Source: a virus. From it: 42,626 bases of DNA. The translations under genes were made by a program, and so were the position numbers. The stretch spans positions 1 through 42,626 of the IMG/VR virus record IMGVR_UViG_3300013131_000090, one strand, 5' to 3'. The number at the start of each line of letters is the position of its first letter. The stretch's first letter is position 1. The notes under the pieces were generated by a model. It was given only the letters and a program-made list of their open reading frames with translations. It did no database searches and was not told the origin of the DNA. Positions 1 to 42,626 of this stretch are shown in pieces.

Positions 1-3
1 AGA

Positions 4-11
4 AGTAAAGT
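4..11 (-). promoter_or_regulatory. Possible early promoter -35 element, cut by window edge
   Basis: On the minus strand this reads ACTTTACT, the same octamer that precedes TATAAT by 17 bases at three other places in the window. The matching -10 would lie beyond position 1, so this is only half a promoter and could be chance. It would serve genes to the left of the window. Confidence 0.3.
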
Positions 12-22
12 TGTTATTTTTA

Positions 23-253
23 TTAAAGAAAACTAAAGATAGATCGTTTTACAAAATATTTACCGTTTTTACCACATTTTGAATCTGTATTTCTTATATT
101 AATACATAATTCATATTTAGGTTATCCTGTAACTAAATTAGATTCTGCTTTAAATAAAGTACATCTATATTCTATCTTACCATCAGGAAAAACTGGATTT
201 TCATAATTGTATGATTTAGTACAAGAATTACATTTTATACAATAGTTAGTCAT
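23..253 (-). pseudogene. Small cysteine-rich protein gene with an in-frame stop
   Basis: The reading frame starts at ATG 253, overlapping the stop of the gene before it (ATGA). It runs 43 codons to a TAA at 124-122, then continues open in the same frame for 32 more codons to a TAA at 25-23. Coding character carries on past the stop: the first part has an early CxxC pair (CNSC) and a later YRC, and the second has ELC and a KCGKNGKYF ending. Together this is one small Zn-knuckle-like protein of about 76 residues. The internal TAA therefore looks like a nonsense mutation. Other genes here end normally in TAA, so codon reassignment is unlikely. No function is recognised. Confidence 0.55.
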
Positions 254-486
254 TTCTTATATAATCCTTCTAGATATCCATCATATCTTATATGTGCATC
301 AATATAATGATTTCCGGCTTTACATTTAATGTACATATCACCTTTATGATCACCATTATCTTGTATATAAATCTTATGATATCCTTTAGGGATACAAAAT
401 ATTGATCCATCAGAATATATTCTTGACATATTCTTTACTTGTATATATGATACTCTTTTCATTTCAAGTAACCTATTATCTATCAT
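250..486 (-). CDS. Hypothetical protein (78 aa)
   Basis: This is the first gene behind the early-type promoter at 502-532. The product is small and tyrosine/lysine rich with no membrane segment and no family I recognise. The start at 486 is the first ATG; a second ATG (MKRV...) lies eight codons in and neither has a strong ribosome binding site. Its stop overlaps the start of the broken cysteine-rich gene, so the two were translated together. Genes of this size directly behind early promoters in T4-like phages are commonly host-takeover genes, but nothing in the sequence shows that here. Confidence 0.6.
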   Translation of the reverse strand: MIDNRLLEMKRVSYIQVKNMSRIYSDGSIFCIPKGYHKIYIQDNGDHKGDMYIKCKAGNHYIDAHIRYDGYLEGLYKK

Positions 487-501
487 TTTCTTAACAGTAG
501 T

Positions 502-532
502 ATTATACTGATCGTTAAAATATCAGTAAAGT
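502..532 (-). promoter_or_regulatory. Early promoter, ACTTTACT-N17-TATAAT
   Basis: Minus strand: ACTTTACT at 532-525, 17 bases, then a perfect TATAAT at 507-502, 16 bases before the 78-aa gene. The same octamer and spacing occur at 17840-17810 and 34730-34700, each before a set of minus-strand genes. The layout fits a promoter read by host sigma-70, as for T4 early promoters. Confidence 0.75.
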
Positions 533-560
533 TCTTTTTTTATGTAGATTGATAAAAAAG

Positions 561-592
561 AGTTTAATATTCTATAAAACAATAAGTATAAT
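561..592 (+). promoter_or_regulatory. Probable early promoter for the plus-strand operon
   Basis: A perfect TATAAT at 587-592 is preceded 18 bases earlier by AGTTTAAT (561-568), which matches the window's early -35 octamer ACTTTACT at six of eight positions. It lies 22 bases before the first plus-strand gene and diverges from the minus-strand promoter at 502-532. Confidence 0.5.
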
Positions 593-613
593 ATTGGTAT
601 AAAGGAGAATAAT

Positions 614-829
614 ATGCATCCTGATTTTAAAGATTTATTGACTAATAAACAAGCATGGGTATGGATTATGATATATATTGCAAGTTCTAGTTGGGTGATA
701 TCTAAACTAGATATAATTTTATTTTATAATTCAGTTTTTGCTGGGCCTTTTTTGATTGTAACTTCTTTTATGAATGGATATATATTAGGACGATTTGTAA
801 TAAAATGGTATTGGGAAGGTAAAAAATGA
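614..829 (+). CDS. Small membrane protein with two predicted transmembrane helices (71 aa)
   Basis: This is the first gene of the plus-strand operon, with a strong AAAGGAG ribosome binding site. Two hydrophobic stretches (about residues 14-36 and 41-62) flank a short turn, and the tail is basic (WYWEGKK), suggesting both ends in the cytoplasm. Its stop overlaps the start of a lipoprotein gene. A small membrane protein next to a lipoprotein could act in lysis (holin/spanin type) or in blocking superinfection at the envelope. Nothing here separates these, and I do not recognise the family. Confidence 0.7.
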   Translation: MHPDFKDLLTNKQAWVWIMIYIASSSWVISKLDIILFYNSVFAGPFLIVTSFMNGYILGRFVIKWYWEGKK

Positions 830-1206
830 AACAATTATGTATATTTATAACAATAATGTTATTTGGATGCACACCAACAACAGAAGAAACTGTATATCCT
901 GATATTCAATATACTAAAGTAGAGTATTATAAAGAAAAAGAAAAGCAAGCATTGTCATTTATATCTATGTATAATTTTATGCATAGACATCATAATATAA
1001 AGAAACCATCTCCAGAATTATTAGCAGAACTAAACAGCTACATATTAGGAGCAGGATTAGTTAAAGAGTGTAAAAAATCTTGTTATCTAAAATATAAAAA
1101 CATTAAATTTTATCTTTACAAAGATAAAATTGTGATAAATAATAATAGTATAGAAAATACAGTATTTACAGCAGAAAATGCAACAAAATATATTTATGGG
1201 ATATAA
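826..1206 (+). CDS. Predicted lipoprotein (126 aa)
   Basis: The N-terminus is a classical lipoprotein signal: MKQ, a hydrophobic core, then the lipobox L-F-G-C with Cys15 as the lipidation site. The mature part is lysine/tyrosine rich with two closely spaced cysteines (CKKSC) that could form a disulfide. It overlaps the two-helix membrane protein gene by ATGA. It is longer than a typical outer-membrane spanin and lacks a proline-rich linker, so a spanin role is only one option; immunity or exclusion lipoproteins of T4-like phages are another. Confidence 0.65.
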   Translation: MKQLCIFITIMLFGCTPTTEETVYPDIQYTKVEYYKEKEKQALSFISMYNFMHRHHNIKKPSPELLAELNSYILGAGLVKECKKSCYLKYKNIKFYLYKDKIVINNNSIENTVFTAENATKYIYGI

Positions 1207-1208
1207 TA

Positions 1209-1298
1209 ATGGCACACGAGAGAAAAAATAGGCCACGCAAAGGTCGTCGCAAGATAGGTTCTAAGAAAAGAAGAGCAATAAAGAAAAAGAATAAATGA
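1209..1298 (+). CDS. Very basic 29-aa peptide
   Basis: A short frame starts at ATG 1209, two bases after the preceding stop, with GGGAT upstream. It encodes MAHERKNRPRKGRRKIGSKK plus nine more residues. About half of all residues are Lys or Arg and there is no hydrophobic core, so it would bind nucleic acid or another polyanion. Its stop overlaps the next start (ATGA), so its place in the operon is regular. Codon use (CGC, CGT, GGT) differs from the surrounding AT-rich genes. No family is recognised. Confidence 0.6.
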   Translation: MAHERKNRPRKGRRKIGSKKRRAIKKKNK

Positions 1299-1570
1299 TG
1301 CCTACTATTGAAAAATTAAGAGAAGCATATTTTGAAGATATAGATGACGTTTATGAGGTAGTCGAAAGTAAAACAGTTGGTAAATGGCGTCATGGTACAG
1401 AAGAACTAGTTATATTTAAAAGAAAAACTGATGATAGTTTCTGGGCTCTTAATTATAGAGCGGACACAAATGGAGATTATAATGAATTCAGAGATGAAGA
1501 TTTAACTGACTCAATAAGACAAGTTCTTCCTATAGAAAAAAAGATAATTGTATATCAGGATATAAAATGA
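1295..1570 (+). CDS. Conserved-looking hypothetical protein (91 aa)
   Basis: This is an acidic soluble protein with a central KWRHGTEE...FKRK...FWALNYRADTNGDYNEF section resembling small phage proteins that read W(R)xG followed by a tyrosine-rich strand. I know no function for them. Two starts are possible (ATG 1295 or 1298). Overlaps on both sides place it firmly in the operon, and it ends inside the start of the methyltransferase gene. Confidence 0.6.
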   Translation: MMPTIEKLREAYFEDIDDVYEVVESKTVGKWRHGTEELVIFKRKTDDSFWALNYRADTNGDYNEFRDEDLTDSIRQVLPIEKKIIVYQDIK

Positions 1571-2262
1571 GTATTATAAGATTTTCTACCGACGAAGTAT
1601 TCGGTATTGATTCACAAGAATATGAAATATTAATTAATGCAGCAAGAAAAGTAAATATTCCTGGTGCGATAGTAGAAATAGGGACTCGTCGCGGCGGATC
1701 TGCTGTAATGATGATGAACGCTTTAGTAGAAAACGGTCAAAATATTAATAGACCGTTTTTTTGTATAGATCCTTATGGTAATATTGAGATTATATGTACT
1801 AATCTTAATATGTCAGTGCATTACCCGGGAACCAAAGTAGAGGGAGACCCTTCTTCGAAAGAAGCTACTTCTCCACATAGATTTGATTATACTAATGATA
1901 TGCGTAATAGAGTGATTCCTTCACTTTATTACTATGCTTACCAACATGAATTCGATTTTAGATTTTTTCAATTAACAGATTATAGATATTTTGAGTTATA
2001 TGAAGATGGTGTACCTACATACGATCAAGAAGAAATTATAATAGATAATTATGCTATGGTATTTTTTGATGGACCGCATGATTTCAATGCTGTATCAATA
2101 GAAACTGTATTTTTCTTACAAAGAACTAAACCAGGAGCAATATTCGTTTATGACGATATTTGGATGTATGATCATGATAAAATAGAAAATTTATTATTCA
2201 TGAATGGTTGGAAAGTCTTAGAAAAGAAAAATATTAAATCATCTTATATAAAAGAAATTTAA
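1567..2262 (+). CDS. Class I SAM-dependent methyltransferase (231 aa)
   Basis: The SAM-binding motif I is visible as GAIVEIGTRRGGSAVMM (about residues 32-48), followed by an acidic end of strand 2 (FFCIDPYG, about 66). A late FFDGPHD (about 164-170) and FVYDDIW (about 198) follow, the usual acceptor-side strands of Methyltransf_24/TylF-like O-methyltransferases. Such enzymes methylate sugars or small hydroxylated compounds. The heptose-type sugar genes begin about 1 kb downstream, so a sugar hydroxyl is a reasonable but unproven acceptor. A 73-base gap follows it. Confidence 0.75.
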   Translation: MSIIRFSTDEVFGIDSQEYEILINAARKVNIPGAIVEIGTRRGGSAVMMMNALVENGQNINRPFFCIDPYGNIEIICTNLNMSVHYPGTKVEGDPSSKEATSPHRFDYTNDMRNRVIPSLYYYAYQHEFDFRFFQLTDYRYFELYEDGVPTYDQEEIIIDNYAMVFFDGPHDFNAVSIETVFFLQRTKPGAIFVYDDIWMYDHDKIENLLFMNGWKVLEKKNIKSSYIKEI

Positions 2263-2265
2263 TGT

Positions 2266-2292
2266 AAGGTAAAATTAAGGTAAAATTAAGGT
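2266..2292 (+). repeat. 11-bp tandem repeat, about 2.5 copies
   Basis: The unit AAGGTAAAATT occurs twice in a row and then starts a third time (AAGGTA) in the gap between the methyltransferase gene and a 39-aa gene. Each unit contains an AAGG core like a weak ribosome binding site, but no start codon follows at the right distance. It may be replication slippage. Confidence 0.6.
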
Positions 2293-2335
2293 ATGAGGCT
2301 ATTTGGCGTAGTCTCTACAAAGAAGGGGACAAACA

Positions 2336-2455
2336 ATGAGAGAACGATTATACTCAAAATTTGAAATTCTTATAAACCAGGATATGTTATTGAACGGGTT
2401 TAACCCTATATGTAAATTAGATATTGAAAGATATTGGAGAACAAAATTAGAATGA
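2336..2455 (+). CDS. Hypothetical 39-aa protein
   Basis: ATG 2336 follows a good AAGGGGA site. The product starts MRERLYSKFEI, is mixed in charge and has no membrane segment. Its TGA overlaps the ATG of the glutaredoxin gene, which supports it as a real translated gene. No function is recognised. Confidence 0.5.
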   Translation: MRERLYSKFEILINQDMLLNGFNPICKLDIERYWRTKLE

Positions 2456-2709
2456 TAAAAATGTATTCAAAAACAAATTGTTCTTACTGTTCATCAGCAA
2501 GAACATATTTACAAACTAAAAATATCCCTTTTGAAGAATACAAACTTGATGTAGACTTCAAAAGGGAATTTATTATTCAACATTTTCCATCCGCTAAAAC
2601 ATATCCGATAATAATAGATAACGACGAATATATTGGCGGATTTGTTGATTTAAAAAGAAAATATGATACTCCTCTAGTCTTAGAGTATGGAGCTTTCAAT
2701 GGGGCCTAA
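2452..2709 (+). CDS. Glutaredoxin (85 aa)
   Basis: A short glutaredoxin with the redox-active CSYC close to the N-terminus, the TYPIIIDNDEYIGGF segment (cis-Pro followed by the GG strand that binds glutathione) and normal length for a phage enzyme. It would reduce disulfides in the cytoplasm, above all those of phage or host ribonucleotide reductase. I chose ATG 2452 (MIKMYSK...) because it overlaps the preceding stop as ATGA; an upstream TTG at 2434 is in frame but its GGAG lies inside the codon context. The end overlaps the next gene by 11 bases. Confidence 0.85.
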   Translation: MIKMYSKTNCSYCSSARTYLQTKNIPFEEYKLDVDFKREFIIQHFPSAKTYPIIIDNDEYIGGFVDLKRKYDTPLVLEYGAFNGA

Positions 2710-2959
2710 AAGAGAAGATCTTTTAAAAGATCTTAAAGAACATGTTATAGAAATATTTTTTGTTACAGGAGCAGCTCCTGTTAGGGTAACTCTAAGATTA
2801 GAATTAATACCAGAAGATTCTAGAGCCGATGAAACAGAATTTAAACAATTTCATAATATTAATATAAATTCTGTTGGTGCTTGGAATGTCACCAAAAATC
2901 GTTGGGTGTTTTTTGATATAAAAAATGTTAATTATGTTCAAATAGTAGACGGATATTGA
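2699..2959 (+). CDS. Small DUF2693-like protein (86 aa)
   Basis: The start is ATG 2699 (MGPKREDLLKDL), seven bases after GGAG. The earlier in-frame ATG at 2687 has no such site. The product has a short helix, a strand that reads like 'EIFFVTGAAPVRVTLRL' and a tryptophan-rich C-terminal half (GAWNVTKNRWVFFDI). This resembles small beta-rich phage proteins of the DUF2693 type, where VWD...GWRSF is typical. Their function is unknown to me. Confidence 0.55.
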   Translation: MGPKREDLLKDLKEHVIEIFFVTGAAPVRVTLRLELIPEDSRADETEFKQFHNININSVGAWNVTKNRWVFFDIKNVNYVQIVDGY

Positions 2960-2967
2960 TATAAATA
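2960..2967 (+). promoter_or_regulatory. Probable late promoter TATAAATA
   Basis: An exact copy of the T4 late promoter -10 element, overlapping the preceding stop codon and 27 bases before the SpeD-like gene. It is oriented to drive the SpeD/heptose cassette. TATAAATA also occurs by chance in AT-rich DNA, so position supports it more than sequence alone. The gp55 sigma factor that would read it is encoded at 31775-32281. Confidence 0.5.
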
Positions 2968-2993
2968 GTACATCTTTAACAACTATATGGGGT

Positions 2994-3359
2994 TTGCATG
3001 AAATGGACACACAACACTGGGGATACCATTTAATGCTTGATTGCTCTGGATGCAATCAAGCAGTATCTGATCCAAATGTTATAAAAAATTTTAACGACGA
3101 ATTAATAAAAAAAATAGAAATGGTTCCTTACGGCCTTCCTCAAATCGTTAGATTTGGCGAAGGATATTTAGCAGGAATTACCCTAGTTCAATTGATAGAA
3201 ACAAGTAATATTTGTTGTCATTTTTGTGACGACGGTACTATGTACTTAGATGTATTTTCTTGTAAGCCCTATAATTCTTCTATTGTTATGGAATTAGTAA
3301 AAAAATATTTCTCTCCTAAAAAAGAAAAAATTTTATACATTACTAGAAACGCGGATTAA
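2994..3359 (+). CDS. speD: S-adenosylmethionine decarboxylase-like protein (SpeD family, 121 aa)
   Basis: Length and sequence follow the small bacterial/phage SpeD fold: HWGYHLMLDCSGC at 8-20, the core strand LVQLIETSNI (64-73) and YLDVFSC (84-90) with the conserved Cys90. In active SpeD a Glu-Ser bond self-cleaves to make the pyruvoyl group. Here the aligned position is Glu69-Thr70-Ser71, and the catalytic His aligns one residue off (Cys-Cys-His). T4-like marine phages carry close relatives with the same ETS variant, as far as I recall. It may act on another substrate or only bind SAM. The family makes decarboxylated SAM for polyamine synthesis. Confidence 0.75.
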   Translation: MHEMDTQHWGYHLMLDCSGCNQAVSDPNVIKNFNDELIKKIEMVPYGLPQIVRFGEGYLAGITLVQLIETSNICCHFCDDGTMYLDVFSCKPYNSSIVMELVKKYFSPKKEKILYITRNAD

Positions 3360-3361
3360 AT

Positions 3362-4183
3362 ATGAACTTTATATGGTCTGATTTTAATGTGAATTCTGCA
3401 AATTCACAAAAAGGCATCATGGCAAAAAGAATTAATGGACCAGATTACTGGTCCATTATGCGTGAAGTATTTGATTATGATTGTAAACATTTACCTTTAA
3501 GTAGATTCAGATTATGGGCTTCTGTACATAATGTACCGTTAGTAACTCAACAAAAAACTTCTAGATTTATTGGTGAGTCTTTTTATGCAGCAGCACATGA
3601 TGTTAAAATTGCAGATGCATTACAAGAAAATTGGATTGGTATACCTGTTGTTATGTCCGAACAACTTAGAATAGCTGATACTGATACTTCTATGCAACGT
3701 ATACAAGATTTAGCACATTTGCTTATAACAGATTTTACAAATTTCACAGATATAAATTCAATAGTAGAAATTGGTGCTGGATATGGAGATATGTGTTCAG
3801 TAATATATTCTTTAGGGTTTAAAGGAAAATACACTATTGTAGATATTCCTGAACTAAAACCTATTCAAGAATATTATCTTAATAAACAAAATATATATCC
3901 AACTTTTTCGTTCGAAGATGAGTTAGTAACACATTCAGATTTAGTTATAGCAACTTGGTCTTTATCTGAAACAGATTTAGAATATAGAAACAGATTAATG
4001 CCTAAAATTCGTGATTCTAAACAATGGATGATACTATCTCAATCTAAAATATTTGGTAATTCTTATAACGAAGAATATTTTGAAGATTTTTTTAAAGATA
4101 AATCTATGAAAAAAATCCCATTGATTAATAGTGTATTAAATACTTGGGATAAAGGGAATACATATTATGTCGTCAAAAACTGA
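3362..4183 (+). CDS. Putative sugar O-methyltransferase (273 aa)
   Basis: The SAM motif I is clear: IVEIGAGYGDMCSVIYSLGF at about 135-154, with the acidic strand-2 end YTIVDIPEL (about 160). The N-terminal half (SVHNVPLVTQQKTSRFIGES) and the overall plan match the 'putative sugar O-methyltransferase' family found in polysaccharide gene clusters. It would methylate a hydroxyl of the activated or transferred sugar. It starts two bases after the SpeD-like gene and overlaps the nucleotidyltransferase gene by 17 bases, so it belongs to the sugar operon. Confidence 0.75.
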   Translation: MNFIWSDFNVNSANSQKGIMAKRINGPDYWSIMREVFDYDCKHLPLSRFRLWASVHNVPLVTQQKTSRFIGESFYAAAHDVKIADALQENWIGIPVVMSEQLRIADTDTSMQRIQDLAHLLITDFTNFTDINSIVEIGAGYGDMCSVIYSLGFKGKYTIVDIPELKPIQEYYLNKQNIYPTFSFEDELVTHSDLVIATWSLSETDLEYRNRLMPKIRDSKQWMILSQSKIFGNSYNEEYFEDFFKDKSMKKIPLINSVLNTWDKGNTYYVVKN

Positions 4184-4583
4184 AACTGGCATTACATTTG
4201 GTGCATTCGATTTATTACATTCTGGCCATTTATTTTTTTTAAAATTGTGTAAATCTGAATGTTCTAAATTAATAGTAGGATTACATGTTAATCCCGCTGC
4301 TGAAAGATCTTATAAAAATATTCCAATAGAATCTGTATATGAAAGATGGATGAGACTATATTCTTGTAAATATGTAGATGAAATTATACCATACGAAACT
4401 GAAAAAGATTTGATAAATATTATAAATACACAAATAATACACAAAAGATTTTTAGACGAACAATACAAAACTGTTGAATTTACCGGACAATCAGAATGTT
4501 TAGTTAATAATATAGAAATAATATTTTTTCCAAGAAAACATTCATTTTCTTCTACATCACTTAGAAATAGGATAGGATGTTAA
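4167..4583 (+). CDS. Cytidylyltransferase-like nucleotidyltransferase (138 aa)
   Basis: This has the HxGH nucleotidyltransferase fold: TFGAFDLLHSGHLFFL with HSGH at residues 18-21 binds the nucleotide triphosphate, and the C-terminal SSTSLRNRI is the counterpart of the ISTTxxR signature. Relatives include TagD/GCT and the adenylyltransferase half of HldE. In this operon it is the only enzyme able to activate a sugar 1-phosphate, so it most likely makes an NDP-heptose. The GDP-specific HddC partner usual for HddA-type kinases has a different fold and is absent from the window. Whether it uses ATP or CTP cannot be read from the sequence. Confidence 0.75.
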   Translation: MSSKTETGITFGAFDLLHSGHLFFLKLCKSECSKLIVGLHVNPAAERSYKNIPIESVYERWMRLYSCKYVDEIIPYETEKDLINIINTQIIHKRFLDEQYKTVEFTGQSECLVNNIEIIFFPRKHSFSSTSLRNRIGC

Positions 4584-5125
4584 ATTTAGAAATATTACAA
4601 TCGGCGCCAGAAAGTAGTTTAGAAATTTCTGTAAAAAATGCTTCTCCTGAGGGAATGTTTTTAGAATTTGGGGTAGCTAAAGGCGAAAGTATAAGAAAAA
4701 TAGCAGAACATACAACTAATATTGTATATGGATTCGATTGGTTTCAAGGATTACCGGAAGATTGGTTTGCAGAATATAATAAAGGTTATTTTGCATGTGA
4801 TATTCCTATTAATTTACCAGACAATATAAACCTTATAATAGGATTATTTGAAGACACATTACCAGAGTTTGTAAAAACTACTCAGAATAATGTGTCTTTT
4901 TTACATATAGATTGTGATTTATATAGTTCTACAAAAACTATATTCACGCATTTAACACCAAAGATACAATCAGGAACTATAATTGTTTTTGATGAATTAT
5001 ATGGTTATCCCGGATTTGAGCAACATGAATATAAAGTATTTTCTGAATTTTTAGAAAATACTAAGTATGAAATAGAATGTATTGGTAAATGGTCTGCACA
5101 TCAAGCTGTATTTAAAATATTGTGA
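4577..5125 (+). CDS. TylF/Methyltransf_24-like methyltransferase (182 aa)
   Basis: A compact class I methyltransferase: MFLEFGVAKGESIRKIA (about 27-43) is the SAM-binding loop, YGFDWFQGLPE (about 51-61) the strand-2 end, and FLHIDCDLYSSTK (about 108-120) plus IIVFDELYGYPGF the Asp-rich metal/acceptor region of macrocin-O-methyltransferase relatives. These methylate deoxysugars or small glycans. It overlaps the nucleotidyltransferase gene by 7 bases and lies just before GmhA. With the 3362 gene, the operon has two sugar-type methyltransferases, hinting at a di-O-methylated heptose. Confidence 0.75.
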   Translation: MLNLEILQSAPESSLEISVKNASPEGMFLEFGVAKGESIRKIAEHTTNIVYGFDWFQGLPEDWFAEYNKGYFACDIPINLPDNINLIIGLFEDTLPEFVKTTQNNVSFLHIDCDLYSSTKTIFTHLTPKIQSGTIIVFDELYGYPGFEQHEYKVFSEFLENTKYEIECIGKWSAHQAVFKIL

Positions 5126-5132
5126 GGTATTA

Positions 5133-5714
5133 ATGTTTAGTCAAATGTATATGGAAGAAATAACCAAAATAGCTCGTTCTATAGATTATGATGTAATAGA
5201 AAATATTGTTAGCGATTTGAAAATATTAAAAGAAATGAAAGGACGAGTATTTGTTATAGGTATTGGTGGATCTGCTGGCAATGCTTCTCACATGGTAAAT
5301 GATCTCAGGAAATTGTGTGAGATAGAAGCTTATGCTCCTACAGATAATGTATCAGAAATAACAGCCAGAACCAATGATGAAGGATTTGATACAATATTCG
5401 AAGAGTATCTAAGAATATCTAATTTCGATTCTTATGATATGTTATTTGTATTATCAGTTGGTGGTGGTAATTTAGAAAAGAATATTTCTGTTGCATTATG
5501 TAAAGGGATAAACTATGCACGATCTAAGCATGGCACTATTTGCGGCATTGTTGGTAGAACTGATGGTTATACTGTAGAGCATGCTCATCACTGCGTAAAA
5601 GTTCCATTAACAGAAGAACAAAGAATAACTCCTCATTCAGAAGCATTCCAAACCGTTGTTTGGCATTGTATAGTGTCACACCCTAAAATACAAATACGAA
5701 AAACTAAATGGTAA
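5133..5714 (+). CDS. gmhA: Sedoheptulose 7-phosphate isomerase (SIS domain, 193 aa)
   Basis: This enzyme converts sedoheptulose 7-phosphate to D-glycero-D-manno-heptose 7-phosphate. The SIS phosphate loop GGSAGNASHMVNDLRK (45-60), the acidic TARTNDEGFDTIFEEYL segment, SVGGGNLEKN and the C-terminal TPHSEAFQTVVWH all match the GmhA type found with HddA in capsule heptose clusters (for example Campylobacter capsule loci). The start is ATG 5133 behind GAGGT; a longer in-frame start at 5082 would overlap the preceding gene without a ribosome binding site. It overlaps GmhB by 7 bases. The substrate could come from the transaldolase encoded next door. Confidence 0.88.
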   Translation: MFSQMYMEEITKIARSIDYDVIENIVSDLKILKEMKGRVFVIGIGGSAGNASHMVNDLRKLCEIEAYAPTDNVSEITARTNDEGFDTIFEEYLRISNFDSYDMLFVLSVGGGNLEKNISVALCKGINYARSKHGTICGIVGRTDGYTVEHAHHCVKVPLTEEQRITPHSEAFQTVVWHCIVSHPKIQIRKTKW

Positions 5715-6253
5715 AAGCGTGTTTTTTAGACCGCGATGGTATTATTAATAATTTAATAGATCGCGGGCACCAAAAAACTGCACCTTGGCATATTAGTGAA
5801 TTTGAACTTAAAGAAAATATATATGAATATGTTAATATACTAAAGGAATTAGGCTTCCTGGTTTTTGTAATTTCAAATCAACCTGATGTAGCGGCAGGAA
5901 AACTGAAATATAAACATCTGGAATTAATGAATGCTATAGTTCTTAAATGGATTAAGGTAGATGAAGTTCTAATTGCTTTAGAAAGAAATACAGAATATTA
6001 CAAACCAAATAATGGACTTGTCTTAGAAGCTTTAGAGAAGTATAATATAAACGAAACTTCATATATGATAGGCGATACGTGGAAAGATATAGTTTGTGGT
6101 AATATGAGTAATCTTATTACTGTTTATGTAAATACAGAACCTTATTCTGCTCCAGAACAATTTATAAGTATAAAACCAGATTATTGGGTCAATAATTTAA
6201 AACAAGTAGTTGAATTAATAGGATTTATGGAAAATGATAAAGTTATTTTGTGA
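5708..6253 (+). CDS. gmhB: HAD-family heptose bisphosphate phosphatase (181 aa)
   Basis: A histidinol-phosphatase/GmhB type HAD enzyme: FLDRDGIINN gives the nucleophile Asp8 and acid Asp10, FVISNQPDVAAG is motif II, KPNNGLVLEAL follows the conserved Lys, and MIGDTWKDI is the Mg-binding motif. In the heptose route it removes the 7-phosphate from heptose 1,7-bisphosphate. The cysteine/histidine zinc loop common in GmhB is not visible, so it is a zinc-free variant. Position between GmhA and transaldolase, with overlaps on both sides, supports the assignment. Confidence 0.82.
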   Translation: MVKACFLDRDGIINNLIDRGHQKTAPWHISEFELKENIYEYVNILKELGFLVFVISNQPDVAAGKLKYKHLELMNAIVLKWIKVDEVLIALERNTEYYKPNNGLVLEALEKYNINETSYMIGDTWKDIVCGNMSNLITVYVNTEPYSAPEQFISIKPDYWVNNLKQVVELIGFMENDKVIL

Positions 6254-6953
6254 TTGTGCAGATTTTGATCAAATTGTTGAAGCTACTAAAAACCCCCTGA
6301 TTAAAGGATTTACTACTAATCCTACTCTAGTAGCTAAAGCTGGAGTAACAAACTATATAGAATTTATAGATAAAACAACCTCTTATTTAAAAGAACATCG
6401 TCCAGACACTTGTATTTCTTTTGAAGTGTTTAGTGACGATTTAAATGAAATGAGAGATCAAGCTGTACAAATCGTTTTAAAAAGCAATATAACTACTTAT
6501 GTTAAAATTCCTGTTATAACTACCAATAATATTTCTACCATTGATATAGTAGAAAACTTATTAAATGCTAATATTCCGGTTAATTTAACAGCGGTATTTA
6601 CTTCAGATCAAATAGCAAGTTTTTTTGATATTATGAGACAATACAAAACTCCTTCAATTATATCTATATTTGCAGGTAGATTATATGATATAGGTATAGA
6701 TGCAGTAAATTCTATAATATTTGAAACAGATTCTATGAAAGGTTATTTACATAACGTTGAAGTTCTTTGGGCTTCACCTAGACAAGTATATGATTATAAA
6801 CTAGCGCAAGAAGCAGGATGTGATATTATTACTATGACTCCTGAATTAATTAAAAAATTATCTTTGTTAGAAAATAAAACTATTGACGAGTATTGTTTAG
6901 ATACTGTAAAAATGTTTTACGAAGACGGAAAAAAAACAGGGTTTAAAATATGA
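6234..6953 (+). CDS. talC: TalC-type transaldolase (239 aa)
   Basis: A short transaldolase of the TalC/fructose-6-phosphate aldolase group: FCDCADFDQI at the start, GFTTNPTLVAK (25-35), the Schiff-base Lys91 in TTYVKIPVI, then NLTAVFTSDQ and ISIFAGRLYDIG. Transaldolase makes sedoheptulose 7-phosphate and glyceraldehyde 3-phosphate from fructose 6-phosphate and erythrose 4-phosphate, and sedoheptulose 7-phosphate is exactly the substrate of GmhA two genes upstream. In cyanophages talC serves pentose-phosphate flux; here its position inside a heptose operon suggests it feeds sugar synthesis. It overlaps both neighbours. Confidence 0.85.
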   Translation: MIKLFCDCADFDQIVEATKNPLIKGFTTNPTLVAKAGVTNYIEFIDKTTSYLKEHRPDTCISFEVFSDDLNEMRDQAVQIVLKSNITTYVKIPVITTNNISTIDIVENLLNANIPVNLTAVFTSDQIASFFDIMRQYKTPSIISIFAGRLYDIGIDAVNSIIFETDSMKGYLHNVEVLWASPRQVYDYKLAQEAGCDIITMTPELIKKLSLLENKTIDEYCLDTVKMFYEDGKKTGFKI

Positions 6954-7954
6954 TAGGATTTGAAGAAAACGAAATATCTAAAAATGCATTTGGTGGTACT
7001 GAATTAGCTAAAAGAAAATTGGCTAAAATTCTAGATCCTAATTTATTGGATAATTTCCAAATTATTTCATCTAGATTTAGAGACTTTAATTTTGATAAAA
7101 TCAGAGTATTTTGGTGTCATGATCTCCCTGAAGACCCTGAGTCTGCTAAATTTAAAGAATCTTCGTTTGTATCAAACATACACAAATATGTTTTTATTTC
7201 TAATTGGCAATATCAAAGATACCAATTAATACATGGTATACCATATGATAATAAATCTATAGTAATAGAATCTGGAATAGAACCAGCCCCAGAGAATGTG
7301 TTTGATAAAAAAGATATAGGAACTATAAGATTAGTATATACTTCTACACCACAAAGAGGATTAAATATTCTTGTTCCTGTATTTAAGAAATTGTGTGAAA
7401 TACACAAAGATATACATTTAGACGTTTTTTCATCTTTTAAAATATATGGTTGGGATGAAATAGATAAACAATATGAACCATTATATAATGATATAAGAGA
7501 ACATCCACAAATGACATATCATGGGTTTGTGGAAAATTCTGTTTTAAAAGAACATTTAACTAAAAGTCATATATTTGCTTATCCTTCTATATGGTTAGAA
7601 ACATCATGTAGAGCAATGTTAGAAGCTATGTCAGCAGGATTAGTGTGTGTTCATCCGAATTATGGCGCTTTATCAGAAACATCAGGTTCGTTAAACGTGA
7701 TGTATCATGGTGATTTTAATAATTTAAATATGCATGCTACTATATTTGCTAATCATTTAAATGCTGCTATTAATCTTGTAAAAGAATATAAACACCATAA
7801 TATGATTCGTTTTGGTAAAAGTTACGTAGACTCTAGATATAATATTGATAGGATTAAATCACAATGGGAAATAATGTTAAAAGATTTAATAGAAGAATAT
7901 CCTACAATAGAATCTAGACAACGAATAAAACAAGAATTTGTATATAAAACATGA
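6950..7954 (+). CDS. GT4-family glycosyltransferase (334 aa)
   Basis: The plan is GT-B: the N-terminal domain begins with NAFGGTELAKRKLAK (acceptor side), then VFISNWQYQRYQ. After about residue 120 a Rossmann domain has RLVYTSTPQRGLNIL, GFVENSVLKEHLTKSHIFAYPSIW and the donor-site E-A-M-S-A-G-L segment (LEAMSAGLVCVHPNYGAL). This is glycosyltransferase family 4. It would transfer the heptose made by the neighbouring enzymes to an acceptor: host surface glycan, virion protein or modified DNA. It is translationally coupled to talC and hddA by ATGA overlaps. The acceptor is not visible in the sequence. Confidence 0.8.
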   Translation: MIGFEENEISKNAFGGTELAKRKLAKILDPNLLDNFQIISSRFRDFNFDKIRVFWCHDLPEDPESAKFKESSFVSNIHKYVFISNWQYQRYQLIHGIPYDNKSIVIESGIEPAPENVFDKKDIGTIRLVYTSTPQRGLNILVPVFKKLCEIHKDIHLDVFSSFKIYGWDEIDKQYEPLYNDIREHPQMTYHGFVENSVLKEHLTKSHIFAYPSIWLETSCRAMLEAMSAGLVCVHPNYGALSETSGSLNVMYHGDFNNLNMHATIFANHLNAAINLVKEYKHHNMIRFGKSYVDSRYNIDRIKSQWEIMLKDLIEEYPTIESRQRIKQEFVYKT

Positions 7955-8928
7955 TAGTTTCTCAAACTCCTCTAAGAATATCATTTTTCTCAGGAGGTTC
8001 TGATCTTCCTTCTTTTTATCAATATGAAGATGGAGCAGCTTTATCAGTAACCATAGATAAATTTATCTATGTGTGTACTCACGAAACTCCATATACTGGT
8101 ATAAAAACTATGTTTGATGATGTATCTATAAATACATCATTTGAAGGCATGCAACTTGGTATAGCTAGAGAAGTAATGCTGAATAATTATACTAAACACC
8201 CACAAATTACTATTGCTTCTATGTCTGATATTAAAACTAAAGGTTCAGGATTAGGGTCATCATCAGCATTTACTGTTGGATTAATAAAGAACGTATTAGC
8301 TCATTGTAAGCTTAGTATCTCTAAACTTAATCTAGCAGAAGAAGCTTTTAATATAGAACATAATTTTTGTAAATATCCTGTAGGTAAACAAGACCAATAT
8401 GCAGCAGCATTTGGTGGATTTAATTTGTTTGAATTCAAACAAAATGGATATGTTACTAGAACAGAATTACCATTATCAGACAAAATACTAGAATTTCAAA
8501 ATAGATTATTATTGGTTTGTTCTGGTCGTGGAAGAAATGGTAATAGTATATTAGGAGAACAAGAAAAAGCCGTTTTAGATAAAGAAAAATTTAATCTTAT
8601 TAAAGCGGGACGTAATAAAGCTTATCTAGCGTTTGACCAATTAAAGGTTGGTAATATAGATAATATAGGAGAAATGTTACACCAAGCTTGGATAGATAAG
8701 AAAAAGATAGTATCTTCTATATCCGATGTATATTTTGACGATATATATGAAAAAGCTATAAATGCAGGAGCAATAGGTGGTAAACTATTAGGAGCAGGTG
8801 GTGGCGGATTTTTTATATTCTATGTTCCACTAGATAAGAAAGAAAAAGTTATAAATACATTTAAGAATACTGAATGTACAGTATATCAATTTAAATTTAC
8901 CGAAGAAGGTTCTAAAATTATTCTATGA
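7951..8928 (+). CDS. hddA: GHMP kinase, D-glycero-D-manno-heptose 7-phosphate 1-kinase (325 aa)
   Basis: A full-length GHMP kinase: TPLRISFFSGGSDLP at the start, the ATP loop GSGLGSSSAF at 98-107, YPVGKQDQYAAAFGGF and the C-terminal GGKLLGAGGGGFFIFY. These are the signatures of HddA, which phosphorylates heptose 7-phosphate at C1 in the alpha configuration. GmhB then removes the 7-phosphate and a nucleotidyltransferase activates the sugar. Use of HddA rather than HldE points to the alpha (capsule/S-layer type) rather than the LPS-core beta route. It overlaps the glycosyltransferase and RNase H genes by ATGA, so it is the last sugar gene before DNA metabolism genes. Confidence 0.88.
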   Translation: MIVSQTPLRISFFSGGSDLPSFYQYEDGAALSVTIDKFIYVCTHETPYTGIKTMFDDVSINTSFEGMQLGIAREVMLNNYTKHPQITIASMSDIKTKGSGLGSSSAFTVGLIKNVLAHCKLSISKLNLAEEAFNIEHNFCKYPVGKQDQYAAAFGGFNLFEFKQNGYVTRTELPLSDKILEFQNRLLLVCSGRGRNGNSILGEQEKAVLDKEKFNLIKAGRNKAYLAFDQLKVGNIDNIGEMLHQAWIDKKKIVSSISDVYFDDIYEKAINAGAIGGKLLGAGGGGFFIFYVPLDKKEKVINTFKNTECTVYQFKFTEEGSKIIL

Positions 8929-9764
8929 TTATTGTTGATTTTTCTCAAGTAACATATTCAACTTTAATGACACAATTAGGGTTTGATACTTCTAAAATTA
9001 CAGAAGTAAACGAAGATATGCTAAGACATATGATCCTAAATTGTTTAAGATCATATAATACAAAATATAAAGATAAATATGGTGAAATGGTCATTGCCTG
9101 TGATTCTTCTTCGTGGAGAAAAGAATATTTCCCTTATTATAAAGCAAATAGAAAAAAGGCTAGAGATCAATCAGAATATGATTGGGAATCGTTATACAAG
9201 ATTGTCAATAAAATACGTGATGAAGTAAAGGCTTTCTTGCCATATAGAGTTATTCATATAGAAAAAGCAGAAGCTGATGATATTATTGCTGCTTTAGTAA
9301 TACAATATTCTAAATACGAAAATATTTTAATCCTTTCTGGTGATAAAGATTTTGTGCAGCTACATAATTCTAATATTAAACAATACGATCCAACCAGAAA
9401 AAAAGAAGTATCTCATCCTAGACCAGATATATATTTGATAGAACATATTATAAAAGGTGATAGTGGTGATGGAATTCCTAATATTTTAAGCCCTGATAAT
9501 TGTTTGGTTGTTGGTCAAAGACAAAAACCAATAACCAATAAAAGATTAGAAAGTTTAAAGAACGATCCAATTCAAGATACATCAATATTAAGAAATTTTA
9601 CAAGAAACAGAAATTTGATAGATTTGTCCTTAACTCCTCAAGAGATTAAAGATAAAATATTACAAGAATATATTGATCAACAAGGTAAAAATAGATCAAT
9701 GATGCTATCTTATTTTATGAACAATAAACTTAAGATATTAACTGAACATATATCTGATTTTTAA
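8925..9764 (+). CDS. rnh: T4-like RNase H / 5'-3' flap exonuclease (279 aa)
   Basis: The metal-binding acidic residues of the T4 RNase H/FEN family are visible: IIVDFSQV at the N-terminus, IACDSSSWRKEYFPYYKANRK (about 56-76), EKAEADDIIAAL, LSGDKDFVQL and GDSGDGIPN (the helix-hairpin-helix entry). It removes RNA primers from lagging-strand fragments at the phage fork. Its length is close to T4 Rnh (305 aa). The ATGA overlap with hddA joins sugar and replication genes in one transcript. Confidence 0.88.
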   Translation: MIIVDFSQVTYSTLMTQLGFDTSKITEVNEDMLRHMILNCLRSYNTKYKDKYGEMVIACDSSSWRKEYFPYYKANRKKARDQSEYDWESLYKIVNKIRDEVKAFLPYRVIHIEKAEADDIIAALVIQYSKYENILILSGDKDFVQLHNSNIKQYDPTRKKEVSHPRPDIYLIEHIIKGDSGDGIPNILSPDNCLVVGQRQKPITNKRLESLKNDPIQDTSILRNFTRNRNLIDLSLTPQEIKDKILQEYIDQQGKNRSMMLSYFMNNKLKILTEHISDF

Positions 9765-9773
9765 GGAGAAACA

Positions 9774-10448
9774 ATGCAAATTAGTGTAAGTGAATTTTTA
9801 GAAAAAGTATCTAAATTAAAAACAGACAAAGAAAAAATTGAAGCATTAAAATATAATGATTCTCTAGTATTACGTTCTGTTTTACAAGGAGCGTTTGATC
9901 CAAATGTTAAATGGTTATTGCCAGAAGGAACTCCTCCTTATAAATCTAATGAATTAGTAGATCAAGAACATATCTTTATAAAAGAAGTAAGAAAATTACC
10001 ATATTTTATAGAAGGATTTTATCCACAATTAAACCAAAATAAAAGAGAAATGATGTTTGTGGAAATGTTAGAATCCATAGATAAAAATGATGCAATTATG
10101 TTATGTCATTTAAAAGATAAAAAATTACCTTGGAAAGGTATAACTGGATATCATGTTCAAGAAGCTTTTCCAGATTTAATGCCTAATTATGTTTACGAAC
10201 CTAATAAGGAGGAAGATAAAGAAACCTTTCTGGAGAAAAAAGATAAAATCTTATGTCCGCATTGTGGTACTGAAGGTTCTTCGAAAGCGATGATGAATAG
10301 ATATCATTTTGATAATTGTAAGAAAAAACCAGTTTTACAACAAGAAACAATAACTAATGATGTAATAGAAATACCAGATTCAGTTCACGAAGAAAATAAA
10401 ATTCTTGAAGGAATAGATTTAACTATATTAGCAGAAAAGGAGCAATAA
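9774..10448 (+). CDS. DUF6433-like protein with C-terminal zinc finger (224 aa)
   Basis: Residues 1-140 follow a family seen in T4-like marine phages (EFLEKVSKLKT..KIEALK, FDPNVKWLLPEGTPPY, QLNQNKREMMFVEMLE, CHLKDKKLPWKGITG, AFPDL), which I know as DUF6433 with no assigned role. This version adds a C-terminal CPHCG...RYHFDNCKK segment, a likely C2HC zinc knuckle, and a charged tail. A strong TAAGGAG site supports the start. It sits after RNase H as in related phages, so a DNA-metabolism role is plausible but unproven. Confidence 0.65.
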   Translation: MQISVSEFLEKVSKLKTDKEKIEALKYNDSLVLRSVLQGAFDPNVKWLLPEGTPPYKSNELVDQEHIFIKEVRKLPYFIEGFYPQLNQNKREMMFVEMLESIDKNDAIMLCHLKDKKLPWKGITGYHVQEAFPDLMPNYVYEPNKEEDKETFLEKKDKILCPHCGTEGSSKAMMNRYHFDNCKKKPVLQQETITNDVIEIPDSVHEENKILEGIDLTILAEKEQ

Positions 10449-10457
10449 AATACAACA

Positions 10458-10628
10458 ATGAGTAAATCTAAACATTACAGCAAATACGATTACGAAGACG
10501 AAGAAATTTCTATTTCTAAAACTAAAGAAGAAAATAAAAATAAGAGACGACAAAAAAGATTAAAAGCGGCATTAAAAACAAAAAATATAGATGAAATATT
10601 AAGACAAACTTATGAAGAAGATTATTAA
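10458..10628 (+). CDS. Charged hypothetical protein (56 aa)
   Basis: ATG 10458 starts a 56-codon frame with an acidic middle (YDYEDEE) and a Lys/Arg-rich stretch (KNKRRQKRLKAALK) followed by an acidic end. Its TAA overlaps the ATG of the next gene (TAATG), which argues that it is translated. No family is recognised and the upstream ribosome binding site is weak. Confidence 0.6.
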   Translation: MSKSKHYSKYDYEDEEISISKTKEENKNKRRQKRLKAALKTKNIDEILRQTYEEDY

Positions 10629-10870
10629 TGCCAACATATAAATTTCTAAATACTAAAACAAATAAAGAATACGAAGATTTCATGAGTATTTCTGCTTTAG
10701 ATGATTATTTGAGAGATAACCCTCATATAATACAATTAGTCCATGGTGCTCCAATGATAGTATCTGGTCGTGGTATGACCAAACCAGATAATACATTTAG
10801 AGATATATTGAAAGAGATAAAAAAGAAAAATTCAAAAGGTATAAGTAAGAGTACGATTAACGATTTTTAG
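10628..10870 (+). CDS. Small FmdB-like phage protein (80 aa)
   Basis: It starts MPTYKFLNTKTNKEYEDFMS, the pattern of the FmdB-like proteins found next to exonuclease/PhoH genes in T4-like phages of marine bacteria, then DDYLRDNPHI and GAPMIVSGRG. True FmdB proteins have a zinc ribbon; this one has no cysteine. Function unknown. It is coupled to the 56-aa gene by a TAATG overlap. Confidence 0.6.
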   Translation: MPTYKFLNTKTNKEYEDFMSISALDDYLRDNPHIIQLVHGAPMIVSGRGMTKPDNTFRDILKEIKKKNSKGISKSTINDF

Positions 10871-10878
10871 GAGTATAA

Positions 10879-11595
10879 ATGTCTAGAAAAGAAAAAAGAA
10901 AAATCCCTTCTAATCTAGAAAATAAATTAAATTTTGAATTAAAAGAAATAATACCATTAACAAACAATCAAAAGAAAGTCTTTCAATATTACAGTCAAAA
11001 TAAACATTTAATGTTACATGGACTTGCTGGAACTGGTAAAAGTTTTATATCTATATTTCTGTCTCTAAAAGAAATATTAAATAGTACTGACTCTATATAT
11101 AAGAAACTCTATATCATTCGTAGTGCTGTATCTACTCGTGATATAGGATTTATGCCAGGAAAAACAAAAGATAAAATAGGAGTATATGAAGCTCCTTATT
11201 ATAATATTTGTTCTAAATTATATAATCGTAGTGATGCTTATGAATATTTAAAGAATAAAGGTATCATAGAATTTATGACTACTTCGTTTATACGGGGTAT
11301 TACATTAGAAAATTGTATTATTATTGTTGATGAAATGGCTAATTTAAATTTACATGAATTAGATTCTATTATAACCAGACTTGGAGAAAATTCTAAAATT
11401 ATATTCTGTGGTGATTTTTCTCAAACAGATTTTACTAAAGAATCTGAAAAAGCCGGACTTCCTAAATTTATGGATATATTGAGAAATATAAAATCTTTCG
11501 GTTTTGTAGAATTTGATAACGAAGAAGATATTGTTCGTTCTGGTATAGTTAAGGAATATTTAATACAAAAAAGAAAATTAGGGATATCTACATGA
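10879..11595 (+). CDS. phoH: PhoH-like ATPase (238 aa)
   Basis: The PhoH NTPase domain is complete: Walker A MLHGLAGTGKSFI (about 47-59), IIRSAVSTRDIGFMPG (the PhoH-typical segment), Walker B CIIIVDEMANL (about 146-156) and the sensor IIFCGDFSQTD. PhoH proteins are SF1-helicase-like ATPases with proposed RNA-related roles and are common in marine phages, but their task in infection is unknown. A clear GGAG site precedes the start and the gene overlaps the next by 4 bases. Confidence 0.85.
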   Translation: MSRKEKRKIPSNLENKLNFELKEIIPLTNNQKKVFQYYSQNKHLMLHGLAGTGKSFISIFLSLKEILNSTDSIYKKLYIIRSAVSTRDIGFMPGKTKDKIGVYEAPYYNICSKLYNRSDAYEYLKNKGIIEFMTTSFIRGITLENCIIIVDEMANLNLHELDSIITRLGENSKIIFCGDFSQTDFTKESEKAGLPKFMDILRNIKSFGFVEFDNEEDIVRSGIVKEYLIQKRKLGIST

Positions 11596-11837
11596 AATCG
11601 TTAAAAGAATTTATAAAATCAACAATTGAATTTAATGGAAATTCAGTTCATTCTGTTGCTATTGCTAATGGTTATAAAAATATAAGAAATCTTGACTCTA
11701 GTAATAAAATATACAATCATCCTAATGGTAAATTTATTAGACACAATAGTCGAACAGATAAATGGGCACACGGGGATAATGATAATATACAAACTGGGGT
11801 TGGTGGAGATGCACTTCACGATCATTTAAGCGGATAA
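11592..11837 (+). CDS. Small protein with capsid-targeting-like N-terminus (81 aa)
   Basis: It begins MKSLKEFIKSTIE, close to the MKxFKQYxxE start shared by six other proteins here and to the T4 internal-protein targeting peptide; a gp21-type (I)-x-E site would fall after Glu13. The C-terminal half, NGKFIRHNSRTDKWAHGD...GVGG..LHDHL, is paralogous to the protein at 12480-12755. I infer a packaged internal protein of unknown activity. Its placement in the plus-strand operon between PhoH and the exonuclease, not in the late region, weakens that inference. Confidence 0.55.
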   Translation: MKSLKEFIKSTIEFNGNSVHSVAIANGYKNIRNLDSSNKIYNHPNGKFIRHNSRTDKWAHGDNDNIQTGVGGDALHDHLSG

Positions 11838-11838
11838 T

Positions 11839-12483
11839 ATGAAATTTAAACATGAATTTGTGAATTATCTAAAATTAAATACTGAAACTGTTGATGGTAA
11901 AAGACATTATGTTCTTCCTACTGGAGAAAAGTTAAAATCAGTAACAACTGTACTTGACGAAAAATTAGATAAAACAGCATTATTGGAATGGAAGAAGCGC
12001 GTTGGACCAGAAGAGGCTCAGCGCGTTTCAACACAAGCACGTAATAGAGGTACTGCTATTCATATTTTAGCAGAACGTTATGTTCTTAACGAAGAAAATT
12101 ATACGCGCGGCGCTATGCCTGTTAATATAGCATTATTTGAAACACTTATTCCACATATAAATAAGGGCCTTGATACCGTATTAGGTGTAGAAATACCGCT
12201 TTATTCAAAAGCTCTAAAGGTTGCTGGGAGAGCGGATTTAGTAGGGGTATATAAAGGTAGGCCCGCCGTTCTAGATTTTAAAACAAGCAAAAAAACAAAA
12301 AAGGTTGAATGGATAGAAAATTATATACTTCAATGTACTTGTTATTCAATGATGTTTGAACGAATGTATAAAATTCAAGTACCTCAAATAGTTATAATGA
12401 TCGCTGTAGATAATGAACCCCCTCAAGTGTTTGAACTTGAGAGGGTTAATTATGTTGGTCGTGTATTAGAGATATTTGGTTAG
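11839..12483 (+). CDS. PD-(D/E)XK exonuclease (214 aa)
   Basis: This belongs to the exonuclease family of T4-like marine phages. SVTTVLDEKLDKTALLEWKK opens the domain, RNRGTAIHILAERY supplies an early catalytic His/Glu region, AGRADLVGVYKGRPAVLDFKTSKK holds the D...(D)xK core (Asp and Lys of DFKTSKK), and ILQCTCYSMMFE is the QxxxY motif. It probably resects DNA ends in recombination with the gp46/47 and UvsY systems. It ends convergently with the minus-strand gene at 12480, sharing four bases. Confidence 0.8.
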   Translation: MKFKHEFVNYLKLNTETVDGKRHYVLPTGEKLKSVTTVLDEKLDKTALLEWKKRVGPEEAQRVSTQARNRGTAIHILAERYVLNEENYTRGAMPVNIALFETLIPHINKGLDTVLGVEIPLYSKALKVAGRADLVGVYKGRPAVLDFKTSKKTKKVEWIENYILQCTCYSMMFERMYKIQVPQIVIMIAVDNEPPQVFELERVNYVGRVLEIFG

Positions 12484-12755
12484 TTGTTGTGTAAGTGTAA
12501 TAAATGTTGAAGTAACTTATTCATACCCCTACCTTCTGTTTCTTTTCCTTTATTATCTACATGCGACCAATATGTTGAAGTATGGTGAAGAGCTAACCAA
12601 TTACCGTTGTCATCTGCATGTTCAGTAGTATTTTGACTTTTATTAAACTCTGAACGATCTTCCATATAACCAAATGAATTTAATTTTTCTTTATATTTTG
12701 GAATACGATAAGGTTTTATTTCTTGTTCTATAATAAATTGTTTAAAGGTTTTCAT
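12480..12755 (-). CDS. Predicted internal (packaged) protein (91 aa)
   Basis: It begins MKTFKQFIIEQEIKPY, nearly the T4 internal-protein leader MKTYQEFIAE. A prohead-protease cut of (I)-x-E type would fall after Glu10. The rest contains NGNWLALHHTSTYWSHVDN..G.G...LLQHL, matching the C-terminal half of the protein at 11592-11837, so these are paralogs. A late-promoter-like TTTAAATA lies 22 bases upstream and a strong terminator before that isolates it from the tRNA genes. It is the last minus-strand gene before the convergent plus operon. Confidence 0.65.
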   Translation of the reverse strand: MKTFKQFIIEQEIKPYRIPKYKEKLNSFGYMEDRSEFNKSQNTTEHADDNGNWLALHHTSTYWSHVDNKGKETEGRGMNKLLQHLLHLHNN

Positions 12756-12776
12756 TATTTTCTATTTTTTTAAGAG

Positions 12777-12784
12777 TATTTAAA
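12777..12784 (-). promoter_or_regulatory. Possible late promoter variant TTTAAATA
   Basis: On the minus strand TTTAAATA, one base from the T4 late element TATAAATA, lies 22 bases before the start of the 91-aa packaged-protein candidate. Because a terminator lies directly upstream, this gene needs its own promoter, which supports the call. Confidence 0.4.
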
Positions 12785-12787
12785 AAT

Positions 12788-12817
12788 AAACCTTCTAACT
12801 GTACAGTTAGAAGGTTT
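12788..12817 (-). terminator. Rho-independent terminator, perfect 30-base palindrome
   Basis: The two 15-base halves are exact reverse complements (core CTAACTGTACAGTTAG), followed on the minus strand by a T-rich run (TTTATTTTTA). It lies between tRNA-Trp and the 91-aa gene, so it ends the tRNA-region transcript. Confidence 0.8.
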
Positions 12818-12823
12818 ATTATC

Positions 12824-12897
12824 TGGCACCGGAGGTAGGAATCGAACCCACATCTTCTGTTTTGGAGGCAGACGTTATACCATTTCACTACACCGAT
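12824..12897 (-). tRNA. tRNA-Trp (anticodon CCA)
   Basis: Cloverleaf with anticodon loop CTCCAAA (CCA), T-arm GTGGG-TTCGATT-CCTAC, discriminator G and encoded CCA tail. The acceptor stem pairs ATCGGTG with CTCCGGT with one wobble and one mismatch. It is the last tRNA of the cluster before the terminator. Confidence 0.88.
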
Positions 12898-12906
12898 ATA
12901 TTCTAT

Positions 12907-13260
12907 TTATCCAAATTTCTTCTTTAATCTTTCGTATTCTTTTCTCTCATTTTCTTTTTTCTTCTTTTTATTTATTTTTTCTGTTTCTAAAGACTTTATA
13001 TAATTTTTAAGAGCTCTTTGTTCCCATTCTTCTTCTAGTTCTTCTTCAATATATTGTATATAAATAATATTATCGTAATCGTAATCTTTTATAACTTTTG
13101 CATTATTACGTTGTTCTAATGTTAATTTATTTATATTGCTATGTAAATCTTCTAAAAATGTATCTAAATCAATATTGTATAAAAAGTTTATTGTTTTATA
13201 TAATTTTTTTCTTGAGCTAAATTTCTTAGCCTTGGCTATCAATGTTGATGTTATTTTCAT
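12907..13260 (-). CDS. Lysine/glutamate-rich hypothetical protein (117 aa)
   Basis: The N-terminal half is basic and mixed. From about residue 70 the sequence becomes highly charged (EEELEEEWEQR, KKKKKENERKEYERLKKKFG) and is probably a long helix or coiled coil. It sits between tRNA-Trp, ten bases beyond its stop, and the start of the foreign-looking island. No family is recognised. Confidence 0.6.
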   Translation of the reverse strand: MKITSTLIAKAKKFSSRKKLYKTINFLYNIDLDTFLEDLHSNINKLTLEQRNNAKVIKDYDYDNIIYIQYIEEELEEEWEQRALKNYIKSLETEKINKKKKKENERKEYERLKKKFG

Positions 13261-13305
13261 TTTCTTTCTTTTAGTCTCAGATTTTACTAAAAATTTCTAT
13301 ACGAT

Positions 13306-13345
13306 ATGGTAGGTTTCAACTATTTTGTAGATTTCCCATTCTCCT
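13306..13345. repeat. 40-base direct repeat, copy 1
   Basis: This differs from 13968-14008 only by one missing G. Copy 2 is an inner part of the 165-aa gene (13780-14277). Copy 1 forms the 3' end of the GC-richer small gene, read in another frame. The pair brackets the island and marks either a recombination event or an assembly join. Confidence 0.9.
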
Positions 13346-13571
13346 CAGATTCCAATTTTTCATCGTTTTTGGGGACTTGGTGCACAACAATTCGTTTTGA
13401 AATTTTCAAGGCAAGCGCTTCAACTTGGTACGTGACCGGCTTCGTTATAGCTTCAGGAAGGACCTTCACGGAAGCAACAATCATGCCCAATAGCGACACC
13501 ACAAAGACGGTGCCTTCGAGCAGGTTGCGCGTATTCCCTTGGCGCATAGAGAGTAGTGTTCTACCGTTCAT
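13320..13571 (-). CDS. Foreign-looking single-TM protein fragment (83 aa)
   Basis: Codon use (GGC, GTC, GTG, CTG, AAG, CCC) and base content differ sharply from all neighbours. The product has a hydrophobic stretch at about 19-41 (GTVFVVSLLGMIVASVKVL) and a charged C-terminus. Its last eight codons come from the direct repeat copied out of the 165-aa gene in another frame, so the native 3' end has been replaced. No clear ribosome binding site precedes ATG 13571. I do not recognise it. It is probably a transferred fragment rather than a working phage gene. Confidence 0.4.
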   Translation of the reverse strand: MNGRTLLSMRQGNTRNLLEGTVFVVSLLGMIVASVKVLPEAITKPVTYQVEALALKISKRIVVHQVPKNDEKLESEENGKSTK

Positions 13572-13645
13572 TACGCGGTCCGCTCATCTCAGTTGGCGAC
13601 TAGTTGGGCTCTTAGGTGATGAACTGTGGGATAGTATGGCTAGCT

Positions 13646-13697
13646 GCTCCAGGATTACTTATTAGGTCATATCAACCTATTTAGTAAATCCTGGAGC
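13646..13697. other. Long imperfect hairpin beside tRNA-Ser
   Basis: The outer stem is 11 bp (GCTCCAGGATT with AATCCTGGAGC). A one-base bulge, ACT/AGT, a small internal loop and TAGGT/ACCTA then close a seven-base loop. It sits just past the 3' end of tRNA-Ser on the minus strand. No U-run follows, so it is not a standard terminator. It could be an RNA processing or stability element, or a remnant of the element that brought the island. Confidence 0.6.
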
Positions 13698-13702
13698 CTA
13701 TG

Positions 13703-13789
13703 CGGAAGAGTGGTAGTGTCGATCTCCATGGGTTTTAAGCCACCATCGGTTTTCAAGACCGTGACGAGGGCCGCCTCGCTTACTCTTCC
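13703..13789 (-). tRNA. tRNA-Ser (anticodon TGA)
   Basis: Acceptor stem GGAAGAG/CTCTTCC is perfect, the anticodon loop CTTGAAA gives TGA, and the long variable arm identifies a serine tRNA. Unlike the other nine tRNAs here it does not encode the CCA tail, and it is GC-richer, like the island it borders. Its first 10 bases overlap the end of the 165-aa gene, whose last codons (GAA GAG TAA) lie in the acceptor stem. Confidence 0.9.
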
Positions 13790-14277
13790 TTATCTTTATT
13801 AAACTTTACAATCACTATATTGTCTTTAATTTCAGTAATTGGTTGTTTATTTCCTTGTTTTATCTTAGCAGCTTCATATTTACTTTTATCGTTAGATATC
13901 CACCAAGATTCATCTTTTGACCATATAACACTATATGTTTCTAACATATATTTTTTTAGATAATCAGATGGTAGGGTTTCAACTATTTTGTAGATTTCCC
14001 ATTCTCCTGATTGCCATATTAAACCATATTTTAAATACCATGGATGAAATTCAAAATTATCATTAAATGCTTTTAACACAATTTTACGTTTGTTTGTTTT
14101 TTTACTTACAAAACAATATATAATAGCTTTAGATGTTATTATTTTTTCTTCGTTATGAAACTTTATTTCAGTATAACCCAAATATTCCCATTTACTTAGA
14201 TTAACTCCAATCAGATATGTATCTTCTTCTTCGTATTTTGTATTTTTAGAGAATAATGTTTTTAACCAAGATAACAT
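13780..14277 (-). CDS. Hypothetical protein (165 aa)
   Basis: A soluble, tyrosine/tryptophan-rich protein of mixed charge (GEWEIYKIVETLPSDYLKKY, WSKDESWWISNDKSKYE). No family is recognised. The stop codon lies inside the 5' end of tRNA-Ser. The stretch encoding GEWEIYKIVETLP is duplicated at 13306-13345. A basic/hydrophobic start (MLSWLKTLFSKN) is too short for a membrane anchor. Confidence 0.6.
   Translation of the reverse strand: MLSWLKTLFSKNTKYEEEDTYLIGVNLSKWEYLGYTEIKFHNEEKIITSKAIIYCFVSKKTNKRKIVLKAFNDNFEFHPWYLKYGLIWQSGEWEIYKIVETLPSDYLKKYMLETYSVIWSKDESWWISNDKSKYEAAKIKQGNKQPITEIKDNIVIVKFNKDKEE
13968..14008. repeat. 41-base direct repeat, copy 2
   Basis: This is the copy inside the 165-aa gene, where it is in the coding frame and presumably original. 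See copy 1 at 13306-13345, about 660 bases away. Confidence 0.9.
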
Positions 14278-14294
14278 AACTTAATCTTTTATAA

Positions 14295-14370
14295 TGGTAT
14301 CCGTTGAGGGAATCGAACCCAACCATCACTCGCTAATCAGGCGAGGGCCTTACCGTTAGACGAAACGGAT
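14295..14370 (-). tRNA. tRNA-Ile (anticodon GAT)
   Basis: Acceptor ATCCGTT/AACGGAT, anticodon stem CTCGC/GCGAG with loop CTGATTA (GAT), normal T-arm GTTGGGTTCGATTCCC, discriminator A and encoded CCA. Confidence 0.93.
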
Positions 14371-14377
14371 ATAATAT

Positions 14378-14710
14378 TTACTTCAACCATCCTCTAGTTT
14401 TTTGAGGAAACTTTAATGTAATACCTAAGCTTTCAAGCTTTTTAATTAATTCTACATCAGGATTGAATTTTACTAATTCATCAAATAATGGTGTTCTAAC
14501 TGTTAAATTTAGTTTACCATCATGTTCTTCTTCGTAATCTCTAGAACCGTATTTTAATCCAGTTTCTGGATCTTTCTTATATAATGTAATAGTTATATAT
14601 ACATCAGGATCATTTACATCATAATCTGCGTAAGGAAACAAATCATCAGACTTAACAATTTCGCGAAGAGTTTGTATAATTTCCTTAGTATCGACCTTAA
14701 TTTCAGCCAT
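14378..14710 (-). CDS. Acidic hypothetical protein (110 aa)
   Basis: A soluble acidic protein with an N-terminal helix (TKEIIQTLREIVKSDDLFPYADYD) and a beta-type section (VYITITLYKKD). GAGGATAAATA before the ATG supplies a ribosome binding site. It ends seven bases before tRNA-Ile. No family is recognised. Confidence 0.6.
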   Translation of the reverse strand: MAEIKVDTKEIIQTLREIVKSDDLFPYADYDVNDPDVYITITLYKKDPETGLKYGSRDYEEEHDGKLNLTVRTPLFDELVKFNPDVELIKKLESLGITLKFPQKTRGWLK

Positions 14711-14842
14711 TATTTATCCTCATATTTTGCTTTTAATCTTTATAATTCAGCTAATTCTTTGTTTTTAATTTTTTTCTCTTTTATTCTATCTAATTCTTGA
14801 TGTTTTTCCCACCATATCAGAATCATAATCTTTACAAGCCAT
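14710..14842 (-). pseudogene. Decayed small gene between tRNA-Thr and the 110-aa gene
   Basis: ATG 14842 opens MACKDYDSD and hits a stop after 18 codons. A +1 shift near the ninth codon gives IWWEKHQELDRIKEKKIKNK... up to a TAA, and the same frame continues RLKAKYEDK to a second TAA at 14712. This reads as one gene of about 44 codons damaged by a frameshift and a nonsense codon. No function is recognised. Confidence 0.4.
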
Positions 14843-14860
14843 TATTTATCTTCATTTAAG

Positions 14861-14934
14861 TGGTGCCGAATATCAGAATCGAACTGATGTCACTGGGTTA
14901 CAAAGCCAGGGTAATACCACTATACGAAATCGGC
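14861..14934 (-). tRNA. tRNA-Thr (anticodon TGT)
   Basis: Anticodon loop TTTGTAA (TGT), T-arm ATCAG-TTCGATT-CTGAT, acceptor GCCGATT/ATTCGGC with one mismatch, encoded CCA. It directly abuts tRNA-Asp with no spacer. Confidence 0.88.
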
Positions 14935-15009
14935 TGGCGCCTGCGAAGGGAATCGAACCCTCCTCACCCGTTAGACAGACGGATCGCTTCACCAGACGCG
15001 TACGCAGGC
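14935..15009 (-). tRNA. tRNA-Asp (anticodon GTC)
   Basis: Acceptor GCCTGCG/CGCAGGC, anticodon stem TCCGT/ACGGG with loop CTGTCTA (GTC), encoded CCA. Its 5' end begins at the base after the stop codon of the MazG-like gene. Confidence 0.92.
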
Positions 15010-15324
15010 TTATTGATGATGAAAGTATTTATTACTTCTTAAATAAGTAAAATCATAGTATTCTAAATCAATAATATCTGAAATATCATTATTAAATTGC
15101 ATTAATGCAATTGCTTTTACTACATCATTTAATTCACGTTCTAAATCTGTTCTATTTCCTTTATGATTCGGATTAGTAGGATCAAAAGAATTATAACCGT
15201 GTCTTAAAATTTTACCAATAGCTTGTTGAACTTCACCTAATTCTTCAGACAGATATGCTAATCTTTCTAATTCAGGTGGAGTCAATTTGTTGAAAATTTG
15301 TACAAGTTGGTGTTCCATTTTCAT
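15010..15324 (-). CDS. MazG-like nucleotide pyrophosphohydrolase (104 aa)
   Basis: The all-alpha NTP-pyrophosphatase signature is present: LSEELGEVQQAIGKILRHG gives the ExxE metal site and DLERELNDVVKAI the downstream ExxND-type half. The start is ATG 15324, five bases after GGAG; longer frames would overlap the upstream gene further. Its end touches tRNA-Asp. It hydrolyses a nucleoside triphosphate, but the substrate cannot be read from sequence. This is one of two MazG-like genes here. Confidence 0.7.
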   Translation of the reverse strand: MKMEHQLVQIFNKLTPPELERLAYLSEELGEVQQAIGKILRHGYNSFDPTNPNHKGNRTDLERELNDVVKAIALMQFNNDISDIIDLEYYDFTYLRSNKYFHHQ

Positions 15325-15508
15325 CATATCTCCATTCATCAGGAAAATTGGGATCTTCAAAATTATTAATTTCAGCTGCTAATATAATATTTAAATTACA
15401 ATCCATAGAACCTGTAGTTTCATCTTCAACATAATGTTTACACCCATAACAAAATTTTTCAAAGAATAATTCTGCTTCGGTTCCATTACTAGGACGATAT
15501 AACCTCAT
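15272..15508 (-). CDS. Conserved phage protein with cysteine motif (78 aa)
   Basis: RPSNGTEAELFFEKFCYGCKHY...MDCNL, then DPNFPDEWRYDENGTPTCTNF, matches a widespread small phage family with RPxNGTEGexF, CxxC, C and DPxYPxEW. Four to five cysteines suggest one zinc site. Function unknown. AAGGAT precedes the ATG, and the gene overlaps the MazG-like gene. Confidence 0.65.
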   Translation of the reverse strand: MRLYRPSNGTEAELFFEKFCYGCKHYVEDETTGSMDCNLNIILAAEINNFEDPNFPDEWRYDENGTPTCTNFQQIDST

Positions 15509-15530
15509 TATATTAATCCTTATATTAGAA

Positions 15531-15607
15531 TGGAGAGCCAGGTCGGGCTCGAACCGACATTCTTAGGTTTTGCAGACCGTGCCGTAACCATTCCGGCGCA
15601 CTGACTC
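15531..15607 (-). tRNA. tRNA-Cys (anticodon GCA)
   Basis: Acceptor GAGTCAG/CTGGCTC with one wobble pair, anticodon loop CTGCAAA (GCA), T-arm GTCGG-TTCGAGC-CCGAC, discriminator T, encoded CCA. Its 5' half is also read as the end of the 60-aa gene. Confidence 0.92.
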
Positions 15608-15745
15608 AATTTCTTCTTTTAATTCTTTTAAAGCTATCTTTTTAAGTTTTTCTTCTTTAAAATTTATAATTTCACAACAATTACAACCTAATCTTTTGGT
15701 TTTTTTACCTTTTAGATTAAATCTACCAGATTTAGGATATTTCAT
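15563..15745 (-). CDS. Small CNCC-containing protein running into tRNA-Cys (60 aa)
   Basis: A GAGGT site precedes ATG 15745. The first 45 residues look like a normal lysine-rich phage protein with a CNCC motif. The last 15 are encoded by the 5' half of tRNA-Cys, which supplies the stop codon. The tRNA therefore probably inserted into or recombined with the gene's 3' end. No function is recognised. Confidence 0.5.
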   Translation of the reverse strand: MKYPKSGRFNLKGKKTKRLGCNCCEIINFKEEKLKKIALKELKEEIESVRRNGYGTVCKT

Positions 15746-15759
15746 ACTACCTCAATTTT

Positions 15760-15835
15760 TGGTGCGGGCAGAAGGATTCGAACCCTCGTCTCTTGGTTGG
15801 AAGCCAAGCATAATTAGCCTTTATACTATGCACGC
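15760..15835 (-). tRNA. tRNA-Gly (anticodon TCC)
   Basis: Anticodon stem CTTGG/CCAAG with loop CTTCCAA (TCC), T-arm GAGGG-TTCGAAT-CCTTC, acceptor GCGTGCA/TGCCCGC with one mismatch, encoded CCA. Confidence 0.9.
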
Positions 15836-15858
15836 TCTTTTTCTTTTATGATACAATT

Positions 15859-15935
15859 TTATTTTTCAGAATGATTTTTACCAATATAAAATTTACCATT
15901 AATTTTGTTTGTTATTCTATAAACTGTGTAAACCA
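15859..15935 (-). pseudogene. Remnant of a GIY-YIG homing endonuclease
   Basis: The frame reads VYTVYRITNKINGKFYIGK and ends eight codons later. VYxIYxITNKINGKxYIGK is the N-terminus of Seg/I-TevI-like GIY-YIG nucleases. Only the first strand pair survives, with at best a TTG start and no downstream nuclease residues. It lies between a secreted-protein gene and tRNA-Gly. Confidence 0.6.
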
Positions 15936-15951
15936 ATATACCAACCACGCA

Positions 15952-16281
15952 TTATTGTACTTTTGCATTTTCTATATAAACTGGAATACATACTCTACTA
16001 GAGTCATTTTTATCGTATAAAGCTACAAAGAAAATTTTGTTTCCGTTTGCCCAAAAAGATACTGATACTTTAACATTATCAAAATCGTTAGCAACTATTA
16101 CTTGAAATTTTTCTTGTGAAACAAAAGATTTGAATGAATTTAAATCTAAACAAGGGATTTTGTATTCTTTTTCTGTAGTTTGTGCCAATGAAACATTACT
16201 AAAGCTCAAAGAATTTCTATGAAACAATGAAACATTACTAATGAAAAACAAACTAATTAAAGATAAAAGTAATTGTTTCAT
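15952..16281 (-). CDS. Exported protein with signal peptide (109 aa)
   Basis: The start MKQLLLSLISLFFISNVSLF is a charged tip plus hydrophobic core, with a likely cleavage near SLAQ-TT (about residue 34). The mature part has one distant Cys pair and alternating hydrophobic residues (VKVSVSFWANGNKIFFVALYD), suggesting a small beta protein in the periplasm. GGGCAG precedes the ATG. It could change the host envelope after infection. No family is recognised. Confidence 0.65.
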   Translation of the reverse strand: MKQLLLSLISLFFISNVSLFHRNSLSFSNVSLAQTTEKEYKIPCLDLNSFKSFVSQEKFQVIVANDFDNVKVSVSFWANGNKIFFVALYDKNDSSRVCIPVYIENAKVQ

Positions 16282-16425
16282 TATCTGCCCTTTCTTAATG
16301 TAATAAGGCCGCCGTTTTGTTTAAGAAGACGTGGTCTCAGCCTGCTAGAATATAAACAGAATTACTAACGGCACCCCTATACTACTGTTATACTGACCTT
16401 TCTCTGTTACTATTCAGTATCTAAT
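16282..16425 (-). other. 144-base gap, GC-richer leader upstream of exported protein
   Basis: No protein frame is visible. On the minus strand GCCGTT and AACGGC, about 60 bases apart, can pair around a section containing GCAGGCTGAGACC. It does not fold as a tRNA by eye. It may be the 5' leader of the exported-protein gene or a decayed gene. Confidence 0.35.
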
Positions 16426-16500
16426 TGGTGGACCCAAAGGGAATCGAACCCTTACTATCGGATTGCAAAACCGACGTGCTCCCATTATCACTATGAGCCC
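16426..16500 (-). tRNA. tRNA-Ala (anticodon TGC)
   Basis: Acceptor GGGCTCA/TGGGTCC with wobble pairs, anticodon loop TTTGCAA (TGC), T-arm AAGGG-TTCGATT-CCCTT, encoded CCA. Confidence 0.9.
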
Positions 16501-16525
16501 ATATTAAACTTAACAACCTGACATA

Positions 16526-16744
16526 TTATTCCTTATCTTCAGGAACAGGAATATCCTGAGGTTCTTCATTTACTTCTGTTTCATTAAGTACCTGTGGTTC
16601 TGATTTTGCTTCTTCTTTCACTTCTTTATCTTTTAATTGAGCAACATCAGATAAACCTTTCATAATCCCACTTAGCAAGCCACCCAAGGCTTCGCCAATT
16701 TCTTTTCCTAATTGCTTAACGCTTTCTGGAGAACCATCTACCAT
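16526..16744 (-). CDS. Acidic small protein (72 aa)
   Basis: The N-terminal half (VKQLGKEIGEALGGLLSGIMKGL) is a glycine-rich amphipathic helix. The C-terminal half is strongly acidic and probably disordered (EVNEEPQDIPVPEDKE). It sits between tRNA-Ala and tRNA-Glu. No family is recognised; an amphipathic helix with an acidic tail could bind membrane or protein. Confidence 0.55.
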   Translation of the reverse strand: MVDGSPESVKQLGKEIGEALGGLLSGIMKGLSDVAQLKDKEVKEEAKSEPQVLNETEVNEEPQDIPVPEDKE

Positions 16745-16771
16745 GTATTTACCCCTTAAAATTTAAGAATT

Positions 16772-16849
16772 TGGTGCGGCTGACGGGAATCGAACCCGCA
16801 TTATCTTGATTGAAAGTCAAGTGTCCTAGTCCATTTAGACGACAACCGC
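16772..16849 (-). tRNA. tRNA-Glu (anticodon TTC)
   Basis: Acceptor GCGGTTG/CAGCCGC, anticodon stem CTTGA/TCAAG with loop CTTTCAA (TTC), encoded CCA. Its first 15 bases form the end of the 55-aa gene. Confidence 0.93.
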
Positions 16850-17002
16850 ATTAGTAATTATATCAAACACACACCAAACGATATCTATGATAACTTCTGG
16901 TACATTAGGGAATGTACTTTTTGATTCCCGTATATATTCTTCATAATTATTAGTATTTTCTTTAATTTCTAATAATCTTATTGCAAGTTCTTTATGTTCC
17001 AT
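16835..17002 (-). CDS. Small hypothetical protein ending in tRNA-Glu (55 aa)
   Basis: ATG 17002 overlaps the stop of the preceding 67-aa gene. The frame starts MEHKELAIRLLEIKEN and runs through an aliphatic stretch (VIIDIVWCVFDIIT). Its last four codons and TAA (GCG GTT GTC GTC TAA) are the 5' strand of tRNA-Glu. The ribosome binding site is weak. No family is recognised. Confidence 0.5.
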   Translation of the reverse strand: MEHKELAIRLLEIKENTNNYEEYIRESKSTFPNVPEVIIDIVWCVFDIITNAVVV

Positions 17003-17195
17003 GTTTATTTATTTCTACAAGTATATAATCATTAACTTGTTCTAATGTTTCATTAATAATTCTAATACCAAAATCTAGAGTTTTCTCATCTATATTTGGA
17101 AACTTTTTTATCATTATTTCTTTAATTATTTCTGTGTCGTCTATTTCTTTATGAGTAGAAACAAACAATTTTATAGTTTCATCAGTTATTAACAT
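16992..17195 (-). CDS. Hypothetical protein (67 aa)
   Basis: A small, mostly helical acidic protein (MLITDETIKLFVSTHKEIDD, then FGIRIINETLEQVNDYILVEI). It follows tRNA-Asn by 13 bases and overlaps the 55-aa gene. No family is recognised. Confidence 0.55.
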   Translation of the reverse strand: MLITDETIKLFVSTHKEIDDTEIIKEIMIKKFPNIDEKTLDFGIRIINETLEQVNDYILVEINKHGT

Positions 17196-17208
17196 ACAAA
17201 CACCTTTA

Positions 17209-17286
17209 TGGCTCCCATCGTAGGGATCGAACCTACCTCATTCTCGGTTAACAGCCGAGCGCATTCACCATGATTGCTAGATGGGA
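17209..17286 (-). tRNA. tRNA-Asn (anticodon GTT)
   Basis: Acceptor TCCCATC/GATGGGA, anticodon stem CTCGG/CCGAG with loop CTGTTAA (GTT), encoded CCA. It is the first tRNA of the cluster in the direction of transcription. Confidence 0.93.
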
Positions 17287-17293
17287 ATATTTC

Positions 17294-17518
17294 TTAATGA
17301 CCTACTACTCTATAAGTAGAAGCTGCTGTATCAGTACTATTTAGTACATATTTGCGCTTATTCTTACCTATTCTAATTAAATTAATTGGAAATCCTTCCT
17401 GGCGCAATATATATATTGGATTTCTAGGATTAGATAAATTATACCTAGATCTAATTTGCTTTGTAGATAAAGATCCACCAGAAATCAATTCTTCTAATAT
17501 CATATCAATTGTACTCAT
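17294..17518 (-). CDS. Putative winged-helix DNA-binding protein (74 aa)
   Basis: ILEELISGGSLSTKQIRSRYNLSNPRNPIYILRQEGFPINLIR, followed by a YVL strand, has the spacing of a winged helix: helix, turn, recognition helix, then a beta wing. A GGAG site precedes ATG 17518. Placed early behind the promoter at 17810-17840, it may regulate host or phage transcription. The fold is inferred from pattern only. Confidence 0.55.
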   Translation of the reverse strand: MSTIDMILEELISGGSLSTKQIRSRYNLSNPRNPIYILRQEGFPINLIRIGKNKRKYVLNSTDTAASTYRVVGH

Positions 17519-17526
17519 TATATCTC

Positions 17527-17778
17527 CTATAAATAATCTATTATATTTCCATACTCATCAATTGCTCTTACATGTTCAGCATTATACATACAAGAAACAT
17601 TGTTCATCGCTTGAGAAATAGCCCAAGGATTATTTACTGGATAAGCAGCATCAGACCATCCACCCATCCGATTTCTATATTGTACTATAACGTTTGCCGC
17701 CGGTTGATTGCTTGTAGGGTCAAAATTACAACCAGAATTATTCTGTTGAACTGGTCGTTGAAAAAGCCACCAAACCAT
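17527..17778 (-). CDS. Early hypothetical protein (83 aa)
   Basis: The first gene behind the early promoter at 17810-17840, with GGAGG seven bases before ATG. The product is Asn/Pro rich with two cysteines (GCNF, SCMY) and a conserved-looking IVQYRNRMGGWSDAAYPVNNPWAISQAM segment. I do not recognise it. A strong promoter and binding site suggest high early expression. Confidence 0.6.
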   Translation of the reverse strand: MVWWLFQRPVQQNNSGCNFDPTSNQPAANVIVQYRNRMGGWSDAAYPVNNPWAISQAMNNVSCMYNAEHVRAIDEYGNIIDYL

Positions 17779-17809
17779 GGCAAACCTCCAAATTTACTTA
17801 GGTAGAGAT

Positions 17810-17840
17810 ATTATACCCCTACAATACCTGTAAGTAAAGT
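17810..17840 (-). promoter_or_regulatory. Early promoter, ACTTTACT-N17-TATAAT
   Basis: Minus strand ACTTTACT at 17840-17833, 17 bases, perfect TATAAT at 17815-17810, 32 bases before the 83-aa gene. Octamer, spacing and hexamer are identical to those at 532-502 and 34730-34700. It drives the small genes and tRNA cluster. Confidence 0.8.
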
Positions 17841-17844
17841 TCTT

Positions 17845-18159
17845 TTATTTCTTCTTTATACTAATTTCAATACTATCTATATTTTTATCTAGAATATTAA
17901 ATACATTCATTTTTTGACGAATTTCGTATAATTTATCAGAAACCTCTTTAATAGTTTTTCTTACTACTTCGTCGTTTATTCCATTTTCCAGATCTTGTAA
18001 GGCTGCTTCTAGATTAGAGTCTAGAGAATAATCTACATAGAATTCTGACCCTTTATTGTCTTGTTTTATTTCAGATTTAGGGAATAATGTATTTAAAACA
18101 TACTCTAAATCTTCTTTATCTTTATTTTTAGAATTTGTTTTAAAAAATAAACTAAACAT
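17845..18159 (-). CDS. Acidic helical hypothetical protein (104 aa)
   Basis: A charged, mostly helical protein (NSKNKDKEDLEYVLNTLFPK, AALQDLENGINDEVVRKTIKEV). It overlaps the 92-aa gene and is the last gene of the replication operon before the early promoter. No family is recognised. Confidence 0.55.
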   Translation of the reverse strand: MFSLFFKTNSKNKDKEDLEYVLNTLFPKSEIKQDNKGSEFYVDYSLDSNLEAALQDLENGINDEVVRKTIKEVSDKLYEIRQKMNVFNILDKNIDSIEISIKKK

Positions 18160-18430
18160 CTTTATAATCCAATTTAGTTTCTATATCAAATTTGCGTTCT
18201 TGTAAAGTCTTTTTTGATTTATATCCATGCCTAGGATTTCTACACATCATACAAGAGCAACATTTCATATGATCAGCAAATATTGCTGATCCATATATCT
18301 TTTTAGATTGTTTCTTCTTACGTTCTTTATTCTTACGTTTTTTAGAATGTTTATATTGGTTTATCACCTTATTTTCAACAGGCGAATCTATGTAATCCGT
18401 ATATTGTGTAAAATATTTTTTAAATTTCAA
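18152..18430 (-). CDS. Cysteine-motif protein next to RegA (92 aa)
   Basis: A strongly basic N-terminal half (KHSKKRKNKERKKKQSKK) is followed by CCSCMMCRNPRHGYKS, a compact cysteine cluster that resembles the CSCxMCGNPR motif of small proteins in T4-like marine phages. It probably binds zinc and nucleic acid. It overlaps regA by 4 bases. Function unknown. Confidence 0.6.
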   Translation of the reverse strand: MKFKKYFTQYTDYIDSPVENKVINQYKHSKKRKNKERKKKQSKKIYGSAIFADHMKCCSCMMCRNPRHGYKSKKTLQERKFDIETKLDYKDV

Positions 18431-18828
18431 TTTACCTTTTTTCTCCCAATATTATATTTTGCCTCAAGGACCCAATTAGTTTTTTCTTTAAAAGGCACTA
18501 TTTTAATATGATTTAAAGAAGATATAGGAGATAAAGTTTTACCATCATTTACGATTTTAACTAATCCCCATTCTTGTAATAAATTTGCTATTGTATTTCT
18601 ACGGCCTTTATCTTCTTCAGAAAACGTTGAAGTTTTACCATCTAACATAAACAATTCTTTAAAATGAACTATATAATATTTTCCTTGTTTATGTAATATA
18701 TGACATGTTTGATATAATTTATTGTCCTTTTTAGAAGCTATACCTATCCTAGTCAATGTTTCTTTAATTTTAAGAAAATCTTCTTCTTCAGCTATCTTCA
18801 CTTCTACTAGTTTTTCGATTAGATTCAT
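18427..18828 (-). CDS. regA: RegA translational repressor (133 aa)
   Basis: Length (T4 RegA 122 aa) and position directly after gp62 match RegA. The sequence shows EEDFLKIKETLTRIGIAS and the central CHILHKQGKYYIVHFKELFMLDGK followed by NTIANLLQEWGLV, typical of the family. RegA binds AU-rich start regions of early mRNAs and blocks their translation, including those of clamp and loader genes. It overlaps the gp62 gene by 41 bases. Confidence 0.88.
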   Translation of the reverse strand: MNLIEKLVEVKIAEEEDFLKIKETLTRIGIASKKDNKLYQTCHILHKQGKYYIVHFKELFMLDGKTSTFSEEDKGRRNTIANLLQEWGLVKIVNDGKTLSPISSLNHIKIVPFKEKTNWVLEAKYNIGRKKVN

Positions 18829-19216
18829 TTTTTACACCACCCTTTTCAGTTTTTTCTTTTATCATTTTTATTTGTTCCTTATTAAGGATAGAAAGAGCTT
18901 CTTTAGTTCTTTCGTCATTATATTTATAATATTCTTTCACTAACTGAAAATTTGGGGTTTCTGTTGTTTTCTTCTTTTTAAAGAACCTCTTCTTAGGTTT
19001 AACCATATAAAACAAAAAATCATATTGTAATTTATGATCTAAATGCGCATTCATATTCATTTCATTAACTATAAGAATAGTATCTATATAGTTAGATAGA
19101 ATATTATTGGTTCGCCAAGGAACATACTTATGTTCTATAGCATATACTTCAGTTTCTTCGTATTTCTTACTGAACGAAATAGAATTCTCGTATCTCCAAT
19201 CGTATACTATTGTCAT
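18788..19216 (-). CDS. 62: Clamp loader small subunit gp62 (142 aa)
   Basis: ILSNYIDTILIVNEMNMNAH and LQYDFLFYMVKPKKRFFKK correspond to the conserved middle of gp62 of T4-like phages, and VKEYYKYNDERTKEALSILN matches its C-terminal half in cyanophage versions. gp62 joins four gp44 subunits to load the gp45 clamp. The frame before its ATG is open for 45 codons and separated only by one TGA (see 19217-19354). Position between 44 and regA is the T4 order. Confidence 0.8.
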   Translation of the reverse strand: MTIVYDWRYENSISFSKKYEETEVYAIEHKYVPWRTNNILSNYIDTILIVNEMNMNAHLDHKLQYDFLFYMVKPKKRFFKKKKTTETPNFQLVKEYYKYNDERTKEALSILNKEQIKMIKEKTEKGGVKNESNRKTSRSEDS

Positions 19217-19354
19217 TCAATACATCTTTACAGGAAATTTAGAATATGCTCTGTCTTTAAGCATAATTATGTTTAATTCTGACCACCAGAAATCTTTATG
19301 TACTAATTTTAAATCATTTATCAATTCAGGATTTAATTTAAATATTTCATTCAT
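19217..19354 (-). CDS. 45-aa frame directly upstream of and in frame with gp62
   Basis: ATG 19354 overlaps the gp44 stop. The product starts MNEIFKLNPELINDLKLVHK and contains FWWSELNIIML. Its TGA is followed immediately, in the same frame, by the ATG of gp62. Together they would make 188 residues, near T4 gp62 (187), though cyanophage gp62 is about the size of the downstream part alone. It is either a separate coupled small gene or a gp62 front part split by a stop codon. Confidence 0.55.
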   Translation of the reverse strand: MNEIFKLNPELINDLKLVHKDFWWSELNIIMLKDRAYSKFPVKMY

Positions 19355-20286
19355 TATAATTTACACTCTATCATACATTCGGTCAAAAATGCCATAAAAT
19401 TAATATCAGGATTCGCTGAAAACGCATTCTGATATTGATATTTCGCTATCAATAATACCAACATTGGTACTGATTGTTTTTCAAAATAATCGTATGCTAT
19501 ATCATAAAATTCTCGATATAAGCTATTGATATCAGTATCTAAATTAGCTGATACCCAATGTCTCATATCTGAGTAATTTTTACCTTTCATAAGAACTATT
19601 AATTCTTTAATAGAAGCTTCCTGTAGATTGGCTAATATACCAGAATCTATATTACCAGTTGAAGAATATTTTTGAAGCTCGTTAAGAGTCCTTCTCCAAT
19701 CAGGAAAATACTTCTCTAATACTTTAGCAACAACAGCTTTATCATATTCTATTTTTTCTATATTAAGAATATATTCTACTCTTTTAAAGAACATAGAAGC
19801 TAATTTAGCCATATCTTTTTTTGAAATTTTAAAATCAACAACCGAACATCTAGAATGTAGAGGTTCAATAATTCTATTTTTAAAATTACATGTAAGAATA
19901 AATCCACAATTCTTAGAAAATTCTTCCATGAAATTTCTAAGAGCTGGTTGAGTAGAATTTGGATTTAGATAATCTGCCTCGTCCAAAATTACATATTTTC
20001 TACCTCCAGATAAAGATATTGAAGAAGCGAACGTCAATATCTCATTTCTTAATGTATCTATATTACCGTTCATAGAACCGTTAATTTCTATATAATCACA
20101 ACCTAATTCTTCAAGCATTGCTCTAGCTACAGTAGTTTTACCTACTCCAGCAGTACCTGAAAGTATAAGATTAGGTACATTCCTTTGAGCAACGAATTGC
20201 TCAAAGGTTTTCTTTAATTCTTGTGGTAATATTGTATCACTAACAGTTTTTGGGCGATATTTTTCAACCCATAAAAAATGATCCAT
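19354..20286 (-). CDS. 44: Clamp loader ATPase gp44 (310 aa)
   Basis: An AAA+ clamp loader: WVEKYRPKTVSDTILP at the start, Walker A SGTAGVGKTT (43-52), Walker B ILDEADYL, the LHSRCSVVDF arginine-finger SRC motif and a C-terminal collar domain. Four gp44 with one gp62 open the sliding clamp using ATP. Length is close to T4 gp44 (319). It stands between gene 45 and gene 62 as in T4. Confidence 0.95.
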   Translation of the reverse strand: MDHFLWVEKYRPKTVSDTILPQELKKTFEQFVAQRNVPNLILSGTAGVGKTTVARAMLEELGCDYIEINGSMNGNIDTLRNEILTFASSISLSGGRKYVILDEADYLNPNSTQPALRNFMEEFSKNCGFILTCNFKNRIIEPLHSRCSVVDFKISKKDMAKLASMFFKRVEYILNIEKIEYDKAVVAKVLEKYFPDWRRTLNELQKYSSTGNIDSGILANLQEASIKELIVLMKGKNYSDMRHWVSANLDTDINSLYREFYDIAYDYFEKQSVPMLVLLIAKYQYQNAFSANPDINFMAFLTECMIECKL

Positions 20287-20346
20287 AATCTAGCCGTCCT
20301 ATCTTCACAACCAAATATTATATAATATTGTTTTTTACACCAACAA

Positions 20347-21000
20347 TTAGAATGTGGAAGTCGATTCAACTGCAATAAAATACTCCACATTAGGAGACTT
20401 CCACAAGGAAATACCCTTGGCTGATATAGTAACATTATATGTATCTGGAAGAAGCTTAATATTCTCTGGTTTAAATATGGCAGAAAATTTCTTTTCTGTA
20501 TTACCAATTTTTAAAGAATATACGTCTCCCGAAGGATTTTTTGTATCTAAAGCTTGTAAATAAATATGTTGTCCATCACCATGAACAACTATTTCGGGCA
20601 CATTAAGAACCGATAAAGCTTTTTCGACATTCTTCATTTCTTCGTTAGTAATTTCTAACTCTACTTCTTTAGAAGGAAGAATTAACTCTTTTTCTGGAGC
20701 CTTTGTAAGTAAAGCTTCTTCGGCATAAACATATTTAATGTTTTTATTTTCGTCAGAAATAGTCACATACTTGTCTTCAAAAGTTAATTCTGGATCATTA
20801 AACAACGATAACGAAGATAAGAATCTATCTAAACTGTAAATAGCAAAATCTTGTTCAAATGATACAGCTATAGCAGCTTTACCAACGATAGTTTTAATTG
20901 GTGATATTGTTCTAAGAACGTTGCCTTGTTTTATAAAAATAGAATTATTAATTTTAGAAAAATTCTTTAAAACAGCAATAGTATTAGCATCAAGTTTCAT
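20347..21000 (-). CDS. 45: Sliding clamp gp45 (217 aa)
   Basis: The length matches T4 gp45 (228), and the order 45-44-62-regA is conserved. It starts MKLDANTIAVLKNFSKINNS as in other gp45 proteins, with repeated beta strands and the GDVYSLKIGN segment in the second domain. Three copies form a ring that tethers the DNA polymerase. In T4 it also serves as mobile activator of late transcription with gp55, whose gene lies about 11 kb away in the window. Confidence 0.9.
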   Translation of the reverse strand: MKLDANTIAVLKNFSKINNSIFIKQGNVLRTISPIKTIVGKAAIAVSFEQDFAIYSLDRFLSSLSLFNDPELTFEDKYVTISDENKNIKYVYAEEALLTKAPEKELILPSKEVELEITNEEMKNVEKALSVLNVPEIVVHGDGQHIYLQALDTKNPSGDVYSLKIGNTEKKFSAIFKPENIKLLPDTYNVTISAKGISLWKSPNVEYFIAVESTSTF

Positions 21001-21015
21001 TATATATAATCTCCA

Positions 21016-21261
21016 TTATTTTACACAGTTACATAAATTAGCAGATTGATTTTTCTTTACTAATTCCATTATTTCTTCACAAGATTCTAAACATGTTATA
21101 GTTTTACCCATTTTTAATACAACAACAGTAATTTCTGGTACTTCATCATCCGGTTGTATAATTGATGACTTTATTTTCTTTTTCCTTTCCATAACAACAA
21201 TTTCGTTCACATCAACCCATAAATCATGAGTATCTAATGGATGCATTAATTTAATTAACAT
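21016..21261 (-). CDS. FlbD-like small beta protein (81 aa)
   Basis: LIKLMHPLDTHDLWVDVNEIVVMER, later TVVVLKMGKTITCLESCEEIMELV, follows the small fold of FlbD-like proteins (ILTxP....LWVNPDxIVxxE ... V.ESPEEI). In phages this family has no known role. It is spaced one base from the glycosyltransferase gene and 15 bases from the clamp gene. Confidence 0.55.
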   Translation of the reverse strand: MLIKLMHPLDTHDLWVDVNEIVVMERKKKIKSSIIQPDDEVPEITVVVLKMGKTITCLESCEEIMELVKKNQSANLCNCVK

Positions 21262-21262
21262 A

Positions 21263-22108
21263 TTAACCCTTTCCGCCTAATTTATTAGGATCAGCAGTTG
21301 CTGCAACTCCTACAGCAGCTAAATCTGCTAAAGAACCACCAAAAATATATGTTCCGACGTGAGAAAGTCTCATCCAAGGACAAAACCAAGTTTTAAGTCC
21401 TATTTGTTGAGCTTTTTGACAAAACCAATAATCTTCAGATAAATATCTTTTAGTTACAGGATCTACTTCTGCTTGAAAAAACATCATAATTTCTCTAGAA
21501 CCATCAAAATGTTTAGTTCTTACATGATCAGGTTTATAGAGGTAATTATTATACTTTTCTTGGAATTTGAGTAAAGCTTCTTTTTTAATCATCATAAAAC
21601 CTGTACCAATTTCTAATACCTCTACAGGTTCTCCTATTGGTATTTGAGATTGTCCAGCTATAGGATTAAAAACATAATCTCCAACAAATTTTTCTAAAAC
21701 ATTAGGGTCTTCATCCGCTACTCCACGATCTACTGCATGCTTAATTTTTTCCCAAGAAATACATTTCTTGGGATACGGTCCACCAATAATATCGTAAACA
21801 GGGTTTTGTATTTGAAGAGCCATTAAGGCTATAATATCTTGTGATTCAAACCCAATATCTGAATCAATGAACATTAAATGCGTAGCATCTGATCTCATAA
21901 ATTCATCACAACAATAATTTCTAGCTCTAGTAATTAATGATTCATTGAATAAGAAATATAACTGTAACGGAATTCCATGTTTAGCACAAAATGCAGATAA
22001 ATCTGAAATAGATTTAGTATAAATACCAGCACATTGACCACCATACATTGGTGTACATACCATAAGTTTTCGTTCTCTTAATTTTTCAATATCAATTTTT
22101 ATCTCTAT
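21263..22108 (-). CDS. GT-A glycosyltransferase (about 281 aa), unusual start
   Basis: LMVCTPMYGGQCAG opens the fold, and THLMFIDSDIGFESQDI holds the DxD metal/donor motif. IGTGFMMIKKEAL and YLSEDYWFCQKAQQIGLKTWFCP, with the ED motif, close the site. T4-like marine phages carry relatives; acceptors are unknown. Conserved-looking coding sequence (EKLRERKL) extends 15 codons before the first ATG (22063) up to a GGAG at 22120-22117. The only codons at proper distance are ATC (22111) and ATA (22108), so a non-standard start is likely; otherwise ATG 22063 is used. With the next genes it may extend a DNA-linked sugar. Confidence 0.75.
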   Translation of the reverse strand: MEIKIDIEKLRERKLMVCTPMYGGQCAGIYTKSISDLSAFCAKHGIPLQLYFLFNESLITRARNYCCDEFMRSDATHLMFIDSDIGFESQDIIALMALQIQNPVYDIIGGPYPKKCISWEKIKHAVDRGVADEDPNVLEKFVGDYVFNPIAGQSQIPIGEPVEVLEIGTGFMMIKKEALLKFQEKYNNYLYKPDHVRTKHFDGSREIMMFFQAEVDPVTKRYLSEDYWFCQKAQQIGLKTWFCPWMRLSHVGTYIFGGSLADLAAVGVAATADPNKLGGKG

Positions 22109-22156
22109 GATACTAACTCCTTTTTAATAAATTTACCAATTAAATATGTATAAGGC

Positions 22157-22474
22157 TTACCTTTTCTTAGTTCTTCCACGTCTATTTTTATTTTCATTCA
22201 CATTTTTCCCTTTATAATGATCGTTATATAAACACATTAATATATAATGCATAGCTTTCATAAGATCAGCTTTATTAGAGCCGTTCTTCTTTCCATATCG
22301 CCAAAGGTATTTTAATGCTGTATTTCTAAAGGTAGGTGTTGCATCATCTAAAGCAATCCAAGCATCAAAACATTCGACTTTAGTTTCTTCTGTTTTGTAA
22401 TGTTCATTGTATGTCGCCAGAACATAATTTTTAAAATCGTTTATTATTTCTTCTTCACAATATTTAGTATTCAT
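22157..22474 (-). CDS. DUF3310-like protein (105 aa)
   Basis: FDAWIALDDATPTFRNTALKYLWRYGKKNGSNKADLMKAMHYILM follows the pattern of small phage proteins with 'NAIKYLxRxxxKNGxxDLxKAxxYL' (DUF3310, sometimes called nucleotide kinase-like). A basic, disordered tail (KNVNENKNRRGRTKKR) follows. It lies between two glycosyltransferase genes. Function unknown. Confidence 0.6.
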   Translation of the reverse strand: MNTKYCEEEIINDFKNYVLATYNEHYKTEETKVECFDAWIALDDATPTFRNTALKYLWRYGKKNGSNKADLMKAMHYILMCLYNDHYKGKNVNENKNRRGRTKKR

Positions 22475-22477
22475 ATT

Positions 22478-23263
22478 TTATCCAAAAAAGCTGTCTAATG
22501 TTGAACCAATTTTAGAAGATTTATCTTTTAATCTAAGTTCTGCATGACCAGTAGCAGGACGAATATACATAGTACAATATTCTGGAAACATATCAGCTAT
22601 TTGTTTGATAGATTTATCATTATATTCTTTATTTCGAACTGTTTGTAACCCACCAGGTTCTTTACGAAAATTTGTATCTACTGTATAATTATCTAATCTA
22701 CATAATACACCATTCTTAATATATTGTCTAATAGAATATTCATAATCTTCGCCATGATTTGTAATCCGTTCTAAAAACGGATCATGTTGAATAATTATAC
22801 CGCTAAACCAAGCTAAAATATAGCAAAGTTTAGTATATGTTCTATCTTTCATAAAATAGGCATTAGCCGCACCATATAAACCAAATGTTTTTGCACCAAC
22901 TCTATCACATTCAGAAAAACCTAATTGAATTAATTTCTCTAAATCATCAACTTTTCCAAGTTTTTGTTCTCCAACTTTAACTTGTATTTCGTTTAAATCA
23001 TCATCAAAAGTCATCAAATATGTATTTTCAGGATAATATTTTTCGATAAAATTTCTGGTTGCTCCAATTGTTGGAACATTTGAATTTACAATATTATACT
23101 TTCCTTCTAATGATTTATTATATGAATCATATTCTTCAGAGTTAGATACAAATACTGTAATTTTATCTTTGTTTATACCATATTCGTCTAAAAGTTTTAG
23201 TGTTTTTTTCTTAATTGTTTCTGACCTTTTATAACTAGGGACAGAAATGACATAATCTACCAT
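22478..23263 (-). CDS. TET-associated glycosyltransferase, TAGT type (261 aa)
   Basis: This is a GT-A fold protein: YVISVPSYKRSETIKKKT at the start, GATRNFIEKYY, then LMTFDDDLNEIQ with the DDD motif at 87-89, and NHGEDYEYSIRQYIKNG as the ED motif. It resembles the glycosyltransferases encoded beside TET/JBP dioxygenases in phages, which add a sugar to the hydroxymethyl base. Here it directly follows the TET/JBP-like gene with a 13-base gap, which is strong context. The donor sugar is unknown. Confidence 0.68.
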   Translation of the reverse strand: MVDYVISVPSYKRSETIKKKTLKLLDEYGINKDKITVFVSNSEEYDSYNKSLEGKYNIVNSNVPTIGATRNFIEKYYPENTYLMTFDDDLNEIQVKVGEQKLGKVDDLEKLIQLGFSECDRVGAKTFGLYGAANAYFMKDRTYTKLCYILAWFSGIIIQHDPFLERITNHGEDYEYSIRQYIKNGVLCRLDNYTVDTNFRKEPGGLQTVRNKEYNDKSIKQIADMFPEYCTMYIRPATGHAELRLKDKSSKIGSTLDSFFG

Positions 23264-23276
23264 TATAAAACCTTTC

Positions 23277-24572
23277 TTAAGCTAAAAAATCAGATAAATT
23301 AGACTGTTTTATGATTGGATATGGATTTTCTATATTATAATGTTTCATATAATTATACCATTCATCTTGATTCCACATATCCGGAGATACTCCATTCCAT
23401 CCTTTTCTCCATAATGTATGATTTTCATTTAATCTACGTTCTTCTACATATTGATGACGTAATGACTCATATTCCCATGATTTTAATTCCATCATCTTTT
23501 CACGAAAATAAGCAACTACGGTCATTCGATCATTATTATCACCAATAAGAGCATCATTGCCATGTATACCGTCATGATTGTTAACTAACAACATATCACC
23601 AGGTTGAATATTAATAGCTATACGATACTCTGGAAGAATAAATTCCCCGCCTTTCCATCCTTTACCTTCTGGTCCAGTAAGACCACATATATTTGAGAAT
23701 CCTTCATGTAAATCACCTGCGTCTCTATGACACGCTGTTCTCCAGTTATGGTTTACAGTTAATGTAGTAAATACGGTTGAAGATATAAGAAATCTGTTAT
23801 CTAGATAACTAGAAGATTTATGTTGCTTTCTCCAACGATTAGGCAAATGTTTCTTAAATTGTTCGTTCAATTTTTTCAAATATGGAAAACATAAAGAAAA
23901 TTTCTCAAAATTTTTCTCAGTATAAGCTGTTGCTCTTCCGTATGGAATACGTGGATATCTATCAAAATATCCAGCAATACCAGAAATTACAGGATTAGCA
24001 TAATTGGTATCTGAAATATAATTATCAGAAACGTATTGAGCTTCTTTACGTTGTTCTTCTCTAGATAAATTATGTAATCCATTTACCCATTTATCAAACC
24101 AACCATTATAATCTTCATAGCGTTCTAAGATTTTATTTCTTAACCAAACAAACCCACGAACTTCATCTTTCTTAATACAAGAAAGATGATGATTACGAAT
24201 ATATTGTATAGATTGATCGTCAACAAGTATATTGTCTGGACGCAATAAAAAATCCAGAATATCGTGATGATATTCTGTTACCCAATCTCTATTTTGGAGT
24301 TTTTCATTACGAGGGCCAGCGGCTACACCTCTATTTTGAGATTCTATAGCCGCTCCGCGTAATCCTGCATAAGCAGAATCACACTTTTCTTTAGTAAATA
24401 TATTCTTACGATATTTAAAGATTATATTTGCTTCAGTAGTAGTTCCATCTATTGTTTCTGCATAAAGATCAGTATCATCATTAATGATTTCGTCAGCATA
24501 TTCAGCACAAGTAATATACTTACCTAATGTTTCTTCAGAATCAACTTTTTTCTTAACTAATATTCTTACCAT
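23277..24572 (-). CDS. TET/JBP-family Fe(II)/2-oxoglutarate dioxygenase (431 aa)
   Basis: The double-stranded beta-helix core is in the C-terminal half. NHNWRTACHRDAGDLHEGFS gives His282 and Asp284 of the iron HxD, GGEFILPEYRIAI follows, the distal His337 is in DGIHGND, and the 2-oxoglutarate Arg349 is in DRMTVVAYF. The N-terminal part (IESQNRGVAAG, then IAGYFDR..RIPYGRATAYT) is also typical of phage TET/JBP proteins. These oxidise 5-methylcytosine or thymine in DNA to the hydroxymethyl base. The following glycosyltransferase gene supports hypermodification of phage DNA. It overlaps the MazG-like gene by 20 bases. Confidence 0.85.
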   Translation of the reverse strand: MVRILVKKKVDSEETLGKYITCAEYADEIINDDTDLYAETIDGTTTEANIIFKYRKNIFTKEKCDSAYAGLRGAAIESQNRGVAAGPRNEKLQNRDWVTEYHHDILDFLLRPDNILVDDQSIQYIRNHHLSCIKKDEVRGFVWLRNKILERYEDYNGWFDKWVNGLHNLSREEQRKEAQYVSDNYISDTNYANPVISGIAGYFDRYPRIPYGRATAYTEKNFEKFSLCFPYLKKLNEQFKKHLPNRWRKQHKSSSYLDNRFLISSTVFTTLTVNHNWRTACHRDAGDLHEGFSNICGLTGPEGKGWKGGEFILPEYRIAINIQPGDMLLVNNHDGIHGNDALIGDNNDRMTVVAYFREKMMELKSWEYESLRHQYVEERRLNENHTLWRKGWNGVSPDMWNQDEWYNYMKHYNIENPYPIIKQSNLSDFLA

Positions 24573-24993
24573 TTAATACTCTCTCAATATCTGCTGGTTT
24601 ATAATTTGGTCTTTTTAGAACCTTACCATCTTCACGATATATTGGGTTACCATCTTCACCTAGTTTGCTCATATTTGAATAATGAACTTCTCTATATACA
24701 TCATCAATAGGAATACCATAAGCAGCCGCAGTACCATATACTACATAAAGTAAATCTGCAAGTTCTTTGGCTAATTTTGGTAAATTTATAGAATAAGAAT
24801 AATCACATATTACAGGACCACTAGCCTGAAAATAACCCATTTCCTCCATAACTTCTTTATATTCTTCAACAATCAATTTTACTCTTAGATTTCTTATATC
24901 TTTAGATTGTTCTGTTGGTACTTCTGGATCTTTTACTTTATTAAATGCTTGATGGAATTCTTTCACTAACTCAAAATTTGTTTTCATAGCCAC
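24553..24993 (-). CDS. MazG/PRA-PH-like nucleotide pyrophosphohydrolase (146 aa)
   Basis: LIVEEYKEVMEEMG (ExxxE metal site) and LAKELADLLYVVYGTAAAYGIP (ExxD half) are the all-alpha NTP-pyrophosphatase signature. VYREVHYSNMSKLGEDGNPIYREDGKVLKRPNYKPAD is the long C-terminal segment of the phosphoribosyl-ATP pyrophosphohydrolase-like group common in phages. It may remove an unwanted dNTP or a signalling nucleotide. Overlap with the TET/JBP gene suggests a link to the modified-base pathway, for example shaping the dNTP pool, but that is inference. Confidence 0.78.
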   Translation of the reverse strand: MAMKTNFELVKEFHQAFNKVKDPEVPTEQSKDIRNLRVKLIVEEYKEVMEEMGYFQASGPVICDYSYSINLPKLAKELADLLYVVYGTAAAYGIPIDDVYREVHYSNMSKLGEDGNPIYREDGKVLKRPNYKPADIERVLNGKNIS

Positions 24994-25499
24994 TCCGGGG
25001 GATTTCTATTAGTCCAACGATGTAAATCTTTTTTACCTAATCTGTAATAGTTTCTATAACTATTTATCACAGAATTTGGATCTTTATACTCGTCAGGCAT
25101 GCATTTTGGCATTTCTGTCATATCAAAATCGCATAAATTCTTAGGTGGGCTTTGTAAGATATAACCCATAGAAAAACATTTATGTTTCTTATTATATCTA
25201 TGAGTATATTCGTTACATAAGGCGAAAAAATGGTCAACTAACCAATTATAATTTTCTACAGCTGTTCTAGTCCATATAGCTGATGGATGATTGATATGTG
25301 TTGCTTTATACATTATAGGTTCACGTTCATCATATAATGTATATACTGTTTTATTATTTACTTTTGTTTTAGTACCATCTAGTATTCTGTGTGCAGTAGA
25401 AAGAAGTTGAGCAGATTCCAATATCATTTTTACTACATGTTTATCTACCATCCATTGTGCTGCTTGTACAGGATTTTCATCAATATAAAATATGTTCAT
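24984..25499 (-). CDS. Conserved phage protein with DKHVVKMILES motif (171 aa)
   Basis: MNIFYIDENPVQAAQWMVDKHVVKMILESAQLL with TAHRILDG, later HPSAIWTRTAVENYNWL and a C-terminal YRNYYRLGKKDLHRWTNRNPPEWL, matches a family common in phages of marine bacteria. Some members are annotated as pyrimidine-dimer DNA glycosylase-like; I cannot confirm that. The conserved His/Lys/Asp-rich N-terminus and tryptophan-rich end suggest an enzyme on DNA or nucleotides. It overlaps the MazG-like gene by 10 bases in the modification operon. Confidence 0.6.
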   Translation of the reverse strand: MNIFYIDENPVQAAQWMVDKHVVKMILESAQLLSTAHRILDGTKTKVNNKTVYTLYDEREPIMYKATHINHPSAIWTRTAVENYNWLVDHFFALCNEYTHRYNKKHKCFSMGYILQSPPKNLCDFDMTEMPKCMPDEYKDPNSVINSYRNYYRLGKKDLHRWTNRNPPEWL

Positions 25500-25500
25500 T

Positions 25501-25761
25501 TTAATCCTCCATTACAGAAAAATTCATACCAGATAAAATAATTGGTATCATAAACAATTCACTGCCAACGGTTACTTTTAATCCTACTTGACCGGAATAT
25601 AAATCTACAAACCCATATATTTCAGTATTCTCATCTGCTATAGATGTTTTTAAAAATTCTCTTATTTCTGAAGCTAAAATATATGATTTATTATCATAAC
25701 CATGTTTGTTTATAAATTCGCCTATTCTAGCAAATGCTATATCTGATTCATTATTATTCAT
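25501..25761 (-). CDS. Hypothetical protein (86 aa)
   Basis: A small acidic protein: an N-terminal helical part, then beta-like GFVDLYSGQVGLKVTVGSELFMIPIIL. No family is recognised. It overlaps the deformylase gene by ATGA and is one base from the next gene. Confidence 0.55.
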   Translation of the reverse strand: MNNNESDIAFARIGEFINKHGYDNKSYILASEIREFLKTSIADENTEIYGFVDLYSGQVGLKVTVGSELFMIPIILSGMNFSVMED

Positions 25762-26237
25762 TTTTTCTTTAACTTTTTCAACGCCATATCTAATTTTAAT
25801 TTTGAAACAAGATCTGTAAAAACTTTACCTTGAAGGTGATCATACTCGTGTTGAAATATGCGAGCAGATAGTCCTGTAAATTTTTTGGTTAAAATGTCAC
25901 CATTAGGTGTATTAAATCTCACACGAATATGTTGTGGTCTTTTTATTTTTAATAAAAGACCAGAAAAAGATAAACATCCTTCTTCTAATTCTATTAGAGA
26001 ATTAGATGACCAAACCACTACAGGATTAAAACAAACAAAATTTTCTGGTGCTCCTCTCATAGCAAATATAGAGTACGGAACACCAACTTGATTCGCCGCC
26101 AACCCCAAACCGCCTTTATCATACATATATTTTACTATATCCTTGGAAAAGAGTATAGGGTCAAAAGGCGGCGAAAGAAAATTAAATTTTTCTGTTGGCG
26201 TTCTTAATATAGGATCATTTTTATCGACTAAGTTCAT
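25758..26237 (-). CDS. def: Peptide deformylase (159 aa)
   Basis: All three deformylase motifs are present: GGLGLAANQVG (motif 1), EEGCLSF with the metal Cys (motif 2) and QHEYDHLQGKVF with HExxH (motif 3). It removes the formyl group from new proteins. Phage-encoded deformylases are known from T4-like phages of marine bacteria, where they are thought to keep protein maturation fast during infection. Length is close to the shortest active phage enzymes plus a C-terminal helix. Confidence 0.92.
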   Translation of the reverse strand: MNLVDKNDPILRTPTEKFNFLSPPFDPILFSKDIVKYMYDKGGLGLAANQVGVPYSIFAMRGAPENFVCFNPVVVWSSNSLIELEEGCLSFSGLLLKIKRPQHIRVRFNTPNGDILTKKFTGLSARIFQHEYDHLQGKVFTDLVSKLKLDMALKKLKKK

Positions 26238-26238
26238 A

Positions 26239-26919
26239 TTATTTCATCGCATATATTAAGCTTGTCCAAGCCTTTAAAGTTGGCGGAGGGGCAATAACAG
26301 TACTAAAATTTGCTTTAAGATAACTTGTTATGTATTTGAATTTACTTTGATCTTTATCGTTAAGGTGGGATTGATGCCATTCCATCATAATAGTATCTGC
26401 CGAAGACCAGTCTATATCGTTATTAAGGAATATATCATATTCCGCGCCTTCAATATCTAATTTGATTTTATTAGGCTTGATTCGATTAACTTCTTCGGAA
26501 AATCTTTTAGCATTAACGGTAACAGCAGTTCTTCCTCTTTTTTCGATAAGAGAATGCATACCTTTGTTTTTTAAATTGTTTACATAAAAAGAAACATTAG
26601 GAACATTATTTGATATTAGAGCATAATTATATATTGTAACATTATTACAATTATTATGTTGTAAATTTTTACTAGCTAATTCAAAATTGTCTTTATCTGG
26701 TTCATAAGAATGAACTTCTTTTACTAATTTAGATACTCTTGTTGAATATCCACCTATATTAGCACCTACATCTAAAACAATATCTGTTGGTTTATAACTG
26801 AAAAACTTTTTGAAATATGTTGTACCATAACATTCATCAATCACAAGTTGATCAGAAGTTCCTTGTCTTACATAAAAAGATTCTGATATGTTTTTTTTAT
26901 TATATATTTCTAATTTCAT
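26239..26919 (-). CDS. FkbM-type methyltransferase (226 aa)
   Basis: DIVLDVGANIGGYSTRVSKLVKEVHSYEPDKDNFELASKNL is the FkbM SAM-binding region (motif I GANIGGYS, acidic YEPD), and KIKLDIEGAEYDIFLN is its signature LDIEGAE. FkbM enzymes O-methylate sugars or glycan ends. I chose ATG 26919 (MKLEIYNKK), directly after GGAGAAAAG, rather than the longer frame from 26946, which overlaps the upstream gene. Together with the 1567, 3362 and 4577 enzymes the phage has at least four such methyltransferases, here beside the DNA-modification genes. Confidence 0.82.
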   Translation of the reverse strand: MKLEIYNKKNISESFYVRQGTSDQLVIDECYGTTYFKKFFSYKPTDIVLDVGANIGGYSTRVSKLVKEVHSYEPDKDNFELASKNLQHNNCNNVTIYNYALISNNVPNVSFYVNNLKNKGMHSLIEKRGRTAVTVNAKRFSEEVNRIKPNKIKLDIEGAEYDIFLNNDIDWSSADTIMMEWHQSHLNDKDQSKFKYITSYLKANFSTVIAPPPTLKAWTSLIYAMK

Positions 26920-26933
26920 CTTTTCTCCATATT

Positions 26934-27209
26934 TTATCTTCCACACGCTTCATGTATAGCAGACATATAATCTACTGGTTCAAGTTTAATTAACTCGCTA
27001 GGCAATTCTAATTCTTCGCTTGTTAATGTATGATATAATTCGTTTATTAAAATTTTATGTAATTCAAAACTTGGATCTAATCCTACTAATTGATTACAAT
27101 CTGTTTCTAATTCTTTTATTTCTTCAAGAGTCATCTTACCTAAAATAACCAATATTGCTCCTAGTTGAGAACTCTCTAATGATTTAATTTTATCACGTAA
27201 ATATCTCAT
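26934..27209 (-). CDS. Hypothetical helical protein (91 aa)
   Basis: A mostly helical, acidic protein (LGAILVILGKMTLEEIKELE, LHKILINELYHTLTSEELELP) with two cysteines. AGGA precedes the ATG. No family is recognised. Confidence 0.55.
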   Translation of the reverse strand: MRYLRDKIKSLESSQLGAILVILGKMTLEEIKELETDCNQLVGLDPSFELHKILINELYHTLTSEELELPSELIKLEPVDYMSAIHEACGR

Positions 27210-27265
27210 TTATTATTCAATCCTCTAGTATAACCATTATCTATATATTTTTGTAACAAATAGTG

Positions 27266-28045
27266 TCAGATTCGAGCTGCCTGAATCTGCATCCAATCAT
27301 AATTTCTAGATCTACCTAAACTTAACCAACCTTCTTCTTCCCATATATCCCAAAATCTAGCACAATCTGATTTAGCTAATCTAGCTCTATCTCTTCCCCA
27401 CTTTAATTGGTTTCTATCAGGATCAAAATCAATAGCAATACCCCATGAATGCATTGACCAAGCAGAACCACCGCGCATCTTACGTACATTTAAACTACCA
27501 CCAAATAAATCTAATCCCAATTTTCTACGAACATCAGCATCAGGATATGCATCAGCTATACGAGCAAAACAACGCTTTGCTGAATCGTGTACCTTTTCGT
27601 GTACTGATATTCTTCTAATTACTTTATCCGTATCCCAAGCTAATACCATTGGAAATGGTAATACTAACATTGTTTGATTTTCACCAACTTTGCCGTAATA
27701 TTTAGATACTCCAGATTGTGTAGGCCAAGCGTTCTTTTTAGCTTCCTGAAAATCTTTATCTTTCCAAGTTTCTACTTCTTTAACTTTCTCAGGATCTCCA
27801 GATTGTTTAGCTTCCCATACTTCTCTAGCATGTCTAGTTTGAGGGCCAACTAAACCATCTACTGTTCCTGCATTTATTTTATTTGTCGAATAGATTGCTT
27901 GTTCGGCAGCTACAAGTAATCTATCTTTATTCCATGAAGCGGTTTTAAGCTTAGGATAAGCTCTTTTTAGATAAGATTTTATTGCTTCTAATAAATCGTC
28001 TGTTGCCGATATTTTTAAAAATTGTTGAATTTCAGATACTTCCAT
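27266..28045 (-). CDS. M15-family peptidase, probable endolysin or cell-wall hydrolase (259 aa)
   Basis: The C-terminal half holds the M15 zinc-peptidase core: FGGSLNVRKMRGGSAWSMHSWGIAIDFDP (the SxHxxGxAxD motif, His and Asp bind zinc) and later NYDWMQIQAARI at the position of the third ligand region. The N-terminal part (AGTVDGLVGPQTRHAREVWEA) resembles a peptidoglycan-binding repeat. It would cut peptide cross-links (D-Ala-D-Ala or L-Ala-D-Glu type). Close relatives are in alphaproteobacterial phages. There is no signal peptide, so release would need a holin. Confidence 0.8.
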   Translation of the reverse strand: MEVSEIQQFLKISATDDLLEAIKSYLKRAYPKLKTASWNKDRLLVAAEQAIYSTNKINAGTVDGLVGPQTRHAREVWEAKQSGDPEKVKEVETWKDKDFQEAKKNAWPTQSGVSKYYGKVGENQTMLVLPFPMVLAWDTDKVIRRISVHEKVHDSAKRCFARIADAYPDADVRRKLGLDLFGGSLNVRKMRGGSAWSMHSWGIAIDFDPDRNQLKWGRDRARLAKSDCARFWDIWEEEGWLSLGRSRNYDWMQIQAARI

Positions 28046-28058
28046 GGGCGTTTCCTTT

Positions 28059-28066
28059 TATAAATA
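28059..28066 (+). promoter_or_regulatory. Late promoter TATAAATA for the GIY-YIG gene
   Basis: Exact TATAAATA on the plus strand, 22 bases before the GTG start of the homing endonuclease gene, which is the only plus-strand gene here and so needs its own promoter. T4 homing endonuclease genes are also often driven by late promoters. Confidence 0.65.
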
Positions 28067-28087
28067 TAATAAAAATTGGAGTTTATT

Positions 28088-28663
28088 GTGTTTTGCACTT
28101 ATTTAACAATTTATAGAGGAAATAAACTTCCTCCGTTTTATATAGGTTCTTGTAAATTAAGCAAGATAGAAAAAGGTTATCACGGTTCTGTTTCTTCTAA
28201 AATGTATAGTAAAATTTGGAATAAAGAACATAAAGAAAATCCAAATTTATTTATTACCAAAATTTTAACATATCATAAAATTGATACAGAAGCTAGAGAA
28301 AAAGAATTATATTTTCATATTTCTTTAAATGTTGTTAAATCTCCTATGTATATCAATATGTCTAGCGCTCGTAAAAATGGATTTTTTGGTATGAATGTTT
28401 CTGGTTCTAATAATCCTATGTATGGTAAAAGCAGAAAAGAAAATCACCCTAAAGGTATGTTAGGCAAACATCATTCTACTAAAACTAAACAATATATGTC
28501 TAAAATAAGAAAAGGCAAACAAACCGGTTCTAATAATCCTATGTACGGTAGAAAATGGACGTCTGAAACAAGATCTATTATTCTATCTAAAAGAATAGGT
28601 GTTAAACGAGGTCCATATAAAACTAAGACTAAGAAATTCGTGAAAAATTCTGAACTTTCTTAA
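28088..28663 (+). CDS. GIY-YIG homing endonuclease with NUMOD3 repeats (191 aa)
   Basis: The N-terminus (YLTIYRGNKLPPFYIGSCKL) is a GIY-YIG variant with the two conserved strands. GSNNPMYGKSRKENHPKGMLG and GSNNPMYGRKWTSETRS are NUMOD3 DNA-binding repeats, as in Seg/I-TevI-type enzymes. I chose GTG 28088, six bases after GGAG; a TTG at 28076 is in frame but overlaps the binding site. It is a free-standing mobile gene, transcribed against the gp46 gene with a 35-base overlap of 3' ends. Confidence 0.85.
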   Translation: MFCTYLTIYRGNKLPPFYIGSCKLSKIEKGYHGSVSSKMYSKIWNKEHKENPNLFITKILTYHKIDTEAREKELYFHISLNVVKSPMYINMSSARKNGFFGMNVSGSNNPMYGKSRKENHPKGMLGKHHSTKTKQYMSKIRKGKQTGSNNPMYGRKWTSETRSIILSKRIGVKRGPYKTKTKKFVKNSELS

Positions 28664-30335
28664 ATCTTATAACGTGTTCGAATTTTTCTACCATCTGTTC
28701 TTTATGAGAAATAATAAAAATGTTACTATGACTCATAATAGTTTTAATAGTATTCATAAATAATTCAGTAGAATTACCGTCTAAAGAAGAATCTAATGTT
28801 TCATCAAATATTAATAAATTAGTGTTCATTGAATTTCTTAATTTAGATACTGCTCTCCAAGTAAACAATATTGCTAGATTAATTTTTGACTTTTCACCTT
28901 CTGAAAACGACGCATAACTGAAATCGTCTCTATATCGTGACTTAATAGTTTCTTTAAACTCTTCGTTTAGTTCAAATTGAACAAAAAAATCTAAGGCCGA
29001 AAGATATTTATTAATCAATTTATTAATGATCGGAACATATTGCTTAATAATCTTCGCTTTAATACCAGAATCTTTCAATAAAGAAGAAGCTATAGATAAT
29101 AATTCTTTTTCAGTATTAGAGTCTGATATTTCTTTTTCTATTACAACTAATTCTGTTTCTAAAGCTATCAGCTTATCTTTATCTTCTTGATTGTTTTTAA
29201 CTTCTACAGAACGTACTTCTCTTTCTAACTCGTTTTTATAAGATTGTAAAGATTTTTCTTTAGTTTTTAATTCAGCTAACTCTACCTTTGTTTGAGATAG
29301 AACTATTCTGTTTATCTCATCGTCTTTTAATATTTCTTCACAAGATTTTAATGATTCTTCTAATTTATTTAGACCGTTTAACAATGCAACTAATTTTTCA
29401 TTGTTCTCTGCTAATTTCTTAGCCTTAAAATCTTCATGAATGTCCTGTAAACATGTAGAACACTTGTTATTTTTATTATAAAAATTTATCTCTTTAGTAG
29501 CATTATCTCTATTAAATTCGATGCCATACTTTAAATCATTAAGTATTTTATGTTTGTTTCTAATACTATCATTATTAGACAACATAACTTGTATGTTGTG
29601 TTGAAATTCTTCTTTTGTTTTTATTTTTTCTAATAAATCTTTAATATCTGTTCCACACTTTTCAATTCTTTCTTTTTTCTCGTTAATAAATTCTTGAGTA
29701 GAGTTCATCAATTTTGTTAAGTGATCTTTAACAATATATATCTTATCTTCAATACTTTTCTTAGAATTTATGGCTGTATTGTTTCTATGCCCATTCATCA
29801 TTATTCTGTTTTTCAACAACGAATTCATAGAAGTAAATATTTTGAGATCTAATAAATCTTCTATAACTTCTCTTCTTTCATAAGCTATCAATTGCATGAA
29901 CGGTTTAAAAGTAGCTGATCCTAGAACAACCACTTGACAGAACGATTTAAAATTGACCTTTAGAATTTGAGTTTCTAGAGTAGCTTGATAATCTTTATTG
30001 TTAGCAGCTTTATTAATAAGTTCATCGTTTTTATATATTTCAAAAATTTTAGGAAGCAATCCACGAACAATCTTATATTCTATAGAACCAACAGAAAATT
30101 CTATTTCTACTATAGTATTCTTTTTTGTTATAGAATTAACAAGCTGTGGTATATTAATAGGTCTGTAAGGTTTACCGAATAGACCAAAAGTAAGAGCGTC
30201 CAGGATCGTAGACTTACCAGAACCATTTTCACCAACGATTAGAGTAGTTCTGTTTCTTATAAGATCTATTTCGGTAAATTGATTTCCTGTAGATAAAAAA
30301 TTCTTATAACGCAGTTTCTTAAATATTATTGCCAT
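28629..30335 (-). CDS. 46: Recombination nuclease subunit gp46, SbcC/Rad50-like (568 aa)
   Basis: An SMC-like ATPase: Walker A VGENGSGKST (34-43), long coiled coils around a CSTC zinc hook (Cys292, Cys295), and a C-terminal signature FSEGEKSKINLAILF with Walker B LLIFDETLDSSLD. With gp47 it processes DNA ends for recombination-dependent replication. Length matches T4 gp46 (560). It overlaps gene 47 by 10 bases. Confidence 0.95.
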   Translation of the reverse strand: MAIIFKKLRYKNFLSTGNQFTEIDLIRNRTTLIVGENGSGKSTILDALTFGLFGKPYRPINIPQLVNSITKKNTIVEIEFSVGSIEYKIVRGLLPKIFEIYKNDELINKAANNKDYQATLETQILKVNFKSFCQVVVLGSATFKPFMQLIAYERREVIEDLLDLKIFTSMNSLLKNRIMMNGHRNNTAINSKKSIEDKIYIVKDHLTKLMNSTQEFINEKKERIEKCGTDIKDLLEKIKTKEEFQHNIQVMLSNNDSIRNKHKILNDLKYGIEFNRDNATKEINFYNKNNKCSTCLQDIHEDFKAKKLAENNEKLVALLNGLNKLEESLKSCEEILKDDEINRIVLSQTKVELAELKTKEKSLQSYKNELEREVRSVEVKNNQEDKDKLIALETELVVIEKEISDSNTEKELLSIASSLLKDSGIKAKIIKQYVPIINKLINKYLSALDFFVQFELNEEFKETIKSRYRDDFSYASFSEGEKSKINLAILFTWRAVSKLRNSMNTNLLIFDETLDSSLDGNSTELFMNTIKTIMSHSNIFIISHKEQMVEKFEHVIRFKKVQNFSRIS

Positions 30336-31381
30336 GTTTCTTCTAAACTCACTGCCTCAGTATATAAATCTACAATCAAATTCTCTAAAGATTCCTTAAT
30401 AGAAGATTGTATCTCTAATTTTCCTATATATTTTCTAAAAATATCTAATGTAGATTCTGCTTCATCAATAATATTTGATTCATCTTCCAAATGTAGATTT
30501 AGATGATCTTCTACTATTTGTAATTCTACAGGATTAGCCGCTTCTAATTCTGCTATAAAATTGTCGAATTTATATGGATCCTCTTTAGATTGAATCACTA
30601 CTTTAATTATAGAAGTATTTACATTATCAGGAATTACTGGTGTTATACTATCCTTGTAAAATATTTTATGAAATACTCTATATGGATTTTCTATAAAAGT
30701 CAATTCTCTTGTTTGTGTATCAAATATATGAAATCCTCTTGGATCATTATAATCTGACCAAGTAAATTCTGCGTGTGCACCTAAATACCAAATATTTTTA
30801 GCATGACTTCTAGTATGATAATGTCCAGACATAACCATATCAAATTTTTGAACCATAGAAGGCGAATCACCGTATTCAGAAGGCATTCCTTTATACATAG
30901 GAAATTTTTCAATTTCAAAATGCCCCATACATATTTGAGCTGTAGTATTATCTATACATTCAAGAATATTTCCTCTATTATTATCACATATCCAAGGCAC
31001 CAATAACATATTTAATCCATCAAAAGTTACTTCTAATGGATCGTTATCTATAATATGAAATGGTTCTAATACTAATTCTTGTAAAGCATTAATCTTATTA
31101 GTATTTTTATAAAAACAATCATGATTACCAGCTATAATATATACATTCATACCCCTTTCTTTTAGAGGATCAAGAAAATCCTGACGAACACGAGTTGCTG
31201 TTAGAATATTTACATATTTTCTACGATCTACTAAATCTCCTAAATGAATAATCGTGTTTATGTTTTGTTTCTCTAATTCTGGGAAAAAAACTGTATCCAA
31301 GAATTTTTTATTTAGATCTAAAAATAACGTACTATCGTTTCTAACCCCCCAATGCGTATCAGTAATTAATGCTATTTTCAT
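30326..31381 (-). CDS. 47: Recombination endonuclease subunit gp47, SbcD/Mre11-like (351 aa)
   Basis: A calcineurin-like phosphoesterase: ITDTHWGVRND (metal Asp/His), HLGDLVDRRKYVN, YIIAGNHDCFYKN, then MSGHYHTRS as the last metal histidines. It forms a complex with gp46. Length matches T4 gp47 (339). It overlaps gene 46 and the small gene upstream (ATGA). Confidence 0.95.
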   Translation of the reverse strand: MKIALITDTHWGVRNDSTLFLDLNKKFLDTVFFPELEKQNINTIIHLGDLVDRRKYVNILTATRVRQDFLDPLKERGMNVYIIAGNHDCFYKNTNKINALQELVLEPFHIIDNDPLEVTFDGLNMLLVPWICDNNRGNILECIDNTTAQICMGHFEIEKFPMYKGMPSEYGDSPSMVQKFDMVMSGHYHTRSHAKNIWYLGAHAEFTWSDYNDPRGFHIFDTQTRELTFIENPYRVFHKIFYKDSITPVIPDNVNTSIIKVVIQSKEDPYKFDNFIAELEAANPVELQIVEDHLNLHLEDESNIIDEAESTLDIFRKYIGKLEIQSSIKESLENLIVDLYTEAVSLEETWQ

Positions 31382-31614
31382 ATATCACTAGCCTGCCTTT
31401 GTTTTCTATCAGAAGATTGTTTACTCCTTATTTGAGATAAAGGAATTGGTTGATCAGAAACAGCTATAACATTCCATAATCCACTTTCTCCTTTTAATTC
31501 AACTTTATTGCCTTTTTTTGCGCCATAAACAGGAATATAAGCAACTTCTATTAATATACTACCATCTTCTAATTGTTGATTTAATCTACATTGTACATAT
31601 AATTCTTCTTTCAT
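31378..31614 (-). CDS. Small conserved protein between gp55 and gp47 (78 aa)
   Basis: A beta-rich small protein (SILIEVAYIPVYGAKKGNKVEL, GLWNVIAVSDQPIP) with a basic tail ending KQRQASDI. The ending matches small phage proteins that finish in '(K/R)KASDI'. Function unknown; it resides in the gp55-gp47 operon. Confidence 0.6.
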   Translation of the reverse strand: MKEELYVQCRLNQQLEDGSILIEVAYIPVYGAKKGNKVELKGESGLWNVIAVSDQPIPLSQIRSKQSSDRKQRQASDI

Positions 31615-31782
31615 TTATCTTTTTTTCTCCAAATTGTACACCAATAAAGCTTTTTCTATTGCAGTTTTCGTTTCTTCTAGATATCCTGCATAATTTTCTT
31701 TTATAAAGATTGAAGAAGACTTATCATTAAGCTTTTCTATCCATTGTATTACAATGGGCGCGACAAAATGTTTTTTATTCAT
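31615..31782 (-). CDS. Small hypothetical protein (55 aa)
   Basis: ATG 31782 overlaps the last codons of gp55 and its TAA is followed at once by the next ATG. It starts MNKKHFVAPIVIQWIEKLND and is helical and basic. The tight fit between flanking genes supports translation. No family is recognised. Confidence 0.65.
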   Translation of the reverse strand: MNKKHFVAPIVIQWIEKLNDKSSSIFIKENYAGYLEETKTAIEKALLVYNLEKKR

Positions 31783-32281
31783 TTTCAGTTTCCTTTATTA
31801 TATTCTCTTTTTTATTTTTAATCAAGTTGCTTTCAAATATTCTTATGATATCATCTGAATACTCATTTTTAAGTTCTTTATTATGACTAAACTCAGACAT
31901 ATCATTTAACATAGTTATTTGAAAATTTTTATGCTTAATATAAGATTGTTTCTTTTCTTTATGGATACGCCTTACAAAAGCATTCCAAGCTATTTGTGTA
32001 AAATATGCGAATGGGTTATTTGTTTTATTAGGATCAAAATTATCTATTGCTGCTAAACAATCTACTAATCCATCGCTTATCATCTCATCTCTATATGTAT
32101 AACCACCAAAGTTTGATTTAGTAGATAAGTTTTTACATATAAAATATATAGATTCACCAATATAATTAGATACTAATGGTTTTGGTTTGTTTAATTCTAT
32201 ACATTCTTGCGTTTTTTGTTTGTGTAAAATCATATTTTCATAAAGCGTTCTATTGTTTATATAATTCCTTGGTTTTTTCAT
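31775..32281 (-). CDS. 55: Late-promoter sigma factor gp55 (168 aa)
   Basis: A small sigma-70-like factor: DEMISDGLVDCLAAIDNFDPNKTNNPFAYFTQIAWNAFVRRIHKEKKQS is the region-2 signature of T4 gp55. It replaces host sigma-70 on RNA polymerase and recognises TATAAATA. Such elements are present before genes 22, 23 and other late genes here. Length fits T4 gp55 (185). Confidence 0.93.
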   Translation of the reverse strand: MKKPRNYINNRTLYENMILHKQKTQECIELNKPKPLVSNYIGESIYFICKNLSTKSNFGGYTYRDEMISDGLVDCLAAIDNFDPNKTNNPFAYFTQIAWNAFVRRIHKEKKQSYIKHKNFQITMLNDMSEFSHNKELKNEYSDDIIRIFESNLIKNKKENIIKETENE

Positions 32282-32350
32282 AAATTTACCTTTACTTCCT
32301 TTAAAAACATCAGTATAATAACATTGTTGTTTATGTCCTCCTGGATGATA

Positions 32351-33253
32351 TTATATTCTTAGTTGTACTTTATAGTTTTTGTATACAAATTTCTCTTCAT
32401 TATATATTTTTATTCTTTCCATAAAATGTGTCAAAGTAGTATTCTTCTTTTCTCTCCAAGTTAAATCATCAGAAATATCGTATAATGTTGATACCATATT
32501 CTTCGTAGATAATCTTAATAATCTACCAATAGATTGTAAAGTATTAACTCTAGCTTTTGAAGGGGAAGCAAATATAGCATTATGTAATTCAGGAATATTC
32601 GTTCCAGTTGACATAGTTCCTTCTGATGCTATTGTAATAGATTTTTTATGTGAATTAATTTTTAATCTTATTTCTTCTCTAGTATTACCATCTACTTTAC
32701 CATGTATATAATATACTGGACAATCTGGATTAGCACTCTTTATAAGATTATATAATTTATCTCCATGTTTCTCAATATATCTGAAAAGAACTATGGTATT
32801 TCCTTCTAATGATAATGCTAAATTAGCTATAAATTGATTTCTCTTGTCACAGTCAAAAAGAAAATTTCTTTCGTCTTCGTACTTTAATTTAGAAACCATT
32901 TTTCTTACATCATCAGGATACGATAAAACTATATTTTTAATTTTAAAATCAGCAGCATATTTCTGTTCAATCATTTCATGAGTTGTTATAATTTTTTCTA
33001 CTTTACCGAATAGTCCTTCTAGAACTAATTTATTAGTTTGAGAACCATCTAAAGTACCAGTAGTACCATATCTATATTCAGTAGTTTTTAATTTTTCCAT
33101 TATAGAAATTAGAGATTTTGCTTTAAACTTATGCGCTTCGTCTCCAATAACAACCTCAATATCTTTAAAGAAATTTTCTGGTTGTTGATATATAGATTGC
33201 CATGTTGTACAAATTAACTTTGGTATTTTGTGTTCGATTTTAATTATTTTCAT
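32351..33253 (-). CDS. uvsW: UvsW helicase, C-terminal part (300 aa)
   Basis: This holds the second half of the SF2 helicase: ICTTWQSIYQQP (motif Ib region), VVIGDEAHKFKAKS (DEAH box), YGTTGTLDG (motif III), the RecA-2 domain with CPVYYIHGKVDGNTREEI, SEGTMSTGTNIPEL and LQSIGRLLRLS (motif VI). The Walker A half is at 33514-34242. The two are separated by about 0.4 kb of unrelated, decayed sequence. ATG 33253 begins just before native sequence (EHKIPKLICTTWQ), so it may be made as a separate polypeptide; no strong ribosome binding site is visible. Confidence 0.85.
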   Translation of the reverse strand: MKIIKIEHKIPKLICTTWQSIYQQPENFFKDIEVVIGDEAHKFKAKSLISIMEKLKTTEYRYGTTGTLDGSQTNKLVLEGLFGKVEKIITTHEMIEQKYAADFKIKNIVLSYPDDVRKMVSKLKYEDERNFLFDCDKRNQFIANLALSLEGNTIVLFRYIEKHGDKLYNLIKSANPDCPVYYIHGKVDGNTREEIRLKINSHKKSITIASEGTMSTGTNIPELHNAIFASPSKARVNTLQSIGRLLRLSTKNMVSTLYDISDDLTWREKKNTTLTHFMERIKIYNEEKFVYKNYKVQLRI

Positions 33254-33392
33254 TTGTTTCTTTCTTTAAAATCAAATTCGCCATTTTTCCTTTTTTGGTA
33301 TTCTACCAGAAAGAATATAGTTAAAAATAGATATAGACCAATTGTTTAGATTACAATTTTTTTAACTGGCAAATTAGGCAAATCAATCCATG

Positions 33393-33500
33393 TTATTCCG
33401 TATTTGAACCGTTTAAAGATCTAGATATTATATGATGTTTTTCAGAATATTGTTCTAAAGATATAGGATTTTTTATTCTATTGATTATAATATTTCTATA
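33393..33500 (-). pseudogene. HNH homing endonuclease remnant inside uvsW
   Basis: A frame without a start reads IKNPISLEQYSEKHHIISRS, then LNGSNTE and a stop. EKHHIIPRSLGGSN is the first half of the HNH motif of many phage homing endonucleases. Frames on both sides are broken. It lies between the two uvsW halves, in the frame +1 to the upstream half, so it is a decayed passenger of the insertion. Confidence 0.65.
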
Positions 33501-33513
33501 TCATTTAAAATAC

Positions 33514-34242
33514 TTATTGGTTATAATATTTGTGTAACCATCTATCGTCAATTTCGTCATTAATAGTAATATCCTTTGCTTTCTTATATAAAATATCACT
33601 GTTTAGTATTTTTATATTTACATTGCCGTCAAATATATATTCTTTGCCTAAATCTGAAATTATATGTACTTTTAATGGTTCTTTTTCTTGTCCAGCGTAT
33701 ATTTTATACATATTATTAGTATCTTCGTATCCATAAGATATGAAATCAGAGTACATTTGATGTATAAGGTTTAAATTCGGAACAACTAACAAAGTTCTTT
33801 TATTTAGATATCTGTAAATAAGGTATATAATCAAAGATTTACCAGAAGCCGTTGGAGATAAAAGAAGCTTTCTTTTATCTCTTATAGAGTGTATAAAAGC
33901 TTTTAACTGATAATCTCTAGGTTCAAACGGAAGATTTAGTGAATTTATAAATTGTTTAGCTTCTTTTACAGAAAATTCATTAGCAGAAATATCTGTAATA
34001 TACGAAATATCATACTTTTTTTCTTGTGCAAATTCTTCTATATACGGCAGCAAGCCCGCATATACTAAGTTTGTTAAAGGATTAAAAAGGTAGATATCTC
34101 CATTCCATTTTTTATTTTTATAAGCAGGAGTAAATTGATATCCAGGAACTTTAAATGTAAAACGATCTTTTAATTCATACAAAATATGAGGTTCAGCATA
34201 TACTTTAATATGTACTTCGTTTATTTTTTCTATATTTAACAT
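33514..34242 (-). CDS. uvsW: UvsW helicase, N-terminal part with foreign tail (242 aa)
   Basis: Residues 1 to about 180 are UvsW: the N-terminal DNA-binding domain (VPGYQFTPAYKNKKWNGDIYLFNPLTN), PRDYQLKAF (Q motif), Walker A LLLSPTASGKSLI and TLLVVPNLNLIHQMYSDF (Ia). After IYAGQEKE native sequence should continue to the CTTWQS of the downstream part. Instead there are about 55 residues (VHIISDLGKEYIFDGNVNIK..., KAKDITINDEID) that resemble the first part of a Hint/intein fold, then a stop. In T4, UvsW unwinds branched DNA and turns off origin replication. Here it is interrupted. Confidence 0.85.
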   Translation of the reverse strand: MLNIEKINEVHIKVYAEPHILYELKDRFTFKVPGYQFTPAYKNKKWNGDIYLFNPLTNLVYAGLLPYIEEFAQEKKYDISYITDISANEFSVKEAKQFINSLNLPFEPRDYQLKAFIHSIRDKRKLLLSPTASGKSLIIYLIYRYLNKRTLLVVPNLNLIHQMYSDFISYGYEDTNNMYKIYAGQEKEPLKVHIISDLGKEYIFDGNVNIKILNSDILYKKAKDITINDEIDDRWLHKYYNQ

Positions 34243-34676
34243 TATCCTCCCATTGTAAATCTAGCCCAATCTATACCGTTTTTAATGATATAACCTCTAT
34301 TCATTATAGTTCTGATAATTGATTCTAGAAATTCTAATTTTTCTTGTTGAAGCCCTATTTTTAGAGAAAGATTAATTATATCCTTATCTGCATCTAAATA
34401 AAGAGGAATATCAGATTTTAAAATCATTCCTTTAGCTGGTAAAACCCAACCTTTATTACGTGTTTCTTCGTTATGTCCATCTTTATAAAACTCATATTTT
34501 TGGAGTTTTAATTCTTTCATAAATGCTTCATATTTTTTTAGAAGCAATCTTTCTTGTATTAATATTTGGTAATATTTTTGATGAAGTTTAGGAATTTTAA
34601 GAGATTCTTCGCCTAATTCTGTTTTATCTATATTAGAATCTATAGCCCATAGTTCTACAATTTGTTCTATGTTCAT
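34242..34676 (-). CDS. uvsY: UvsY recombination mediator (144 aa)
   Basis: NIEQIVELWAIDSNIDKTEL, then IPKLHQKYYQILIQERLLLKK, matches UvsY of T4-like marine phages. The C-terminus (RTIMNRGYIIKNGIDWARFTMGG) is also typical. UvsY loads the UvsX recombinase on gp32-coated single strands. Length fits T4 UvsY (137). It is the first gene after the early promoter at 34700-34730 and overlaps uvsW by one base. Confidence 0.88.
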   Translation of the reverse strand: MNIEQIVELWAIDSNIDKTELGEESLKIPKLHQKYYQILIQERLLLKKYEAFMKELKLQKYEFYKDGHNEETRNKGWVLPAKGMILKSDIPLYLDADKDIINLSLKIGLQQEKLEFLESIIRTIMNRGYIIKNGIDWARFTMGG

Positions 34677-34699
34677 AATAACCTCACGAATAAAAGATT

Positions 34700-34730
34700 A
34701 TTATAATACATATTTGATAATAAGTAAAGT
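34700..34730 (-). promoter_or_regulatory. Early promoter, ACTTTACT-N17-TATAAT
   Basis: Minus strand ACTTTACT at 34730-34723, 17 bases, TATAAT at 34705-34700, 24 bases before UvsY. Third copy of the motif. It separates the late structural gene before it from the recombination/gp55 operon. Confidence 0.8.
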
Positions 34731-34731
34731 C

Positions 34732-35253
34732 TTATAAACTCGTGATTTTATAGTGTGTGTATTTGAAAGCTGCTTCTACAGTTAAATATTTTACATCTAA
34801 ATCAACAGTATTTAATGTTAAATCGCCTAGACGTATTGGAAAAGCATCAATAAATGTTATTTCATAATTGATCATTTTGTTATTATTTTGTATTAATAAT
34901 GAAACATCAGAATATATACCATCACCAGTATATTGTGGATGATTTTGTATTTCTTTATATTGTTCAAAAGATTCAGGTTTACCATATGCTATTATACAGT
35001 TCCAAATTTCTAGATAATTTATAAGATCTTCATCAACTTTATATACTATGTTTAATTCTCCAAAAGTAACATGTTCACCAGTATAAGGTGCTACGACAAA
35101 AGGATTACCTACATCTACAGATTTAACAAATATTGAAGGAAGATTTATCTTTTGTATGAAAAAATTAACAGAAGGAGCCTTTTTAATCTTAAATTCGAAA
35201 TTAAGTTGTGATAAAAAGTTTCTGTTTTCTGGTATGTTTGATAATACTGTCAT
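34732..35253 (-). CDS. Tail tube/baseplate-type structural protein, gp19-like (173 aa)
   Basis: The sequence (ENRNFLSQLNFEFKIKKAPSVNFFIQKINLP, GEHVTFGELNIVYKVDEDLINYLEIWNCI, then ITFIDAFPIRLGDLTLNTVD) follows the tail-tube-like fold proteins of T4-like marine phages, close in length to T4 gp19 (163). These form stacked rings inside the sheath or a tube-to-baseplate joint; which of the two is unclear. A late-like AATAAATA (35294-35287) lies about 35 bases upstream. TAATG overlap with the preceding gene. Confidence 0.6.
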   Translation of the reverse strand: MTVLSNIPENRNFLSQLNFEFKIKKAPSVNFFIQKINLPSIFVKSVDVGNPFVVAPYTGEHVTFGELNIVYKVDEDLINYLEIWNCIIAYGKPESFEQYKEIQNHPQYTGDGIYSDVSLLIQNNNKMINYEITFIDAFPIRLGDLTLNTVDLDVKYLTVEAAFKYTHYKITSL

Positions 35254-36086
35254 TAATAGACTACTTTCGGTTTATTTACTATTGTATATTTATTAATTAA
35301 AGGATGTATAGTTTCTTCTACTTTCTTTTTATTTTCTGGTGTTAATTTATCATACCAATCCGGTATAGTTCGTTCTTCTGAATCTAAACCATGATCAGAA
35401 ATTATTGCTAATTTATCTCTAAAATTATTATTTCTATAATGATATAATCTATGTCTTATTGGCAATTCAGTATAACTTCCTGTTTGAGAAATAGATTTAT
35501 TGTTTCTTAAAAATATTCTTTCTATTTCATGTCTTTTTTGTGCAGTAAAAGCAGATAATTCTCTCTTAGAATTATAATATCCTGTTGGATCTGATTGATC
35601 GTCGTATTCTGGATCTTGTTCAATGGCTTTGCCATGATAATCTACTAAATGTTGAAACTCATGTCTAAACGCACCATAATGATTGTTTAATGAATCTAAA
35701 AATTTTCTATGTGTTACTTCAATATGATCGTTAGGATCAGGTTCATGTATTCTATTTAATAATATAAAATGTTGTCTGTTTTTTACTATATCTCTTTTAG
35801 AATTTGGTGTTTGTCTATATTCTGCTTCATTAACACTATCAGTTTTTCCTAAAAATATGCTAGATTTACTATATTTTCTTTTTAAACTTTTGTTTATAGG
35901 AAGATCTTGTATACGAACACCAAAGTGATTGTAATCAAAATTGTTAATTTTTCCTGTTTTTAAAAGCCTCTTAAAATTATCAGGATCTCTTAAATGTTGT
36001 TTAAGACCCATCCAAATTAATTTAGAATCAGTATCATGTATACTATTATTATTATATTTAATTTGTTCTAATATTTTACGAAACAT
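35253..36086 (-). CDS. Putative zinc metalloprotease, possibly packaged (277 aa)
   Basis: FRHEFQHLVDYHG carries HExxH (His142, Glu143, His146), the zincin active site, and SKRELSAFTAQKRHEIE about 30 residues later could give the third, Glu ligand. The protein is soluble and basic. It starts MFRKILEQI, a weaker form of the shared leader ((I)-L-E followed by Q), and lies at the end of the operon of packaged-protein candidates. In that setting it may be injected to cut a host protein. No known family is recognised; substrate unknown. Confidence 0.5.
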   Translation of the reverse strand: MFRKILEQIKYNNNSIHDTDSKLIWMGLKQHLRDPDNFKRLLKTGKINNFDYNHFGVRIQDLPINKSLKRKYSKSSIFLGKTDSVNEAEYRQTPNSKRDIVKNRQHFILLNRIHEPDPNDHIEVTHRKFLDSLNNHYGAFRHEFQHLVDYHGKAIEQDPEYDDQSDPTGYYNSKRELSAFTAQKRHEIERIFLRNNKSISQTGSYTELPIRHRLYHYRNNNFRDKLAIISDHGLDSEERTIPDWYDKLTPENKKKVEETIHPLINKYTIVNKPKVVY

Positions 36087-37134
36087 ATCTAGCAGCTAAT
36101 CTTATTTCTTTATGACCTAAATGTTTTTCTATAGGATCTTTATTGGATATAGAAAAATATTTATTTGTTCTACCATCATAACCATCTACAATAATATTTG
36201 GTTTTCTTCTTAATTCGTCCCAAGTTTTAATTTCTTGTGGAGATAATGACCCTGAATGTAAATGTAATTTTTGTTTAGTTGTTAAATGATGGTAGAAATC
36301 AGCATTAGACATATTAGAACCAACAGTAGAGCCTGAAGATTTTATCATAAAAGTTTTTCTTGGTCCATGTTCTCCAATTACCCATGATCTAATAGATTCT
36401 TCATTAGGAAGGTGAACAGTATATTCTCCTTCTTTTTCTTTCGTTGTTTTTTTATATTTAATTGTTCTGTATTTATCACTATAAACAACTTTTCTTGATA
36501 AAATTTGTTTAGTTCCAATTAATAATTTAGATTTTTGTTTTGTTTTTTTTGTTGCTTCTGTTATGTTACCATATTTTTCCGGTTTTAAATGTTTCCATAA
36601 TGCTAAAGATTCTGTTATTTCTTCTTTTTTCTTTACAGAAAATCTACTACTTTTATTCATATATGTATCTAAATTCGTATTAGGAGGGATATCTTGATAT
36701 TCTCTTTTAGCCATATCGTATACTTGCATATGAATATCAGGCATACTTTTTAATCTGTCATATACTTTAAATGCGCCTTTAGATAACGCATAATCTGAAT
36801 GCCAATGTATTCCATGATTTGTTACTAAATGATGTATAAATTCATGTGCTGGCAACTTATTTCCAAATCCATTCATATTATCAACATAAAATTTGTTGTC
36901 TCTAGTAATATTACCATATACTCCTAAAGAAATATGATCGTTAGGCTCATGTAAAGCAAAATGTACACCAGGACTGTTTCTATGATAATATCTAGATACT
37001 TTATGATTACCAATATTTGAAATATATTCTCTAGTAGGTTTTTTTGGTTCTTCTTTATATGGTGTTAAATCTTTTTCTTTATCTACATCATTATAAAAAG
37101 GGGCTTCTTTTAAATATTGTTTAAACTTTTTCAT
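36076..37134 (-). CDS. Predicted packaged protein with two related domains (352 aa)
   Basis: It begins MKKFKQYLKE-AP, an excellent T4-like capsid targeting peptide with a gp21-type L-K-E/A cut. The rest holds two similar domains (about 40-150 and 215-335). The first has EFIHHLVTNHGIHWHSDYAL, LKSMPDIHMQVYD; the second has DFYHHLTTKQKLHLHSGSLS, LRRKPNIIVDGYD. The repeat resembles a domain in unknown proteins of T4-like marine phages. The HEFIH in domain 1 is not conserved in domain 2, so it is probably not a protease site. It overlaps the genes on both sides. Confidence 0.65.
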   Translation of the reverse strand: MKKFKQYLKEAPFYNDVDKEKDLTPYKEEPKKPTREYISNIGNHKVSRYYHRNSPGVHFALHEPNDHISLGVYGNITRDNKFYVDNMNGFGNKLPAHEFIHHLVTNHGIHWHSDYALSKGAFKVYDRLKSMPDIHMQVYDMAKREYQDIPPNTNLDTYMNKSSRFSVKKKEEITESLALWKHLKPEKYGNITEATKKTKQKSKLLIGTKQILSRKVVYSDKYRTIKYKKTTKEKEGEYTVHLPNEESIRSWVIGEHGPRKTFMIKSSGSTVGSNMSNADFYHHLTTKQKLHLHSGSLSPQEIKTWDELRRKPNIIVDGYDGRTNKYFSISNKDPIEKHLGHKEIRLAARYVS

Positions 37135-37399
37135 ATCTTATTACCGCGTAATGGATTTCTAAAATTGCATCTTCTAGCAATATATTAAACCATTCACCCT
37201 TAGTTCTTTTATGATTTAATACTTTATGTATTTTCTTTTCTATGTTCTTTACATCTGATTCTAATACTTCTTTAGTATATAGAAGGCTTAATTTGTGTGG
37301 ATATCCTGTTTGTAACGATTTTAATCGTTTTTGAGGTTCTTTGGAAAATCCTATTTTATATGGTGAAGATATAGATCCAATTATATAGATGTAACTCAT
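37121..37399 (-). CDS. GIY-YIG superfamily protein, T5orf172/MUG113-like (92 aa)
   Basis: SYIYIIGSISSPYKIGFSKEPQKRLKSLQTGYP with LLYTKEV, EKKIHKVLNHKRTKGEWFNI is the short T5orf172-type GIY-YIG nuclease: YIY...KIG as the two strands, an Arg in KRLKSL, and the conserved KGEWF. It lies inside the late operon among packaged-protein candidates but lacks their leader, so it may be a small nuclease expressed with them or a mobile gene. Confidence 0.7.
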   Translation of the reverse strand: MSYIYIIGSISSPYKIGFSKEPQKRLKSLQTGYPHKLSLLYTKEVLESDVKNIEKKIHKVLNHKRTKGEWFNILLEDAILEIHYAVIRYEKV

Positions 37400-37860
37400 T
37401 TTAATCCCTTTAATATATCTTCATTAGGAGTATTTATAGGATGTTTTGCTACTCTAGTTAAAATATTATGATCTAATACGGCTACTTCAGTTTGATCTAT
37501 AGGCAATCTGCTAGTTCTTATTTGTGGTTCTTTACCTGATTCTCTAGGAGAAGGTAAATCAACATACTTTTTAGATCCATAACTAGCTATCGTTGTTTTG
37601 GGTATTTTAAAAATATGTAATGTTTTTAAGCCTTTTGCGTATTTTTCAGAATATCTTTTTGCCCAATTTATAGCACCATGTGCTTCTTCTTTATTATTAG
37701 GGTCAAGTATATATCCATATAACCCCTTTCCTAATGGCCTAATATTTCCTGGTTCCCCCGTACCATATTTTTTAGGGTCTATTTGATCAAAATCACTTCC
37801 ACCATGAATCATATAGTAATGATCTTGTTGTTCTTTTAAAAAGGATTTAAACGACATCAT
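37396..37860 (-). CDS. Putative ADP-ribosyltransferase, probably packaged (154 aa)
   Basis: Leader MMSFKSFLKE-QQ fits the capsid targeting pattern. The body follows the ART fold: MIHGGSDFDQIDP (the H/R strand), GTGEPGNIRPLGKGLYGY as in ART-like domains with GTGEGxxxxGxGLYF, then WAKRYSEKY, and DQTEVAVLDHNILTRV, which has the Q-x-E catalytic motif placed like EMEV in T4 Alt. T4 packages Alt and injects it to ADP-ribosylate host RNA polymerase, so the analogy is direct. Family assignment is by motif only. Confidence 0.5.
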   Translation of the reverse strand: MMSFKSFLKEQQDHYYMIHGGSDFDQIDPKKYGTGEPGNIRPLGKGLYGYILDPNNKEEAHGAINWAKRYSEKYAKGLKTLHIFKIPKTTIASYGSKKYVDLPSPRESGKEPQIRTSRLPIDQTEVAVLDHNILTRVAKHPINTPNEDILKGLK

Positions 37861-38324
37861 TTTTTAGTGACTCCAAATTGTATTCTACCATCAGTTGTTC
37901 TATGCAAAGCTGCTACTTTAGGATCTTGTTTTATTTTTGGTGGTTCTTGTAAATCAGTATATCCTAATCCTTTTAACATAGAATAAGCAGCATGTCTAGC
38001 TAATGTTGTATCTTCTAGAGCTTTAGATTTATCATATAAATTATCTTTATGATTTATCCAATAATCTCTTTTTCTTCTTGCTATAGACATTTGATGTGTA
38101 TAATGTATTTTTGTATTTGGTTTATCATCACCTAAATGTTTTTGTATATGTTGTAATACATACATATTAGTTAGATGTCTTCTAACATATTTGTGTACAT
38201 TTTCTGGTGTTAATTTAGGTTTTAAATCGTCAGAAACTTTAGCATTATCATCATAAAATGTTAATTGATCGTGATTGGCTTCTGTTAAAGATTCGATATT
38301 AATATATTGTTTAAAAGATTTCAT
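37857..38324 (-). CDS. Predicted packaged protein (155 aa)
   Basis: MKSFKQYINIESLTE-AN gives the shared leader with an ideal gp21 site (L-T-E/A). The mature part is basic and His/Tyr rich (HKYVRRHLTNMYVLQHIQKH, SIARRKRDYWINHKDN), typical of DNA-associated internal proteins. No enzymatic motif is seen. ATGA overlaps on both sides tie it to the ART-like gene and the 30-aa gene. Confidence 0.65.
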   Translation of the reverse strand: MKSFKQYINIESLTEANHDQLTFYDDNAKVSDDLKPKLTPENVHKYVRRHLTNMYVLQHIQKHLGDDKPNTKIHYTHQMSIARRKRDYWINHKDNLYDKSKALEDTTLARHAAYSMLKGLGYTDLQEPPKIKQDPKVAALHRTTDGRIQFGVTKK

Positions 38325-38413
38325 TTTAAGAATTTCCTAAAATGTTTATTTAAAGTATTATCATCGTTATAAGGATCAAATTCTTCTTCTATAAAAAATT
38401 TAAAAGACCTCAT
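38321..38413 (-). CDS. 30-aa peptide that is nearly all targeting leader
   Basis: AGGAG precedes ATG 38413. The product starts MRSFKFFIEEEFDPYND and ends after 30 residues in a TGA overlapping the next ATG. It has the MxSFKxF(I)xE leader with an I-E-E cut site, leaving only about 20 residues. It is the first gene after the late promoter at 38444-38451. It may be a small packaged peptide or a relic of a larger internal-protein gene. Confidence 0.65.
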   Translation of the reverse strand: MRSFKFFIEEEFDPYNDDNTLNKHFRKFLK

Positions 38414-38443
38414 TAAATTGCTCCTGTATAAATGTTTATCTAG

Positions 38444-38451
38444 TATTTATA
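38444..38451 (-). promoter_or_regulatory. Late promoter TATAAATA for the packaged-protein operon
   Basis: Exact TATAAATA on the minus strand, 31 bases before the 30-aa gene and the run of packaged-protein candidates down to 35253. It diverges from the gene at 38512. Confidence 0.75.
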
Positions 38452-38457
38452 AAAACA

Positions 38458-38488
38458 ACTAGTCTTATATATTATGGTATAGTATAAT
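38458..38488 (+). promoter_or_regulatory. Possible sigma-70-type promoter for the 120-aa gene
   Basis: TATAAT at 38483-38488 is preceded 17 bases earlier by ACTAGTCT, a weak match (5 of 8) to the early octamer. The gene is alone on the plus strand and needs its own promoter. Confidence 0.45.
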
Positions 38489-38511
38489 TTAGCCTAAAAG
38501 GAGGCTATACT

Positions 38512-38874
38512 ATGCTTGAGAAAACAAATCCTCAATTTCTTGTTGGACCTACAAAATTTGGATCAATAGGAGAAGTACGTGTTGGTAGATATATGGATGG
38601 TATGCTTGCATTAAAATTAATAGATCCTAAAACTGGAGAACCTATATTAGTAGCCACAGTATGTATGTATCCTGCACAATATGCCTCAAAGAAACATGTT
38701 TGGATTAAAAATTGGTCAGAAAACGAAGGAATTTTAACGGCTTTAGAAAACGCTAATGTTGTTGAAGCAACAGGAGATACTATACCTGCGGGATATGTAG
38801 AAGCTTATGAAGCTGAATTAACCTCAAAATTTATTGATGCTCTTCCTGATAATGTTAAAGAATATATAAAATAA
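38512..38874 (+). CDS. DUF4313-like protein (120 aa)
   Basis: A single plus-strand gene among minus-strand late genes, with a strong AAAAGGAGG site. EVRVGRYMDGMLALKLIDPKTGEPILVATVCM and HVWIKNWSENEGILTALENANVV match the pattern of DUF4313-type phage proteins (KDWSENEG is characteristic). Function unknown. Its promoter looks early, so it may be expressed apart from its neighbours. Confidence 0.65.
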   Translation: MLEKTNPQFLVGPTKFGSIGEVRVGRYMDGMLALKLIDPKTGEPILVATVCMYPAQYASKKHVWIKNWSENEGILTALENANVVEATGDTIPAGYVEAYEAELTSKFIDALPDNVKEYIK

Positions 38875-38910
38875 TATTCCGTACTTTTCTTGCATACTTA
38901 ATCCCATAAA

Positions 38911-38943
38911 TAAAAAATCCAGGGAACCGGATGGTCCCTGGAT
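38911..38943 (-). terminator. Rho-independent terminator after gp23
   Basis: Minus strand: a stem ATCCAGGGA/TCCCTGGAT (9 bp, extended by GG/CC with one bulge) closing ATCC, followed by TTTTTTATTT. It lies 24 bases past the capsid gene stop, a usual place for the gene 23 terminator. It could also slow transcripts from the convergent 120-aa gene. Confidence 0.85.
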
Positions 38944-38966
38944 CTGTTTAGGTTAAAGCGTATGCG

Positions 38967-40328
38967 TTACATCAAATTATTTACAATAATTCTTCTGTAA
39001 TACTTATTAGTGCTGATCACATTAGAACGACCAGAACCCTTTGTTAAACCTTCAGCGAATGGATTTGCTACCATACCATAACGGGTTTTAAATCCAATCT
39101 TAGGTTGGAATGAACCTTGATCAACAGCACGCACCATTTGTAGAGGAACGTAAGGACAATAGAACAGACCTGCGTCAAACGCATTAGATCCTTTATATCC
39201 CATAGTTAGATAATTGCCACCGATAGCATAAGGATCGATATAAACTCTTATACGTCCATTAAGCACACCAGCAAAGGTATTACCTGTATCGTCTACTTGT
39301 AGATTGTTGCTATTTAGAGCAGGTGTATAATCTAGAACACCAGCCATTTGTAGAGCCGAAGCTACGTCAGAAGAACAGATAACGATATTACCTTTCCCTC
39401 TACGGGTTTGTTTAGCGATTTGGTTAGCTTCACGTTCTAATTGGAACATTAAGCCTTTAAACTTTTCAACCATCCAACGACCGTTAGAGTCGGTATCTAA
39501 GTCGAATACACCAGCTACAGTTACGTTTTCTTGTGCACCAGGAACAGCTGTAATATTAATTGTACGAACAACTTCACGATTAATTTCGGCTAGAATTTCT
39601 GCAGAAAGAATATTAGATAATTCTGTTTCTGCGTCTAATCCATGAATTGCCTTTAAGTCTTGTGCAAGTTCCATGGTATATTCTGCTTTTAACGCGCGAG
39701 TATTAGCAGTAACAGTAACCTTTTCAATGGTGAACGCCATTTCTGGGAAGGCTGTGTTAGAATCAGTACCTAACGCTTCTGCTTGTGCAACACCCATACC
39801 CAAACCAGTATTATATGTATTAACAGCGGTTAACGGAGAAGTATTAGTTGCTCCAGGTATTGTACCAACGAATTTTTGACCGAAGGTATTAGCACCAGTA
39901 GTAACAGATGAATGTTGAGTATTTACTTCGTTATAGAATGTTTCGTCGCCTGTTTGATTTGCATATCTTGATCTCATTGCGAAAATAAGACCAGTAGGAC
40001 CAGTCATTGGTTGTACGCCACAAACATCATATGCTATTAAATTAGGCATAGCACGACGAACTAACGAAATTAATACAGGATCGAAAGTATCAATACCACC
40101 TGAACCTGCTGTAGAGCTAGAAGCCCCCATAAAGTTAACAGGAATAGTAGAAGATGTTTCTGTTAATGTTTGATATTGACCGTGTACTCCTGCTTCTATT
40201 AAAGCTCTTTCAGTATTTTCAAGTACTGTAGCAGTAACATAACGTTTGTGATAGTCTTTAATTTGACCACAAGATTCGTGGTCTAATACAGGCCCCCACT
40301 TTTTTTGAATTTCCTCAGCTAAATACAT
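38967..40328 (-). CDS. 23: Major capsid protein gp23 (453 aa)
   Basis: HK97-fold T4-type capsid protein, shorter than T4 gp23 (521) and close to cyanophage versions. Recognisable parts: WGPVLDHE near the start, FDPVLISLVRRAMPNLIAYDVCGVQPM, GLIFAMRSRY, and the C-terminal VPLQMVRAVDQGSFQPKIGFKTRYGMVANPF. A gp21 cut is likely near residue 60 (TLTE followed by T). A late promoter lies 39 bases upstream, a terminator follows, and it is preceded by scaffold and protease genes as in T4. Confidence 0.95.
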   Translation of the reverse strand: MYLAEEIQKKWGPVLDHESCGQIKDYHKRYVTATVLENTERALIEAGVHGQYQTLTETSSTIPVNFMGASSSTAGSGGIDTFDPVLISLVRRAMPNLIAYDVCGVQPMTGPTGLIFAMRSRYANQTGDETFYNEVNTQHSSVTTGANTFGQKFVGTIPGATNTSPLTAVNTYNTGLGMGVAQAEALGTDSNTAFPEMAFTIEKVTVTANTRALKAEYTMELAQDLKAIHGLDAETELSNILSAEILAEINREVVRTINITAVPGAQENVTVAGVFDLDTDSNGRWMVEKFKGLMFQLEREANQIAKQTRRGKGNIVICSSDVASALQMAGVLDYTPALNSNNLQVDDTGNTFAGVLNGRIRVYIDPYAIGGNYLTMGYKGSNAFDAGLFYCPYVPLQMVRAVDQGSFQPKIGFKTRYGMVANPFAEGLTKGSGRSNVISTNKYYRRIIVNNLM

Positions 40329-40366
40329 TGTTTCTTCCCTTAAACTATTAAAACTAGTTGTTTCTT

Positions 40367-40374
40367 TATTTATA
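40367..40374 (-). promoter_or_regulatory. Late promoter TATAAATA for gp23
   Basis: Exact TATAAATA on the minus strand, 39 bases before the gp23 start and just past the end of gene 22. It gives the capsid gene its own strong late transcript. Confidence 0.8.
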
Positions 40375-40379
40375 TTATT

Positions 40380-41519
40380 TTATCTTTTACCTAATCTAGA
40401 TAAAGATTCTACATATCTATTAACTGCAGGATTAGTTACAACTTGTTTCTCTTCAGTATCAAAAGTTTCTTCTTCTATATTAGAAGAAATCACTTTCGTT
40501 TTATCTGAGAAATAAGTTTCCTTAATAATCTTCAGTTTCTTTTCAAATGTTTCTATATCACCATCGAATTCGATACCTTCAGCAAGAGTTTTAAACTTTT
40601 CTTGTTGTGTTAGTGCAAGACCTTCTGAAAGTTCTTCCAATATTTCCTTTTTAGCAACAGTTATTAAAACTTCTTTATATTCATTATTTTCAGTTAATAC
40701 TGAATCTAAATCTTTTTCTAATACTTCTATCTTATTAGATAAAGCTTCAACAACATCTACTTTGCTTTCAGGGATATCAAAATTATGTTCAACCATCAAA
40801 TTCTTTAATCCATTAATAAATTCTGAAGTAATTTCATTTCTTAATGTAGATTCAATTGCTACTTCGTTTTCAGACATCCAATTTTCTACTACATAATCTA
40901 TATATGAATCTAATTTATCTGTTAATTCTTCTGTAAATATTTGTAATTCTTCTGTTACTTGTTGTACATATTCTTCTTCTAATTTAGCAACTTCTAATGC
41001 AACCCTAGCGCCAACTGCTGCTTCAAATAATACAGATGCTTTTTCTGTAAATTCTTCTGATAATTCTTTAGAATTAAACATAATTTCTATTTCTTCTTTT
41101 GACAAAGAAGGCATATAATCTTTATAATGAGGTTCTCCTCTACCTACAGCAGCAGAAGGTTTCATATTTAAAGTAGATTGATTATGATCAGAATTATCAT
41201 CTACTCCATAAGATTTACCTGGTCCAAATTGAGACATTACTTGATTGAAAAAATTAACTTGATCTGATGCTGACATTCTATTCATTGCATTCATTACACC
41301 AGACATCATTCCTAATTTAGATGTAGAAAGAGCTTGTGGGTCTGTTATTGATTTAGCAGCAGGATGTAATGAAGATGCAGCTTCTGTTTCTTCTTCAACT
41401 GTTTCTTCTTCAACTGTTTCATCTTCAACTGTTTGTTGTTCTGTTACAGATTTTTTAGAGATAGCTTTTTTAGAAGTTACCTCTTTAATTACTTCTTCAA
41501 GTTTTCCTTTTTTTAACAT
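40380..41519 (-). CDS. 22: Prohead scaffold protein gp22-like (379 aa)
   Basis: A very acidic, helical protein between protease and capsid genes, the gp22 position. The N-terminal part has a repeated EEETV segment, and much of residues 150-330 is coiled coil (EKASVLFEAAVGARVALEVAKLEEEYV, VVEALSNKIEVLEKDLDSVL). It forms the core around which the prohead assembles and is then digested by gp21; several (L/I/V)-x-E sites are visible. It is longer than T4 gp22 (269). AGGAG precedes the ATG. Confidence 0.85.
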   Translation of the reverse strand: MLKKGKLEEVIKEVTSKKAISKKSVTEQQTVEDETVEEETVEEETEAASSLHPAAKSITDPQALSTSKLGMMSGVMNAMNRMSASDQVNFFNQVMSQFGPGKSYGVDDNSDHNQSTLNMKPSAAVGRGEPHYKDYMPSLSKEEIEIMFNSKELSEEFTEKASVLFEAAVGARVALEVAKLEEEYVQQVTEELQIFTEELTDKLDSYIDYVVENWMSENEVAIESTLRNEITSEFINGLKNLMVEHNFDIPESKVDVVEALSNKIEVLEKDLDSVLTENNEYKEVLITVAKKEILEELSEGLALTQQEKFKTLAEGIEFDGDIETFEKKLKIIKETYFSDKTKVISSNIEEETFDTEEKQVVTNPAVNRYVESLSRLGKR

Positions 41520-41550
41520 CAGAAAATTACTCCTATTCTATCTTTTGTTT

Positions 41551-41558
41551 TATTTATA
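41551..41558 (-). promoter_or_regulatory. Late promoter TATAAATA for gp22
   Basis: Exact TATAAATA on the minus strand, 32 bases before the gene 22 start and directly at the end of gene 21. Confidence 0.75.
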
Positions 41559-41560
41559 TA

Positions 41561-42232
41561 TTACTGTTTTTTAACTAATAAAGAGGCTAAATGATTTTCC
41601 CAAAGAATTAATTTTGCTTCTTCTAATTGTTGTTTAGAATAAGTTTTAATTTCTTTCTTTACTTCATGTAGTTTTTCTTCTAACCATGTACCTTTAATTG
41701 GATCATAAATCCAATCTACATTTTCCATAATACCATTAACGAATGCACCTGGTGCACTAGGATCAGCTACTATATCTGCTGCAGTTGCTAATTTAAAATC
41801 GTTTTGAACTTCCATTATTCCGTTCGAATTTTTTTGTAAAGAACCTAAACCTCTTGAAGAAACACCTAAAGAAGCACCGGAATTTAATAATCCTTTTGCT
41901 AATTCTCCCATTGGAGTTTCTGTTAATTTTGCTTTACCAATAAATACATTACCATCTCTCTTTAATTCGGTTATAAGATGAGATACTCTATGAAGATTAA
42001 TTTGTGGTCCTTCCGGGTGACCTAACTCGCCATATCCTCTTCCTTGTTCTACATTTTCTTTAAGATATCTAGCAACTTCTTGTTCTAAAACATTCATACG
42101 ATATATTCTACCGTTTTTATTTTGTTTTTCTGCTACTAAGAAAGGTCCAGTGATATAATAATCTTTGCCACCTTTTTTATTATCTTCGGTAATATATTCT
42201 ATGTTTTCGGTTAATTCTGTTATAAGTTTCAT
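41561..42232 (-). CDS. 21: Prohead core protease gp21 (223 aa)
   Basis: A T4-type serine prohead protease: GPFLVAEKQNKNGRIYRMNVLEQEV, the catalytic His in GELGHPEGPQINLHRVSHLI and the catalytic Ser in SLGVSSRGLGSL, with DFKLATAADIVADPSAPGAFVN after it. It cleaves scaffold, capsid protein and internal proteins after (L/I)-x-E inside the prohead; the leaders of the genes at 35253-38413 carry such sites. Length matches T4 gp21 (212). ATGA overlap with the partial gene upstream. Confidence 0.93.
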   Translation of the reverse strand: MKLITELTENIEYITEDNKKGGKDYYITGPFLVAEKQNKNGRIYRMNVLEQEVARYLKENVEQGRGYGELGHPEGPQINLHRVSHLITELKRDGNVFIGKAKLTETPMGELAKGLLNSGASLGVSSRGLGSLQKNSNGIMEVQNDFKLATAADIVADPSAPGAFVNGIMENVDWIYDPIKGTWLEEKLHEVKKEIKTYSKQQLEEAKLILWENHLASLLVKKQ

Positions 42233-42626
42233 TGCTTAATCTTTGCTCTTATTGTTGATAATGGAGTTTTTTTAAAGCTAATTACATGATATCCATATGG
42301 TGCCATTTCATGTTGTTTAGTTTCAAACTTACCATTATGTACTCTTGCTAATTTTTGTCCAAATTTTGCATATAAATCCTTTTTTACACTAGAATTAGGG
42401 TTCATCATTAGTACATTTGGTTTAAAATGATGTACAAAAGAATGTACAGAATTTTGAACAAAATGTAGTGCCTCCATTTTATGATCTAATCTACCAAAAT
42501 TACTTCTCAAATTAGAAAACGTGTCATCAACTTTAAAATCTACATAAGATGTATTCGTATGCCCTTGTGTATCGAAATAAACATCTACATTTTTATCGCC
42601 TATTTTTCTAGAAATAATATGTTTTG
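42229..42626 (-). CDS. 5'-truncated hypothetical protein (at least 132 aa)
   Basis: The frame is open from the right edge of the window to TAA at 42229; an apparent TTG start at 42510 is internal. The visible part reads VDVYFDTQGHTNTSYVDFKV, then FVQNSVHSFVHHFKPNVLMM and a basic end (STIRAKIKQ). It overlaps gp21. In T4 the upstream genes encode core proteins 67/68, which this does not resemble; it may be another small or packaged protein. No family is recognised. Confidence 0.6.
   Translation of the reverse strand, partial: KHIISRKIGDKNVDVYFDTQGHTNTSYVDFKVDDTFSNLRSNFGRLDHKMEALHFVQNSVHSFVHHFKPNVLMMNPNSSVKKDLYAKFGQKLARVHNGKFETKQHEMAPYGYHVISFKKTPLSTIRAKIKQ

Follow-up and report, generated by a model that had tools for sequence, protein, structure and literature searches.

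What is the meaning of a common N-terminus on proteins that otherwise do not resemble one another? The question is posed by the window, by which we mean the whole stretch of 42,626 nucleotides of viral DNA analyzed here (IMG/VR record IMGVR_UViG_3300013131_000090), which comes from a bacterial virus related to phage T4. In translation, five of its open reading frames (ORFs), all on the minus strand, open with a leader of the type MKxFKQ[FY]..[LI]xE. We consider it very probable that this shared start is a T4-type capsid-targeting sequence, and that the cargo behind it is cut by gp21, packaged in the head and ejected with the DNA, with bodies that are exchangeable. The mechanism is the known one of T4, to which the window contributes new members. 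The five ORFs are the following.

38321..38413, minus strand: 30-aa ORF, leader MRSFKFFIEE-E, with an ATGA overlap with the next start
37857..38324, minus strand: 155-aa cargo, long leader resembling that of T4 IPI, MKSFKQYINIESLTE-A
37396..37860, minus strand: 154-aa cargo, leader MMSFKSFLKE-Q
36076..37134, minus strand: 352-aa cargo, leader MKKFKQYLKE-A
12480..12755, minus strand: 91-aa distant cargo gene, leader MKTFKQFIIE-Q, adjoining tRNA genes and outside the head region

A sequence-only reading had presented the interval 35253-38413 as a leader family. This description suits the first four of these ORFs but not two others in the interval (37121-37399 and 35253-36086), neither of which has a leader of this type.

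37121..37399, minus strand: 92-aa GIY-YIG (MUG113/T5orf172) protein, no leader; Pfam MUG113, 4.5e-15
35253..36086, minus strand: 277-aa protein with an HEFQH motif, starting MFRKILEQ, no canonical leader

In the 277-aa protein (L/I)xE occurs once, as ILE-Q at residues 5-7, and the protein's membership in the capsid-targeted set is uncertain. The status of the 30-aa ORF as a real gene is likewise uncertain; AGGAGC, which is ribosome-binding-like, lies upstream of it. The common leader that had been proposed stands for the ORFs starting at 38413, 38324, 37860, 37134 and 12755, but not for that at 11592, which lies on the plus strand, begins MKSLKEFIKSTIE-F, carries Leu at position 4 and has TIE in place of an (L/I)xE site; it is probably not a member of the family.

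Of the 72 window ORFs with 60 aa or more, 3 fit a strict pattern (M, aromatic/Leu, two residues, aromatic/Leu, hydrophobic, x, E), where shuffled N-termini would give 0.17 (P=0.0006, a value that is somewhat optimistic because the pattern was drawn up after some S-CREM2 N-termini had been seen). The pattern misses the 155-aa ORF, whose leader is of the extended IPI type, and the 30-aa ORF is too short to be counted. Among 67 T4 genes it selects ipII and ipIII only. In the three smaller leader proteins, (L/I)xE followed by A, G, S, Q or E occurs once per protein, at the end of the leader.

The T4 internal proteins provide controls. They had been said to start MKTYQEFIAE, which is correct for IPII and IPIII but not for IPI, which starts MKTFKEF...ITE-A. 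In IPIII, the key residues are 4 and 7 for targeting and 8 and 10 for cutting (PMC9026906), and the conserved positions of the leader agree with these. As in the three T4 proteins, a leader of 10-19 residues has aromatics at 4 and 7, a hydrophobic residue at 8 and Glu at the cut, the two aromatics and a terminal (L/I)xE being present in all five window ORFs. The cargo genes of the operon are also predicted to be late, gp21 is present, unrelated bodies stand behind one leader, and IPI shares MKTFKEF. There are differences as well. The window bodies are unrelated to those of known internal proteins and the window consensus is MKxFKQ; the residue after the leader Glu is Gln in two window leaders but Ala or Arg in the T4 proteins; and the T4 genes do not lie beside gp23, whereas the window cargo genes form an operon adjoining it. 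Packaging and cutting, known for the T4 proteins, are predicted for those of the window.

The head genes of the window and the promoters relevant to the operon are these.

41561..42232, minus strand: gp21-type prohead protease; Pfam Peptidase_S77, 2.2e-29; PHROG head maturation protease, 1.4e-69
40380..41519, minus strand: gp22-type core scaffold; Pfam T4_CASP, 2.8e-56; TATAAATA 39 nt upstream
38967..40328, minus strand: gp23 major capsid protein; PHROG major head protein, 1.1e-162; TATAAATA 46 nt upstream
38444..38451, minus strand: TATAAATA(CTA), the cargo operon's late promoter, with the first start codon 38 nt downstream
37438-37431, minus strand: the GIY-YIG gene's own copy of TATAAATA, 39 nt upstream

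The Peptidase_S77 match bears out the statement that gp21 is encoded in the window, and a gp21-type protease and a gp22 core occur together in this phage, as would be expected for T4-type internal proteins. The window gp21 is the predicted leader-cutting enzyme, and gp22 forms the core on which the leaders are predicted to dock; gp23 has its own gp21-type site, LIE-AG, near residue 45. The cargo genes constitute a tightly overlapping operon between gp23 and a tail-tube gene. That this operon starts with an exact late promoter was also correctly seen: TATAAATA lies at 38451-38444, placed as for gp22 and gp23, and from this common spacing the operon is predicted to be transcribed late. In the head region the octamer occurs four times on the minus strand (for gp22, gp23, 38413 and the GIY-YIG gene), each time 38-46 nt before a start codon. 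As a stand-alone argument the octamer was dropped, its count in the window being at chance (16 against 18.6 expected); the informative feature is its position.

The T4-type reading would imply the following course of events. The head genes and the cargo operon would be transcribed from TATAAATA promoters, and the cargo would attach to the prohead's gp22 core through the aromatics at 4 and 7. A cut by gp21 after (L/I)xE, at residue 10 or, in the long form, residue 15, would then free the mature protein inside the head; it would be packaged with the DNA and accompany it into the host on ejection. The address would lie wholly in the leader, so that unrelated bodies could be exchanged behind it; such exchange has already been described for T-even phages (PMC12373910, citing Repoila 1994). 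For the window cargos, docking, cutting, packaging, function and, from what is described for T4 (PMC9026906, PMC12373910), injection are inferred by analogy, and the cargo may act in the first minutes of infection in this phage.

How widely is the leader used? The sequence-only reading had called for a genome-wide search for the motif, and a scan of IMG/VR yielded at least 123 matches, mostly beside T4-like core genes; the figures that follow are for the matches listed. ORF starts account for 117 of the 123, and in cellular genomes 38 of 119 matches to the same DNA pattern are ORF starts. Glu is found at positions 9-11 in 109 of the 117 viral starts listed compared with 3 of the 38 cellular ones. 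Among the IMG/VR matches listed, Glu occupies position 10 in 65%, against a background of 6%, and L, I, V, M or F occupies position 8 in 46 of 53. A scrambled motif behaved near chance, and T4-like core genes are near the leader at 92 of the 120 loci listed but at 9 of 67 scrambled-motif loci. The claim that cargo is swapped behind a common leader is upheld by the presence of the leader on about 90 unrelated body families among the matches listed, in which leader genes form islands of up to seven. Elsewhere than in the window the cargo spans different Pfam folds, many of them enzymes, and includes kinases, nucleotidyltransferases, ADP-ribosyltransferases, HD phosphohydrolases and nucleotidases. 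The nearest isolate by capsid protein, DLP6 (71%), has one clear leader gene only (AAY80_066, MMKFTQFLAES), and several gp21-related contigs gave no leader under one pattern. In the literature searched, we found no paper on the leader in marine T4-like phages, and its breadth there appears not to have been described.

Published virion proteomes of other phages may be compared with this distribution. In the T4-like cyanophage S-CREM2, all five annotated leader-matching genes appear in the virion proteome, compared with 52 of 219 genes overall (P=6e-4). A leader-bearing NMNAT/cytidylyltransferase is present in virions of S-CREM2, S-SCSM1 and S-SM1. The record of a further phage, S-CREM1, has no proteins labelled as virion components. 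The virion-detected Cas9 of S-CREM2, with an internal LRFASFMAEA, was left uncounted, this being preceded by CTG rather than by a standard start. The cyanophage virion enzymes (NMNAT/cytidylyltransferase, kinase, SAM hydrolase) carry this kind of leader, although their bodies are unlike those of the window and the source papers examined do not call them capsid-targeted. The tag is on many unrelated proteins, some of them detected in virions, and so its bearers probably enter the host together with the viral DNA. The ejection proteins of the giant phage SPN3US and DarA/DarB of P1 also travel in the head and enter the host with the DNA, those of SPN3US being processed by a head protease, but the protease and signals are others. 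Neither set is known to have an MKxFKQ leader.

The authors of the proteome papers do not exclude co-purification, and the virion detections might reflect contamination by abundant late proteins, with the leader serving another role. We regard this as very unlikely, given that detection in S-CREM2 tracks the leader and that the T4 signal which the leader matches has been proven by experiment. Less easily dismissed, but still improbable, is the idea that the leader does target the prohead core while the cargo consists of assembly helpers like gp67 and gp68, degraded or lost at maturation rather than injected. The T4 core proteins gp67, gp68 and gp22 are mostly removed after cutting (PMC9026906); S-SCSM1_30 (leader MKTFKQFMSES) is not labelled a virion protein in the S-SCSM1 proteome; and some leader families are small and conserved, one of them having 12 members of about 105 aa among the IMG/VR matches listed. 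Yet leader-bearing enzymes remain in the purified virions of three phages, a scaffold role is implausible for the many bodies that are enzymes, and the bodies are hypervariable where conservation would be expected.

Two further explanations have, in our estimation, hardly any chance of being right. A-rich early codons can help translation initiation, and the leader codons are A-rich, so that the common start might be a feature of the mRNA rather than a protein signal. This leaves the Glu at 10 and the hydrophobic residue at 8 unexplained, the cellular copies of the same DNA pattern lack the Glu, and the leaders of the GC-richer S-CREM2 (MKDFDSFLEE, MKNFSSFLTE) keep the aromatics and xE but not K5 and Q6. 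Nor is it more credible that the cargo proteins are diverged paralogues in which the leader is the best-kept part of one ancestor. The window cargo genes are adjacent, and the HExxH proteins 36079 and 35256 are weakly similar (z 2.5), but the other window pairs have z from -1 to 0.6, in keeping with the original observation that the bodies are unrelated, and bodies elsewhere belong to different Pfam folds.

The T4-type, gp21-cut capsid-targeting reading is supported by the T4 controls, the IPIII residues, the virus-specific, T4-like-linked distribution and the virion proteomes. It is likely, with somewhat less assurance than for the window itself, that marine and freshwater T4-like phages share one N-terminal code, M-K-x-F/Y-x-x-F/Y-[LI]-x-E, which identifies the proteins that they package and probably inject. 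If this is true, the code has recruited some 90 or more unrelated families in a small sample, and the sequence of a genome would suffice to predict its injected effectors, as with secretion signals. Little is known of most accessory genes in marine T4-like phages, and a leader that predicts packaging would let many of their products be tested as proteins that are in the host from time zero, such as anti-defence factors or modifiers of transcription or nucleotide metabolism. It also offers a packaging reason for virion enzymes that cyanophage proteomics could not tell from contaminants. Since IPI, IPII and IPIII of T4 block type IV restriction (PMC12373910), the swapping of bodies while the leader stays the same may plausibly record an arms race with host defence.

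As for the window cargos, no relatives of the operon bodies, those of the 155-aa, 352-aa and 277-aa proteins included, were found in IMG/VR or phage records, nothing rose above noise in Pfam, NCBIfam or PHROGs, and there was no useful PDB match; the 12755 body was compared with family libraries only. The 155-aa cargo at first seemed to resemble L057:6302-6889 (z 5.0), but this reduced to a weak 56-residue match and was dropped. AlphaFold2 models of two cargos without homologues are of low confidence, with pLDDT 40 for the 154-aa cargo and 35 for the other. The 154-aa cargo gave no ADP-ribosyltransferase profile match; it aligns with an ART-PolyVal cargo at z about 2.3 over HG..GxGxY and may, by this motif-level likeness, be an ADP-ribosyltransferase. 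In T4, Alt is a late, head-packaged ADP-ribosyltransferase that is injected with the DNA (PMC9026906); the 154-aa cargo may share its activity but differs in being small. The 352-aa cargo contains HEFIHH and has two internal ITE sites, at residues 173 and 191, and cutting there would divide the protein in two.

The window, 42.6 kb long and 29% GC, comes from an uncultivated T4-like phage, and the capsid proteins closest to its gp23 are those of Stenotrophomonas phage DLP6 (71%) and then of the Sinorhizobium phiM12 group (63%). The head module lies on the minus strand and runs from a gp21-type protease, confirming the sequence-only reading that gp21 is encoded here, through the gp22 scaffold and the gp23 capsid protein to the interval 35253-38413, beyond which lies a tail-tube gene. 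The interval is a compact operon in which stops and starts overlap, with the following gene order on the minus strand:

30-aa ORF
155-aa ORF
154-aa ORF
37121-37399, minus strand: 92-aa GIY-YIG gene
36076-37134, minus strand: 352-aa ORF
277-aa ORF

A leader common to the interval had been proposed; it stands at the start of four of these ORFs and of a fifth gene at 12755, but the canonical form is absent from the GIY-YIG and 277-aa genes. The ORF at 11592, formerly included, has no (L/I)xE site and was left out of the count. Eight tRNA genes (Trp, Ile, Thr, Asp, Gly, Ala, Glu, Asn; 12824-17286, minus strand) adjoin the gene at 12755. The operon was also said to begin with an exact late promoter. 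The octamer is indeed correctly placed before the first cargo ORF, although its count in the window is neither below nor above expectation. The evidence for promoters is the placement of the octamers and not their presence: each of the four minus-strand octamers in the head region precedes a start codon by 38-46 nt, one each for gp22, gp23, the first cargo ORF and the GIY-YIG gene. The GIY-YIG gene has its own TATAAATA, 39 nt upstream of its start and within the preceding cargo gene.

It is very probable that the leader is a capsid-targeting sequence. A strict pattern (M, aromatic/Leu, two residues, aromatic/Leu, hydrophobic, x, E) matched 3 of the 72 window ORFs, compared with a mean of 0.17 when the first 40 residues of each were shuffled (P=0.0006). 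Among 67 T4 genes tested the same pattern matched exactly ipII and ipIII. The start MKTYQEFIAE-A, earlier ascribed to T4 internal proteins generally, is common to IPII and IPIII, but IPI begins MKTFKEFTSTTTPVSTITE-A. The window leader MKSFKQYINIESLTE-A resembles that of IPI, both being of the longer form, and the remaining window leaders resemble that of IPIII. In IPIII, residues 4 and 7 serve targeting and residues 8 and 10 processing (PMC9026906), and these are the positions kept in the window leaders. On the best reading the leader would dock on the prohead core, gp21 would cut after (L/I)xE, and the cargo would be packaged in the head and ejected together with the DNA; injection of the window cargos themselves we consider likely.

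A search for the leader was run across IMG/VR with a degenerate DNA pattern for MKxFKQ[FY], and returned at least 123 matches at at least 120 loci. Among the matches listed, 117 of 123 were start-like (an in-frame stop just upstream and at least 50 aa open), and 109 of these 117 have Glu at positions 9-11. With a scrambled motif, a scan run to completion found 67 matches, 14 of them start-like. When the leader pattern itself was applied to cellular genomes, 38 of 119 matches were start-like, only 3 of the 38 with Glu. T4-like core genes were found within the fetched stretch for 92 of the 120 leader loci listed, versus 9 of 67 scrambled loci. In 82 non-redundant bodies among the matches listed, position 10 is E in 65%, against a background of 6%, and 46 of the 53 bodies with E10 have L/I/V/M/F at position 8. 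Since the scan constrained just residues 1-2 and 4-7, this bias speaks independently for a cut site. A wider pattern found 21 matches in 20 whole viral records; the reversed form, used as control, found none. One contig with no T4-like core genes (L090) encodes an HK97-type capsid protein (Pfam Phage_capsid; 4567-5841, plus strand) that starts MKTFKQFLESKGITE, either by chance or as a common maturation signal.

Virion proteomes of other phages bear on packaging. For S-CREM2, 52 virion proteins are listed with coordinates (Table 3 of PMC10665884); most of these were translated, and a genome scan for the strict leader found these annotated genes:

gp6, SAM hydrolase, MKDFDSFLEE
gp13, MKDLHSFLTE
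gp14, kinase, VKRFDAFLTE
gp136, MQTFSMFFSE
gp154, cytidylyltransferase, MKNFSSFLTE

Every one of the five appears among the listed virion proteins (hypergeometric P=6e-4, 219 genes), a value that is somewhat optimistic since the pattern was written after some S-CREM2 N-termini had been seen; the T4 result is the outside check. Further leader-bearing virion proteins are the NMNAT of S-SCSM1 (MKSFLQFLKEA) and the cytidylyltransferase of S-SM1 (MKKFSAFLNEA). As a counter-case, S-SCSM1_30 (MKTFKQFMSES) carries the leader and has no virion label. The proteome papers did not decide between packaging and co-purification for such enzymes, and the leader offers a reason for their packaging. S-CREM2 virions are also reported to contain a Cas9-like nuclease (7704-10313, minus strand) with the leader-like LRFASFMAEA 16 residues past its annotated start; were a CTG start used there, the nuclease would be packaged cargo.

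Might the leader proteins simply be one paralogous family? Without their leaders, the 199 leader proteins listed, of which some short or divergent members may be chance matches, fall into 93 families with 67 singletons (E 1e-4). Pfam matches include adenylate kinase, Zeta-toxin-like kinase, cytidylyltransferase, HD_4, ART-PolyVal, NT5C nucleotidase, RimK, Zn_protease, GNAT and lysozyme. Leader genes are often clustered, with seven, six and five in the viral stretches L097, L137 and L086, and six of the seven in L097 sit together as an island flanked by sheath and tube-like genes. These families and clusters argue against a single paralogous family and support exchange of bodies behind the leader, as had been suggested. 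The operon bodies mostly show no kinship to one another, and no relatives of them were found outside the window, in IMG/VR or phage records. The mechanism, the leader and body swapping are already known in T-even phages (PMC9026906; PMC12373910, which cites Repoila 1994). The window contributes new members with uncharacterised bodies. The apparent novelty lies in how widely the leader occurs among marine T4-like phages and in its match with virion proteomes; a search of the open literature found no report of this breadth, which does not prove that none exists.

Among the window cargos, the 154-aa body looks ADP-ribosyltransferase-like only at the level of motifs. The 352-aa body contains HEFIHH and two internal ITE sites, and because of these sites it may be a polyprotein processed by gp21 into two domains. 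The ITE-[SA] sites lie on either side of a lysine-rich linker, and an HExxH-type motif is common to this cargo and the next gene. Elsewhere, one gene of the L097 island (6505-9422 region, minus strand) encodes an ART-PolyVal ADP-ribosyltransferase (1.5e-12) with a below-threshold match to the anti-CRISPR AcrIF11. In four stretches (L104, L116, L133, L079) the leader precedes proteins that resemble Zn_protease and RimK ATP-grasp enzymes, which hints at packaged cargos that modify ribosomal protein S6 or similar targets. A short module, CWxGYxxxGxKxKxGxxVPNCVPE, recurs after or near the leader in many small proteins on unrelated contigs (L105, L106, L112, L141, L156).

The gap that separates gp23 from the next tail gene varies among relatives and is empty in some. 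It holds a gene whose start is GIY-YIG-like in L009, L024 and L040 (followed in L024 by a leader-like gene), an intron-type endonuclease in S-CREM2, an exonuclease in DLP6 and a leader gene in L022; in L038/L039 leader genes flank the gp21-gp23 block on both sides. Given the GIY-YIG-like or other endonuclease genes in L009, L024, L040 and S-CREM2, the gap looks like a homing-endonuclease hotspot. Homing-type endonucleases may take part in turnover of the window's island, and the GIY-YIG gene within it fits. At the other end of the window (4167-8928, plus strand), inspection by eye shows a row of sugar-nucleotide type genes (cytidylyltransferase-like, GmhB-like phosphatase, transaldolase-like and GHMP-kinase-like) resembling a heptose pathway.
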